Positions 1 to 50,095 of a DNA stretch of 50,095 nucleotides are shown here, piece by piece (position 1 is the stretch's first letter; each line of letters opens with the position of its first letter). A program made the translations under genes and the position numbers. Below the pieces are notes generated by a model that saw only the letters and a list, made by a program, of their open reading frames with translations, was not told the origin of the DNA and did not search any database. Source of the DNA: Microcystis wesenbergii FACHB-1317 (GTDB lineage: Bacteria; Cyanobacteriota; Cyanobacteriia; Cyanobacteriales; Microcystaceae). Location: NCBI RefSeq assembly GCF_014696875.1, contig NZ_JACJQV010000126.1, forward strand, positions 1-50,095. Reading direction: 5' to 3'.

Positions 1-181
1 TGGGACTTAGGCATTTTCGGGCAGCAAAAAAGGCTCAAACCATTACGGGACAAAGGGTTAACCTCGATTTATGATTTTCCTTGATCTATCTGGGTTTCAG
101 CGATTTTGGGCTTCTCGAAGTAAATCCCAAGCAGGGATTGGGGTTGAGGCTTTTCTCGATTTGTTTTTTGTCTAAGTCCCA
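1..181. mobile_element. 181-bp MITE, copy 1
   Basis: Non-coding element bounded by inverted TGGGACTTAG / CTAAGTCCCA termini. Its reverse complement recurs at 6570-6750 with no difference that I can find by eye. The right flank starts TTAG, which matches (as reverse complement) the CTAA duplicated around the other copy. The left flank lies outside the window. It encodes no transposase, so it must have been moved in trans. Confidence 0.85.
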
Positions 182-199
182 TTAGCTTAACTGAAATCT

Positions 200-754
200 A
201 TGTTAATTGGAATTTTAGCGGTACTTTCGGCGGCGGCGGCGGCGGGGCTACGCACCGCTTTACCGTTGTTGGTTATTGGTTTGCTACGAACTAATCTCTG
301 GCAGGATGTCCCGTTATTATCGCGTCTTCATCCTCAAGTTTTACTGGCGATTTTGGTTAGTTGGTCGTTATTCGAGTTGTTTGGTTCCAAGAGTCTTTTG
401 GGGCAGCGGGTTCTACAGATTATCTCTTTATTTACCAGTCCGCTCGTCGGCGCGTTAATGAGTTTAACCATGGTGAAAATGTTGCAGTTAAATCTGCAAC
501 CCCTTTGGTTAATTGCGGGAGTGGGGGGATTACTCGCTTTTGTGATCAAGTTAGTACAAGTGGGCTGGTTTTTTCGTTTGCACGGTTTACCGATTTGGGT
601 GACTTTGTCCGAAGAATTTTTATGTATTATTTTAGTGTTTTTTGCCCTCAGCACCCCAGAAAATGGCGGTTTAATCGCTTTATTGCTACTCTGGCTGGTG
701 ATTCGTAGTTCTAACTTGTGGCGCGATTGGTATAGCCAAAAACAGCAGCTGTGA
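200..754 (+). CDS. DUF4126 family membrane protein
   Basis: A 184-residue, strongly hydrophobic protein with about five predicted membrane segments (around residues 2-25, 44-62, 75-95, 100-125 and 135-170). The N-terminal run LSAAAAAGLRTALPLL and the TSPLVGALMSLTMVK stretch resemble the cyanobacterial DUF4126 family, whose function is unknown. It starts 18 bases after the MITE, so any promoter lies in or beyond that element. The next gene is convergent, only 12 bases away. Location in the plasma or thylakoid membrane is inferred from hydrophobicity alone. Confidence 0.75.
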   Translation: MLIGILAVLSAAAAAGLRTALPLLVIGLLRTNLWQDVPLLSRLHPQVLLAILVSWSLFELFGSKSLLGQRVLQIISLFTSPLVGALMSLTMVKMLQLNLQPLWLIAGVGGLLAFVIKLVQVGWFFRLHGLPIWVTLSEEFLCIILVFFALSTPENGGLIALLLLWLVIRSSNLWRDWYSQKQQL

Positions 755-766
755 CTCCTGACCCGA

Positions 767-2278
767 TTAACGTTTGCGTTTGAGTAATTTAGAAATGCGA
801 ATGCGTCGATCATACCGCAACCAACGCCAAATTTTAATAACTAATTCCTCCACCCATGAAATAATCGCATCTAATCCCTCTAAAATCCGTTCTAAGGGGT
901 GTTTAACGTAGCCGACGGGGGTTGATTCGGTTTCTAGCCATTCTTCGTTAATTGGTTGAATTATCTCCCTAGCATAGCGAGGATCTAATTGGGTGGCGGG
1001 GGGGGATTCTCCAGGAGTAATTTGGGCAGCGGCCGGGGGGATTTTTTGTAAAGATTTATTTTGTTTTTCTTGACTAAAAGCTCTTTTTGTGATAGTAGGC
1101 TGGGCTGGAGTAACTAGGGATTGGGAAAGGGAATTAGCGGGGTTAAGGCGGGGTTTTTCGGAGTCTTGGGGAGAAATAGCCAAGATATCGGCGGATTCTA
1201 GCCAAGGTTGCTCGCTGACGGCGGAAAATGTCAGGGATTGGCGAGAGGAAAAAAAGTGATCGATCGCCGCTTGGATGAGTTTGCCGATCGTGAAGGGATC
1301 CGCTTGGGTTTGTTTTTCTAGCCAATCCTGGAGACGTTGCTTGAAGGTGATCAGCAGAGAATTAGGAAGACTTAGGGGATATTTTGCCGATAAAGCGGGT
1401 GAATCAGCACTATATTCTAAATTATTCTTTTCTTTTGCCCAGAAATGCTCGATCGCCGCATAAATTAACCAATAAAGTCGCCAGAGATAGGAGGAATTTT
1501 TCTCCAGAGTCGGGGACTGGTTAAGGAGATCGGAAGGGGGGTTAGAGGTGTGGCTAACACTGCTGGGGATTGCGGGGGAGATAGCGAGAAATTTAGCCTC
1601 GAAAATTGCTAATTTTTCGTCAATAACTTCTAAAATCGCTTGAGAATTTAAATTAGGCAGTGGTAAGGAGGGTGGTGTCGGGGTTTTGACGAGATGGGAT
1701 TCCTGGAAGAGATTTATGGCGATCGCGATTTGTCCCTGTTGTTCCCAGCGTAGTAGGTTCCAAAACCAACGTATCGGAGGCAAGACAGGATTTTTATCGG
1801 TAAAATTTGGTAATAAAGGCGGATATTGAGGATTTAATCGCTTAATTCTCCGTTTTTCGAGGGCGTAGTTAGCCAGTGCCGTCCTAATTTGTTTTTCTAT
1901 TTGTCTTTGGGTTTGATTATCGGTGATTTTAACAGTCTGGTGATCGTTAGTGACGAAAACTAAAGCTTGATCCTCTAGATCGGCTGCTATGCCAATAAAT
2001 GCCGTTTCTTGGTCGGATAAGCTCTGGAGAAATTCTGCAATCGCATCCGTCCCCTCTTTGCCGGGGGGTGATAATTGTTTCTGGAGACTGTTCCCCAATT
2101 GATTAGCCGTCACCCGCAGCGATTGTATCAGTAAATAGACGGGATAGATGGCTATTTGCAGGGCAAGAGCGATCGCATTTTGACCGCGACGGGAAACGCG
2201 GCCGAGGTTATCTTTCAGACGGATCAAACGACGGTTGATCAGGTTGAACAGTCGGCTTTTATAGGGATCGGCAGCCAT
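767..2278 (-). CDS. Conserved cyanobacterial protein of unknown function
   Basis: A 503-residue protein that I do not recognise by function. Residues 1-75 are basic with an amphipathic or membrane-associating stretch (about 33-60). Residues 80-340 look like a folded domain with several Trp and acidic helices. Residues 340-430 are rich in Pro, Ser and Gln and probably disordered. The last 75 residues form a conserved-looking tail with a WVEELVIKIWRWLRYDRR segment and a very basic end. It starts with ATG at 2278 and stands alone on its strand before tRNA-Glu. A peripheral membrane role is a guess. Confidence 0.6.
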   Translation of the reverse strand: MAADPYKSRLFNLINRRLIRLKDNLGRVSRRGQNAIALALQIAIYPVYLLIQSLRVTANQLGNSLQKQLSPPGKEGTDAIAEFLQSLSDQETAFIGIAADLEDQALVFVTNDHQTVKITDNQTQRQIEKQIRTALANYALEKRRIKRLNPQYPPLLPNFTDKNPVLPPIRWFWNLLRWEQQGQIAIAINLFQESHLVKTPTPPSLPLPNLNSQAILEVIDEKLAIFEAKFLAISPAIPSSVSHTSNPPSDLLNQSPTLEKNSSYLWRLYWLIYAAIEHFWAKEKNNLEYSADSPALSAKYPLSLPNSLLITFKQRLQDWLEKQTQADPFTIGKLIQAAIDHFFSSRQSLTFSAVSEQPWLESADILAISPQDSEKPRLNPANSLSQSLVTPAQPTITKRAFSQEKQNKSLQKIPPAAAQITPGESPPATQLDPRYAREIIQPINEEWLETESTPVGYVKHPLERILEGLDAIISWVEELVIKIWRWLRYDRRIRISKLLKRKR

Positions 2279-2405
2279 GGATTTTGGGCGATAACATCTT
2301 CATTTAGACTATCCTATTGTGCAAGGGCGGGATAAAAAAATTTTTTGCTAAAACCCTTGACTCCCAGAAAGATTATTGTTATATTTAAAAAGGTCTGAAA
2401 TCCAC

Positions 2406-2478
2406 GCCCCCATCGTCTAGTGGCCTAGGACACCTCCCTTTCACGGAGGCGACAGGGATTCGAATTCCCTTGGGGGTA
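2406..2478 (+). tRNA. tRNA-Glu (anticodon UUC)
   Basis: A 73-base cloverleaf. The seven-pair acceptor stem GCCCCCA/TGGGGGT includes one G-T pair, the anticodon stem is CCTCC/GGAGG with loop CTTTCAC (anticodon TTC at 2440-2442), the T-arm carries TTCGAAT, and A is the discriminator. CCA is not encoded. In cyanobacteria this tRNA serves translation and also supplies glutamyl-tRNA for tetrapyrrole (chlorophyll, bilin) synthesis. Confidence 0.96.
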
Positions 2479-2497
2479 TCAAAAAAAGTCAGAGGTG

Positions 2498-3847
2498 TTA
2501 AGCTTCTGACTTTTCGGTTTTTTTCTCCCGTTGATGGCTTTTTGGTAGGGTGACGGTGAAAACTGTTCCTCGATCGATCTGACTTTCAACGCTAATTTGT
2601 CCATGATGACTGAGGGTAATCGCTAAAGCGATCGCTAATCCTAATCCTGTTCCCCCGGAAGTGGCGGAATTTTGTCGCGCGGGATCGAGACGATAAAAGC
2701 GATCGAAAATATGGGATAAGGCAGCCTCGGGAATACCGATTCCGTTATCTTTGACGCGTACCAGTAACACCGATTGTCGATCGCGTTTACTTTTTTCCAA
2801 TTCCACTGCCACATTTTTAGGCTCAGATTCGGGCAAAAAAGCGTGTTTTAGGGCATTATAAATTAAATTTGTGAATAAACGAGCCAATTGATCCCAATCT
2901 CCCTCCATAGTAAACATTTCATCGCTGTAGGAAAAATCCTCTTGGTCCGGTTCCACGATCGACAAAGAGAGGGAAATTCCCTGCTTATCGGCGATTAAAC
3001 GCTGTTCTTCCACCACTTCCATCAATAAAGCATCCAAAGGTACAGCTTGCTCGATCGGTTGGACGATGCCACTATCAGAACGGGCTAAAAAAAGCAGATC
3101 ATTGACTAAATTGCCCAATCTTTCCGTTAAACGCTCGATCACCTGCAAGCGTTGATCGCCAGTTTCGGGATAAGCGATCGCCATTTGCACGTTAGTTTGG
3201 ATAGTGGCGATCGGATTGCGTAATTCATGGGAAGCATCGGCGGTAAATTGTTTTAAACTCTGATAGGACTCTTTTACCGGTTGAATGGCTAAACCGGACA
3301 AAAACCAACCAATCCCAGCGACACTGGCAATCATCAGGCAAATTCCGACGATTAAATCCAATAATAGCTGTCTAATTGGTTTTGTCACCTCAAACCAAGG
3401 ATGACTTACCCGCAGATATCCCAAAACATAATGATCGATTTCCACCCTTTCGGTTATTTGTCGCAGCAGACGATCATCGGATAAGCGAATAGTTTCCCCC
3501 TGACGGTGGGGATGGAGGGGAATATCTAAGGATTCGGCCAGAGTTGACCAAACTAGATTACCTTGGGGATCAAACCATTCCAAATCTATATGATCGTCCT
3601 CGACGGATTTACCCTGACTGGGAAAACTTGCCAGGGGATCGACGCGATAGCGTCCTTGGTTCGGGGGAATCGATTCGATCACGAGGGAACGATTTACCAC
3701 CTCAATGATGTGTTTGAGGGTATCATCAATGCGCTCCACTAGGGTATGGCGCACATAAAAATACATTCCCGTAGCGAGAAAAAGCAGTAGTATGGCAGTG
3801 ACAACAGTGTACCATAAGGCTAAACGGCGGCGAGTGGCTTGGAACAC
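2498..3847 (-). CDS. Membrane sensor histidine kinase
   Basis: A 449-residue class I histidine kinase with a GTG start at 3847. A membrane helix (about 10-32) is followed by a periplasmic sensor loop (about 33-160), a second membrane helix (162-186), the H-box FTADASHELRNP with phospho-accepting His207, an N-box containing NLIYNALKHAF, and G-boxes DNGIGIPE and GGTGLGLAIALAI. It therefore has an intact catalytic core and should autophosphorylate and pass phosphate to a response regulator. No regulator gene is adjacent, so it is an orphan and its signal is unknown. It resembles cyanobacterial Hik proteins, but I cannot assign one. Confidence 0.88.
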   Translation of the reverse strand: MFQATRRRLALWYTVVTAILLLFLATGMYFYVRHTLVERIDDTLKHIIEVVNRSLVIESIPPNQGRYRVDPLASFPSQGKSVEDDHIDLEWFDPQGNLVWSTLAESLDIPLHPHRQGETIRLSDDRLLRQITERVEIDHYVLGYLRVSHPWFEVTKPIRQLLLDLIVGICLMIASVAGIGWFLSGLAIQPVKESYQSLKQFTADASHELRNPIATIQTNVQMAIAYPETGDQRLQVIERLTERLGNLVNDLLFLARSDSGIVQPIEQAVPLDALLMEVVEEQRLIADKQGISLSLSIVEPDQEDFSYSDEMFTMEGDWDQLARLFTNLIYNALKHAFLPESEPKNVAVELEKSKRDRQSVLLVRVKDNGIGIPEAALSHIFDRFYRLDPARQNSATSGGTGLGLAIALAITLSHHGQISVESQIDRGTVFTVTLPKSHQREKKTEKSEA

Positions 3848-4170
3848 CGATAATCTATGGATTGGCTAGAGATTTTTAGGGTAATGTATCTTATTTTACA
3901 GCTTATTTGAGCGATTTAATGGTGGAGAATAAGTTATTTTTAGCTGTGGGGAAAAACTGACGGTTGCCAAGAATAGCTAGACTTGAAGGCTCATAGTCCT
4001 TAAAAATTGCCGCTAACAAAAGTATTTTTAGATACATTCTTCTCAATAATTGTTTGAGTAGAACTACAAAAGCAGCCAAAGTGAATTATATTTAACCCTA
4101 TGGCAACAAGGCTGACAGGAACGGCTAAAAATATTTTTGAGCTTATTGGAATTAATCACAACTATAAATA
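3848..4170. other. Intergenic, nothing recognised
   Basis: A 323-base AT-rich stretch between divergent genes (sensor kinase on minus, EVE protein on plus). It must hold both promoters, but I see no convincing -35/-10 pair, repeat or RNA structure. Confidence 0.5.
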
Positions 4171-4644
4171 ATGATGAATTTAAATTATTGGTTAATGAAA
4201 TCGGAACCCGATGTCTATAGTATCGGGGATTTAAAAAAAGATGGTCAAACTATTTGGGAGGGAGTGCGAAATTATCAAGCGCGCAATTTTCTCCGTCAGA
4301 TGAAGCGGGGAGATTTGGCCTTTTTTTATCATTCTAATACGACCCCGCCGGGGATTGTCGGCTTGATGCGAGTGGTGCAAACTGATATGATCGATCCCAC
4401 ACAATTCGATCGTGATAGTCCCTACTATGATTCTAAATCCTCTCCAGATTCCCCGCGCTGGTGGACGGTTAAAGTTGAGTTTGATCGCCTTTTTCCCCAA
4501 CGGCTGCCCCTGGGAATTTTAAAACAAAATTTTACCGCCGATGAATTATTATTAGTAAGGACAGGAAATCGTCTGTCAGTGATGCCTGTCAATCCAGCGA
4601 TCGCAACACAAATTCTCGCTTTAGTCCCTCGTCAAGGAGTATAA
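4171..4644 (+). CDS. EVE (PUA-like) domain protein
   Basis: A 157-residue protein that is a single EVE domain. It opens with NYWLMKSEPDVYSI and continues with a WEGVRNYQARNFLRQM segment, GDLAFFYHS, and the PRWWTVKVEF core strand, all hallmarks of the family. EVE domains have a PUA-like fold and are thought to bind modified bases in DNA or RNA. The substrate of this one is unknown. ATG codons at 4171 and 4174 are equally plausible starts and neither has a strong Shine-Dalgarno. It is separated by only 3 bases from the prohibitin-family gene, so the two are probably cotranscribed. Confidence 0.92.
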   Translation: MMNLNYWLMKSEPDVYSIGDLKKDGQTIWEGVRNYQARNFLRQMKRGDLAFFYHSNTTPPGIVGLMRVVQTDMIDPTQFDRDSPYYDSKSSPDSPRWWTVKVEFDRLFPQRLPLGILKQNFTADELLLVRTGNRLSVMPVNPAIATQILALVPRQGV

Positions 4645-4647
4645 ACT

Positions 4648-5502
4648 GTGAACCAGAAAGATGCTATTAATTTACTTTCCCTGATCGGGGGATTATTGGC
4701 CACTATTGTCATTTTAGCGGCCTTTAATGCCTATGTGATTATCACCCCCGGACAAGCGGGGGTTTTAAGTGTGTTAGGAAAGGCTAAGGACGGGGTTTTA
4801 TTGGAGGGATTGCACTTTAAACCTCCCTTTGTTTCTAGTGTCGATATCTACGATGTTACGGTGCAAAAATTTGAAGTTCCTGCCCAAAGTTCCACTAAAG
4901 ATTTACAAAATTTATCCGCTAGTTTTGCGATTAATTTTCGTCTCGATCCGACGCAAGTAGTGGCAATTAGAAGAACCCAAGGAACTTTACAAAATATTGT
5001 CGCTAAAATTATCGCCCCTCAAACCCAAGAATCCTTTAAAATTGCCGCCGCTAAAAGAACCGTAGAGGAGGCAATTACTCGACGCAGTGAGTTAAAAGAA
5101 GACTTTGATAATGCCCTATCGACTCGGTTAGAAAAGTATGGTATTCTAGTTTTAGATACCAGTGTGGTAGATTTGAATTTTTCTCCAGAATTTGCCCGGG
5201 CAGTCGAAGATAAACAAATCGCAGAACAACGCGCCCAAAGAGCCGTTTATATCACCCAAGAAGCGGAACAACAGGCCCAAGCAGAAATTAATCGCGCTAA
5301 AGGGAAAGCTGAGGCACAAAGACTATTAGCAGAAACTTTAAAAGAACAGGGAGGAGGATTGGTTTTACAGAAAGAAGCGATCGAAGCTTGGCGCGAAGGT
5401 GGAGCGCAAATGCCCCGGGTTTTAGTCATGGATGGAGCGGGAAAAAATAGCGTACCATTTTTATTTAATTATAGTGATTCTTTTCTGGAAAATTCCCCCT
5501 AA
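4648..5502 (+). CDS. Prohibitin-family SPFH membrane protein
   Basis: A 284-residue protein starting with GTG at 4648. A single N-terminal membrane helix (about 8-32) is followed by an SPFH/Band 7 domain (about 35-200, starting ITPGQAGVLSVLGK) and a Glu/Ala/Gln-rich coiled coil (about 185-235, AEQRAQRAVYITQEAEQQAQAE split over heptads). Prohibitins assemble into large membrane rings linked to membrane quality control, FtsH proteases and thylakoid organisation. The short spacing after the EVE gene suggests an operon, although no functional link between the two families is established. Confidence 0.9.
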   Translation: MNQKDAINLLSLIGGLLATIVILAAFNAYVIITPGQAGVLSVLGKAKDGVLLEGLHFKPPFVSSVDIYDVTVQKFEVPAQSSTKDLQNLSASFAINFRLDPTQVVAIRRTQGTLQNIVAKIIAPQTQESFKIAAAKRTVEEAITRRSELKEDFDNALSTRLEKYGILVLDTSVVDLNFSPEFARAVEDKQIAEQRAQRAVYITQEAEQQAQAEINRAKGKAEAQRLLAETLKEQGGGLVLQKEAIEAWREGGAQMPRVLVMDGAGKNSVPFLFNYSDSFLENSP

Positions 5503-5768
5503 ATTCCGGTCTATTTTGCTGACTTATGTTCTCAAGATACAGCCTTTCCCATCAAGAGGAAGTGTAACCTAAATTTGGTATCGACGACCGGCGATCGGCT
5601 CCCCAAAACGAAAACTTTGTACCTCACCATTAAGATAACTTTTATCAGTTTTGTTGAGAAATGTGTAGAGTTGGAGCCGACCCTTGACTGAAACCCAAGC
5701 TCTCGTGATAACTTGTAGAGGAGTTATCGACAAGACACCATCAGCTAGACAACCCTTCCAGTTTCTCT

Positions 5769-5954
5769 ATGTTTCATCCTCACCAATCGGAAACCCGTGA
5801 AGATATCCGCGAGTATGTAGCTCAACTACAACTTCACATGGCTTTACAAGCTCGTAATCTCGTTCCCAGTCTGACTAATACTAGAGATAGTCGCGAGAAA
5901 CTGCTGCAGGATACCCAAGCAACCATCGAAAAAATCGTTTCCCGTCATTTCTAG
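5769..5954 (+). CDS. Small hypothetical protein
   Basis: A 61-residue reading frame with a charged, helical composition: EDIREYVAQLQLHMALQAR followed by a second helix near the C-terminus. It has no membrane segment or known motif. The codon pattern and long helices make it plausible as a real short gene, but no good Shine-Dalgarno precedes the ATG. The 266 bases upstream hold only a weak hairpin (GATAACT...AGTTATC around 5709-5730). Confidence 0.4.
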   Translation: MFHPHQSETREDIREYVAQLQLHMALQARNLVPSLTNTRDSREKLLQDTQATIEKIVSRHF

Positions 5955-6050
5955 TTGACCGATTTTACGGTGTTGTCAGATCAGAATAAGAAAGATGCCA
6001 TGCAATCCTTGCTATCAAAGTAATTTCAGTTCCCATTTGACAACGCCCAT

Positions 6051-6080
6051 TGTAGGGCTAATTCCGGAATTAGCCCTACA
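6051..6080. repeat. 30-bp perfect palindrome
   Basis: TGTAGGGCTAATTCC followed by its exact reverse complement. Related palindromes with the same TGTAGGG(G/C)TAATTC arms lie at about 33961-33991 and 35031-35085, so this is a dispersed family. It lies in the roughly 475 bases between the small gene and the PEP-CTERM gene. That gap also holds a GTTGTCA-bounded repeat at about 5971-6047 and a copy of the ACTCAACGGAT repeat at 6121-6131. Confidence 0.85.
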
Positions 6081-6248
6081 CCTATGACCTAGCTATATTC
6101 CACTGCATATGTAGCCTATACTCAACGGATGGCCGTATTATACGTCTCTACCAATCACAGCAGCTGCAATGTAGGGGTGCAAAGTGGTCAGTGAGTTGAT
6201 CGAACTGCTTGCGACCATAATGTGACATTGTGAACATTTTTCAGCCAA

Positions 6249-6271
6249 GAGCCAAGAGGCTCTTTTTTTTT
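6249..6271 (+). terminator. Rho-independent-type terminator
   Basis: GAGCC-AAGA-GGCTC stem-loop followed by nine T. It lies upstream of the interrupted PEP-CTERM gene on the same strand, so it would end transcription arriving from the small gene at 5769-5954 or from an unannotated RNA. Confidence 0.6.
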
Positions 6272-6429
6272 CTGATATTGAGGGAATAAACCTGACTCTC
6301 TTACCATAAAAACGCTAAAAAAACTGTATTAAAAGTTGCAGAAATTGGCAAAAAAAAAATAAGATGTGCAAAGAAGTTTTACATCTGTTTAACTAAAGTT
6401 AACTTAACTTTACAAAAGGAAATTGGCCA

Positions 6430-7280
6430 ATGAAAGTCGCTATCGTACCGATTGTTTTATCCACTGCCAGTTTAGGGTTAATGTTAGGTGTGGCACAAAA
6501 CGCCCAAGCCGCCCTGATCCCTAACATCACTGCCTCAACCAATATGGGGAACTCTTTGTTGTTTCCTAATGGGACTTAGACAAAAAACAAATCGAGAAAA
6601 GCCTCAACCCCAATCCCTGCTTGGGATTTACTTCGAGAAGCCCAAAATCGCTGAAACCCAGATAGATCAAGGAAAATCATAAATCGAGGTTAACCCTTTG
6701 TCCCGTAATGGTTTGAGCCTTTTTTGCTGCCCGAAAATGCCTAAGTCCCACTAATATAGTCGATACCGTCAATGGGGACGGGCTGCCAGGTAACAACCCA
6801 AGTCTGACGGGCAATCATGCTTTTCCGGCAGGGGGTAATGCTTGGATTTCAGCTTTAGGCAGTTCCACTGGCAATATCACTTTTAATCTCGGTCGTGCCT
6901 ATAGTCTCGATGGTTTTAGCTTCTGGAACCTTAGTAGTAATCTTTTTCGCAATCAGGGGATTAATGGCGTAACCGTTCAATCCTCCACCAATGGCACGAC
7001 TTGGACTACCATACCAGGTGCCCCTACTTCCTTCAATATTGGAAGTGCAGGTCTTTTGGCTACTCAGCCTCCACAAGTGGTCAGTTTTAGCCCAGTTACT
7101 GCGTCTTTTGTCCGGTTTGTTGTTCTAAGTAACCGTCAATCCAGCCTCATTCCAGGTTTTCTTCGTAGTACTGGCTTCTCTGAGGTTCAATTTAGCGGAA
7201 CTCCCATTCCCGAACCTTCTTCCTTGCTTGCCCTGTTAGCCGTTGGTTTAGCGGGTGTTGGTTTAAGAAAAAGAATGTAA
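6430..7280 (+). pseudogene. PEP-CTERM exoprotein gene interrupted by MITE
   Basis: The gene starts with ATG at 6430, preceded by AAAGGAAA, and a signal peptide (MKVAIVPIVLSTASLGLML... ending AQA). It reads normally to 6569, where the 181-bp MITE enters and brings a stop (TAG at 6577-6579) and a frameshift. Deleting the element and one copy of the 4-bp duplication CTAA (6566-6569 / 6751-6754) restores one 221-residue frame ending at 7280. That protein has a discoidin-like middle section (STNGTTWTTIPG...FVRFVVLSNRQ...FSEVQFSG) and a classical PEP-CTERM anchor, IPEPSSLLALLAVGLAGVGLRKRM in overlapping halves. It would have been exported and processed by an exosortase system. Confidence 0.88.
6570..6750. 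mobile_element. 181-bp MITE, copy 2 (inside PEP-CTERM gene)
   Basis: Exact reverse complement of positions 1-181 as read by eye. It has TGGGACTTAG inverted ends and is flanked by CTAA direct repeats. The insertion inactivates the host gene. The identity of the two copies points to recent movement or conversion. Confidence 0.9.
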
Positions 7281-7301
7281 TCTTTAGATGGTAGGTTGGT
7301 T

Positions 7302-7415
7302 ATACCATTTTTCTTTATTCGTGTCCCTCATCCCCTTGCCCCTCTCCCTTTCTGAGATACGGATTGGGGGTGAGGGCAATTAACCATCTCTGCCATTACT
7401 TTAGAAAAATGGTAT
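7302..7415. mobile_element. Small MITE with ATACCATTTTTC ends
   Basis: A 114-base element with inverted ends ATACCATTTTTCT / GAAAAATGGTAT. A related, longer copy at 23809-24127 shares both ends and the internal GAGGGCAATTAACCATCTCTG segment. It sits just after the PEP-CTERM stop codon and may affect its transcript end. Confidence 0.75.
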
Positions 7416-7483
7416 TAATTACCCTTGGCCCTCCTCTCCCCACTCCCCACACTTCTTAAACAGGATTTAGTCTAGGATACCTG

Positions 7484-8167
7484 CTAGGAATAAAGAAAAA
7501 TGATATTACTTTCGATCGCCCACTGAGTCAATTCCGTGCGATTATGAAGACCAGTTTTATGGAGCATATTCGACACATGACTTTCGATTGTCCGTTGACT
7601 AACATTGAGTTTTGCGGCGATTTCCCGATTAGCCAGTCCTTGGGCGACCAATTGTACTACTTTTAACTCCGTTGGGGTTAATTCCACATTACCTGGAACC
7701 TGAAGAGGGGTGACATCTGGGGAATGGCCGCGGGTGCTGCGTTTCGGCAACCGGCCCGCTTGTGTGAGGGAAGACTCCACCAGGGCCACTAATTCTTCCG
7801 GTTCAAAGGGTTTAACCATATAAAAATCGGCCCCGGCGGTTAAACCTGTCACCTTGTCCTGACTTTGATCCTTAGGGGAGAGAAAGATCACGGGAAGGCC
7901 ACTAAAACGACTGTCCCGACGAATTTTTTCGAGGAAGGCATAACCATCCATTTCCGGCATGATCAGATCACAGATAATCATATCGGGCATTTCCGCTGCT
8001 TTGGCCGCATTTGCCCCGCGTTCGAGGATTTCTAGGGCTTCCCGACCGTTTTCTGCGGTTGTCACCCTATAACCACGAAACTCTAGATAATCCTTCACCA
8101 AAAGTATTAAATTTGGGTCATCGTCGATTAATAAAAGTTGTTTGTTGTCTTTGTTGGTCTCTTTCAT
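7484..8167 (-). CDS. LuxR/NarL-type response regulator
   Basis: A 227-residue two-domain regulator. The receiver domain (about 10-130) has the acidic pair at D15-D16, phospho-accepting D67 in IICDLIMPEMDG and the conserved Lys in MVKPFEP. A LuxR-type helix-turn-helix follows (about 160-222, LTPTELKVVQLVAQGLANREIAAKL). I place the start at ATG 8167. The frame stays open to 8401, but those extra 78 residues come from repeat DNA and look non-coding. The architecture matches cyanobacterial Ycf29-type regulators, but the specific member is not assigned. No kinase gene is adjacent. Confidence 0.88.
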   Translation of the reverse strand: MKETNKDNKQLLLIDDDPNLILLVKDYLEFRGYRVTTAENGREALEILERGANAAKAAEMPDMIICDLIMPEMDGYAFLEKIRRDSRFSGLPVIFLSPKDQSQDKVTGLTAGADFYMVKPFEPEELVALVESSLTQAGRLPKRSTRGHSPDVTPLQVPGNVELTPTELKVVQLVAQGLANREIAAKLNVSQRTIESHVSNMLHKTGLHNRTELTQWAIESNIIFLYS

Positions 8168-8255
8168 CGCTATTTTCCGGGCTGCAGGGTTGGGGGAATG
8201 GAGACGGACAAAGGATCGACAGGCACTCATGCAACAGGTAGTTAGATATGTGTAG

Positions 8256-8480
8256 TTAATTAGGGTTTGCTGAATAAATGTGAAATGTAGGTAAGGTAAG
8301 GGTTTTGTGGCTTTTCTGGCGAAACAGGTGCAAGATTTTGAGAGAATCGTGCTTCCAAACCTTGCGTCTTCATCGGCCCGCGTCCTGTAGGGGCGAAGCA
8401 TTCGGGCAATAACCTATCGGTGAAACCGGAGATTTTCTATCCGAATGCTTCGCCCGTACTTTTTCAGCAGACCCTAATTA
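8256..8480. mobile_element. MITE with TTAATTAGGGT ends
   Basis: About 225 bases with imperfect inverted ends (TTAATTAGGGTTTGCTGAATAA and TTTTCAGCAGACCCTAATTA) and an internal inverted pair, GAAGCATTCGGG/CCGAATGCTTC. It belongs to the same family as 31021-31247. It sits in another repeat whose AGGCACTCATGCAA motif (8221-8234) recurs near 25717 and 44331. Confidence 0.7.
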
Positions 8481-8661
8481 AACCTCTTGCATAATTAATA
8501 ATTTTTCAGGGTTCAAAAACGGCAAAAATAATGATTAAATTGCATAAAATCTGTAAATAGACCATTTAATTGATTATTATTCATTCTTAATTCTCCTGAC
8601 TACTGACTACTGGCTACTGACTCCTCACCCTAACAACAATTTTTGATTTTTACAAGAGGTT
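8481..8661. mobile_element. MITE with AACCTCTTG ends, copy 1
   Basis: 181 bases bounded by AACCTCTTG and CAAGAGGTT. It closely matches 44701-44880, with shared interior such as AGACCATTTAATTGATTATT and CTAACAACAATTTTTGATTT. It is placed immediately next to the preceding MITE and ends ten bases before the stop codon of the minus-strand ferredoxin gene. Confidence 0.8.
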
Positions 8662-8670
8662 TATTGTGTT

Positions 8671-9126
8671 TCAGCTAGTTTTAACGCTGTTTTCCTCTAT
8701 TGTTTCGGGTTCTCCTCCTGTACAGTTCAGAGAAATTACCGGTAAATCGTGGCGAAGGAAAGCATATTCGGTGACGATTTGATTACCGATTAGGTGTGCT
8801 TGGATAATTCTTTCGATCGCTTCCTTGTTTACCCTTCCATACCAGACCCCTTCCGGGTACACTAATAAAATCGGGCCTTGGCTACAAACCCGCAAACAAT
8901 TGGCTTTAGTGCGAAAAACACAGCCCGGACGGTCGGCACTGGGGCGATCGAGTTCTAATTCACTTAACCGCTTCTTTAAATAATCCCACACTTCTAACCC
9001 TTCTTCCTTGTCACAGCATTTTGGCTTAGTCTGATCGCAGCAGAGAAATAGATGACGCTGGATCTGGGCCAGTCCCAACTTAGCCACACTTTCCCCCAAG
9101 ATATCTCTGGTGTCCGCTTCTTCCAT
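8671..9126 (-). CDS. Thioredoxin-like [2Fe-2S] ferredoxin
   Basis: A 151-residue soluble protein of the thioredoxin-like ferredoxin family. The HLFLCC start strand (Cys29/30), a second Cys pair at 37-38, and NCLRVCSQGPILLVYPEGVWY with Cys77-x3-Cys81 supply the cluster ligands. The family includes the Aquifex-type ferredoxin and the NuoE/HoxE fold. The redox partner here is unknown. It stands alone on the minus strand, followed downstream by two abutting MITEs. Confidence 0.85.
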   Translation of the reverse strand: MEEADTRDILGESVAKLGLAQIQRHLFLCCDQTKPKCCDKEEGLEVWDYLKKRLSELELDRPSADRPGCVFRTKANCLRVCSQGPILLVYPEGVWYGRVNKEAIERIIQAHLIGNQIVTEYAFLRHDLPVISLNCTGGEPETIEENSVKTS

Positions 9127-9181
9127 AAATTTTTTTTATCAACTAAACTCTTGACATTGAACAGAAAATGTGCATAGCCGA

Positions 9182-9490
9182 CTAAACTTTCGGTTTAAGG
9201 ATGTAACGATAGATAAGATAAAAGATAGCAGCGAGGATTAAAGCACTTAAAACTGCGCTGACTAGCCGTAAAATCGCCGTTAAAATCGAAAGAGCCACAA
9301 AAACCCCCGCCACTGCCACCACTACCTGTGCTGGTGTGGACAGGCTGCTGTACCAAGTTTTCACTTTTTCGAGGGTGGTAGCGAAACTAACCCGGGTATC
9401 AACGGGGGAAAAATCGTCGGTTTCGATTTCCACTTCCACTTCTTCTGGGGTATATTTAGTATCGAACGGTTCGGGAGACTTCATAAACAC
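9182..9490 (-). CDS. Small membrane protein of unknown function
   Basis: A protein of 100-102 residues. The acidic N-terminal half (about 1-35, many Glu/Asp) is followed by one or two membrane helices (about 54-97, AQVVVAVAGVFVALSILTAI and SALILAAIFYLIYRYIL) and a basic end. The start may be GTG 9490 or ATG 9484; the ATG is the simpler choice. The pattern resembles small cyanobacterial thylakoid-associated proteins, but I assign no function. Confidence 0.65.
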   Translation of the reverse strand: MFMKSPEPFDTKYTPEEVEVEIETDDFSPVDTRVSFATTLEKVKTWYSSLSTPAQVVVAVAGVFVALSILTAILRLVSAVLSALILAAIFYLIYRYILKPKV

Positions 9491-9599
9491 TCAAGCTACT
9501 TAACACTTCATCCCTATTCTATCGATGATTGGGGTTGACAGGGGTTGAGACAGAATTAATGTAACAATGAGTTTATCCATAGCTAAATGACCGGAATCT

Positions 9600-10001
9600 A
9601 TGAGCCTATCGACTGCCACCGTTACCGCCATCAATTATCCTGATGCTACCATCACTAGGGCCCAACGGGCCCTCTGTTGTTCTCCTTTCCGTGTCACCCT
9701 ATTCGCCGCTATGCTGGAGCAAAGTGTATCACTTTTAAGCATCCCTGGTGCTGGGGGTTTAGAGAAAGGTTATACTTCCAGACTGCTGACGGAAGCAGCA
9801 GTGGAAAGCTATCTTCTCTGGTTGATTAAAGTGGGAATTTTGCGGCGCGAAGTAGATGGACAGGGGATAACCGATAGTTTTCGTCTCACTCCTTTGGGGA
9901 GGAAATTAATAGAAAAATGGCAACCCCAAGGGGACTTTTTCCCTACACCCACTTTCTGGCAAAGATTTTTAAATACTCTGCAACGTTGGTTTTCTTTTTA
10001 A
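9600..10001 (+). CDS. Npun_F0494-like conserved cyanobacterial protein
   Basis: A 133-residue protein. RAQRALCCSPFRVTLFAAML near the N-terminus and WLIKVGILRREVDGQGITDSF with FRLTPLGRKLIEKW in the second half resemble the cyanobacterial family named after Npun_F0494. The second part reads like a winged-helix fold, suggesting nucleic-acid binding, but this is inference. It starts with ATG at 9600 and is transcribed alone. Confidence 0.65.
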   Translation: MSLSTATVTAINYPDATITRAQRALCCSPFRVTLFAAMLEQSVSLLSIPGAGGLEKGYTSRLLTEAAVESYLLWLIKVGILRREVDGQGITDSFRLTPLGRKLIEKWQPQGDFFPTPTFWQRFLNTLQRWFSF

Positions 10002-10012
10002 TGCTGTTGGGA

Positions 10013-10136
10013 GTCAGTTATCAGTGATCAGTGATCAGTTATCAGTTATCAGTTATCAGTTATCAGTTATCAGTTATCAGTTATCAGTTATCAGTTATCA
10101 GTGATCAGTTATCAGTTATCAGTTATCAGTTATCAG
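10013..10136. repeat. Heptanucleotide tandem repeat (GTTATCA)n
   Basis: About 17 head-to-tail copies of GTTATCA with some GTGATCA variants, directly after the stop codon of the preceding gene. The same heptamer array occurs at 34831-34910. The rest of the 268-base gap before cobQ holds a copy of the CTCTTGCATGAGTG repeat (10161-10174) and of ACTCAACGGATTTAGTAT (10195-10212). I see no cobalamin riboswitch. Confidence 0.9.
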
Positions 10137-10269
10137 ATGTGAGTTTTCAGTTATTAGCCTCTTGCATGAGTGTCTGTCCTTATAAGTAGCATATACTCAA
10201 CGGATTTAGTATCAACTGATTACTGTTTACCGATTACTGTTCACTGAAAATACTCAATAAAAAAACTAG

Positions 10270-11745
10270 ATGAAAGCAATTATGGTAGTGGGGACGACTT
10301 CCCACGCGGGTAAATCTTTTTTAACTGCCGCTTTATGTCGTTTATTCAACCGGAAAGGCTGGCAAGTAACACCCTTTAAAGGTCAGAATATGGCCCTTAA
10401 TGCCTATGTTACCGCAGGAGGGGGAGAAATGGGTCACGCCCAGGCGGTGCAAGCATGGGCTGCGGGGACAGTTCCCCGGGTAGAAATGAACCCAATTTTA
10501 TTAAAACCCCAGGGAAATATGACCTCTCAGGTGATTATTAAAGGCAAGGCTGTGGGTATCACCACGGCAGTGGATTATTATCAGAATTATTTTGAGCAAG
10601 GTTGGCAAGCAATTAAAGAATCTTTAGCTAAATTATCAACAGAATTTGATCTAGTTGTCTGTGAAGGTGCGGGAAGTCCGGCGGAAATAAATCTCAAACA
10701 TCGGGATTTAACTAATATGCGGGTGGCTAAATATCTCGATGCCGCTACTATTTTAGTGGTGGATATTGATCGCGGGGGGGCTTTTGCTCACGTCGTCGGT
10801 ACGTTAGAATTATTAGAACCGGAGGAAAGAGCTTTAATTAAAGGTATTGTGATCAATAAATTTCGCGGACAAAAATCTCTCTTAGATTCGGGGATTACTT
10901 GGCTAGAAGATTATACAAAAATTCCCGTGTTGGGAGTTCTTCCCTATAGTGATATCTTTTTAAGTGCCGAGGATTCTCTCAGTTTACTTGATCGCCCCGC
11001 CCAAAAACCTAAAGCTGAACTAAATATCAGTGTCATTCGTCTGCCTCATATCGCTAATTTTACTGATTTTGACCCTCTCTGTGGTGAAGCAACGGTTAAT
11101 GTCCGTTATCTAGAATTACAGGAATCTTTAGGTGATCCCGATGGGGTAATTATCCCCGGTTCTAAAACTACTGTCGCTGATTTAATCGCTCTTAATCAAA
11201 GTGGTATGGCTAATCAATTACAAGCCTATCACCAAAGGGGAGGTATTATCTTTGGCATCTGTGGTGGTTTGCAAATGTTAGGGCGATTAATCCTGGATCC
11301 TGACCATCGAGAAGGTCCCGAAAGTGAAGCAGCTGGCTTAAATTTACTGCCCTTAAAAACGGTAATTACTGCCGAAAAAATTACCCGTCAACGACAAGTT
11401 TTATCTAATTTTCCCGAAGGGGGTTTACCAGTAACAGGATACGAAATTCACCAAGGAATAAGCGCATGGGAAAGTGAATCAGGTTATCAAAAAATGTTCG
11501 AGGAGGATGCTAGTCTAGGAATTGTCAATGATTCTCTGTCAATTTGGGGCTGTTATTTACATGGTATCTTTGATAATGGTTCTTGGCGAAGAACTTGGCT
11601 AAATCATCTACGTCAGCGTCGCGGTTTATTATCTTTGCCTACGGGAATTGCTAACTATAGTGAACAAAGAGAAATAACCCTAGATGCTATGGCTAATTTA
11701 CTGGAAGAACATTTAAATCTTAACCCTATTTTTGCTCATTTGTAA
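10270..11745 (+). CDS. cobQ: Cobyric acid synthase
   Basis: A 491-residue amidotransferase that amidates side chains b, d, e and g of adenosylcobyrinic acid a,c-diamide in cobalamin (here probably pseudocobalamin) synthesis, using glutamine and ATP. The N-terminal ATPase domain carries VVGTTSHAGKSFLTAAL and FKGQNMALNAYVT. The C-terminal glutaminase domain has the nucleophile Cys331 in FGICGGLQMLG and the catalytic His431 in YLHGIFDN. Length and both active sites are intact. A ferredoxin gene follows 9 bases later with its own AAGGAG, so the two are likely cotranscribed. Confidence 0.97.
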   Translation: MKAIMVVGTTSHAGKSFLTAALCRLFNRKGWQVTPFKGQNMALNAYVTAGGGEMGHAQAVQAWAAGTVPRVEMNPILLKPQGNMTSQVIIKGKAVGITTAVDYYQNYFEQGWQAIKESLAKLSTEFDLVVCEGAGSPAEINLKHRDLTNMRVAKYLDAATILVVDIDRGGAFAHVVGTLELLEPEERALIKGIVINKFRGQKSLLDSGITWLEDYTKIPVLGVLPYSDIFLSAEDSLSLLDRPAQKPKAELNISVIRLPHIANFTDFDPLCGEATVNVRYLELQESLGDPDGVIIPGSKTTVADLIALNQSGMANQLQAYHQRGGIIFGICGGLQMLGRLILDPDHREGPESEAAGLNLLPLKTVITAEKITRQRQVLSNFPEGGLPVTGYEIHQGISAWESESGYQKMFEEDASLGIVNDSLSIWGCYLHGIFDNGSWRRTWLNHLRQRRGLLSLPTGIANYSEQREITLDAMANLLEEHLNLNPIFAHL

Positions 11746-11754
11746 GGAGAAATT

Positions 11755-11994
11755 ATGACTATTGCAGTGCGTTTTTTACCCGATGATATTATCATGGAAG
11801 CGGAAACCGGAGAACTATTATTAGATGTGGCAAAAAAAGCAGGAATTGACATTCCTACCGGCTGTTTAATGGGTTCCTGTCACGCTTGCGAGGTAGAATT
11901 AGATGATGGTACTCAAATCTGTAGTTGTATTACTGGTATCCCCGGCGATCGAGATTCTTTAACTGTTCATTTATACTCCGATCCGCTCTGGTAG
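11755..11994 (+). CDS. Short [2Fe-2S] ferredoxin-like protein
   Basis: A 79-residue plant-type [2Fe-2S] domain. The ligand loop has Cys37-x4-Cys42-x2-Cys45 in PTGCLMGSCHACEVEL; the fourth ligand would be Cys56 or Cys58 (ICSC). Third-to-fourth spacing is only 10-12 residues against roughly 29 in photosynthetic ferredoxin, so this is a shortened variant. AAGGAG seven bases before ATG gives a strong start. Position directly after cobQ suggests coexpression, possibly as an electron donor in corrinoid reduction, but that is inference. Confidence 0.82.
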   Translation: MTIAVRFLPDDIIMEAETGELLLDVAKKAGIDIPTGCLMGSCHACEVELDDGTQICSCITGIPGDRDSLTVHLYSDPLW

Positions 11995-12009
11995 GTTGCT
12001 CCCTTAGAT

Positions 12010-12714
12010 CTAGTCAAACTTGGGAATAATCCAAGCTGCTATAATAGCCAATAAAACAACAATTTCTAAGACTTTATATAAGTTAAGAGATTGTAGCCAC
12101 TGAAAAGTATTAGCTAGACGCAAACTTAACCCCCATTGACGTAATTGAGATAACCATAATTTCGGGCTATCTTGTTCACGAAAACCCCATTTAAGGATAG
12201 ACAATAACAGGGGAACTCCCCCCACTTTAGCAGTCATGAGCAGGTGCAGCACCAGACATACTGCCATAATTAACCAACTGAGCAAATGGGCATAATACCA
12301 AAAGTGATTTAATTCCCCTTCTGGTAGCCATTTGGAATCCATCATCCGGCCACTATACAAAGCAAAAGTTAGGGCAAAAAGAGTCAAAGTATTGACTAAA
12401 CGATGGAGACTATACCACCAAATCGGCTTACCAAATTGGGTTAATTTGTTAAGAGAATCACTTTGAATTAATCTTTTGTTGCCGCGACGAAAAGCATAGA
12501 TAGCAAAAACGGGAAAGATAATCAGAGTATAGAGGCCAAAAGTACCATGAATACTTTCAATTTCTTGATATTCTGGTAAAGGCAGTTTTAACCAACGACC
12601 GTCAAAAGTATCATAGGTCCAATAGGCCGTAACCATGGCGGCAATGAGGGCAATTCCCGTGAATCCGTGCAGAATTCGCAGTAAAAGAGGTTGATAGGGT
12701 TGATTAGTTTTCAT
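12010..12714 (-). CDS. Cytochrome b561/b6-domain membrane protein
   Basis: A 234-residue integral membrane protein with about five helices. An early LLRILHGFTGIALIAAMV gives one heme-ligand His, and later helices provide SIHGTFGLYTLIIF, LHRLVNTLTLF and FWYYAHLLSW plus VLHLLMTAKVG. Paired His in successive helices fit b-type heme binding. The partner is not known. It converges on the ferredoxin gene, leaving 15 bases between stops. The divergent VTE6-like gene begins 44 bases away on the other side. Confidence 0.75.
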   Translation of the reverse strand: MKTNQPYQPLLLRILHGFTGIALIAAMVTAYWTYDTFDGRWLKLPLPEYQEIESIHGTFGLYTLIIFPVFAIYAFRRGNKRLIQSDSLNKLTQFGKPIWWYSLHRLVNTLTLFALTFALYSGRMMDSKWLPEGELNHFWYYAHLLSWLIMAVCLVLHLLMTAKVGGVPLLLSILKWGFREQDSPKLWLSQLRQWGLSLRLANTFQWLQSLNLYKVLEIVVLLAIIAAWIIPKFD

Positions 12715-12758
12715 CGACTCGATCGATACAATAGGGTATGTAAACTTGCCCAGATACT

Positions 12759-13499
12759 ATGTTAACTAATCCTTGGCTCGTCGCTGTTCTTCTCAATACC
12801 ATCCTCCTCGGAATCGCTACAATTGCCCCAAAAAAGCTCTTAACTCGGATGGGTTATCTCCATGCTTGGGTTTTAGGGGTAATTGTCTGGGGAAGCTTGG
12901 GATGGCGCGGTTATCTAATTGTTTTATTCTATTTCCTCGTCGGTTCTACTGTCACCCGCATCGGTTTAGCTCGCAAGGAAGCGGAGGGAATCGCCGAAAA
13001 AAGATCGGGGGTACGCGGTCCAGAAAATGTCTGGGGTTCCGCTTTAGCAGGGGCAATTTGCGCTATTCTCAGTCTTTTTGCCGCTTCTCCCTGGGATTAC
13101 CTCTTAATACTCGCTTATGTGGCTAGTTTTAGCACTAAATTAGCCGATACTACTGCCAGCGAGGTGGGTAAAGCTTACGGTAAAACTACTTATCTAATCA
13201 CTAATTTTAAATCCGTCCCCCGGGGAACAGAAGGTGCTGTTAGTTTGGAAGGAACGCTCGCCGGTTTGCTGGCAGCCACGGCGATTTCCCTGTTAGCATG
13301 GGCTATTGGTGCGATCGATCTTCTTGGTGTGTTATGGTGTGTAATTGCGGCATTTATCGCCACCAATATGGAAAGTCTCATCGGAGCTACCCTACAAACT
13401 CGCTTTCTGTGGTTAACTAATGAATTGGTCAATGTGATCAATACGGTTATCGGTGCGATCGTGGCTATACTGTTAAGCTTGCTCTGGTCTTTCAGCTAA
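12759..13499 (+). CDS. DUF92 / VTE6-like membrane kinase
   Basis: A 246-residue polytopic protein of the TIGR00297/DUF92 family with about six membrane helices. It contains KRSGVRGPENVWGSA, FSTKLADTTASEVGKAYGK and FKSVPRGTEGAVSLEGTLAG, the family's most conserved blocks. The Arabidopsis member VTE6 is a phytyl-phosphate kinase that recycles chlorophyll phytol into phytyl diphosphate for tocopherol, and a Synechocystis homologue is known. This window also encodes homogentisate phytyltransferase, the user of that product, at 44882-45823. The assigned reaction rests on family knowledge. Confidence 0.85.
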   Translation: MLTNPWLVAVLLNTILLGIATIAPKKLLTRMGYLHAWVLGVIVWGSLGWRGYLIVLFYFLVGSTVTRIGLARKEAEGIAEKRSGVRGPENVWGSALAGAICAILSLFAASPWDYLLILAYVASFSTKLADTTASEVGKAYGKTTYLITNFKSVPRGTEGAVSLEGTLAGLLAATAISLLAWAIGAIDLLGVLWCVIAAFIATNMESLIGATLQTRFLWLTNELVNVINTVIGAIVAILLSLLWSFS

Positions 13500-13523
13500 A
13501 ATTAAGTGACTAAAGAAATATCT

Positions 13524-14579
13524 ATGCTAAAGTGGCGTTTTTGTGCATTTTCCCTGCTGTTACTGCTAATTACTGCCTGTGGGACGGAAAATCAATCTAA
13601 TTCTAGTTCTAACACCGCAAGTAGTCCCGATGCTGGCCGCTTGCAAACGGTGAAAAATCGCGGTAAGTTAATTTGTGGCATTAACGGAGAAGTGTCGGGG
13701 TTCAGCTTTGTTAATGAAAAAGGCGAATATTCGGGCTTAGATGTGCAAATTTGCCGAGCTATTGCGGCGGCTATCTTTGATGATCCCTCCAAAGTCGAAT
13801 ATCGTAAACTTAGCCCCCAAGAGAGATTTACTGCCGTACAGACGGGAGAAGTGGATATCCTCAGTCGCAACACCACCTGGACGATTAACCGGGATACCGC
13901 TCTGGGGATGGAGTTTATCACCCCGGTTTTCTATGATGGTCAAGGAATCATGGCCACGAAAGCCAGTAATGTTAAGAAATTAGAAGATTTGAGCGGAAAG
14001 TCCATTTGTGTGCTATCGGGAACCACCACAGAACAAAATCTGGCCGATGCCATGGCAAAAGCGGGAGTTCAAGGTTATAAACCGATCGTTTCCGATGATG
14101 TGGAGGCTTTATATACAGCTTATCAGGCGGGGCGTTGTCAGGCTGTCACTTCCGATCGCTCCCAATTGGTGGCCCGGCGCTCGGTTTTTCCCCGACCACA
14201 GGATCATCAATTATTAGAAGTGGTAATATCTAAGGAACCCTTGGCCCCAGCCGTGGCCGATGGTGATCCCGCTTGGTCGAATGCCGTCCGCTCGATCGTT
14301 TTTAGTTTAATTCAAGGGGAAGAATTTGGGATTAACTCCCAAAATATTGGCACTTTTGCCGATAGCAAAGACCCCAGTATTCGGCGCTTTTTGGGTATTG
14401 ATGAGAAGTTAGGTGAAGATATGGGTTTACCCAATGATTTTGCCCAAAGAGTCTTAAAACAGGTGGGTAATTACGGTGAAATCTATGATCGGGAAATCGG
14501 TAAACCCCTACAACTCGATCGAGGTTTAAATAATCTTTGGACAAAGGGGGGTTTATTGTATTCTCCTCCTTTTCGTTAA
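13524..14579 (+). CDS. Amino-acid ABC transporter substrate-binding lipoprotein
   Basis: A 351-residue periplasmic binding protein of the AapJ/BztA type. The lipoprotein signal ends LLLITAC, with acylated Cys. A low-complexity Ser/Asn linker is followed by two lobes (LQTVKNRGKLICGINGEVSG, GLDVQICRAIAAAIF, EVDILSRNTTWT, CVLSGTTTEQNL). It should deliver polar or acidic amino acids to a membrane permease that is not encoded nearby. I choose ATG 13524, which leaves a typical short signal; an in-frame GTG at 13506 would add six residues. Confidence 0.88.
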   Translation: MLKWRFCAFSLLLLLITACGTENQSNSSSNTASSPDAGRLQTVKNRGKLICGINGEVSGFSFVNEKGEYSGLDVQICRAIAAAIFDDPSKVEYRKLSPQERFTAVQTGEVDILSRNTTWTINRDTALGMEFITPVFYDGQGIMATKASNVKKLEDLSGKSICVLSGTTTEQNLADAMAKAGVQGYKPIVSDDVEALYTAYQAGRCQAVTSDRSQLVARRSVFPRPQDHQLLEVVISKEPLAPAVADGDPAWSNAVRSIVFSLIQGEEFGINSQNIGTFADSKDPSIRRFLGIDEKLGEDMGLPNDFAQRVLKQVGNYGEIYDREIGKPLQLDRGLNNLWTKGGLLYSPPFR

Positions 14580-14581
14580 TT

Positions 14582-15469
14582 TTAAGATTGTGTTTCCTGA
14601 CGGGGAATATAGACCCCTATGGCTGCTGGAATAACCCGAAATATGGCGGGAGTAGTGCTAGTAATTTCGCCATCGGTGTTGATACTATGGGGTTTACGAG
14701 TCTGAATTTGAATTTCTTTCCCCTTAAGAGTTCTCACCCAAGATAATAAACCCTGTTGTCCTCGCGGTAATGTCCATAAAAGCGGGAAAATTTGCCACCA
14801 GTGTTCAATTTCTAGGCTATATAAATCTAACCTTTGATCGTCAATTTGGGCATCGTGAGCGATCGGCATTCCTCCCCCATAATAACGACCATTTCCGATC
14901 GCTATTTGTAGGGTTTTAACTTTAATATTTTGGCCATCAACACGGATCATAGCGGTAAAAGGACGGGTTTTACTTAATACCTGTAGGGCTGTCCAAGCGT
15001 AGGCAAAAATCCCCAAACGTCGCTTTAAACCCTTGCTCAGTTTTTGGGTAATTTTCACACTTAATCCTAAACTAGCCACGTTGAAAAAGTATTTATTATT
15101 TACCCAACCTAGATCGATATATTTTAAATTACCTTCGGCAATAATTCGACAGGCTTCGGCAATAGAATTCGGTATCCCTAAAGTCCGGGCTAAATCATTA
15201 GCTGTTCCCAAAGGTATAATACCTAGGGGCAGTTGAGTTTCTAACAACACATCCACCACAGCATTAAGAGTCCCATCGCCGCCACCGACGATAACTAAAT
15301 CAATATTAGAGCGATATTTTTCCAACAAAAAAGGTATATCTTCTACCTTTTTCAAAGGGACGCTGATAATTTCAAAATCCCAATCATTGAGCAGATCAAC
15401 AGTTTGAGCAAAGTTTTCTTTACCCTTGCGCGAGTGACGATTGATTAGTAGTAAAGCTCTTTTAGTCAT
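14582..15469 (-). CDS. YegS/DagK-type lipid kinase
   Basis: A 295-residue diacylglycerol-kinase-fold enzyme. The N-terminal RALLLINRHSRKGKE, the nucleotide-binding GGGDGTLNAVVDVLL and LPLGIIPLGTANDLARTLGIP are diagnostic. The C-terminal half ends DGEITSTTPAIFRV, where the conserved Asp/Glu metal site is normally found. It probably phosphorylates a lipid such as diacylglycerol. The exact substrate cannot be read from sequence. It converges tail to tail with the binding-protein gene, two bases between stops. Confidence 0.88.
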   Translation of the reverse strand: MTKRALLLINRHSRKGKENFAQTVDLLNDWDFEIISVPLKKVEDIPFLLEKYRSNIDLVIVGGGDGTLNAVVDVLLETQLPLGIIPLGTANDLARTLGIPNSIAEACRIIAEGNLKYIDLGWVNNKYFFNVASLGLSVKITQKLSKGLKRRLGIFAYAWTALQVLSKTRPFTAMIRVDGQNIKVKTLQIAIGNGRYYGGGMPIAHDAQIDDQRLDLYSLEIEHWWQIFPLLWTLPRGQQGLLSWVRTLKGKEIQIQTRKPHSINTDGEITSTTPAIFRVIPAAIGVYIPRQETQS

Positions 15470-15518
15470 AGGTAAGTTTCTCAGCAGTGCAAGGATAAAG
15501 GTTAAGCTGCCTGGGAAT

Positions 15519-16304
15519 TTAAGTGCGCGGACTGCTTATAGCTCTAACCTGTTTAACCTCTAACTCTAACGCGGATGCGACTTGCTCAACACTTAACCCT
15601 AAGGCTAACAAACGAGGAACAGCCTCTAGTGCTTTGTTTAGTCTGCCTTCCTGACGCGCTTCCTCGCGCACATCTTGAAAATACTGAGTTTGTTTTAATT
15701 CATCTAAACTAAACATAGTTTCTATCTCCCGACGATTGAGAAGCGGTAACTTATAAACGAGAATCGTCTCTATTAATTGTAAGAGTTCTTGGGGTTTTTG
15801 GTCGGGGGTTAATTCTTCCCGCACTCTTTGGATTAATTTTCGGGTACTATCAAGCGCTTTTGCTTTAGATAGGGTGATTAATTGCACTGTGGCTAAACCA
15901 ATCGAAGTTTGAGGAGTGTTTTCTAATTCATTCAGATAAATCCGTCTCACTCGCTCGCAGTGGAGGAGTTCCCGATAGCGTTGAACTTTATCGGTTTCTA
16001 CTTGAGGGTTAGGATAGACAATCACACCCCGCCAATCATTGGTTAAGTCGGTTTTACTGAGATATAAGAAGATTTCGGTGAAAAAGCGCTGATAAAAAGC
16101 CTCATCTTCTTGAAATTGTACCTCATACTAAATCCGTTGAGTAACGCACAGAAAACGGGTTTCTCCGAGAAACAGAAAACGGGTTTCTCCGAGAAACCCG
16201 TTTTCTACTCATGCCTTGGCTTCGGTGATGGGGAGTTGAATTAACTCAAAGAAGATAGAGGAGAATGATTGAAAGAGTTGATAAAAAATCGTGTCAGTTT
16301 TCAT
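15519..16304 (-). pseudogene. DUF2887 family (PD-(D/E)XK nuclease-like) gene, internally disrupted
   Basis: The N-terminal part reads from ATG 16304 (KTDTIFYQLFQSFSSIFFEL...) to a TGA at about 16212. The C-terminal part resumes at about 16131 (EVQFQEDEAFYQRFFTEIFL) and runs to 15519. The middle is replaced by 80 bases of repeat DNA that carries stops, and roughly 40-50 residues of the family core are gone. The 168 residues that remain open from GTG 16025 include ARQEGRLNKALEAVPRLLALG, typical of the tail of these Rpn-like cyanobacterial proteins. These are multi-copy nuclease/recombination-promoting genes; this copy is dead. Confidence 0.8.
16174..16206. repeat. 15-bp perfect hairpin in disrupted DUF2887 gene
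   Basis: AGAAAACGGGTTTCT, three bases, then its exact reverse complement. The left arm is preceded by a tandem copy (from 16150). The block is flanked by ACTAAATCCGTTGAGT, a repeat also found inverted at 10195-10212. It occupies the gap where DUF2887 coding sequence is missing. The adjoining intergenic stretch to 16548 has a weak hairpin plus T5 (16386-16410) and a TAGACACAATTAATTACACAT repeat end shared with 44457-44485. Confidence 0.85.
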
Positions 16305-16548
16305 GCTTTTATTTTATAGCAGTACGCGCTAAGATTAGGACGTTTTGCTCCCCCCTAACCCCTAAAATTTAGAAAATTGGTGTGAGGAAGGTTTAAACGC
16401 CTTCCTTTTTGGCTAGGGACAAAGGCGCTCTCGCTTATTGAATTTTGGCACATAATGAATAAGTAGCTAGACACAATTAATTACACATATCTAACCACCT
16501 CTTGCAAGAGCACCTCATCTCAACAAGCAATTTAAATGCGCGGACAGC

Positions 16549-17535
16549 TTAGTCAATAATTAGGGCAATTTTCCCCGTCACCGAACCAGTTTCTAGCAAT
16601 TGATGGGCGCTGATAGCTGCCGCTAAAGGGAAGGTTTGGGAGAGATGAATAGTTAACTTTTTCTCGTCAATTAAACGCGCCCCTTGCTTGAGAATTTCTG
16701 TTTGATATTTTTGTGCTTCTACCAACCCCATCAAAGCCGGGGTTAACATTAATTCTAAACTAATCCGCAAATTGCGATCGCGCGCTTGCTTCCAGCTGCC
16801 CGTAGGTTCCAAAATCGTCACAATATCGCCATAAACTCGCACCGCCCGGCAAGTTTGCCCAAAAGTTTCCCCTCCCACCGTATCAAAAGCGATATCTACT
16901 CCTTTCCCTGCGGTTTGTTGAAGTATCGCTGCGACGAAATCGGTTTGTTTGTATAAAATCGGGTAATCTACCCCTAATTGCCGCACTAAACGCTCTTTAT
17001 CGCTATTTCCCACCGTCGTATAAACTTTAGCCCCCTTCAGTTTCGCCAATTGAATCGCGACATGACCAACACCCCCAGCCCCGCCATGGATAAGGACGCT
17101 TTGTCCCGACTGGAGACGGGCGCGATCATAGAGTGCTTCCCAAGCGGTGATTAAAACCAAAGGCACAGCGGCCGCCTCGGCAAAAGAAAGAGATTTCGGC
17201 TTGTGGGCTAGATAATCCGCCTCAATCAGGGCATATTCAGCATAATTCCCCGTGCCGGCCTTGCCCAGTCCGCCGCTACAAAAGTACACTTCATCCCCGG
17301 GACGAAAATCCTGCACTGCCGCCCCAACGGCCTCGACAATTCCCGCCCCGTCACAGCCCAAAATGGCCGGCATTTGCTCGGGGTAAAAAGTGCCGCGTTT
17401 ACGAATTTTTGTATCAATAGGGTTGACACCAGCCGCTTTTAATGCTACTAAAACCTGATGCGGTTGACTAATTTTCGGGGTGGGGACTTGCTGAAGCTGC
17501 AGGACATCCACGGCGGTCATGAGGATAGCTTTCAT
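16549..17535 (-). CDS. Zinc-independent MDR oxidoreductase (NADPH:quinone reductase-like)
   Basis: A 328-residue medium-chain dehydrogenase/reductase. It has a GroES-like N-terminal domain (HQVLVALKAAGVNPIDTKIR, GCDGAGIVEAVG), and a Rossmann motif SVLIHGGAGGVGHVAIQLAK for NADP(H). The cysteines of the structural zinc lobe are absent, as in quinone oxidoreductases of the zeta-crystallin type. It probably reduces quinones or enones. The substrate is not predictable. The start is ATG 17535. A repeat and an ISAs1 relic lie directly upstream of it. Confidence 0.88.
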   Translation of the reverse strand: MKAILMTAVDVLQLQQVPTPKISQPHQVLVALKAAGVNPIDTKIRKRGTFYPEQMPAILGCDGAGIVEAVGAAVQDFRPGDEVYFCSGGLGKAGTGNYAEYALIEADYLAHKPKSLSFAEAAAVPLVLITAWEALYDRARLQSGQSVLIHGGAGGVGHVAIQLAKLKGAKVYTTVGNSDKERLVRQLGVDYPILYKQTDFVAAILQQTAGKGVDIAFDTVGGETFGQTCRAVRVYGDIVTILEPTGSWKQARDRNLRISLELMLTPALMGLVEAQKYQTEILKQGARLIDEKKLTIHLSQTFPLAAAISAHQLLETGSVTGKIALIID

Positions 17536-17582
17536 TCTCAGTAGGTTAGGTGTTAAAAATTGTCAGATACCCCCCCTTAAAG

Positions 17583-18408
17583 TAGGGCTGTTTCATTCTC
17601 CCATCAGAATGTCAAAAGTAAAAGCGATCACTGTCTTGGTAAAATGAGCAGTGACCACCAACCTTTTAAATATATGTTGAGCCTAATAGAAAAACTGAAA
17701 CAAGTCAAGGACTTTCGGAAAGATAAAGGAAAAAGACAACCTTTATGGATAGTATTATTACTAATACTAGGAACAATGCTGGGATACTTAGGTTATAGAG
17801 AGCTAGGAGAGTTTGCTAAAAATAATCGACATAGGCTCAGTCAAGAATTTAACAAATTCCAGAAATAGTCTGATCCTATTCAACAATTAGAAGGGTAATG
17901 ATGGGATTTATGGCAGAGTTTATTACGAGTATTTAATGAATGTGCTTGGCAATAATATGGACAAAGAGGTGATATAAATTGGCTAGATATAGATGGAAAA
18001 AATCTCAAAAACAACCTAATTAGGTTGGTCTCATTGTTTAGTCAAGAAAGTCGATTGGTATTACAATTAAAAAGAATCGAAAACAAAAAAGGGTCTGAAA
18101 TCGAAGAAGGTCAAGCTATAATCAAGCATTGCTCTCTCCCCAATAAATTCTTTACTGGCGATGCTTTACACTGTCAGAAAAAAAATCAGCTTAATAACCA
18201 AGAGTAAAAATGATTATGTTATCACCATTAAAGGAAATCAGAAAAATCTTGATCAGCGAATACAAGACCTGAGTAATTCCTCAAAGCCAGAAAGTTGCTT
18301 TCTTGAACAAGATAATAGTCAGGGCAGAAAAATATCAAGAAAAATAGAAGTTTTTAAAGTGAGGAAAAAATGAAAGAAAAGATTTTGAAAATCTGCCAAG
18401 AATTATTT
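17583..18408 (+). mobile_element. Decayed ISAs1-family insertion sequence
   Basis: The left end TAGGGCTGTTTCATTCTC is identical to that of the copy at 49041. Sequence similarity to that copy continues to about 18408, where it stops inside the transposase and a heptamer array begins, so the right end is lost. The element interrupts a GTGTTAAAAATTGTC repeat (17558-17582), an intact relative of which is at 38793-38858. Confidence 0.88.
17644..18408 (+). pseudogene. ISAs1-family transposase pseudogene
   Basis: Fragments of the transposase encoded intact at 49101 onward. Residues corresponding to LIEKLKQVKDFRKDKGKRQP and YRELGEFAKNNRHRLSQEFN read in one frame to a stop at 17866-17868. After that come frameshifts, stops and a deletion between about 17960 and 18030. 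The later pieces HCSLPNKFFTGDALHC and KNDYVITIKGNQKN lie in two other frames. The C-terminal catalytic third is missing. It cannot encode an active enzyme. Confidence 0.88.
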
Positions 18409-18413
18409 CTTAC

Positions 18414-18443
18414 TGACGACCGACGACCGACGACCGACGACCG
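18414..18443. repeat. Short tandem heptamer (ACGACCG)n
   Basis: Four tandem copies of GACGACC/ACGACCG between the broken ISAs1 end and the ATPase operon. The remaining bases to 18571 contain a segment whose complement reads TAGGGTTGGCTGAATAA (18500-18516), the end sequence of the 31021-31247 MITE family. No trace of atpG is seen. Confidence 0.75.
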
Positions 18444-18571
18444 ACTCGGAGACTCCTTACCCCACAGTTAACTTTACTTTTGTCCAACTACTTACCATTA
18501 TTCAGCCAACCCTATTTAGTTTAAGTGGACTGGTTGAACCAAGAATCCCTCGCCCGAGTGCGATGGGATCG

Positions 18572-20098
18572 TCAATCTGGGCTAGCAATTGCTTGTTCGG
18601 CTATATTAACTAAATTCTGGCTCTCCCCATCGCTCAGTTTTTTGCCAGATTGTAGGTGAACGCATATTTCGGGTAATTGCTGGCGTATTGCTAAAGCGAC
18701 AGCTTTTTCAGCCGCTGGGATTTCCGCGATCATCAATCGATCAAATACTCCTGATGTCACCGCTAGGAGTATAGCAATTTGTTCGGGAACCGGCATCGGT
18801 TCGTACTGATTTTGTTTCAAAACTTCCCGCACGCGCCGCCCTCGTTCTAAAGTTTGACGAGTGACTTCATCTAAACGAGTGCCAAAACGGGAGAAAACCT
18901 CTAGTTCTTCAAACTGGGAATAAGATAGGCGTAAATCACTCGCTACAGCACGATAGGCAGCTAATTGAGTCTTCCCCCCCACTCGCGACACCGACTTACC
19001 CGCATCTACCGCCGGCAAAATTCCTTTTTGAAACAGCACAGGAGAGAGATAGATTTGCCCGTCGGTAATTGAGATTAAATTGGTCGGAATGTAAGCAGAG
19101 ATATTTTGGGCTTCGGTTTCGACAATCGGCAATGCAGTTAAAGAACCACCTCCTCGGGCAGCATTTAGGCGTGTAGAGCGTTCGAGCAAACGAGAATGGA
19201 TGTAGAAAATATCCCCAGGAAAAGCTTCTCGACCGGGAGGACGGCGTAATAGCAGCGATAGCTCTCGATAAGCGCGAGCATGAGCGGTCAAATCATCATA
19301 AACAATCAAGACATCATGGCCCTGCTCCATAAAATACTCTGCCATGGCCGTGGCGGCGTAGGGAGCAATAAACTGCAAGCCTGGTGGTTCTTCTCCAGCG
19401 GCAAAGACGACCAAACAGTAGTCCATCGCCCCATACTGCTGCAAGTCAGCGACGAACTTAGCCACCGCCGAACTGCGCTGTCCGATCGCGCAGTAAACGC
19501 AAATCACCTTTTCACCTTTTTGGTTGATAATCGTGTCAAGAGCGATCGAGCTTTTTCCTGTTTGGCGATCGCCTAAAATCAATTCTCGCTGGCCCCGTCC
19601 GATGGGAATCAGAGCATCCACCACCTTTAATCCCGTTTGCAGCGGTACTGTCACCGGAGCGCGATCCATAATTGCTGGGGCTTTTCGCTCGGCCAAATAT
19701 CTTTGTGCCGCCCGCACTGGCCCCTGGTTATCCAAGGGGCGACCCATGGGATCGACTACTCGCCCTAAGAGTCCGTCACCCACCGGCACATCTAGCACTC
19801 GTCCCGTCCGGCGTACCTCATCCCCTGCTTTTAAATGTTCGCTTTTATCTAGGAGGATAATGCCGACTTCATCAATATCCAAGTTAAAGGCCATACCCAG
19901 GGAATCTCCAGGGAAACAAACAATTTCTTCCGATTTGACGCCTGGCAAGCCAGCAATCCGGGCAATCCCTTGACCGATAAAGTTTACCGTGCCAATTTCT
20001 CGGTATTTAAGTTGTGGGCGCTGCTCGCCCAAAATCCGTTGGCAGGTAGAGAAGGTATCCTCTAGCAATCGATGTAAAGCTCGCTCATCTCGGTTCAT
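18572..20098 (-). CDS. atpA: N-type F-ATPase alpha subunit
   Basis: A 508-residue alpha subunit of the alternative (N-type) F1Fo ATPase. Walker A is [14 protein letters not shown], and [10 protein letters not shown] carries the conserved Arg that reaches the catalytic beta site. The reading frame appears intact. It overlaps atpF by four bases (20095-20098). In N-ATPase operons the gamma gene (atpG) comes next, but here the sequence runs into repeat and IS debris. Alpha cannot work without beta and gamma, neither of which is encoded here. Confidence 0.93.
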
Positions 20099-20883
20099 GG
20101 TATTTTTTGATTACCCCTCGCCTCTCGCGTAAAGACAACGGCTAAATCCTCTTCAAAGTCGTTCAAAAATTCCTCGACATTCCAGGCGATTCTTCGGCCA
20201 GAGGTTTTTAACTCAATGCCACAGATCAAGGCCGGTTTCACTTCAAATTTTATATCCAGATCACCAACAAGTTCTTGGCGAAGAACTGAGATAATTTGCT
20301 GCCGCAATTCTTCCGAGATTTCAAAGCTGCTAGAGATGATTGCCTCCTGCGTCTTGGCCGTTGCGGCGATCGCTTGACAAAGCACTCGTTTCTCTTCCCG
20401 CTCCCAATTGCGAACTCGCTCAAGGAAAACTTGAATGACAAGCTGTTCAAGTTGGACATCGGCTAGAGCTGCCAAAACTTGGCGAATTGTCTCCTGAATC
20501 TGTTGTAATGCTCGATGTCGCAACTCTTGCAAAAAGGCATCTTTTTGCCGTTGAACTATTTCTTGCCAGCGAGATCGATCTTCTTCTACTTCAGTGCGGA
20601 TACCTTGCATTAACTCTGTTTGCGTCTGTGCAACTGCTGCCTTAACTTCAGCCAACATCGTCGAGCGCTCAGTCGCAAAATCTTGCTGCATTTGTTGGTA
20701 TTTTTCGATTTCTTCTCGCGCTAATTGGCACTTTTGTTCTGCATCTTGCTGGCGATCGCTAATTGTTCTTTCCCGACGTTCCATTGCCTGAATAATAGGA
20801 CGGTAGAGAAACTTTTGCAGTACAGCCACCAAAATCAAGAAATTAACAATTTGGGCCAAAAAGGTAAACCAATCAACTGCCAC
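20095..20883 (-). CDS. atpF: N-type F-ATPase long b subunit
   Basis: A 262-residue peripheral-stalk subunit. An N-terminal membrane helix (about 5-22, [20 protein letters not shown]) is followed by a long Glu/Gln/Arg coiled coil (30-150) and a C-terminal domain to residue 262. It is about 100 residues longer than ordinary b. N-ATPase operons lack a delta gene, and the extended b is thought to compensate, as here. It starts with ATG four bases before the c-subunit stop and overlaps atpA. Confidence 0.92.
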
Positions 20884-20887
20884 GGAA

Positions 20888-21166
20888 TTATCCCCCCGCT
20901 TTAGTCACTACATAACCCCAAAAAGGATTGGCAAAAATTAAAATTAGCGAAATCACAAAACAATAAATTGCCACTGACTCAATAAATGCCAAACCAACAA
21001 ATAACGTTCGAGTAATCGTATTGGCTTCGTCCGGCTGTTGCGCCAAAGCGGTCAAAGCTTGAGCGATAGCTCTTCCCTCTCCCAGTGCTGGCCCGATTGA
21101 ACCGATCGCCATAGTTAATCCAGCCGCTAAAATTGAGATCATTGCCGTCAAGCCAATATTATTCAT
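20888..21166 (-). CDS. atpE: N-type F-ATPase c subunit
   Basis: A 92-residue hairpin of two membrane helices. Helix 1 contains IGSIGPALGEG with Glu30; helix 2 contains GLAFIESVAIY with Glu63-Ser64. Two carboxylates at the ion site are characteristic of N-ATPase rotors. These were predicted to bind Na+, although I recall that a characterised Burkholderia ring is a proton binder. I start at ATG 21166; an open upstream extension to 21235 overlaps atpB and has no family counterpart. It overlaps atpB by eight bases. Confidence 0.93.
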   Translation of the reverse strand: MNNIGLTAMISILAAGLTMAIGSIGPALGEGRAIAQALTALAQQPDEANTITRTLFVGLAFIESVAIYCFVISLILIFANPFWGYVVTKAGG

Positions 21167-21875
21167 GGTTTCTTTGCTCCTTTTCTCCTGTATGAGAATT
21201 ATTAACCACTTGCTGTGCTTCTGTTGCTGAAGCAATATAAACCATAGCTAAAATCGCAAAAATATACGCTTGAATTAATCCAGTCAGTAGCTCCAATACC
21301 TGCATGATAATCGGGAAAAAGAGAGGAGCAATGGATAAAAGAATAGCTACTATCATGACATCACTCATCACATTGCCAAACAGCCGGATAGCCAAGGACA
21401 AAGTGCGTGACAGTTCCCCAATCAGATGAAAAGGTAACATCAAGGGATGGGGTTCTAAATAGTGCTTGAGATATTTTTTTAACCCTGACTGACGTATGCC
21501 GTAAAATGGCACCGCCCAAAAAACACAGATAGCAAGTGCTGCCGTTGTAGAAAGAGAGGCCGTAGGCGGATGATATCCCGGGATGATTTCTAAGAGATTG
21601 GAAGCGGCGATAAAAATAAACAAAGTACCAATAAATGGCAAGTAGATATCCGGTTGGCATCCGCTAATATCTCTTATTTGACCCCGCAATTCTTCGATTA
21701 CAACTTCCAAAACATTTTGCCAGCGAGACAGACGAGTATCTGTCGATAGTCGGCGCGTGATTAGCCAGGAACTAATGCCCAATAACGCCATTAACCCCCA
21801 AGTAAATAACAGAGTAGCATTAAGGGTAATTGCTCCTGATTGCCAGAAAATAATCTTGTCAGGACTTAGATACAT
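21159..21875 (-). CDS. atpB: N-type F-ATPase a subunit
   Basis: A 238-residue membrane stator with about five helices. RLFGNVMSDVMIVAIL carries the essential Arg that faces the c-ring carboxylates, and GLIQAYIFAILAMVYI is the conserved last helix. DIYLPFIGTLFIFIAASNLLEIIPG matches the second-helix block. The gene is intact and lies 12 bases after atpR, with an eight-base overlap into atpE. Together with the c-ring it forms the ion channel. Confidence 0.93.
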   Translation of the reverse strand: MYLSPDKIIFWQSGAITLNATLLFTWGLMALLGISSWLITRRLSTDTRLSRWQNVLEVVIEELRGQIRDISGCQPDIYLPFIGTLFIFIAASNLLEIIPGYHPPTASLSTTAALAICVFWAVPFYGIRQSGLKKYLKHYLEPHPLMLPFHLIGELSRTLSLAIRLFGNVMSDVMIVAILLSIAPLFFPIIMQVLELLTGLIQAYIFAILAMVYIASATEAQQVVNNSHTGEKEQRNHE

Positions 21876-21887
21876 GAGCTATTGTAC

Positions 21888-22181
21888 TTAGTTGCTTCTG
21901 AATTTAGGTTGTACCTGCTGCAATATTAGATTTCTCGTCCAGAAGAAGGTGGCCAGGCTTAACAGCAAGTGGAGGACTGGCAAGTGGGGGACTGCAACTA
22001 TTATCGCATAAAATCCCAGCAAAATTATGCCTGTACGCCCCAAAAAACTAATCAAAGTTAATACCGTGGGATTATTGGTTCTGGGGAGTTGACGCACCGT
22101 TAGCCACAATCCCCCAAAATAGGCCAAACCCAAGGCCATTCCCGCCAATAATGCCAGAGGAAAATACAGCAGTTCAATCAT
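21888..22181 (-). CDS. atpR: AtpR, N-ATPase-specific membrane protein
   Basis: A 97-residue protein with three predicted helices (about 3-23, 38-60 and 65-85). In N-ATPase operons atpR follows atpQ and is thought to help build the c-ring or to interact with its ion-site glutamates. The polar/charged residues R31, R48 and R83 in or near the helices fit that idea. ATG 22181 is chosen because it overlaps the atpQ stop by eight bases as in related operons. The longer frame to 22256 is atpQ shadow. Confidence 0.88.
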   Translation of the reverse strand: MIELLYFPLALLAGMALGLAYFGGLWLTVRQLPRTNNPTVLTLISFLGRTGIILLGFYAIIVAVPHLPVLHLLLSLATFFWTRNLILQQVQPKFRSN

Positions 22182-22533
22182 GATTGAGTTCCTTTTTCGA
22201 TTGCTCGCGTGCGCCCTCGATGGCGGATTGTTCGCGCTTAACCCACTGCCAGGCATTCAAACAGCCCAGCATCAATCCAGCCAACATTAACATTAATGTC
22301 CAGGAAAAGCGACTCGGCCATTCTCGATCGATCCAGATACCGAGTGCCATACCTAAGAGAGTGGGTAGAACGACTGACCAGCCGACCAATCCCAATAAGC
22401 CCAGGCCAAACCATATACTGTGCTTCTTTTCTACTCTAGCTCTGAGTTTGCGCTCTTCCTGGCCCCCTACCTTGCGGCTAAAGCGCAAACGATTTTTTTG
22501 ATGACTTCTTGCTGCCATTTTATTAGTACCCAT
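22174..22533 (-). CDS. atpQ: AtpQ (AtpI-like) N-ATPase membrane protein
   Basis: A 119-residue protein. A basic N-terminal region (1-38) precedes two membrane helices (about 40-65, GLGLLGLVGWSVVLPTLLGM; and 74-96). The C-terminus is charged. It is related to AtpI, a Mg2+-transport and assembly factor of F-ATPases. Possible starts are ATG 22533 and ATG 22518. Its place between atpC and atpR is diagnostic for the N-ATPase gene order D-C-Q-R-B-E-F-A-G. Confidence 0.88.
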   Translation of the reverse strand: MGTNKMAARSHQKNRLRFSRKVGGQEERKLRARVEKKHSIWFGLGLLGLVGWSVVLPTLLGMALGIWIDREWPSRFSWTLMLMLAGLMLGCLNAWQWVKREQSAIEGAREQSKKELNHD

Positions 22534-22551
22534 ATTTCTATTATTTCTCGT

Positions 22552-22947
22552 CTAGTCCCCTCGCTGCCCTCCTAGTTCAATAAATTGCCGGATCATGTTA
22601 GCTTCCAGTTTTGTCAGAGCCACGCGAGTGCGTTTTTCCCGCTCATCTAAGATTTGAAACTGCTTTTCTACCGCCTCTCTTAAGCATCCTAAGTCGGCAC
22701 TTTCAACAGCATGGCGAGTAGAAACCCGCACGTCAAAACCAGATTTGACCAAAATGCCCTCATCCACGGCCATAAATCTTTCCTGCTCTTGAGGAGTGGT
22801 GAAAGACAGCAATCCGGGCAAGATAGCGGTGACAAAATCAATGTGATGTGGCAGCAGACAAAAGCAACCGCTTCCCGATTCTGCTGTGACTTTAATAACT
22901 TCTGTCTCTAATAGGATTCGGGTGGGCAATATAACTCGGAGTTTCAT
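22552..22947 (-). CDS. atpC: N-type F-ATPase epsilon subunit
   Basis: A 131-residue epsilon subunit made of the N-terminal beta-barrel (KLRVILPTRILLETEVIKVTAE, FCLLPHHIDFVTAILPG) and a C-terminal helical part. The start is ATG 22947; the frame is open to 23082, but that extension reads back through an insertion-sequence end. In complete N-ATPase operons atpD (beta) ends just before this gene. Here the left-end hairpin of an IS200/IS605-type element begins 22 bases upstream of the ATG, so both atpD and the native promoter are gone. Confidence 0.9.
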   Translation of the reverse strand: MKLRVILPTRILLETEVIKVTAESGSGCFCLLPHHIDFVTAILPGLLSFTTPQEQERFMAVDEGILVKSGFDVRVSTRHAVESADLGCLREAVEKQFQILDEREKRTRVALTKLEANMIRQFIELGGQRGD

Positions 22948-22968
22948 CGAAAATTTGGGTCTGAAACC

Positions 22969-22985
22969 CCGCCGTTTTACGGCGG
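22969..22985. repeat. IS200/IS605-type left-end hairpin
   Basis: CCGCCG-TTTTA-CGGCGG, a perfect six-pair stem with a five-base loop in the setting GAAACCC...GCTTTACC. This is the usual subterminal palindrome of IS605-group elements, bound by TnpA when present. It sits about 50 bases before the truncated tnpB. Confidence 0.75.
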
Positions 22986-23037
22986 CTTTACCATTAAATA
23001 CTAGCGCATTTACAAAATATATGCTAGAACGTGAGAT

Positions 23038-23406
23038 ATGGAAAAAGCCTATTCGTTTCGATTTTACCCCACACCAAAACAAGAGTCGCTATTGCGGCGC
23101 GCTTTGGGCCGTGTAAGATTAGTTGACAATAAAGCTCTCCCTGTCAGAACACAAGCTTGGTACGAAAAACAAGAAAGAGTAGGATATGCTGCAACGTCTT
23201 CAATGCTAACCGATTGGAAAAAACAAGAAAAATTAGACTTTTTAAACGAAGTTAGCTGTGTACCTTTACCCGAAGGGTTAAGACATTTACAAACAGCTTT
23301 TACTAATTTCTTGGCTGGTCTTACTAAGTATCCTAGCTTTAAGAAAAAACATCAAGGAGGAAGTGCCAAATTTACTAAGTCTGCTTTTCACTGGAGTTTA
23401 GACTAG
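23038..23406 (+). pseudogene. tnpB: Truncated TnpB (IS605 OrfB)
   Basis: 122 residues matching only the N-terminal third of a TnpB of about 400 residues: EKAYSFRFYPTPKQESLLRR, SSMLTDWKKQEKLDFLNEVS and KYPSFKKKHQGGSAKFTKSAF are typical. The RuvC-like nuclease core and the zinc ribbon are missing; translation ends in SLD-stop at 23406, where unrelated DNA starts. No reRNA-bearing right end can be found. The guide-directed nuclease is therefore inactive. Confidence 0.88.
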
Positions 23407-23808
23407 ACTGTCCGGTTTGATGTCGGGGGAAGCACATTAAAATTTGTCTTAGCCTGTCAGAAAGCTAAGAATAGTCAGAAATATGATCAATTCTTGTTTT
23501 AAGCTACCTCTTTTATCTCTTTTTTCTGTCGAGTAACTGTCTTTTTCACCGTCGGATAACGAGTTTTTTTGTGACGTTTTTTTCCCTTCTCCCAACCTGG
23601 GGACTTTCCTCTGGGTTTTGGCGGTTTGGCGGGTGTGCCTATCTCGACCAAAAGTCCCAAAAAGCTTTGTGCCACTCTTGCAGGGGTTAATTTCTCCACA
23701 GGTAAAGGCTTTTGCCAAGGTAAGGGATTATCTTCTATAATCTCACGAAGCTCACCATAATTGCCATGTCATAATAGGGATTAAATCACTCCATCTTTGA
23801 CCCTTCTC

Positions 23809-24127
23809 ATACCATTTTTCTTTATTCTTGGCAGGTATCTTACCCCCCCTTGCCCCTAGGGTCGTTTCATTCTCGCAAATGTCATTCAATCAAATCCTTA
23901 TCTGGCAAGGTTTTCAGTCAATTTCTCAGAACAAATATCTGAAAAATTTTTAAAATGCCTTGCTTTGCTTGCCCCGTAAGCGATTGAAGACAGACAAACA
24001 AGGAATCAAACTAGAGAATGAATCAGCCCTACCCTTGCCCCCCCTGCCCCCCCGATGTCGGGGGGGCAGGGGGGGTGGGGGGTGAGGGCAATTAACCATC
24101 TCTGCCATTACTTGTGAAAAATGGTAT
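23809..24127. mobile_element. MITE with ATACCATTTTTC ends, invaded by a second MITE
   Basis: Same inverted ends and same interior GAGGGCAATTAACCATCTCTGCC as the copy at 7302-7415, but enlarged by low-complexity C/G runs (24036-24080) and by the 175-bp element at 23857-24031 plus its target duplication. It lies inside the transposase remnant at 23496-24615. Confidence 0.8.
23857..24031. mobile_element. ISAs1-derived MITE with 10-bp target duplication
   Basis: 175 bases bounded by TAGGGTCGTTTCATTCTC and GAGAATGAATCAGCCCTA, an imperfect inverted pair. The outer end matches TAGGGCTGTTTCATTCTC of the ISAs1 elements at 17583 and 49041. CCCTTGCCCC is perfectly duplicated at 23847-23856 and 24032-24041. 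No coding sequence. It should be mobilised in trans by an ISAs1 transposase. Confidence 0.85.
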
Positions 24128-24889
24128 CAGTGGTTCCTAGTTTAGGTAAAGTCCAGTGTAATCTTTGCTTCATAAAACGATTCCAATGCTCAAGGACAAA
24201 GCGTCTTAAATACAATTTCCACAGGTCGATTGAGCATATTTCTTCTTCTCCTATCCAAGCCAACCACATTGGTGTAGTAGCCCTTTGAGAGAGTTTTTTT
24301 CCCTGAGGTTGAACCAAGATTATAGACAGATGATAATCAGCCGATTGTTCAAAATGAAAACGATTCCATCTCGAAATTTTTACGACTCCCCAAGTTGGGT
24401 CATCAATCTCAATACTTTCCACTGGAACTGCCCAAGTTTCTGGGTCAGATAATTTCATTTTTTGACCAGGTTTTTTCGGTCTCCCATTTCCTTGATATTG
24501 GGGAGGTTCTGCATAAATACAGCGATTAGGGCGTAGCCGAATTAGTTGCTCTGCATTAATGTTTGCTGTTTCTTTAACAAAGGGAGCGCATCCGTACTCA
24601 CTGTGGAAATGTGGAAACGAGGCCTATACTGATAGTTTATTTAACAAAATAGTCCTAAAAGTCTTTCCCAGTAGACATTTCACGATTTCATAAGCAAAAA
24701 TTATCACACAAAGTCGAGAAGAGCCAAAATTTGACTGATTATCATTGGTTAAATTTTCTTTAATTTGTTAGGGGGGTATGAGAACCGGATTTGGTATTAT
24801 TGCTGTGAGAGGCACATTATTACTTCGACAGTTCCAATCAAATAATAGGAGAAATAACTTAATGCAAACCTATACTGACAGACAAAGAA

Positions 24890-25696
24890 TTGATGAGATC
24901 GGCGGTCAGGTATATGGGGGAACAACCGTTCTGCGGCCAATCTTGGCGACTTAGAGACACTACAACTCCTTTGTGTCGCCAAAGACAGCCCGACTTCTAT
25001 CCGCGTCCTCCCCAAGTGAGGAAATTCTTAAAATCAATGGGAATGAAATGTTTAAAAGTAGGTTCTCTTCCTTCTAAAGCTGACCAGGATGAACAAGAAG
25101 ACTACAAAGAAAAAAAGCTATAACCCAGACTAAATAAGGCTAAAGAAGGAAAAAGGGCTGTTTTTTTTGTTGATGCGGCTTCCTTGGTTATGGGAGCTTT
25201 TCTCGGTTTTGTTTGGTGTTTTGAGAGACTTTTCGTTAAGTCACCGAGCGGGCGTAAACGCTTTAATGTTTTGGGAGCATTAAATGCAATAACTCATGAA
25301 GTTATTCTGGTAACATATGACACTTATATTCCAGCAACTCAAGTCTGTGAACTCCAGTCAAAAATAGCTGCTTTAGGACTAATAGTTCCTATCACTCTAG
25401 TATTAGATAATGCCCGCTATCAAAAATGTAAAGTTGTTGAGAAATTGGCTCTTTATTTGTCAATATAGCTACTCTATCTGCCGTCTTATTCGCCGAATCT
25501 AAATTTAATTGAAAGGCGGTGGAAATTGGTCAAAAAGAAATGTTTTTATGGTAAATATTATGAAAACTTTTCTGACTTTTCCTAAGCTATTTATGAATGT
25601 CTGAATGATGCCCATCTGAAACATAAAAAAGAACTGGATTCCTTGCTCACTCTCCGATTTCAGAAGTTTAATAAATCTCAGATTATGAACGTCTAA
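24890..25696 (+). pseudogene. IS630-family transposase pseudogene
   Basis: From about 25015 one frame reads VRKFLKSMGMKCLKVGSLPS, then, past a TAA, NKAKEGKRAVFFVDAASLVM with the first catalytic Asp, GRKRFNVLGALNAITHEVI, VLDNARYQKCK with the second Asp, then, past a TAG, YLPSYSPNLNLIERRWK with the catalytic Glu, and after a third stop the tail to TAA 25696. So the DDE triad is visible, but three nonsense codons break it. The region before 25015 is poorly matched and the ends are not clear. The 252 bases to the next gene contain two AGGCACTCATGCAA motifs and a CCGGATTTAGTAT repeat. Confidence 0.85.
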
Positions 25697-25948
25697 AGTA
25701 TACATATCAGGAGAGGCACTCATGCAAGAGGCACTCATGCAAAACGGAGAATATATAATCAGTTTTTAATAACCGGATTTAGTATAACGCCCAATTTTAG
25801 GAGAAAGTTTCCCCTTAAAAATCCCAAATTAGTAGATTTACAAAAATGAGATGCACCCCAAGCAAAACGATCGAACTTATAATATAATTGTATTGATTGT
25901 GGCTTGTTGCTAGAATCACCCCAAATTGACTCAATGGGTTTATAAACG

Positions 25949-26674
25949 ATGACAACCCTAGATATTGCTACCGATATTGTCTGTCCTCCCACCGATTTAT
26001 GGAGTGATGAACCACCCGTGGAAAGTGATCTGCATTTACAACAAATTATTTTATTATTATCTTGTCTTGATTGGCTCTGGCAAGATAGAAACGATTACTA
26101 TGCTTCGGGCAATTTGACTATTTATTATAACGAAAGACAACTGAAACAGCGAGATTTTTGTGGACCAGATTTTTTCGTGGTTTTAGATACAGAGAAACGT
26201 CCCAGGAAAAGTTGGGTCGTCTGGGGAGAAGGGGGTAAATATCCCAATCTAATCATCGAAATTCTCTCCGATTCCACCGCTAATGTGGACAGAAAAGCCA
26301 AAAAGGAACTATATCAGCATACTTTCCGGACTCCTGAATATTTTTGGTTTGATCCTAATACCTTAGAATGGCAAGGATTCACTTTAATCGAGGGACAATA
26401 CCAACCGATTACCCCCAATGAAAACGGTTATTTATGGAGTAAGCAACTAGGATTATATTTAGGAATTTTTGCCAATAAATTGCGCTATTTCACTGAATCA
26501 GGTGAATTGGTTCCCACCCCTCAAGAGTCGGCCCGACAGGAAAGATTAGCCAAAGAACAGGAAAGATTAGCCAAAGAACAGGAAAGATTAGCCAAAGAAA
26601 GAGAACAACAACGGGCAGAAAAATTAGCCCAAAAGCTGCGAGAATTGGGCATTAATCCCGATGAAATTGCTTAA
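25949..26674 (+). CDS. Uma2-family putative endonuclease
   Basis: A 241-residue Uma2 (DUF820) protein. The PD-(D/E)XK-like core is visible as RDFCGPDFFVVLDTEK (the conserved Pro-Asp) and YPNLIIEILSDST (Glu strand), followed by KKELYQHTFRTPEYFWFDP. The family is greatly expanded in cyanobacteria and has nuclease-like folds, but its role is unproven. Near the C-terminus a 21-base unit is repeated in tandem (26537-26599), giving three QERLAKE copies in a charged helix, and the protein ends with the common LRELGINPDEI tail. Confidence 0.88.
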   Translation: MTTLDIATDIVCPPTDLWSDEPPVESDLHLQQIILLLSCLDWLWQDRNDYYASGNLTIYYNERQLKQRDFCGPDFFVVLDTEKRPRKSWVVWGEGGKYPNLIIEILSDSTANVDRKAKKELYQHTFRTPEYFWFDPNTLEWQGFTLIEGQYQPITPNENGYLWSKQLGLYLGIFANKLRYFTESGELVPTPQESARQERLAKEQERLAKEQERLAKEREQQRAEKLAQKLRELGINPDEIA

Positions 26675-26846
26675 ATATCCTGTTGGGGGTGTTAGGGTGG
26701 AAACCATGGCGCAATTTTTCCTTAATTGCTAGGCATTAAAACGAGTAATCCGAAACTCTGATTCTAGCCTAGAAATCATGGCAAAATCTCCACACTGATG
26801 TTACAATAATGACCAAGGGCAACAATCTTCAAATATAATTAATGCC

Positions 26847-27911
26847 ATGGTGCAAAAAATAGCTTTTTTTAATCATAAAGGTGGAGTCAGCAAAACTACA
26901 ACCACTTTTAACCTTGGTTGGATGCTTGCTGAGAAGGGCAAAAGAGTAATTATTGTCGATACCGATCCCCAATGTAACTTAACTGGTATGGCTTTGGCTA
27001 AAGAAAGTGAAGATAGGGAGGAAAGACTACAAGCCATCTACAATACTTACTATAATATTAAAACAGCTTTAGCACCTGCTTTTGAGTCTCAACCGAGATT
27101 AATTGAAGCTGTGGACTGTATTCCTATTGATGGTCGTGATCGTTTATTTCTATTGCCCGGTCATGTGGGGTTAGCTGAATATGAAGTTACCCTAGGTATT
27201 GCTCAAGAACTTAGTGGGTCAATTCAGGCTTTAAAAAATCTCCCCGGTGCGATTACATATTTATTAGACAAAACTGCCGAAAGATTTGAAGCTGACTATA
27301 TTTTAATCGATATGAGTCCCAGTTTGGGGTCAATCAATCAAAATATACTGATGACCAGCAACTTTTTTATTGTGCCAACCACGCCAGATTTTTTCTCGGT
27401 TATGGCTATCGATTCTTTAGCTAAAATATTGCCTAAGTGGCACCAATGGGCTAAGGCAGCTAGTGCTTTACCAATTCTCAAAACAGCCAACTATCCCTTT
27501 CCCGAAGTTGACCTACATTTTTTGGGAACTATTGTTCAGAACTATCGAATTATTCGTGGTAAAGAAACAAAAGCTCTTGAAAACTGGATTAACGAAATCG
27601 AGGAAAATATTGGCAATAAAATGATTCCAGCCCTAGAAAAAAATGGCATGATGCTACCGAAATTTATCTACGATCAGAATGGTGTACCAGACTGCTGTAC
27701 TCTAGTAAAAATCCCTGATTTTAATAGTCTTATTGCCTTATCTCAAGAGCATCAAGTGTCTGTTTTTGCGCTAACTGCTGAACAATTAGAATGGCAAGGT
27801 AAAGTGTTAGATCAAGCCCAAGAAAAACAAGAAGAATTTAAAAATATTTTTTCTGACTTGGCAGACAAAGTTATCGGTCTTACCTCCGAGATTTATGCAG
27901 TTAGCCATTGA
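26847..27911 (+). CDS. ParA/MinD-type ATPase paired with a HEPN protein
   Basis: A 354-residue ATPase. The deviant Walker A is KGGVSKTTTT (Lys11 and Lys16); DTDPQCNLTGM is the A' motif and YILIDMSPSLGSINQ is Walker B. It lacks the N-terminal helix-turn-helix of plasmid P1-type ParA, and no ParB or parS-like gene follows. Insertions around residues 45-125 and the extra C-terminal coiled coil (EQLEWQGKVLDQAQEKQEEF) are unlike chromosomal Soj. The last 17 bases overlap the HEPN gene. This tight coupling suggests a dedicated two-protein system, perhaps defence or toxin control, rather than chromosome partition. Confidence 0.85.
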   Translation: MVQKIAFFNHKGGVSKTTTTFNLGWMLAEKGKRVIIVDTDPQCNLTGMALAKESEDREERLQAIYNTYYNIKTALAPAFESQPRLIEAVDCIPIDGRDRLFLLPGHVGLAEYEVTLGIAQELSGSIQALKNLPGAITYLLDKTAERFEADYILIDMSPSLGSINQNILMTSNFFIVPTTPDFFSVMAIDSLAKILPKWHQWAKAASALPILKTANYPFPEVDLHFLGTIVQNYRIIRGKETKALENWINEIEENIGNKMIPALEKNGMMLPKFIYDQNGVPDCCTLVKIPDFNSLIALSQEHQVSVFALTAEQLEWQGKVLDQAQEKQEEFKNIFSDLADKVIGLTSEIYAVSH

Positions 27912-28656
27912 ACAATTTCGCCTTAGTCTTGCCCGCGTTCGTGACTTGATCGCTATCCACAATTCCCTCAAATCTCAGACTACTTCCGCCCTAGATGTAT
28001 CGGATATCCTCAGAGCCGCTTTAGTCCTGACTGTGAGCGCTTTAGATTATTATATTCACGAAGTGGTTACTCTAGGAATGCTAGAAATTTATCGAGGCCA
28101 ACGTTCAGAACCTTCTCCCACTCCTAACAGTTCTCAATCTGCCTTTTCTCGTTTTCAAGTCTCCTTGGATGGCGCACGACAAGAACGATTGATAGCTATT
28201 AGTATTGGCTCTTGGTTAGAGAACGAAATTCAACAAAACTACGGTTCTTTTTTTGGTCAAGAATCTCGCTCAATTTCCGAGGTACTACCAATGATTGAAA
28301 ATCTCCTCACCAACAAACTTAATAGTAATTATTGGCTAGAGACTGAAATTAGAGAAAACCTCAGATATAAAAGCTTTCAACAACCGGACAAGATAGCGGA
28401 GGCCATTAGACTAATTTCAGCCAAGAAATTGTGGGAAGAAGTGGCCAGCAAACTAAATAAACCAGCCAAAGATATTAAAAGCCAACTTAGCATAATTGTT
28501 GATCGAAGGAACAAAATCGCCCACGAAGCTGATATAGACCCGAGTTATGGCATTGGCAGTCGCTGGAATATCGATGAAAATCTCGTTAATGATGCCGTTA
28601 CCTTTATAGAACAGCTTGTTGAAAATATCCATCAGGTACTTGAGGACATCCACTAG
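27895..28656 (+). CDS. HEPN-domain protein (putative RNase)
   Basis: A 253-residue, mostly helical protein. VDRRNKIAHEADI near residue 202 gives R205-x4-H210, the catalytic motif of HEPN ribonucleases. The N-terminal ALVLTVSALDYYIHEVVTLGM recalls RiboL-PSP or MAE_28990-type HEPN families, but I cannot settle the subtype. HEPN proteins commonly act as RNases in toxin-antitoxin and anti-phage systems. The ATG at 27895 lies inside the ParA gene, giving a 17-base overlap in another frame and translational coupling. No separate antitoxin is visible, so ParA may be the controller. That is inference. Confidence 0.82.
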   Translation: MQLAIEQFRLSLARVRDLIAIHNSLKSQTTSALDVSDILRAALVLTVSALDYYIHEVVTLGMLEIYRGQRSEPSPTPNSSQSAFSRFQVSLDGARQERLIAISIGSWLENEIQQNYGSFFGQESRSISEVLPMIENLLTNKLNSNYWLETEIRENLRYKSFQQPDKIAEAIRLISAKKLWEEVASKLNKPAKDIKSQLSIIVDRRNKIAHEADIDPSYGIGSRWNIDENLVNDAVTFIEQLVENIHQVLEDIH

Positions 28657-28802
28657 CCGAGAATTTCCCCAGCAGTCTAGTTATAAATACTTATAATTTC
28701 TCAGGGAATTATAACAATTATTAAATAATGTGTAGTTTTGTATACTGATGTCAGGAACTTAGATACAATATCAAGTGGCGTAAGATATATAGAGATTAGC
28801 TA

Positions 28803-30521
28803 GTGAGTCGGCATCAAGACAGTCAAACTGACCGGAAACGAGAAGAAACACAGTTCACTCCTTACAGTGCAGAAGCGATCGCTCAAGAATACCGTTACAA
28901 ACCTTGGCAATTGTTCGGTCGCGCTTTCGTGATTATTTGGTCTTTAGGATTATTTCTCCTCAGTCTCCTCTGGGACAAATGGACAAAGCAAGAAGAAGCC
29001 AATAAATACAGGCGTGCCAGCGAACTTAGGCAAATTCTCACCCGTTTGGGTCCCACCTTCATCAAAGTCGGTCAAGCTCTCTCTACCCGTCCCGACCTCG
29101 TTCGCAAAGACTTTTTAGACGAATTAGTTAAACTGCAAGACCAACTTCCCCCCTTCGATAACCACATCGCTTTTGCCCTTATCGAGACAGAATTGGGGAT
29201 GCCTGTAGAAAAAGCCTATCGAGAAATATCCCCCACCCCGGTAGCTGCCGCTAGTTTAGGACAGGTTTACAAAGCGATACTCCCCACCGGTGAAGAAGTA
29301 GCCGTTAAAGTGCAACGGCCCGGGCTGCGGGCGCTTTTAAGCCTCGATTTATACCTAATGCGCTGGGCTGCCCAAAAATTCGGTCGTTTATTACCCCTCA
29401 ATCTCGGCCACGACCTCACCCTGATTGTCGATGAATTCGGCACCAAACTCTTTGAGGAAATCGACTATCAAAACGAAGGTCGCAACGCCGAAAAATTCGC
29501 CACCAACTTCCAAAATAACCCCGAAGTTAAAGTTCCCAGTATCTACTGGCGTTATAGTGGTCGCCGCGTCCTCACCCTGGAATGGATTGATGGCTATAAA
29601 CTCACCGATACCGAGAACATCAAAGCTTTAGGATTAGACCCCAATAATATCGTTAAAATCGGCGTAACCTCTGGATTACAGCAACTCCTCGAACACGGCT
29701 TTTTCCACGCTGATCCCCACCCGGGTAATCTTTTCGCCACTTTTGATGGTCGCATGGCCTATATCGATTTTGGCATGATGGACCAGTTAGAGGAGGAAAC
29801 TAAAGAAACCCTCGCTAGTTGCGTCGTCGATTTAATTAACAAAGACTACGAAAACCTGGCCAGCAACTTTGTCAAACTGGGATTTTTAACCCCAGAAACG
29901 GATATAAAACCAATTATTCCGGCTCTAGAACGGGTTTTAGGCAATGCCATCGGTCAAAGGGTCGGTGACTTCAATTTCCGCACTATTACCGATGATTTCT
30001 CCGAATTGATGTACCAATATCCCTTCCGGATTCCCGCCAAATTCGCCCTGATTATTCGTTCCCTCGTCACCCAAGAAGGGGTGGCCCTTACCCTCGATCC
30101 TAACTTCAAAATCGTCCAAGTAGCCTATCCCTACGTTGCTAAACGTCTCCTGACCGGGGAATCGCCCCAACTGCGCCGGCGTTTACTAGATGTGCTGTTC
30201 AAAGACGGTAAATTCCAGTGGCAACGCCTAGAAAACATGATTACAATGGCTCGATCGGAAAGTAACTTCGATTTACTGCCCACAGCGCAATTAGGCATCA
30301 CTTTTCTTCTCTCGGAAGAAGGTCGTTATCTGCGTCGTCAATTGCTATTAGCTTTGACGGAAGATGACCGTCTCCACACGGCCGAAGTACAACGTCTCTG
30401 GGGTTTAATTCAAGGAGAATTGCAACCGCGGCGACTCTTGGATGTGGCCATGAGCGCTTTTCGGGAATTATCGTCCCAAGGTGTGGCCGCTGTCCTTCCG
30501 CGAGAAACCAGTTCGCGTTAA
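28803..30521 (+). CDS. ABC1/AarF/UbiB atypical kinase
   Basis: A 572-residue ABC1-family protein with a GTG start at 28803. The family motif FIKVGQALSTRPDLV, the Ala-rich loop AAASLGQVYKA in place of a Gly-rich loop, VAVKVQRPG with the ATP-binding Lys, FFHADPHPGNLFA and YIDFGMMD are all intact. Plant and cyanobacterial members sit at thylakoids or plastoglobules and influence prenyl-quinone and tocopherol metabolism. A hydrophobic stretch at about 41-58 may anchor it. The precise substrate is unknown. Confidence 0.92.
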   Translation: MSRHQDSQTDRKREETQFTPYSAEAIAQEYRYKPWQLFGRAFVIIWSLGLFLLSLLWDKWTKQEEANKYRRASELRQILTRLGPTFIKVGQALSTRPDLVRKDFLDELVKLQDQLPPFDNHIAFALIETELGMPVEKAYREISPTPVAAASLGQVYKAILPTGEEVAVKVQRPGLRALLSLDLYLMRWAAQKFGRLLPLNLGHDLTLIVDEFGTKLFEEIDYQNEGRNAEKFATNFQNNPEVKVPSIYWRYSGRRVLTLEWIDGYKLTDTENIKALGLDPNNIVKIGVTSGLQQLLEHGFFHADPHPGNLFATFDGRMAYIDFGMMDQLEEETKETLASCVVDLINKDYENLASNFVKLGFLTPETDIKPIIPALERVLGNAIGQRVGDFNFRTITDDFSELMYQYPFRIPAKFALIIRSLVTQEGVALTLDPNFKIVQVAYPYVAKRLLTGESPQLRRRLLDVLFKDGKFQWQRLENMITMARSESNFDLLPTAQLGITFLLSEEGRYLRRQLLLALTEDDRLHTAEVQRLWGLIQGELQPRRLLDVAMSAFRELSSQGVAAVLPRETSSR

Positions 30522-30557
30522 AGTGTTTAAGGTCATCATCGGTTAATCACTTTTTCT

Positions 30558-30935
30558 ATGGATTATTATTTTCTGCCCCAACCGCCCTATTTTCTAGTTT
30601 TTGCTGGTTTATTTATCGGTATTACCTGCGGGGCCGCTTTTGAAGCTAGTCTCAAGCAAGTGGTTAACAATTGGTATAAAAATAAGGGTTCAGACGATCA
30701 AAATCTTTTAAAATCCAGTTCCTTACAAATTCCTTTTATTGGTATTTGTGTAGGAATCTGTCTTTTCCTTGCCTCGGGATTAGATATATTTATTCTCAAT
30801 GGTTGGGTTGCCTACGCTATCTCTCTCCCGATGACTATCTTTATCGGTGGTTTGGTTTGGAGTCAGTTAGGGGAATTGTTAGGCCAATTACAGCGCGGCG
30901 GTTCTAAAGAAATTGACCTCGATTATCGGGGATAA
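30558..30935 (+). CDS. Small membrane protein of unknown function
   Basis: A 125-residue protein with three predicted helices (about 11-30, 55-80 and 84-108). It has small Gly-rich helix contacts (FAGLFIGITCGAAFEASL) and a charged C-terminus. It starts 36 bases after the ABC1 kinase stop and may be cotranscribed with it. It looks like a conserved cyanobacterial hypothetical protein; I have no function for it. Confidence 0.65.
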   Translation: MDYYFLPQPPYFLVFAGLFIGITCGAAFEASLKQVVNNWYKNKGSDDQNLLKSSSLQIPFIGICVGICLFLASGLDIFILNGWVAYAISLPMTIFIGGLVWSQLGELLGQLQRGGSKEIDLDYRG

Positions 30936-31020
30936 TTAGGAGGCAGCAAACATTTAGGACTAAGATAATAGGTGTTAGCAGATAGGAAATATCACCCCCC
31001 TCACAACTAACACCAAAACC

Positions 31021-31247
31021 CTAGTTAGGGTTGGCTGAATAAATCTAAAAACCTTGTTGGATAAGGTCTTTAGACTTTTTTTCCCTCAAAAAGTGCCGAC
31101 CATTGGAGTGATTGGGGGGAAAATTCCTGGACTTTTTCCCTGAAAATTAGGTAATTGACCACCTGAAAATGGGTAAAACCCCACACCCCACACCCTACAC
31201 CCTACACCCTACCCCCACGAAAAACTTTTTGCCGCAAACCCTAGTTA
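31021..31247. mobile_element. MITE with TAGTTAGGGTTGGCTGAATAAA end
   Basis: About 227 bases; the left end CTAGTTAGGGTTGGCTGAATAA pairs imperfectly with the right end TTTTTGCCGCAAACCCTAGTTAT. The interior has ACCCCACACCCTACACCCTA low-complexity sequence. A partial copy lies at 36256-36402, and the end also appears at 18500-18516. It fills most of the 349 bases between the small membrane gene and the chorismate enzyme gene, and ends 38 bases before the latter's ATG. Confidence 0.75.
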
Positions 31248-31284
31248 TACCCAATTTCCCAGCTATTTTGGCCCGCGAGTTTAG

Positions 31285-32622
31285 ATGCAAAAACCTTTAG
31301 CATGGCATTGGCGATCGCTTCCTCTGCATCAGCGCAGCGGTTCCGATGTTTTTGCCTGCTTATTCTCCCAAGATGCGATCGCTACTTTACTAGAAAGTCC
31401 CTATCCGGGTAATTTCCTCTCCCGTTACTCTCTTTGTGCTGGTTCCCCGCGTCAGCTTTGGACCCCCGCACTGGGGGAAATTTTGCCCTTTTTAAGCAGT
31501 TTACTCCCCCAAACCCGATCGGATATTCTTCCCGATCATCTTCCTTTCCATGGTGGTTGGTTGGGGTGGTTAGGCTACGATTTAGCTTGGGAAATAGAAA
31601 AATTACCCGACAGGAAAGCTGATACTCTCCCTTTTCCCGTCGCTTATTGGTATGAACCGGATAGTTTTGCCATTCTCGATCACCAAGCACAAATTCTCTG
31701 GTTAGCTGCCACTAAACCCGAAGATTTAGATAAATACGAACAATCTTTAAGCAATCAACTGGATTTTGAGTTTATCGATCCTCGTCCCTCTCCCTTAATC
31801 TTTTATACTTCTCAACTCGACTACGAAAAAGCTGTTAAAAAAGCCTTAGATTATATCAGAAAAGGCGATATTTTTCAAGCAAATTTATCCCTAAGATTTC
31901 AAAGCACAACTAGGGCAAAAGGATGGCAAATTTATCGCAGTTTACAACAGATTAACCCTTCTCCTTTTGCCAGTTATTGGCGCACCCCTTGGGGAGAAAT
32001 GATTAGTTGTTCTCCCGAAAGATTGGTAAAATTAGAAAGAGGAATAGCCAGCACTAGACCGATCGCTGGAACCCGTCCCCGGGGCAAAACCGAGGCACTC
32101 GATCGACAATTGGCCGAGGAACTATTAACTAATAAAAAAGAGCGGGCCGAGCATATTATGCTAGTGGACCTAGAACGTAATGATCTAGGTAGAGTTTGTG
32201 AATGGGGATCGGTTCATGTGGATGAATTACTGACGATCGAGCGTTATAGTCACGTTATGCACTTGGTCAGTAATGTTCAAGGAAAATTAGATAAAAAGTA
32301 TCATGCTATTGATTTAATTAAAGCTCTTTTCCCTGGGGGAACAATTACCGGTTGTCCGAAAGTTCGCTGTCTAGAAATTATCGAAGAATTGGAACCGATG
32401 CGACGCAATTTATTCTATGGTTCCTGTGGCTATATTGACCTACGGGGTCGTTTAGATTTAAATATTCTCATCCGTACCCTATTAATGACTGCTCAAGGGA
32501 ATTTAAACACCGTTTGGGGACAAGTGGGAGCGGGAATAGTTGCCGATAGCGATCCCGAAAAAGAATGGTTAGAATCCCTTCATAAAGCTGAGGCACAATT
32601 AATCGCTTTACGTTCTTTTTAA
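31285..32622 (+). CDS. Chorismate-utilising enzyme (PabB/TrpE-like component I)
   Basis: A 445-residue member of the anthranilate synthase/aminodeoxychorismate synthase component I family. DIFQANLSLRF, ERLVKLERG, RPIAGTRPRGKT, RAEHIMLVDLERNDLGRVC, FPGGTITGCPKVR and GQVGAGIVADSDP are the conserved active-site blocks. The key motif reads PIAGT as in TrpE, not PIKGT as in classical PabB, whose Lys forms a covalent intermediate. The size and N-terminal LGWLGYDLAWEIE part fit PabB-like proteins. It therefore makes either aminodeoxychorismate for folate or anthranilate for tryptophan. Confidence 0.85.
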   Translation: MQKPLAWHWRSLPLHQRSGSDVFACLFSQDAIATLLESPYPGNFLSRYSLCAGSPRQLWTPALGEILPFLSSLLPQTRSDILPDHLPFHGGWLGWLGYDLAWEIEKLPDRKADTLPFPVAYWYEPDSFAILDHQAQILWLAATKPEDLDKYEQSLSNQLDFEFIDPRPSPLIFYTSQLDYEKAVKKALDYIRKGDIFQANLSLRFQSTTRAKGWQIYRSLQQINPSPFASYWRTPWGEMISCSPERLVKLERGIASTRPIAGTRPRGKTEALDRQLAEELLTNKKERAEHIMLVDLERNDLGRVCEWGSVHVDELLTIERYSHVMHLVSNVQGKLDKKYHAIDLIKALFPGGTITGCPKVRCLEIIEELEPMRRNLFYGSCGYIDLRGRLDLNILIRTLLMTAQGNLNTVWGQVGAGIVADSDPEKEWLESLHKAEAQLIALRSF

Positions 32623-32728
32623 TTTTTGATTTCAACAAACTAACCTATTGTTGCATCGAAAACCGATCTTTTTACTTTTTACCTTATCTGCTATTTTGTA
32701 GGATAGCTTCCGATCTTGAACCCTATTC

Positions 32729-33694
32729 ATGAATCAAATTTCTATCGCTGTTACTTTTTTTCTTAGTTTAGTCTTGACCTCGCTTCCCTTTTTACTTTTG
32801 GGGGCAGCCGTTTCCAGTTTTTTGCTGGTTTTCGTCAATAAACAGCGATTAGCGGCGATATTTCCCCGTAATCGACTGTTAGGAGCGATCGTTGGCAGTA
32901 CAATCGGATTAATCCTACCCGTCGGACAATACGGCACAATTCCCGTCGCTAGAAGATTTTTATTAGAGGGAGTACCCCCAGGGGTGGTGTTTAGCTTTCT
33001 CACCGCTGCACCTACCCTAAATATCGTCACTCTTTGGCTAACTTGGCAGACTTTCACCTATTCTAGTATTTTCTTCTATCGATCGCTTTCGGTCTGGTTA
33101 ATGGCAATTGTTATCGGTACTCTCTTTAGTTTCTATCGGGAAAAACCCCGCACCGATAGCGAAATTCCCCTAGAATCGAGTTTGGTTCTTTCTGGGAGTT
33201 TTTTACCAGAGGCAGCAGCCAGTCAACCCCTACAAAGAGTCGGCAGTCTTGTTTATGAGTATAAAGCTAGAGATAGGCAAGCTTGGCCAATTTCTGTGCA
33301 GTTATTTCTCAATAACTTTATCGATGAAGCGCTGGAATTAGGGGGATTATTAATCATTGGCTGTGCGATCGCTAGTGTCTTTCAGCTATTATTACCTCAG
33401 AGTCAATTAATTGCCTGGGGGAATACTCCCGTTACTCAAATTCTCGTGCAGTTGTTTTTTGGTGTCACTCTCGCTGTTAATGCTAGTCTTAGCGCTTTTG
33501 TCCCCGGTTCTTTAATTACTAATCTGTCCGTGGGTTCCACTCTAGCTTTTTTACTGGTCGCTTCCCTCATTGATATTAAAGCTTTTATCCTCCTCCTATC
33601 AGCTTTCCGTCCTAAAATCGTCCTTTATTGCGGAATTTTATGGCTGTTAATGACTTTTTTAGTGGCTCTGATCCTCAGTTTTTATCTAGGTTGA
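32729..33694 (+). CDS. DUF318-type permease
   Basis: A 321-residue membrane protein with about eight helices of the YraQ/ArsP-like permease family. The conserved LPVGQYGTIPVARRFLLEGVPPG and FLTAAPTLNIVTLW repeat is matched in the second half by VNASLSAFVPGSLITNLSVGS. The linker (about 145-185) is hydrophilic. ArsP relatives export organoarsenicals, but the Cys residues used by them are not evident here, and the substrate is open. It stands alone on the plus strand. Confidence 0.82.
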   Translation: MNQISIAVTFFLSLVLTSLPFLLLGAAVSSFLLVFVNKQRLAAIFPRNRLLGAIVGSTIGLILPVGQYGTIPVARRFLLEGVPPGVVFSFLTAAPTLNIVTLWLTWQTFTYSSIFFYRSLSVWLMAIVIGTLFSFYREKPRTDSEIPLESSLVLSGSFLPEAAASQPLQRVGSLVYEYKARDRQAWPISVQLFLNNFIDEALELGGLLIIGCAIASVFQLLLPQSQLIAWGNTPVTQILVQLFFGVTLAVNASLSAFVPGSLITNLSVGSTLAFLLVASLIDIKAFILLLSAFRPKIVLYCGILWLLMTFLVALILSFYLG

Positions 33695-33722
33695 ATTCCT
33701 TCCGGGTCAGAAAAATTTTCTC

Positions 33723-33751
33723 TTGACAAAAGCCCCTTGACATGATATTAT
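33723..33751 (+). promoter_or_regulatory. Promoter-like TTGACA-N17-TATTAT, copy 1
   Basis: A perfect -35 and a five-of-six -10 with the optimal 17-base spacer inside a thrice-repeated block. No gene is positioned downstream on this strand. It may be fortuitous, or drive an unannotated RNA. Confidence 0.35.
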
Positions 33752-34028
33752 ATTCATAATGGGAAAGCCCTGCGCCTGCGAACCCTATTTTCCAACGGTC
33801 TTAACTATGATTGATGTGATTATTGGATTGACTATGATTGGTTCATTCAATCAATCTTCATCTCTAATCCACTCTTAACTAGCTCCCTAATCACAGTCCA
33901 TCATTCAATCATTCCAATCATAGTCGATGATTGGTGGTGGGTTACTGGACTAGGTAATAGGTGTAGGGGTAATTCATGAATTACCCCTACAATCGGCTAG
34001 GTTTTTCTGGATGTTGTTAAAATTTCTC

Positions 34029-34057
34029 TTGACAAAAGCCTCTTGACATGATATTAT
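34029..34057 (+). promoter_or_regulatory. Promoter-like TTGACA-N17-TATTAT, copy 2
   Basis: Same block as at 33723, with one base changed in the spacer. It would transcribe antisense to the TPR gene tail at 34119-34290. Confidence 0.35.
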
Positions 34058-34118
34058 ATTCATAATGGAAAATCCGTGCGCCTACAAACCCTATTTTCCC
34101 AAGCATTTAAACTCTAAC

Positions 34119-34290
34119 TCATCCTGATTCTGCTTGCCGGAGTTGCGACAACATAGTTTTATAGTTCTCCATAATTGTTTGGCTATCGGGATGATTGTCT
34201 CCTAATACTTGGGTAGCAATCTTAATCGCTTCTCGATAGAGAGGTTCTACTTTGCTTAAGATTTGGGAACTCCCTAAAGATGATGATCCT
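34119..34290 (-). pseudogene. C-terminal fragment of a TPR protein
   Basis: In one minus-strand frame: VEPLYREAIKIATQVLGDNH, PDSQTIMENYKTMLSQLRQ and AESG-stop (TGA at 34119-34121). This is one kinesin-light-chain-like tetratricopeptide repeat with the usual end of multicopy cyanobacterial TPR genes. No start codon or further repeats are present. The stop-proximal sequence recurs near 35215-35240 without the TPR itself, so the flank was copied separately. Confidence 0.75.
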
Positions 34291-34364
34291 GTTGATTAGC
34301 AATATCTATAGGCAACCCAACCTACGTTCATCTTATATTTAATTCCACCCACCTACTGAGAGGT

Positions 34365-34619
34365 TCAATAAGCATCTTTTCGATGAATACTACTCAATAT
34401 GATAATCAGCATTTCTTGATCTTGAATTTTGTAAATGATGCGATAATCCCCTATTCTAATTCGGTAGGTGTCATCATATCCTTTGAGTTTCTTGACTCCG
34501 CTAGGACGAGGTGTATCGGTAAGTAGTCTAATGGCAGTAATTAAGCGTTCGCGTTGTTGTTTGGGTAAGTTGTTTAGTTGTTTTTGAACTGGTTTCGGAA
34601 TAATAACTCTGTAGTTCAC
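34365..34619 (-). CDS. RelE/ParE-family toxin
   Basis: An 84-residue toxin of the RelE/ParE superfamily. VIIPKPVQKQLNNLPKQQRE gives the basic first helices, GVKKLKGYDDTYRIRIGDYR the central sheet with the usual Arg/Lys, and IIYKIQDQEMLIIILSSIHR the last strands. It likely cleaves ribosome-bound mRNA or inhibits gyrase; the two cannot be told apart here. Its ATG overlaps the antitoxin stop by four bases, so the pair is translationally coupled. Confidence 0.9.
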   Translation of the reverse strand: MNYRVIIPKPVQKQLNNLPKQQRERLITAIRLLTDTPRPSGVKKLKGYDDTYRIRIGDYRIIYKIQDQEMLIIILSSIHRKDAY

Positions 34620-34825
34620 GCTTGAGTTGCCTCATATTCTTCGAGGGTTAGATAGTCTCCTGCTTGATAAGCTGATTCAGAAGCGATTATGTTAGCTTGC
34701 TCTTCTTCTGTAATTTCTATTGCAGTATGTCGTTCTTTGATAAAGAGCAAAAAGTCAAGTAATTCAGTCAAAAGGGTGTCAGGTGTCTGCTCGATTTCTT
34801 TAATTAGTTGTTCTTTGAGTGTCAT
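34616..34825 (-). CDS. Antitoxin of RelE/ParE-type module
   Basis: A 69-residue acidic protein: the N-terminal helix pair EQLIKEIEQTPDTLLTELLD and FLLFIKERHT resembles DUF2281-like antitoxins, and the acidic tail (EITEEEQANIIASESAYQAG) would wrap the toxin. It precedes the toxin gene with a four-base overlap, the standard order. A GTTATCA heptamer array lies immediately upstream, in the place of the promoter. Confidence 0.85.
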   Translation of the reverse strand: MTLKEQLIKEIEQTPDTLLTELLDFLLFIKERHTAIEITEEEQANIIASESAYQAGDYLTLEEYEATQA

Positions 34826-34830
34826 AGCTT

Positions 34831-34910
34831 TATCAGTTATCAGTTATCAGTTATCAGTTATCAGTAATCAGTAATCAGTTATCAGTTATCAGTTATCAGT
34901 TATCAGTGAT
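34831..34910. repeat. Heptanucleotide tandem repeat (GTTATCA)n
   Basis: About eleven copies of the heptamer, including GTAATCA and GTGATTA variants. Same unit as at 10013-10136. It starts five bases before the antitoxin ATG (minus strand), so the module's promoter must lie in or beyond the array. Confidence 0.9.
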
Positions 34911-35356
34911 TAATTCAATCATAGTCGATGATTAGGTGGTGCGTTAGGACGGATTGTTAGCTTCAAGTCAAAGCATAAATTTTTGCCGTCTAACGCACCC
35001 TACGTTTTACTTATCACTAGGTAATAGGTGTAGGGGTAATTCATGAATTACCCCTACAATCGGCTAATTCATGAATTAGCCCTACAATAGGCTACGTTTT
35101 TCTGGATATTGTCAAAATTTCTCTTGACAAAAGCCCCTTGACATGATATTATATTCATAATGGAAAATCCGTGCGCCTACGAACCCTATTTTCCCAAGCA
35201 TTTAAACTCTAACTCATCTTAATTCTGCTTGCCGGAGTTATGGTGATAAGAAAGGATTATCGAAGAAAGGCAGTACACTATAGGCCACTACCGATTACAC
35301 AAGGTGCAATGTAGGGGCGCAATGTTTGCGCCCAAAGTTTAACCCGTTTACTTGTC
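34911..35356. repeat. Repeat-rich intergenic region
   Basis: Holds an imperfect hairpin element (GGTGCGTTAGGACGG at 34938-34952 with CCGTCTAACGCACC at 34986-34999), TAATTCATGAATTA palindromes between 35031 and 35085, and the third copy of the AATTTCTCTTGACAAAAGCC block (35117-35240) with the TPR-tail sequence CTGCTTGCCGGAGTT. No gene is seen. Confidence 0.75.
35124..35152 (+). promoter_or_regulatory. Promoter-like TTGACA-N17-TATTAT, copy 3
   Basis: Spacer and boxes identical to copy 1 at 33723. No plus-strand gene follows. The sequence after the -10 carries a short GGAAAAT/ATTTTCC stem (35162-35194), also present in copy 2. Confidence 0.35.
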
Positions 35357-36081
35357 CTATTTATTCGACTTGTTAGATTTAGCTAGGTTGTGCTTGAAGA
35401 AAGCGCCAAGTCCCAATATACCTAAGCCGAAAATCGTGCTGGGTTCAGGTACTGCTTGAACTGTTACGGTAAAACTGCCACTGTTGCCTTTCCATTCAAA
35501 ACCATCCATTGGACCCAGGAAGAGGCGAGTTGCACCAGTAGGAACGATGAAATTCTGCACAGCACCACTGCCGGTTCCTGTCAGTCCATCGCCAATGAAG
35601 AAAACTTGCTTAACTTGTGGAGCTAACGAAGAAAAATTAAGTCCAATTGAAGAAAAGTTAAGAGCTGCAGGTGCGGGAGTCGAATCTGGCTGGCTGTTAT
35701 CTAAAAAGACACCGACAAGAGAATTAATCGGAGCGGTAATATCGGAAATTCCATTTTGACTCCCAGGCGAATGGCTAATAAAAACTTCCCCATCTGGCGT
35801 AGCAGTGGGTGGGGGTAGGAAGGGAGTATTGCTGACTGCCCCGGTCACGGAGAAATTAAGTGTTTGTCCGGGAATAAGGGAAAGTCCCAACACTTGTACA
35901 GGAGATTGATCGGGAGCAACATCTGTAAAGGAAGCTGTAGAGCCATTTGGCATCCCTGCCAGCCAAGGATTAGATTCGCTAGGAACCGTAATAGTTACAG
36001 CTTGTACTCCACTGGCGACGGAGAGACTGATAAGTATTACCCCCCCCCGATGGATTTTTCGATAAGTTTTGCTAATGACAT
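35357..36081 (-). pseudogene. PEP-CTERM exoprotein gene, out of frame at a G9 tract
   Basis: Translation from ATG 36081 gives SLAKLIEKSIGGG and then TAA, caused by a run of nine G (minus strand; C at 36040-36048). With ten (or seven) G the frame continues VILISLSVASGVQA, completing a normal signal peptide, then VTITVPSESNPWLAG and on to 35357. The mature part is about 215 residues and ends VPEPSTIFGLGILGLGAFF with a Lys-rich tail, the PEP-CTERM sorting signal. An internal ATG at 35953 leaves 198 residues without export signal. Either the tract is phase-variable, the gene is dead, or the run was misread. Confidence 0.8.
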
Positions 36082-36255
36082 GAGCAAGTGCCTTCTAAAA
36101 AGTGTTGTTGAGCTTGCAATTACGCCGTAGCCTACCAAAAATGACAAGCGTTGTCAAGTTTATTGATGGCGCAGCAGAGCAAACTTGACAACGCTTTCAG
36201 AGCAAGGCTTTCGTTGTGTCGCAATTCATTCTTCATATTCTGATCTGACAACGCC

Positions 36256-36402
36256 AAAATTTAGGCACTTTTTCCCTGAAAATTAGGTAATTGACCCCCT
36301 GAAAAACCCTACACCCCACACCCCACCTGCCCCCACGATGTCGGGGGGGGTGGGGGGGTCACACCCTGCCCCCACGAAAAACTTTTTGCCGCCAACCCTA
36401 GA
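36256..36402. mobile_element. Partial MITE copy
   Basis: Matches the right half of the 31021-31247 element: CACTTTTTCCCTGAAAATTA, the ACCCTACACCCCACACC run (here with added G/C runs) and the end GAAAAACTTTTTGCCGCCAA. The left part is missing; at 36170-36255 it adjoins a TTGTCA-bounded repeat related to 5971-6047. No gene lies between 36082 and 36569. Confidence 0.75.
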
Positions 36403-36569
36403 TAAATGATAGAACAGTTGTTCAACCATTAAGATTTGGTGATAATCCCGGGTAAGTGTGATCTAAAGTACAGCTTTTTTGGGAAATTTTCTCCATCAGT
36501 GCTGCCTTGGGTCGCCAATATGATAGAATGCCAGTAAATTGATACAAAACTTTACTTCAAGGTGAATCT

Positions 36570-37532
36570 ATGCCGTTTACGATCGAATCAGCGCGGAGCA
36601 TTTTCCCCAACACGCTATCAGCGGATGTGGTTCCCGCCACGATTGCGCGTTTCAATCAGCTGAATACCGAAGATCAACTAGCCTTGATTTGGTTTGCCTA
36701 CCTAGAAATGGGCAAAACCATCACCGTTGCCGCCCCCGGCGCCGCTAGTATGGTATTTGCCGAAAAAACCATGAATGAAATTCGGCAGATGTCACCCTTG
36801 CAACAATCGCAGGTGATGTGCGACTTAGCTAACCATGCTGACACCCCGGTTTGTCGCACCTACAGCACTTGGTCTGCTAATATCAAACTGGGATTCTGGT
36901 ATCAATTAGGACAATGGATGGAAGATGGCAGTGTTGCCCCAATTCCCAAAGGTTATGAACTATCTGCTAATGCCAGCGCCGTTTTAGAAGGGATTAAAAA
37001 ATTAGAGTCGGGACAACAAATCACCGTTCTGCGGAATTGTGTGGTGGATATGGGCTACGATCCCAAGAAACTGGGCGATTATAACCGTATTTCCGAACCC
37101 GTGGTTCCTCCCCAAAATATTGCCGAACGGACCAAAGTTAGCATTGAAGGCGTTACCAATGCCACCGTCCTCAACTATATGGACAACCTCAACGCTAACG
37201 ACTTTGATGTATTAATTGAATTATTCACCCCTGACGGCGCTCTGCAACCACCTTTCCAACGTCCCGTCGTCGGTAAAGAGGCAGTATATCGCTTTTTCCG
37301 GGAAGAATGCCAAAATTTGAAATTAATCCCCGAACGCGGTGTGGTGGAACCCGCCGATGACGGTTTTACTCAGATTAAAGTGACGGGAAAAGTACAAACT
37401 CCTTGGTTTGGTGCAGGTGTGGGTATGAATATGGCATGGCGCTTCCTCCTAACTCCTGATAATAAAATTTTCTTCGTAGCGATCGACTTATTAGCTTCTC
37501 CGAAAGAATTATTAAACTTTGCCCGTGGCTAA
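36570..37532 (+). CDS. ocp: Orange carotenoid protein
   Basis: A 320-residue water-soluble photoreceptor. Blue-green light converts it to the red form, which binds the phycobilisome core and quenches excitation as heat. The N-terminal all-helical carotenoid domain (about 15-165) keeps Trp41, Tyr44, Asn104, Trp110 and Arg155. The C-terminal NTF2-like domain (about 195-318) keeps Tyr203 and Trp290 (carotenoid keto contacts, 201/288 in Synechocystis) and Glu246 and Trp279 (interface partners of Arg155 and Asn104). AAGGTG precedes the ATG. Every known functional residue checked is present, so this is a full-length OCP. FRP follows. Confidence 0.97.
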   Translation: MPFTIESARSIFPNTLSADVVPATIARFNQLNTEDQLALIWFAYLEMGKTITVAAPGAASMVFAEKTMNEIRQMSPLQQSQVMCDLANHADTPVCRTYSTWSANIKLGFWYQLGQWMEDGSVAPIPKGYELSANASAVLEGIKKLESGQQITVLRNCVVDMGYDPKKLGDYNRISEPVVPPQNIAERTKVSIEGVTNATVLNYMDNLNANDFDVLIELFTPDGALQPPFQRPVVGKEAVYRFFREECQNLKLIPERGVVEPADDGFTQIKVTGKVQTPWFGAGVGMNMAWRFLLTPDNKIFFVAIDLLASPKELLNFARG

Positions 37533-37577
37533 ATAGCTACTGAGAGAAATCATTAAAAATTCTGATGAAATTTATTA

Positions 37578-37608
37578 GAGTTCCTTGTCAAGTGAACTCT
37601 TTTTTTTA
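37578..37608 (+). terminator. Terminator between ocp and frp
   Basis: GAGTTC / GAACTC stem with a ten-base loop, followed by nine T. It lies 46 bases after the ocp stop and should separate ocp transcription from frp, at least partly. Confidence 0.8.
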
Positions 37609-37762
37609 TACAATTAAAAGGCTGACTTAAAAAAATTGGTAAATACACCGGTTTCTTCTCCGATCTAGGTAAGAATAACTAAACAATCATTCTTAACAGA
37701 TGTGGGCGAAAAGAGTCGAGGTAGTTCAAAAATCCAAAATTATCATCCCTAAAACTAAAATC

Positions 37763-38089
37763 ATGCCTATGAGTGAAATAATTTGGTCAGATACGGAACA
37801 AGAAATTGCTCAAACTGCTTTCCAAAAAGCCTATCAGCGAGAAACTAGCACTTTAATAGAACATATTAAAGAACAGTCTGGTCAGATCACGGTTTTAGAT
37901 GATATCTGGCAAATGCACGATTATCTAAGCGCCCGACGACATCAGATTGATGGTAAATATGACTATCGCTATACTTCCCTAATTTTTGTCTTTGCTCAAC
38001 TATTAAAGGAAGGATGGTTAAAGCTAGAAGATCTCAACGGTTTGGGAAAAGATAAACTAGCGAAAATCGCTGCTCTCTCGCGAATGTAA
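37763..38089 (+). CDS. frp: Fluorescence recovery protein
   Basis: A 108-residue helical protein that binds red OCP, detaches it from the phycobilisome and speeds its return to orange. The patch needed for OCP binding, Trp50, His53, Asp54 and Arg60 in Synechocystis, is present as Trp49, His52, Asp53 and Arg59 in DDIWQMHDYLSARRHQIDGK. I use ATG 37763. The frame is open from 37700, but the functional Synechocystis protein also begins at an internal Met and is about 109 residues. It lies 230 bases after ocp with a terminator between, so it probably has its own promoter. Confidence 0.94.
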   Translation: MPMSEIIWSDTEQEIAQTAFQKAYQRETSTLIEHIKEQSGQITVLDDIWQMHDYLSARRHQIDGKYDYRYTSLIFVFAQLLKEGWLKLEDLNGLGKDKLAKIAALSRM

Positions 38090-38256
38090 ATTAATGATTA
38101 GCATTAAGCTATCAGCTTTCTGCCCCTAGTTGGGTGACTAAAAAATTCATCTCTAGATAATCATCACCGTCTTAAGTTTTTCCTAAGCGGCAACCAATTC
38201 CGCTAGAATGAGTCAATCATCCCGATCGCTTTTCGCTTGTTTTGCACCTTTGGTTT

Positions 38257-38772
38257 ATGTTCAAAAATCTTTTACTTCCCCTAGGAATATCCATCTTTCT
38301 CGGTGTTTGTCAGTCTTTGTCAGCCGCCGAATCAGCTATCATCAAATACTACATCTTCCAAGGGTCCGTATCGGTATCAGAATTAAAGCAATTGAGCGAA
38401 ACAGGCGAATTAGCTCCCGCTTTAGCGGCACAATTAAAGATGGCTAACCAAAAACCCGAAGAATTCCGCAAAATCCTTAATCGTCGGGTAGCGGTGGATG
38501 CCGTCTTTCTTTCCAAATTTCTTAATAGTTTTTTTGGCGAAAGTTTGCTAGATTATGCGACTGAAATTGTCCATACACCCAATCGAGCCGCTAGTCGGCA
38601 AGCTTTACGGGGTGCCTTAGTCACTTCTGCCATTAATGATAATGAGATTCAAATCATCGAAGTCCTCGATAATTATCCCACCAGCGAGGTTCATGTGGAT
38701 GGCAATCGTCTGCTCGATTTAATCAACCAAATTGAATCAGTATTGAAAAAAATGCCCCGTTTACCTTTCTGA
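38257..38772 (+). CDS. Exported DUF1400-domain protein
   Basis: A 171-residue protein. The signal peptide (FKNLLLPLGISIFLGVCQSL ending SAA) is followed by a DUF1400-like segment: IIKYYIFQGSVSVSELKQLS, then RKILNRRVAVDAVFLSKFLN, then LLDYATEIVHTPNRAASRQA. In cyanobacteria DUF1400 usually stands in front of an alpha/beta hydrolase domain; here it stands alone and no hydrolase triad is visible. It starts at ATG 38257; an in-frame TTG at 38242 is less likely. Probably periplasmic. Confidence 0.75.
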   Translation: MFKNLLLPLGISIFLGVCQSLSAAESAIIKYYIFQGSVSVSELKQLSETGELAPALAAQLKMANQKPEEFRKILNRRVAVDAVFLSKFLNSFFGESLLDYATEIVHTPNRAASRQALRGALVTSAINDNEIQIIEVLDNYPTSEVHVDGNRLLDLINQIESVLKKMPRLPF

Positions 38773-38786
38773 TATCTAATAGATAA

Positions 38787-38860
38787 GTAGGTAGGTGTTA
38801 AAAATTGTCCGATACCCCCCTTATTAAGGGGGGCAGGGGGGATCAAACCCAAAATCTATC
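38787..38860. repeat. GTGTTAAAAATTGTC repeat
   Basis: GTTAAAAATTGTCCGATACC followed by an inverted CCCCCCTTATTAAGGGGGG hairpin. A copy truncated by ISAs1 lies at 17556-17582. The rest of the gap to 38990 has one small hairpin (ATGCGTTA/TAACGCAT, 38902-38925). Confidence 0.7.
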
Positions 38861-38990
38861 TTCAATTTAATTATAATCAGTTACTTATATTGGATATTCA
38901 GATGCGTTAGCCCAGCGTAACGCATTCTCTGATCAGGTTTTCATGAATTGCGCTGTAAATTGAATAAATTAGGATAATCTGGTAGGAATA

Positions 38991-39905
38991 ATGACCACTT
39001 CTTTGTCTCGAAGGAAAACAGTTAGCGGCAAACCTTTTTTAAAGTGGGCGGGAGGCAAAACTCAACTGGTTCCCAATATTCTATCTTTGATTAATTCCCA
39101 GATTTCTCAAGATTGTCAGTTTAACTACATTGAACCTTTTGTCGGAGGTGGGGCGGTTTTATTCTCAGTTTTAAATAATTTTTCTCCTGTCCAAAAAGTT
39201 ATTATTAATGACATCAATCCTGATTTAATCATGGCTTATAATGTTATTAAAAATAATGTCAAAGAATTAATAGTCAAGCTAAAAAAAATTCAGCAGGATT
39301 TTTATGAACTTAAAAATCTAGAGGAACAACAAAAGTTTTTTTTGGATAAAAGAATAGAATTTAATTCTCGCAGCTGCGATGACTGTCTAGAAAAAACAGT
39401 TTTGTTATTATTTCTCAATAAAACTTGTTTTAATGGACTTTATAGAGTCAATAGCAAAGGACTTTTTAATGTCCCTTTTGGAAAATATGTCAAACCATTG
39501 ATCTGCAATGAAGAAAACTTATTAGCTGTCAACCATCATTTACAGAAAGTGACGATCCTACAAGGGGATTTTGTCCAAACCCTAAATTATGCCAATAACA
39601 AGACTTTATTTTATTTTGATCCTCCCTATAAACCGATTAAAAAAACATCAGCTTTTACCTCTTATACTAAAGAAGATTTTAACGATGAGGAGCAAATACG
39701 ATTAAAACAATTTATTGATCGAGTGGATCAGGCTGGTTATAAATTTATTTTAAGCAATTCCGACGTTAAAAACTTTGACTCTGACAACAATTTTTTTGAT
39801 GATTTATATAAAAATTATAATATTCAACGGGTAAAAGCCCGACGAAATATCAATTCCCAGGGCAATAATAGGGGAGAAATCTGGGAATTACTGATCAATA
39901 ATTGA
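38991..39905 (+). CDS. Solitary D12-class adenine-N6 DNA methyltransferase (Dam/DpnM-like)
   Basis: A 304-residue enzyme. The SAM-binding PFLKWAGGKTQL (about 16-27), FVGGGAVLFSVL, LNKTCFNGLYRVNSKGLFNV and the catalytic DPPY at 210-213 are in the alpha-group order. The closest families I know (DpnM, Dam) modify GATC, a sequence contained in the HIP1 octamer that is frequent here. No restriction nuclease gene is intact next to it. A tiny frame, MNKNICLELI-stop, starts 29 bases downstream and may be what is left of one. Confidence 0.9.
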   Translation: MTTSLSRRKTVSGKPFLKWAGGKTQLVPNILSLINSQISQDCQFNYIEPFVGGGAVLFSVLNNFSPVQKVIINDINPDLIMAYNVIKNNVKELIVKLKKIQQDFYELKNLEEQQKFFLDKRIEFNSRSCDDCLEKTVLLLFLNKTCFNGLYRVNSKGLFNVPFGKYVKPLICNEENLLAVNHHLQKVTILQGDFVQTLNYANNKTLFYFDPPYKPIKKTSAFTSYTKEDFNDEEQIRLKQFIDRVDQAGYKFILSNSDVKNFDSDNNFFDDLYKNYNIQRVKARRNINSQGNNRGEIWELLINN

Positions 39906-40121
39906 CAAAAATCAAGCCTAAAAGAAAAGACGACATGAATAAAAATATTTGCTTAGAATTAATTTAGTCATTGTTTAATTCTGCGATAATATCATCAATG
40001 TTTCCCCGAAAGACTTTCCCTTGTTGGTAGTCTTGACGCGCTTGATGGATATTCTTGGCGATTTCTTCTCGTCTTTTTTTCAATTTGTCTATGTCGAATA
40101 ATACTGATTAAATCATCTTGT
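39906..40121. other. Gene debris: possible restriction-gene start and antitoxin tail
   Basis: A ten-codon plus-strand frame with an upstream AAAGAAAAG (39935-39967), ending where minus-strand sequence begins. On minus, LKKRREEIAKNIHQARQDYQ and QGKVFRGNIDDIIAELNND read to a stop at 39964-39966. That is the style of a Phd-like or related antitoxin C-terminus. It has no start codon: upstream (40095-40115) there is an in-frame stop. Confidence 0.5.
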
Positions 40122-40280
40122 TCATAGGGAAATTGTTTCCTCGATCGCTTCTTTTGGTAGTCCTCGACGAATATCAGCTAAAGGTTTTAAGCTTTCTTTG
40201 ACTTCTTCAATGGTTTCTCCTTGACCATTTGCACTTGGGATTTCAGGACAATGCGGCAGGCATTTTTGCGAGGGATTCAT
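40122..40280 (-). pseudogene. HicB-like antitoxin fragment
   Basis: 52 residues with CPEIPSANGQGETIEEVKES, matching the core of HicB antitoxins (Pro-Glu-Ile-Pro...GEGxTxEEA style). The normal N-terminal strand pair before it is absent and no HicA toxin gene is found. The remaining bases to 40394 hold one short plus-strand piece, EQRVEQLEKTVKTLVEILLD (40313-40378), a coiled-coil tail of an unidentified gene. Confidence 0.6.
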
Positions 40281-40394
40281 GGTTGAAAACCTCCCGCTCC
40301 TTCTCTTAGTTTAGAGCAGCGGGTTGAACAGTTAGAGAAAACGGTAAAAACCTTAGTAGAAATTCTCCTCGATCAAACTTAAGTCCCACTGAAC

Positions 40395-43300
40395 TTAATC
40401 TACAAGACTTTCTTTTTGGATTAATACCTCACCAGCGATCAAACGTTGGGCTGCCGACAGTAAAACATTCTCAATATAGGGCTTGACAACAAAAAAACCT
40501 TTTGCCCCTTTAGCAGCGGCGAGATGCTGCATTTTTTGCGCCTCTTGTGCGGTAACCATCGCTACTGGTATCCCCTGAAGTTGTTCATCCTCTTGCAGAC
40601 AAGAGAGCAATTCTAACCCATTCAGGCGCGGCATTTCGATATCGCAGAGAATCAGATCACAAGCTAATCCGGCCCGTAATTTTTCCCATGCTTCTAAACC
40701 GTCCCGAGCCTGTTCAATGCGATAACCAGCTTTAACAAAAGAAATCGTTAACATTTCTCGCATGATTACCGAATCATCGACAATCAAGACCAGAGGAGAG
40801 GATGAAAGCTGATTAGGAGTTGCTTTAATACTATCAGCTAGTAATACTTCCCCCGCAATCATTTTTTCAGCTGCCGAGAGTAAATCTCTGTCTGGGCAGG
40901 GCTTGGTAAAATAACCACTAGCTCCTAATTTCGCCGCCTCCTTGCGATGAAGGTACGCCGCTTTGGAAGTCAAGAAAGCCACGGGAATCGCCGCTAATCG
41001 GGGGTCTTTTTGCAAATTAGACAGTAATTCCAGGCCATTCATGCGGGGCATCTCGATATCGGAGAAAACGATATCACAGGGCAAACCGCCGCGTAATTTT
41101 TCCCAAGCTTCTTGACCATCCCGGGCCTGTTCCACACGATAACCGGCTTTACTAAAGGTTGAAGAGAGCAATTCCCGGACAGTAATCGAATCATCGACAA
41201 TCAGCACCATAGTCTCCGATTTTTGCCCAGGTCCCACCTCTACGGGGGGGGCAGTTTGGCGCCAAGGACTCCCCTTATCGGTACGCAGACGACCCTGGGC
41301 AATGTCGATTAACTCTAACACATCGCCGATGGGCATCACCGTACCATCGCCTAAAACCGTCGCCCCGGCAATCCCAAGCGTTTTCGGAATCGGTCCTTCG
41401 ATCTGTTTGATGACGATTTCCGGTAGCGAGCTTCGGAATCGGTCCTCTGACATGATCACTTGATCTACCTGCACTGCCAAGAGATTATTACCACCGCGCA
41501 GGATCACGATCGAAAAAGAGTCGTCCTCCTGTTTGCTGGTGTAAAAACTACCGCGACCGCCCCGCCGATTGTAGGAAAGCAACTCGCTCAGGGGTTGGAA
41601 AGGTAGTAAAGTATTTTGCCAGAAAACGCAGCGCCGTCCATCCATATCCATTTGGATATCCCTGGGCTGGTAAAAGCTCATCTTCACCTCTTCCACCTTT
41701 GCCACCTTGACCTCCAGGCTTTTCGGGAGGAGGACTTCTTCCACTTCGTCCCTGGAGAAACCGATGCGCGCACGATCACTAACACAAAAGAGGGCCTTAC
41801 AGATACTCAGGGTTAGGGGTAAACGGATGGTAAAAGTGCTTCCTTTGCCCAGTACCGAGTCAATAGTTGCCGTTCCCCGCACATCGATTAAACTGGTCCG
41901 CACCACATCTAAACCCACCCCACGACCGGAAAAATCATCGGCCTGATCTTTGGTACTAAAACCAGGGCGAAAGAGGAGTTCATAGACTTCTTGGCGACTG
42001 AGGTGTTGAGCTTCCCGATCGCTGATTAGGCCTTTTTTGATCGCCTTGCGTTTAACCCGATTCGCATCAATACCGGCCCCATCATCACTAACGGTGATCA
42101 CGGTTTGATTTCCCTGTAGGAATGCCTGGACAGAGATCGTACCGAGGGCAGGTTTCCCCTTGGCCATGCGTTCTTGGGGTGATTCAATGCCGTGGGTGAT
42201 CGCATTGTTGACCAGATGGGTCATGGGACTAAGGAGATGTTCAAGGATCATCTGATCGATGAGAACATCACCCCCTTCCACTTTTAATTTGGCTTGTTTA
42301 TGCAGTTTCAGGGACATATCGCGAATTGACCGGGGGAGGTGATCGGCAGTTTGACTAAAGGGAGCCATGCGGGATTTGGTCATCCCTTCCTGTAGTTGGG
42401 TGGTAACCTGTCGCAGACTACGCATCACCTGATCGGTTTCATCGACGACAAATTTAAGATCAGAGGCCGATTCTCGCACTCGCACGATCAATTCGATGAT
42501 TTTTTGCACTTTTTTATGGAAATGATCATCAAACTGGTCGAGATCTAGGTCCTCTAGTTCGCCAGTCATAGCCGAATCGCCCTGATTTTCTCCCTTAACT
42601 CTACCGTAACCGATGGCACCGCCGGGATTGCGACTAGCCAGCAAAGCCTTTTCTAGGAGGGTTCTTTCATAGAGATCCTGCAGCCAACTGCCCTCATCGC
42701 TGAGTTTTTGGACTTGGTTAAGCAAATTATCCAAAAAGAGACCCAGGTCTTTCTGTTCCTGTTCAAGGCAATTGCGTTTAACCACCAGTTCCCCGATCAG
42801 ATTGCTGAGGTTATCCAATTGTTTGATCGGCACCCGCATCATCTGTTCAAAAGCTTTACTGACAAGGGGACGCCCGTTATTTAACCGTTTTGGTGGACTG
42901 AAACTGGAGGCCGGAGTCCCCGCCACCACCCGAGGGCTCCCTGTGAGGAGTTTTTCTAAATCCTCGAATTTATTCTCTTGGCTTTCTCTGGCAATTTCCA
43001 GTGATTCTAACCGTTGGAGATGTTCCGCCCCAGTCTCCCGTTCCACTGCCGTGGATTCCGAGAGGAGGGCCTCTAGGGATTCAAAGATGTCTGGCAGTGG
43101 CGATTGCGCTCCTGGGGTGGGTTTTTCCAGAAAAGCGTCTAAGTCTTCGAGGCTGTCGTAAAAATTGGGGTTGCTGATGGTTATAATTGCTTTTGAGTCC
43201 CGGACCGCTGCATTTTCTAACAGCAGCGATTCCAGATCATCCCCATCTTCTGGTTCTGACTTTGGCGCAGGCCTACGGGTAGAATAAAGATCATTAGTGG

Positions 43301-43526
43301 CGGCTTCTTCCCAATTGATGCTACCGCCAAAAAGTTCCCGTAATTCCCGTTCTGAGGGCAAGGAAGACGGGGTTTGGCTAAGAGAAGCCCCAGACCTGGC
43401 TGCCGGCTCAAATAAAAAGCTGAGTTCGTCTAGAGCCTCCTCACCGTCGCTGTCTTTGTCTTCTAAACTCTCTAACAACTGTTCGAGATCTTCGTTAAAG
43501 AGATGATCCGAGTCGGGTTTCATCAT
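40395..43526 (-). CDS. CheA-like hybrid histidine kinase with two receiver domains, no Hpt seen
   Basis: A 1043-residue chemotaxis-type kinase. The N-terminal 230 residues are acidic and probably disordered, with no recognisable Hpt helix bundle. Then come a long helical dimerisation part (240-420), a CheA-type ATPase (N-box HLVNNAITHGIE, SDDGAGID, FSGRGVGLDVVR), a CheW-like domain, and two receivers (VLIVDDSITVREL... and VLIVDDSVIMREM...) each with a DIEMPR phosphorylation site. It resembles the half of the Synechocystis type-IV-pilus kinase (Slr0322/Hik43 type) whose Hpt is on another protein. ATG 43526 is preceded by GGAAG; the frame runs to 43619 but lacks a better start. Confidence 0.87.
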   Translation of the reverse strand: MMKPDSDHLFNEDLEQLLESLEDKDSDGEEALDELSFLFEPAARSGASLSQTPSSLPSERELRELFGGSINWEEAATNDLYSTRRPAPKSEPEDGDDLESLLLENAAVRDSKAIITISNPNFYDSLEDLDAFLEKPTPGAQSPLPDIFESLEALLSESTAVERETGAEHLQRLESLEIARESQENKFEDLEKLLTGSPRVVAGTPASSFSPPKRLNNGRPLVSKAFEQMMRVPIKQLDNLSNLIGELVVKRNCLEQEQKDLGLFLDNLLNQVQKLSDEGSWLQDLYERTLLEKALLASRNPGGAIGYGRVKGENQGDSAMTGELEDLDLDQFDDHFHKKVQKIIELIVRVRESASDLKFVVDETDQVMRSLRQVTTQLQEGMTKSRMAPFSQTADHLPRSIRDMSLKLHKQAKLKVEGGDVLIDQMILEHLLSPMTHLVNNAITHGIESPQERMAKGKPALGTISVQAFLQGNQTVITVSDDGAGIDANRVKRKAIKKGLISDREAQHLSRQEVYELLFRPGFSTKDQADDFSGRGVGLDVVRTSLIDVRGTATIDSVLGKGSTFTIRLPLTLSICKALFCVSDRARIGFSRDEVEEVLLPKSLEVKVAKVEEVKMSFYQPRDIQMDMDGRRCVFWQNTLLPFQPLSELLSYNRRGGRGSFYTSKQEDDSFSIVILRGGNNLLAVQVDQVIMSEDRFRSSLPEIVIKQIEGPIPKTLGIAGATVLGDGTVMPIGDVLELIDIAQGRLRTDKGSPWRQTAPPVEVGPGQKSETMVLIVDDSITVRELLSSTFSKAGYRVEQARDGQEAWEKLRGGLPCDIVFSDIEMPRMNGLELLSNLQKDPRLAAIPVAFLTSKAAYLHRKEAAKLGASGYFTKPCPDRDLLSAAEKMIAGEVLLADSIKATPNQLSSSPLVLIVDDSVIMREMLTISFVKAGYRIEQARDGLEAWEKLRAGLACDLILCDIEMPRLNGLELLSCLQEDEQLQGIPVAMVTAQEAQKMQHLAAAKGAKGFFVVKPYIENVLLSAAQRLIAGEVLIQKESLVD

Positions 43527-43636
43527 GATTTGCTTCCTGCCAAGTCTTCCTTTTTGGTCAACCAATAAATAAGCTCTCTCTAGCTTCAGGTTACCCAGAA
43601 TTCTACCCGATAACTTCATCCACTAGCAATTTTTTT

Positions 43637-44299
43637 ATGGCTAATCAAACTCTTGGACTCGATCAACAATTTTACTCCTATTATCAATCTATCTGTCGGC
43701 GAGAATCTCCTATTTTAGCTCAATTACGTCAAGAAACTGCCTCTCAACCCCTGGCAGTCATGCAGATTGCCCCCGAACAAGGTCAATTTATGGCTTTTTT
43801 GGTACAGGCGATCGGGGCGAAAAAAACCTTAGAAATAGGGGTTTTTACCGGTTATAGTGCGCTAGTGGTGGCCTTAGCTTTACCCCGAGAAGGCAAGCTG
43901 ATCGCCTGTGATCTAAGCGAAGAATATACCAGTATCGCCCGCCGTTATTGGCAGCAGGCCGGTGTCGCCGCTAAAATCGATTTAAGAATTGCCCCAGCCC
44001 TGGAGACTTTAGATCAATTAATCGCCGCAGGAGAAAGTAATAGTTTTGATTTTGTCTTTATCGATGCCGATAAAAGTAATTATGATCGCTACTACGAACA
44101 GGCGTTACAATTGGTCAGAACGGGCGGAATTATCGCTATCGATAATGTTTTTTGGTCGGGACGGGTAGCGACGGCCGATAGCACCGATAATCGCACCAAA
44201 ATTATCCGTTCACTCAATGCCAAAATTCAGCAGGATGAACGGGTAAATATCAGTATTATTCCTATTGGTGATGGTTTGACCCTAGCCATGAAAAAGTGA
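43637..44299 (+). CDS. Class I SAM-dependent O-methyltransferase
   Basis: A 220-residue enzyme of the caffeoyl-CoA/catechol O-methyltransferase family. The SAM-binding LEIGVFTGYSALVVALALP (about 71-90), LIACDLSEE and the metal-binding FVFIDADKSNYDRYYE and AIDNVFWSGRV are intact. Cation-dependent methylation of a catechol-like hydroxyl is likely; the natural substrate is unknown. It is divergent from the CheA-like kinase, 110 bases from that start. Confidence 0.9.
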   Translation: MANQTLGLDQQFYSYYQSICRRESPILAQLRQETASQPLAVMQIAPEQGQFMAFLVQAIGAKKTLEIGVFTGYSALVVALALPREGKLIACDLSEEYTSIARRYWQQAGVAAKIDLRIAPALETLDQLIAAGESNSFDFVFIDADKSNYDRYYEQALQLVRTGGIIAIDNVFWSGRVATADSTDNRTKIIRSLNAKIQQDERVNISIIPIGDGLTLAMKK

Positions 44300-44330
44300 A
44301 AGGGCAAAATTAACTTCTTGGTTAGGATAG

Positions 44331-44549
44331 GCACTCATGCAAGAGACAGTTAGATAAGCTTAGACGCACTTAAGTTACATATCTTAAAATTCAAAAAACT
44401 CTCAACCGCTTATTCCTCCTGCCTTGCTAAAACGCATCTTAGATGCGTTTTAGCTTATGTGTAATTAATTGTGTCTCGCTACTTATATCCCTTAAGATAG
44501 TTGACAAAAAATTATAGCTGAGAACGACAGCACCAAATTATCAGTTCAA
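44331..44549. repeat. Repeat region with 14-bp hairpin
   Basis: AGGCACTCATGCAAGAGACA at 44331 and TAATTAATTGTGTCTCGCTA at 44462 are also found as pieces at 8221, 16460 and 25717. A perfect hairpin, GCTAAAACGCATCT / AGATGCGTTTTAGC with one central base, is at 44426-44454. Confidence 0.7.
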
Positions 44550-44636
44550 CGGAGAGGGTGGGATTTGAACCCACGTTAGGTGTGACCCTAAAGCAGATTT
44601 CGAGTCTGCCGCATTCAACCACTCTGCCACCTCTCC
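44550..44636 (-). tRNA. tRNA-Ser (anticodon CGA)
   Basis: An 87-base class II tRNA. The acceptor stem is GGAGAGG/CCTCTCC, the anticodon stem GCAGA/TCTGC with loop CTCGAAA (anticodon at 44600-44602), a long variable arm of the serine type follows, the T-loop is TTCAAAT, and G is the discriminator. It reads UCG codons. CCA is not encoded. Confidence 0.95.
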
Positions 44637-44700
44637 ACAGGGTTTGAGTCTGGATTATCATTTTAACAGATTACTTGCCCTAGGATTGATTTTTTTTGAT

Positions 44701-44880
44701 AGACCTCTTGTCTAATTGATTTTTGAGGGTTGAAAAAAGTCAAAAATAACGATTAAGCGGCATAAAATATCTAAATAGACCATTTAATTGATTATTATTC
44801 ATTTTTAATTCTCCTGACTACCGATTACTGACTACTGACTCCTAACCCTAACAACAATTTTTGATTTTTACCAGAGGTCT
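44701..44880. mobile_element. MITE with AGACCTCTTG ends, copy 2
   Basis: 180 bases bounded by AGACCTCTTG and CCAGAGGTCT, closely matching 8481-8661. It ends one base before the hpt ATG, and its terminal AGAGG is the only Shine-Dalgarno-like sequence there. Confidence 0.82.
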
Positions 44881-44881
44881 G

Positions 44882-45823
44882 ATGAATCAAGCTCCTTTTC
44901 TTCCAGTCAACCATCCCCAGCCTAACTTTCTCCACTGGTTAGGGAGTCTCTGGAAATTTTCCCGTCCCCATACGATTATCGGCACTTCTTTCAGTGTTTT
45001 AAGTCTGTATTTAATTGCTTTAGGCAATATTAGCGATTTTTTTAGCCATTGGTCGGTTTTATTGCTCACTTGGACTGCTTGTCTTGCGGGTAATGTCTAT
45101 ATCGTCGGTTTAAATCAGTTAGAAGACATCGACATCGATAAAATCAATAAACCCCATCTTCCCCTAGCCAAGGGCGAATTTTCTCGGTTAACAGGAGGGT
45201 TAATCGTGGGTTTAAGCGGTATTTTAGCAATTATACTGGCTTTTATCGGTGGTTTTTGGTTGTTAATCACCGTGGGGATTAGTTTACTCATCGGCACTGC
45301 CTATTCCTTGCCACCAGTGCGTTTAAAACGCTTTCCCCTCTGGTCCGCCTTCTGTATTTTTACCGTCCGAGGTGTCATCGTTAATTTAGGTCTTTTTCGC
45401 CACTACAACACAGTTATTAATCAAAATCAGTCTATCTATCCCTCGGTCTGGGTTTTAACAGCTTTTGTTCTCGTTTTCACCGTTGCGATCGCTGTTTTTA
45501 AGGATGTGCCTGACCTAGAAGGCGATCGCATTTACCAAATTACCACTTTTACCCTGCTGCTCGGTCCTCAAAAAATCTTAATAATTTCCCTCTTGACAAT
45601 TTCTCTATGTTATGCAGGGATGATTGCCGTCGGTCTCTTGGGGATAACGGGAATTAATTCTCCTCTGGCCATTGTCGCCCATCTGCTCCTACTACTTCTT
45701 CTTTGGTGGCGTAGTCGCGGAGTAAATTTAGAAGATAAAAGCGAAATCAGCCGATTTTACCAATTTATTTGGAAATTATTCTTCCTAGAATACCTTATAT
45801 TTCCCCTCGCTTGTTTACTATGA
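44882..45823 (+). CDS. hpt: Homogentisate phytyltransferase
   Basis: A 313-residue membrane prenyltransferase (Synechocystis Slr1736, plant VTE2) that joins homogentisate to phytyl diphosphate, the committed step to tocopherol. Both Asp-rich motifs are present: NQLEDIDIDKINKP after helix 2 and FKDVPDLEGDR after helix 6. WKFSRPHTIIGTSFSV and RFYQFIWKLFFLEYL also match the family. I use ATG 44882; a TTG at 44861 would start inside the MITE. Its stop overlaps the start of the next gene (ATGA), implying coupling. Confidence 0.94.
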   Translation: MNQAPFLPVNHPQPNFLHWLGSLWKFSRPHTIIGTSFSVLSLYLIALGNISDFFSHWSVLLLTWTACLAGNVYIVGLNQLEDIDIDKINKPHLPLAKGEFSRLTGGLIVGLSGILAIILAFIGGFWLLITVGISLLIGTAYSLPPVRLKRFPLWSAFCIFTVRGVIVNLGLFRHYNTVINQNQSIYPSVWVLTAFVLVFTVAIAVFKDVPDLEGDRIYQITTFTLLLGPQKILIISLLTISLCYAGMIAVGLLGITGINSPLAIVAHLLLLLLLWWRSRGVNLEDKSEISRFYQFIWKLFFLEYLIFPLACLL

Positions 45824-48066
45824 AAATATCTCCTTTTTTAGCGGCCATTCCCTTACTTTTGCTAGGTGGTACAAGCGCACCTAGTCAAGAAACCATTGAT
45901 CCGCAATTATTAACCGGCAACCTTCGTTTAACCCTGAAAAATGGTGTTTGGAAACTGTGGCAAGATCAACCCGTTGATCAAAATCTTACCCTAGATTTAA
46001 GCTGTGATCGCGCTGTTTGTCAACCGTCGGTGTGGGGATACGCGCCGAAATTCAATAAAGAAGTGGATCACCAAGGCACGGTAAAAACGATTAAATTAGA
46101 CAACGCTTGGCGATTACAGGTGAAAATGAAGATTCAAACTCACCCTTGGCAAGCAGAAGTCAGGGAAGCTATCTATAATATCGAAATTGTCCCCTACCAA
46201 GACCAACTTATCGGCAGCTATCAAGGCACGTTAGGGGGAAGAAGACTACAAAACACAGTTAATGGCACAATTTCCCCTTTATGGCCCAATCCTGTCCCTA
46301 ATTATCAACCCCTACAAGCGCGAGAACATCCCCGTTTAATCTTTCGCAAGTCAGAATTAACTAATCTCAGAGAAAAAGCGAAAACTCCCATCGGTCAAAC
46401 TATTATCGCCCAATTAAACAACAGTTTACAAGAAAAAATTTATTACGATGGTTATGTGCCTAATGGGGGTTATCATGCCACAGGTCATTGTTTTTTAGCA
46501 ATTTTAAATCAAGATAGAAAATCAGCAGAAATCGCCTGGGAAATTATCGAAAAAACCCGTAAAAATCGGGGAAGGAGAATCTTAGAACAATCGCCAATTG
46601 TTGCTGGAGTCGCTCTCGCCTACGATCTTTGTTATGATCTTTGGGGAGAAAAGCGCCAACAGGAAATTACTCGCTGGTTATTCAGTGAAAGTAAAAAACT
46701 TCTCAGTGGTTTACCCAAAGATGGATGGAATGGAAACGCAGTTAGTAACTGGAATGCGCGGGCCAGAGGTGCGGCCGGTTTAGCTAGTTTAGCGATTCTC
46801 AAAGAAGATGTACCACCCGATTCTCTCTATTCTCCCTCGGCACAGGTGGAAATGGCCAAACGTCACATCGAACGCTATTTTACCACAGCGATCGGCGATC
46901 GAGGATTTGGCACAGAAGGAGATTTATACAGCACCGAACCCATGGTTATTTCTGTTTTTCCTTTTTTACAAGGCTATCGAAATAGTCTCGGATTAGACTT
47001 AGTAACTGGTTCCTCGGCAGCCCAATTGATCCCCCATTATTTAACCAGAATTGTCCCTAAAAATGGTCAATTATTGATTCCTGCTTATGGCAGACATCAG
47101 ATGTTTGTAGGGGTATCTTTATTAACTATCGGATTGGGAATTACCGATAAATCATGGCTACCAGCAATAAAATGGCGATTACAAGGTCAAGAAAAACAAC
47201 TTTTTCACCCCCATTATCCTCATATTGCCCCTTTTCTTCTCGCTGCTTATCCATCTAATCTTACTCCAGAAAATCCCGAACGCCAACTTTCCAGGGTTTT
47301 AGTTGATCAAGAAAAGGGATTTTATACTTTTCGTAATCGCTGGCAAAATGAAGAGGATTTTGTCGCTAGTATCTATCTTAAACAGCAACCTTTTGTGGGA
47401 GGATGGTCTTTTCCCGATGTCGCCAGTGTGAGAATTTGGGGATTAGGAGGACATTGGGCGAGTTTTGAGGGTTCAAAAGGCGACTGGAATTCGGAAAATA
47501 CGGTTATTTTCCCGAAAACACCGCCTTGGCGACAGGCAAAACCGATATCTTTTCAATCTAGTCCCGATGGTTCGGGAGTAATTACGTTAAAAACTGATAA
47601 AATTAGGGTTAAAGGGGCTGAACCACCCGCAGGAGTCGCTCTAGTTCGCTCTTTCGCCGTCGATTACAGTCTGTCCTCCGGTTCCCCCGGATTATTCGTC
47701 TTGATGGATAAATTATTAGGTAAAGTCGAGCAACCAGAATTTATTAATAAAACTTGGGTGATGAATACCCAGGGAAATGTCACTCTCGGAAAAAATAGTT
47801 TTACTATCACTCAAAATCGGGCAACTATGCAGGGAACTTTTATCACTCCCGTGACTTTAAAAGTCGAGAAAACTGATACAGGTGAGCGCATTTTAGCCAC
47901 AGGTAGCGAGGAGTTTTTTCTAGTGATGACCGTACAGAAAAGTCGTCCCCCAGCAGTTAAAATTATCGGTAAGGGATTAGATGCGATCGTGCAAATTGGC
48001 TCCCAGGAAATCTCAATTATCGATGGTGCAGTTAGATTAAAAGAGATGAATTTTCAAGAGCCATAA
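45820..48066 (+). CDS. Exported heparinase II/III-like (polysaccharide lyase-type) protein
   Basis: A 748-residue protein with a signal peptide (KISPFLAAIPLLLLGGTSAP). Residues 30-160 are a beta domain. Residues 165-490 look like an alpha/alpha toroid (HPRLIFRKSELTNLREKAKT, VAGVALAYDLCYDL, NARARGAAGLASLAIL). The rest is a beta-sandwich (KGFYTFRNRW, VGGWSFPDVASVRIWGLGGH). This is the layout of heparinase/alginate-lyase-like enzymes, suggesting attack on an acidic extracellular polysaccharide, perhaps the colony mucilage. The catalytic residues cannot be fixed from sequence alone. The four-base overlap with hpt suggests an operon. Confidence 0.8.
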   Translation: MKISPFLAAIPLLLLGGTSAPSQETIDPQLLTGNLRLTLKNGVWKLWQDQPVDQNLTLDLSCDRAVCQPSVWGYAPKFNKEVDHQGTVKTIKLDNAWRLQVKMKIQTHPWQAEVREAIYNIEIVPYQDQLIGSYQGTLGGRRLQNTVNGTISPLWPNPVPNYQPLQAREHPRLIFRKSELTNLREKAKTPIGQTIIAQLNNSLQEKIYYDGYVPNGGYHATGHCFLAILNQDRKSAEIAWEIIEKTRKNRGRRILEQSPIVAGVALAYDLCYDLWGEKRQQEITRWLFSESKKLLSGLPKDGWNGNAVSNWNARARGAAGLASLAILKEDVPPDSLYSPSAQVEMAKRHIERYFTTAIGDRGFGTEGDLYSTEPMVISVFPFLQGYRNSLGLDLVTGSSAAQLIPHYLTRIVPKNGQLLIPAYGRHQMFVGVSLLTIGLGITDKSWLPAIKWRLQGQEKQLFHPHYPHIAPFLLAAYPSNLTPENPERQLSRVLVDQEKGFYTFRNRWQNEEDFVASIYLKQQPFVGGWSFPDVASVRIWGLGGHWASFEGSKGDWNSENTVIFPKTPPWRQAKPISFQSSPDGSGVITLKTDKIRVKGAEPPAGVALVRSFAVDYSLSSGSPGLFVLMDKLLGKVEQPEFINKTWVMNTQGNVTLGKNSFTITQNRATMQGTFITPVTLKVEKTDTGERILATGSEEFFLVMTVQKSRPPAVKIIGKGLDAIVQIGSQEISIIDGAVRLKEMNFQEP

Positions 48067-48075
48067 AAATTGGCC

Positions 48076-48194
48076 AGCAATTCTCATTTTGAAACGATTT
48101 TGCGTTGTTTCAGCGATCTAGAGATTCGTTAAGAATTATTAACCCCTCTAGGTGCAAGGGTTTTAATGTCATGAAACCTTAAAATGAGAATTGC
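48076..48194. mobile_element. Small MITE with AGCAATTCTCATTTT ends
   Basis: 119 bases with 15-bp perfect inverted ends (AGCAATTCTCATTTT / AAAATGAGAATTGCT). It lies just after the heparinase-like gene. The remaining bases to the ferredoxin gene (48195-48348) should hold that gene's promoter; nothing specific is recognised. Confidence 0.8.
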
Positions 48195-48348
48195 TGAAAA
48201 TTGGCAAGTGACCTAAGAAAAGTTAACAGTTGTCAAGATGATGACTATTTGAGCAATGATTTATGATATAATCGATATGGTTGATCAAAATAGCCCCTAA
48301 ATTTAGAACTATCTAGAATTGCATCGATAATTTCCGCCTAACTAAACT

Positions 48349-48717
48349 ATGACTAAATATCATCAAATCACCGTTAACAATCGTCAGACGGGCGAAAAAA
48401 TTACCACCACCGTTGCCGAGGATAACTATATACTCCACAGTCTGGAAAAACAGGGCTATCAATTACCCTTTTCCTGTCGCAATGGAGCTTGTACCAGCTG
48501 CGCGGTCAGGGTATTATCAGGAGATATCCATCAACCAGAAGCGATCGGACTATCGCCGGAATTAAAAGCCAGAGGTTATGCTTTACTTTGTGTCAGTTAT
48601 GCTCGTGGCGATATGGAAGTAGCCACCCAAGACGAAGATGAAGTCTATGAACTGCAATTCGGTCGCTTTTTTGCTCGTGGAAAAGTGCGTTTTGGTTTAC
48701 CCTTAGATGAAGAATAG
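48349..48717 (+). CDS. FdC2-like [2Fe-2S] ferredoxin
   Basis: A 122-residue plant-type ferredoxin. Cys43, Cys48 and Cys51 (PFSCRNGACTSCAVRV) and Cys81 (ALLCVSYA) are the cluster ligands. The C-terminus carries an extension, VYELQFGRFFARGKVRFGLP LDEE, characteristic of the ferredoxin C2 group of plants and cyanobacteria, which differs from photosynthetic PetF in redox role. It is followed 14 bases later by the interrupted inositol-phosphatase gene, so the two were probably cotranscribed. Confidence 0.88.
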   Translation: MTKYHQITVNNRQTGEKITTTVAEDNYILHSLEKQGYQLPFSCRNGACTSCAVRVLSGDIHQPEAIGLSPELKARGYALLCVSYARGDMEVATQDEDEVYELQFGRFFARGKVRFGLPLDEE

Positions 48718-48731
48718 ATTAGGGATTAATC

Positions 48732-49043
48732 GTGCCAGATACCAGCAGCCAATTAGAAAAATACCTAGACATTGCCAGCGAGGCCGCCCTAGCGGCGGGA
48801 ACAATTATCCTCGATAATTGGGGTAAAATCGAGATAATAGAAGAAAAAGGGCGATCGGGCGATTTAGTGACGGAAATAGATCGTCGAGCAGAAACAGAAA
48901 TTATCAAAATTATTAGCCGTCACTTTCCCAAACACGGGATTTTAGCGGAAGAATCGGGAAAACTGCCAGGGACGGATAGCGAGTATCTCTGGGCGATCGA
49001 TCCTCTCGATGGAACCACCAACTATGCCCACGGTTATCCCTAG
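48732..49043 (+). pseudogene. Inositol-monophosphatase-family gene cut by ISAs1
   Basis: The first 103 residues of an IMPase/SuhB-type phosphatase that is normally about 270 residues. AALAAGTIILDNWGKI, SGDLVTEIDRRAE (metal-binding region), GILAEESGK and the metal motif WAIDPLDGTTNYAHGYP are all good. Translation then meets TAG at 49041-49043, which is the first three bases of the insertion sequence. GTG 48732 is the start. The remaining two thirds, with the second half of the active site, must lie beyond the element, if present. Confidence 0.92.
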
Positions 49044-50095
49044 GGCTGTTTCATTCTCCCATCAGAATATCAAAAGTAAAAGCGATCACTGTCAGGTAAA
49101 ATGAGAAGTGAACGCGAACTTTTGAAAGATATGTTGAGCTTAATAGAAAAACTGAAACAAGTCAAGGACTTTCGGAAAGATCAAGGAAAAAGACACCCTT
49201 TATGGATAGTATTAGTAGTAATAATACTGGGAACAATGCTAGGATACTCAGGTTATAGAGAGCTAGGAGAGTTTGCTAAAAATAATCGGCACAGGCTCAG
49301 TCAAGAATTTAACATAATTCCAGAAAGAGTCCCATCCTATTCAACAATTAGAAGGGTAATGATGGGAGTTGACTGGCAGAGTTTGTTAAAAATGTTTAAT
49401 GAATGGGCATTAGAAGAATATGGACAAAGAAGTGATATAAATTGGCTAGACATAGATGGAAAAAGTCTCAAAAACACTCTAAAGAATCCTAACAATGAAC
49501 AACAAAATTTTATTATGTTTGTCTCATTGTTTAGTCAAGAAAGTGGCTTGGTATTACACTTAAAAAGAATTGAAAACAAAAAAGGGTCTGAAATCGACGA
49601 AGGTCAAGCTATAATTGAGGATTGCACTCTCCAAAATAAAGTTTTTACTGGCGATGCTTTACACTGTCAGAAGAAAACAATCAGCTTAATAGCCAAGACT
49701 AAAAATGATTATGTTATCACAGTTAAAGGAAATCAGAAAAATCTTTATCAGCGAATACAAGACCTGAGTAATTCCTCAAAGCCAGAAAGTTGTTTTCTTG
49801 AACAAGATAATAGTCATGGTCGAAAAATATCCAGAAAAATAGAAGTTTTTAAAGTGAGGAAAAATGAAAGACAAGGATTTGAAAATCTGCGAAGAGTTAT
49901 TAAAGTAGAAAGAAGGGGTAGTCGCGGGGATAAAACCTATGAAGAAACAGCTTACTATATCAGTAGCCTAACTGAATCCGCCCAAGTATTTGCTAAAATT
50001 ATTCGAGGACATTGGAAAATAGAAAATCAGTTACATTGGGTAAAAGATGTAATTTTTGAGGAAGATAAAAGCGAGATAAGTGATTTTCAAGCGGC
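49041..50095 (+). mobile_element. ISAs1-family insertion sequence (continues beyond window)
   Basis: Left end TAGGGCTGTTTCATTCTC, shared with 17583 and, in diverged form, with the MITE at 23857. It carries one transposase gene, still open at the window edge. CGGTTATCCC (49031-49040) is the expected left copy of a 10-bp target duplication. Confidence 0.9.
49101..50095 (+). CDS. ISAs1-family DDE transposase, partial (3' end outside window)
   Basis: 331 residues without a stop, from ATG 49101 to the window edge. MLSLIEKLKQVKDFRKDQGK, YRELGEFAKNNRHRLSQEFN, INWLDIDGKSLKNTL with the first catalytic Asp, FTGDALHCQKKT with the second, and GHWKIENQLHWVKDVIFEED with the catalytic Glu are in the order of the ISAs1 family. 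No frameshift or stop is seen, so this copy may be active and could mobilise the ISAs1-ended MITE in trans. It is also the reference for the decayed copy at 17583. Confidence 0.93.
   Translation, partial: MRSERELLKDMLSLIEKLKQVKDFRKDQGKRHPLWIVLVVIILGTMLGYSGYRELGEFAKNNRHRLSQEFNIIPERVPSYSTIRRVMMGVDWQSLLKMFNEWALEEYGQRSDINWLDIDGKSLKNTLKNPNNEQQNFIMFVSLFSQESGLVLHLKRIENKKGSEIDEGQAIIEDCTLQNKVFTGDALHCQKKTISLIAKTKNDYVITVKGNQKNLYQRIQDLSNSSKPESCFLEQDNSHGRKISRKIEVFKVRKNERQGFENLRRVIKVERRGSRGDKTYEETAYYISSLTESAQVFAKIIRGHWKIENQLHWVKDVIFEEDKSEISDFQA

Follow-up and report, generated by a model that had tools for sequence, protein, structure and literature searches.

A dispersed, probably still functional N-ATPase in Microcystis wesenbergii as a likely case of a recurrent cyanobacterial pattern

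The window, a 50,095-nt stretch of the Microcystis wesenbergii FACHB-1317 genome (contig NZ_JACJQV010000126.1, here C31), carries seven genes of an N-type rotary ATPase, with no gene for beta or gamma beside them. Has this ATPase lost two of its subunits, or do the partners of the segment lie elsewhere? A sequence-only reading had described beta and gamma as missing and took the segment to be either a relic or a set using subunits encoded elsewhere.

All seven frames are open, lie on the minus strand in the N-ATPase order atpC-Q-R-B-E-F-A and match family models, in agreement with the earlier description of intact genes in that order. The N-type epsilon gene atpC (22552..22947) has its ATG at 22947-22945, adjoining the left end of an IS605-type element. 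AtpQ (ATPase_gene1; 22174..22533) scored above the family cut-off, and AtpR (21888..22181) scored 66 on the Pfam AtpR model (cut-off 26) and 53.9 on the NCBIfam model, slightly under its cut-off of 55.5. N-type models also matched atpB (subunit a, 21159..21875), atpE (subunit c, 20888..21166) and atpA (alpha, 18572..20098); on the NCBIfam 'alternate F1F0 ATPase' models, the window's epsilon, a, c and alpha proteins exceed the cut-off. The long N-type subunit b encoded by atpF (20095..20883) is 262 aa and reached 218.9 bits against a cut-off of 224.7. The final codons of atpA are altered at the break, and the protein is the same length as in sister strains. AtpE carries two carboxylates, GEG in helix 1 and ES in helix 2 (an ion-site reading by eye), a motif by which the enzyme is probably a Na+-type rotary ATPase. 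A study of Synechococcus PCC 7002 saw no increase in N-ATPase mRNA under high salt, a result that its authors considered to contradict a Na+ role (PMC3468840).

A search of the whole genome for N-type atpD and atpG, on which the sequence-only reading had staked itself beforehand, found both intact. On their N-type models, the beta gene (C204:7580-8974) scored 807 bits (cut-off 752) and the gamma gene (C51:7698-8600) 342 bits (cut-off 282), so that beta and gamma are absent from the window and not from the genome. The N-type genes thus occupy three loci, with D on C204, C through A on C31 and G on C51; six of seven core subunits (beta, epsilon, a, c, alpha and gamma) lie above the N-type cut-off, b being slightly below, and all nine frames are open in this strain (G000), both severed genes included. 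The idea that subunits were lost is ruled out by these two genes. As for the two earlier readings, subunits encoded elsewhere proved correct, on C204 and C51, whereas the chief argument for a relic falls away, since the genome contains every N-type gene. A canonical ATP synthase is also present, with beta/epsilon on C202 and alpha/gamma on C240.

The set resembles known N-ATPases (beta-epsilon-Q-R-a-c-b-alpha-gamma) in its nine genes, its family-model matches, its AtpQ and AtpR and the extra carboxylate in c. AtpQ and AtpR lie between epsilon and a, subunit b is long and there is no separate delta gene, for which the abutting genes of the sister operons leave no room. At the protein level the set therefore qualifies as an N-ATPase; unlike the single D-C-Q-R-B-E-F-A-G operon of that class, it is spread over three loci.

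Mobile DNA at both ends of the segment, as the sequence-only reading had noted, points to how the operon was divided. At the D|C junction, immediately before the ATGA of atpC and 3′ of TCAT, lie an IS200/IS605-type left end and the 5′ part of a tnpB (22948..23388, plus strand) that ends after about 120 aa. Full copies elsewhere in the genome are about 1.3 kb and terminate in GATGTCAA; window 22943-23388 and C204 7283-7553 correspond to opposite ends of complete copies on C237 and C3, the left part adjoining atpC and the right part adjoining atpD. The element fits the IS605 OrfB type of IS200/IS605, with a Pfam HTH_OrfB_IS605 match in TnpB, a fixed short left-end target and no target duplication; its end hairpins were seen by eye only. 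Of the 31 matches listed, 13 further left ends were examined, and TCAT (ATGA on the other strand) flanked all 13. Given this left flank, the element would insert immediately ahead of an ATGA start and could cut an operon between genes, harming neither. The atpC gene has lost its native upstream region and leader. We rejected the idea that the IS left end supplies it with a promoter, as two promoter-like sites were found in the region against 1.7 expected, no better than chance.

The two-contig genome G059, from the same species, shows the order acsF-zn182-[atpD remnant]-window 15813..182-C204 114..6288-window 25785.. From this synteny we infer a single inversion of about 36 kb (G059 coordinates), broken at D|C and at C204:6288|window:25785, that would separate D from C-A. 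Further IS debris lies at the presumed inversion breakpoint (23389..25784, unstranded), including a multi-copy IS at about 25005-25702. The breakpoints fall within IS DNA of an assembly of 248 contigs. We looked for a long repeat common to both breakpoints that could have mediated the inversion and found none, the best being a 34-bp match at 82%. The IS605 parts at the two junctions fall about 530 bp short of one element, and 12 bp between two ATGA repeats are absent; together with the lack of a long shared repeat, this makes two separate insertions conceivable and any mechanism for the inversion tentative.

Another event, beside degenerate transposon DNA, appears to have separated gamma. The A|G break carries a degenerate ISAs1-like element (17540..18407, plus strand) that is a multi-copy repeat in relatives; its assignment rests on a weak family match (Pfam DDE_Tnp_1_assoc, 30.5 bits, cut-off 32.3). 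A second window piece gave no hit except to an unrelated weak model, and the C51 piece gave none at all. A zinc-type alcohol dehydrogenase-like gene (16549..17535, minus strand) flanks the displaced segment and has no counterpart among the matches listed in G059. We could not place the gamma locus, as C51 had no match of at least 200 bp within the 80 kb of G059 examined.

Comparison with full-operon strains, as had been suggested, showed a contiguous operon in G001 and G005, with alpha frameshifted in G005 and an in-frame duplication in subunit a of G001; in G007, contig ends are the only interruption. G001 is a contig of an M. novacekii MAG and G007 a contig of M. aeruginosa LEGE 91341. The proteins of these sister operons are 93-100% identical to those described here, and the same zinc-ribbon gene lies upstream of atpD, but there is no split beyond contig ends, whereas here the genes lie at three loci. 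Across the 12 genus genomes examined, six gave no N-type match, and all that remains is an atpD fragment in G059 and part of atpG in G009; the two fragment-only genomes show that N-ATPase loss is common in this genus.

Substitutions in the nine genes are far from neutral. The dN/dS check proposed for the seven window genes, run here as part of the nine-gene set, gave totals of 0.19-0.20 for G000 against three sisters, compared with 0.17 between the sisters G007 and G001. Codon changes unique to G000 comprised 21 nonsynonymous and 32 synonymous, whereas neutrality would give a nonsynonymous fraction of 0.75 (p = 3.6e-8); the G005 alpha was excluded from both analyses. The G000 branch may for the most part be older than the split, and this low proportion is therefore no proof of selection after it. 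Elsewhere, dispersed genes common to sister species look to be under selection: in species with a common split (G326/G329/G354), D and G showed dN/dS of 0.05-0.14 at dS of 0.26-0.56. All dN/dS values are pairwise Nei-Gojobori estimates with no likelihood test; among four g102 genomes, five of the six possible pairs were run. For the gamma pair G241-G256, dS was 1.4, near saturation.

We surveyed the cyanobacterial order for such breaks, covering the 52 of its 388 genomes with an N-type beta match plus G057 (alpha, no beta); genomes with neither match are absent. A junction was called broken if more than 700 bp of contig followed and yet no same-strand partner lay within 6 kb. At least one operon junction was broken in 27 of these 53 N-ATPase-bearing genomes, 21 were in order (13 with all eight junctions adjacent) and five were unclassed. 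We note that AtpR or C proteins too divergent for the models would be scored absent, for example AtpR in G060, and that G295 and G298, with no N-alpha match, are 76-81% complete genomes. G314, G338 and G347 count through a nearby inverted gamma alone, G018 is decayed, and G151 was counted for its A>G break, its E>F break being an artefact of where the sequence stretch ends.

The control came from an alpha search, from which 80 of 129 loci were kept. None of the 28 non-cyanobacterial N-type loci with nine whole genes was broken; all follow the expected order, and no gap exceeds 265 bp. L280 agrees with this order, with beta cut by a contig end; L252, L256, L257, L261, L304 and L306 were omitted because they are cut before all nine genes are visible, and the gene order and gamma score of the remaining alpha-match loci show that they are not N-type. 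Loci of cyanobacteria from the search were kept out of the control; of those outside the survey, L244 and L245 are in order, and L262 and L248 have A-G gaps of 3.1 kb and 7.8 kb. The premise of a fixed D-C-Q-R-B-E-F-A-G order therefore stands for whole non-cyanobacterial loci and fails in this cyanobacterial order.

If the splits had instead inactivated the operon, the nine genes would be a young relic yet to decay. The loss of the native atpC leader and the dispensability of N-ATPase in the genus, where two genomes keep only fragments, six have no match and one has a frameshifted alpha, are consistent with this. The open frames, even of the two severed genes, the non-neutral substitutions and the selection that retains dispersed N-ATPase genes in other genera argue the other way, and we regard this weakened reading as unlikely. 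Far less credible is that the seven-gene segment uses the beta and gamma of the ordinary ATP synthase: these are present on C202 and C240, but N-type and canonical gamma match at only about 23-38% identity, and borrowed subunits are unneeded because the N-type ones are intact.

The true operon could also be contiguous, the split being a short-read misjoin at IS copies. Such an error is conceivable in an assembly so fragmented, since a 315-bp repeat inside the C204 junction has many other copies that match it at 96-100% identity, and an inverted repeat can be reciprocally mis-resolved. We nevertheless think it improbable, more so than a relic: the junctions lack a long common repeat, the IS part in the window is 87-91% like other long copies and should assemble uniquely, the arrangement in the same species (G059) is just one inversion away, and complete or near-complete genomes (G198, G018, G151) are also split.

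We thus favor, with reasonable confidence, an N-ATPase that is dispersed but probably still works, as one instance of a pattern that recurs in cyanobacteria. A complete N-type operon would have been broken into three loci by mobile DNA, the window holding the middle segment: an IS605-type element may have inserted upstream of the ATGA start, cutting between D and C, an inversion of about 36 kb would have yielded the present arrangement, and gamma would have left in a separate event. Nine products from three transcription units would then assemble as before into a putative cation pump that is driven by ATP and coexists with the canonical ATP synthase.

Precedents for a divided or partial locus are the split locus of Nitrosococcus halophilus and the half locus of Chlorobaculum tepidum (PMC4154653). 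The available portion of that article reports them as isolated cases, reads the absent subunits as possible degeneration and gives no mobile-element mechanism; it also lists three cyanobacteria with no remark on splitting. It describes the canonical cyanobacterial ATP synthase as two gene clusters with beta apart from alpha/gamma, as here (PMC4154653). That split is regular across cyanobacteria, whereas the N-type splits vary between genomes. Gene clustering is itself an annotation criterion: as described in the accessible text, the rotary ATPase catalogue ProAD takes a single fixed-order N-ATPase cluster as its first criterion, followed by manual re-annotation (PMC11738941).

More tentatively, and with slightly less than even confidence, we propose that cyanobacteria have repeatedly freed the N-ATPase from operon control, yielding separate beta, alpha/gamma and Fo units of one pump that persist through speciation, and that this strain represents an early step. 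If so, an IS family that targets sites just upstream of ATGA starts would be well suited to splitting overlapping operons between their genes. Dispersed N-ATPase sets may, judging from the available description of ProAD, escape that catalogue or be filed as something else (PMC11738941). With related genomes that have the same enzyme in intact, permuted or scattered form, these bacteria would offer a natural test of how strongly rotary ATPase subunit stoichiometry relies on operon structure.

The 5.04-Mb genome lies in 248 contigs, of which the window is C31. On its minus strand are seven open genes, atpC-Q-R-B-E-F-A, with junctions as tight as in an intact operon. Family models back the N-type (alternate F1F0) identity of all seven, with b just below the model cut-off and AtpR just below it in one of two model libraries. 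The seven-gene segment in N-ATPase order with native junctions, described in the sequence-only reading, is thus borne out. Its claim that beta and gamma are missing does not hold genome-wide: of the four ATP-synthase alpha/beta family genes found by search, two are the canonical alpha and beta, one is the window N-type alpha and the fourth is an N-type beta on contig C204; for gamma, an N-type gene on contig C51 was found in addition to the canonical one. This beta and gamma are both full length and above N-type model cut-offs, and 9/9 N-ATPase genes have open reading frames. The earlier observation was real but its headline was wrong, as the N-ATPase genes of this strain are scattered, not missing.

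Comparison with strains holding the full operon, proposed in the same reading, revealed nine consecutive genes in sister genomes G001 and G005, preceded by the same zinc-ribbon gene; in a third sister, G007, the series is interrupted only by two contig ends. The contiguous operon is the ancestral state. Among 12 genomes of the genus, four hold all nine genes, two hold only fragments (gamma in G009, atpD in the same-species genome G059), and searches of the other six returned no N-type match. Loss of the N-ATPase is common in Microcystis. In G005, a two-contig genome, alpha is frameshifted despite the contiguous operon (L041; G005:C1 4987339-4988875), so contiguity is no proof of function.

Mobile DNA of the IS200/IS605 type flanks both genes at this break: on C204 its right end directly adjoins the last bases of atpD, and in the window its left end immediately precedes the atpC start codon. 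The genome also holds full-length copies (~1.3 kb), against which these pieces are recognised as the two ends of one kind of element. The sequence TCAT, which is ATGA on the opposite strand, flanks 13/13 other left ends examined (loci taken for the best 12 of 31 matches listed), and insertion at this target places the element immediately before start codons that read ATGA. We infer that this preference explains why both atpD and atpC remained intact. However, a single clean insertion does not fit the absence of ~530 bp of the element's middle from the two pieces combined, or the loss of 12 bp that lie between two ATGA repeats in sister strains. A short IS605-type left-end hairpin is also found directly upstream of the atpD start (L007; C204:8970-9015), with a match at the same place in G001, G005 and G007. 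About 17 short left ends of this sort are among the genome's listed matches, and these hairpins might serve as leaders.

The order in G059, a two-contig genome, runs from acsF (as we take this gene to be from its sequence) and the zinc-ribbon gene through the atpD fragment, window 15813 to 182 reversed and C204 114 to 6288 to window 25785 onwards. From a G059-like order with the full operon in place, a single inversion between D|C and C204 6288|window 25785 would produce the present arrangement of C31 and C204. By the G059 order, beta would then be expected on the other strand, at an estimated distance of ~30 kb from the seven-gene segment. The only repeat shared by the two breakpoints is an imperfect match of 34 bp. 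Window positions of about 25005-25702 hold a multi-copy IS, which has many copies at 90-95% identity in the relatives G008 and G005.

At the A|G break, the length of the window alpha is unchanged, and on C51 the native spacer upstream of gamma is preserved to about the alpha stop codon. Degenerate transposon sequence adjoins both broken ends; in the window it may be ISAs1-like, on weak evidence, and on C51 it was recognised by eye. The alpha-side and gamma-side neighbourhoods have a single match in common, 46 bp long and not at the breaks. The 80 kb of G059 examined do not contain C51, which means that gamma either was carried farther or left in a separate event. Separately, an 80-bp stretch of C51 (L008 9029-9108), ~430 bp behind gamma and between MITE-like ends, is ~95% identical to the zinc-ribbon gene preceding atpD in the sisters, a hint that the ends of the former locus recombined with each other.

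The dN/dS comparison that the sequence-only reading had suggested gave totals of 0.19, 0.20 and 0.20 against the three sisters, with 0.17 for the G007-G001 pair. With the frameshifted G005 alpha excluded, codon changes unique to this strain divide into 21 that are nonsynonymous and 32 that are synonymous, where neutrality would give a nonsynonymous fraction of 0.75 (p = 3.6e-8); the corresponding ratios in the three sisters are 22:26, 20:24 and 17:44. Against continued function, much of this branch may predate the split, constraint is looser on certain individual genes (gamma, dN/dS 0.28-0.53; AtpR, 0.32-0.74), and loss is common in the genus. In Synechococcus PCC 7002, the accessible part of one study reports N-ATPase transcripts without a rise in high salt (PMC3468840).

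Using the strain's own N-type beta as query against 388 genomes of the order, we found 55 copies in 52 genomes, all at at least 69% identity (next matches, 56%). In these and G057 (53 genomes), alpha and gamma were located, regions were scanned with nine profile HMMs, and junctions D>C, C>Q, E>F, F>A and A>G were scored. At least one is broken in 27/53 genomes, 21 are in order (adjacent or gapped), and the remaining five fall in neither class. D>C is broken in 17/55 D copies, A>G in 12 genomes and F>A in five; in G151, the E>F break is an artefact and the A>G break valid. The forms include beta alone (e.g., G025), a gamma-beta pair apart from alpha (G326, G329, G354), beta behind gamma (G017, G094) and inverted gamma (G314, G338, G347). 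G198, a single contig, carries two sets, one a contiguous operon and the second with an alpha-gamma pair 1.04 Mb from the rest. Outside cyanobacteria, every N-type locus seen whole (28/28) is contiguous with its genes in order, and no gap exceeds 265 bp (Fisher p = 6e-7 for breaks, ignoring relatedness and counting the five unclassed genomes as unbroken). Misjoins may account for some of the breaks in fragmented assemblies; G198, G018 and G151, which have breaks, are complete or nearly complete. Operons in order also carry defects: besides G005, G357 has stops in alpha and beta, and G238 in gamma.

Dispersed genes elsewhere are, by their dN/dS, under purifying selection, part of which very probably postdates the split. 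Values in G326, G329 and G354, which share the separated gamma-beta pair, are 0.05-0.06 for D, 0.08-0.14 for G and 0.08-0.10 for A (dS 0.26-0.71); G241-G256 and five pairs among four g102 genomes give 0.07-0.11 for D and 0.12-0.21 for G. G018 is a counter-example, with an open beta (G025-G018 dN/dS 0.09), a truncated alpha and a gamma interrupted by a transposase-like ORF (G018:C1 3139390-3140769 and 3979274-3981926); it possibly represents an orphan beta or very young decay.

In its accessible text, ProAD 2025 recognises N-ATPases first by a single cluster in fixed order, joining leftover clusters where possible and re-annotating tree outliers manually (PMC11738941). Accessible sections of an Acaryochloris study describe an N-ATPase order conserved with Aphanothece (PMC8949462), and those of a Microcystis study show that mobile-element effects, IS200/IS605 among them, are already known there (PMC11448079). 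Among the titles listed by literature searches on N-ATPase, operon and cyanobacteria, with most subscription papers outside their scope, none dealt with recurrent splitting of the operon in cyanobacteria, and no paper on N-ATPase in Microcystis was found. This strain appears to be a recent example of the repeated breakup of the N-ATPase operon in cyanobacteria.
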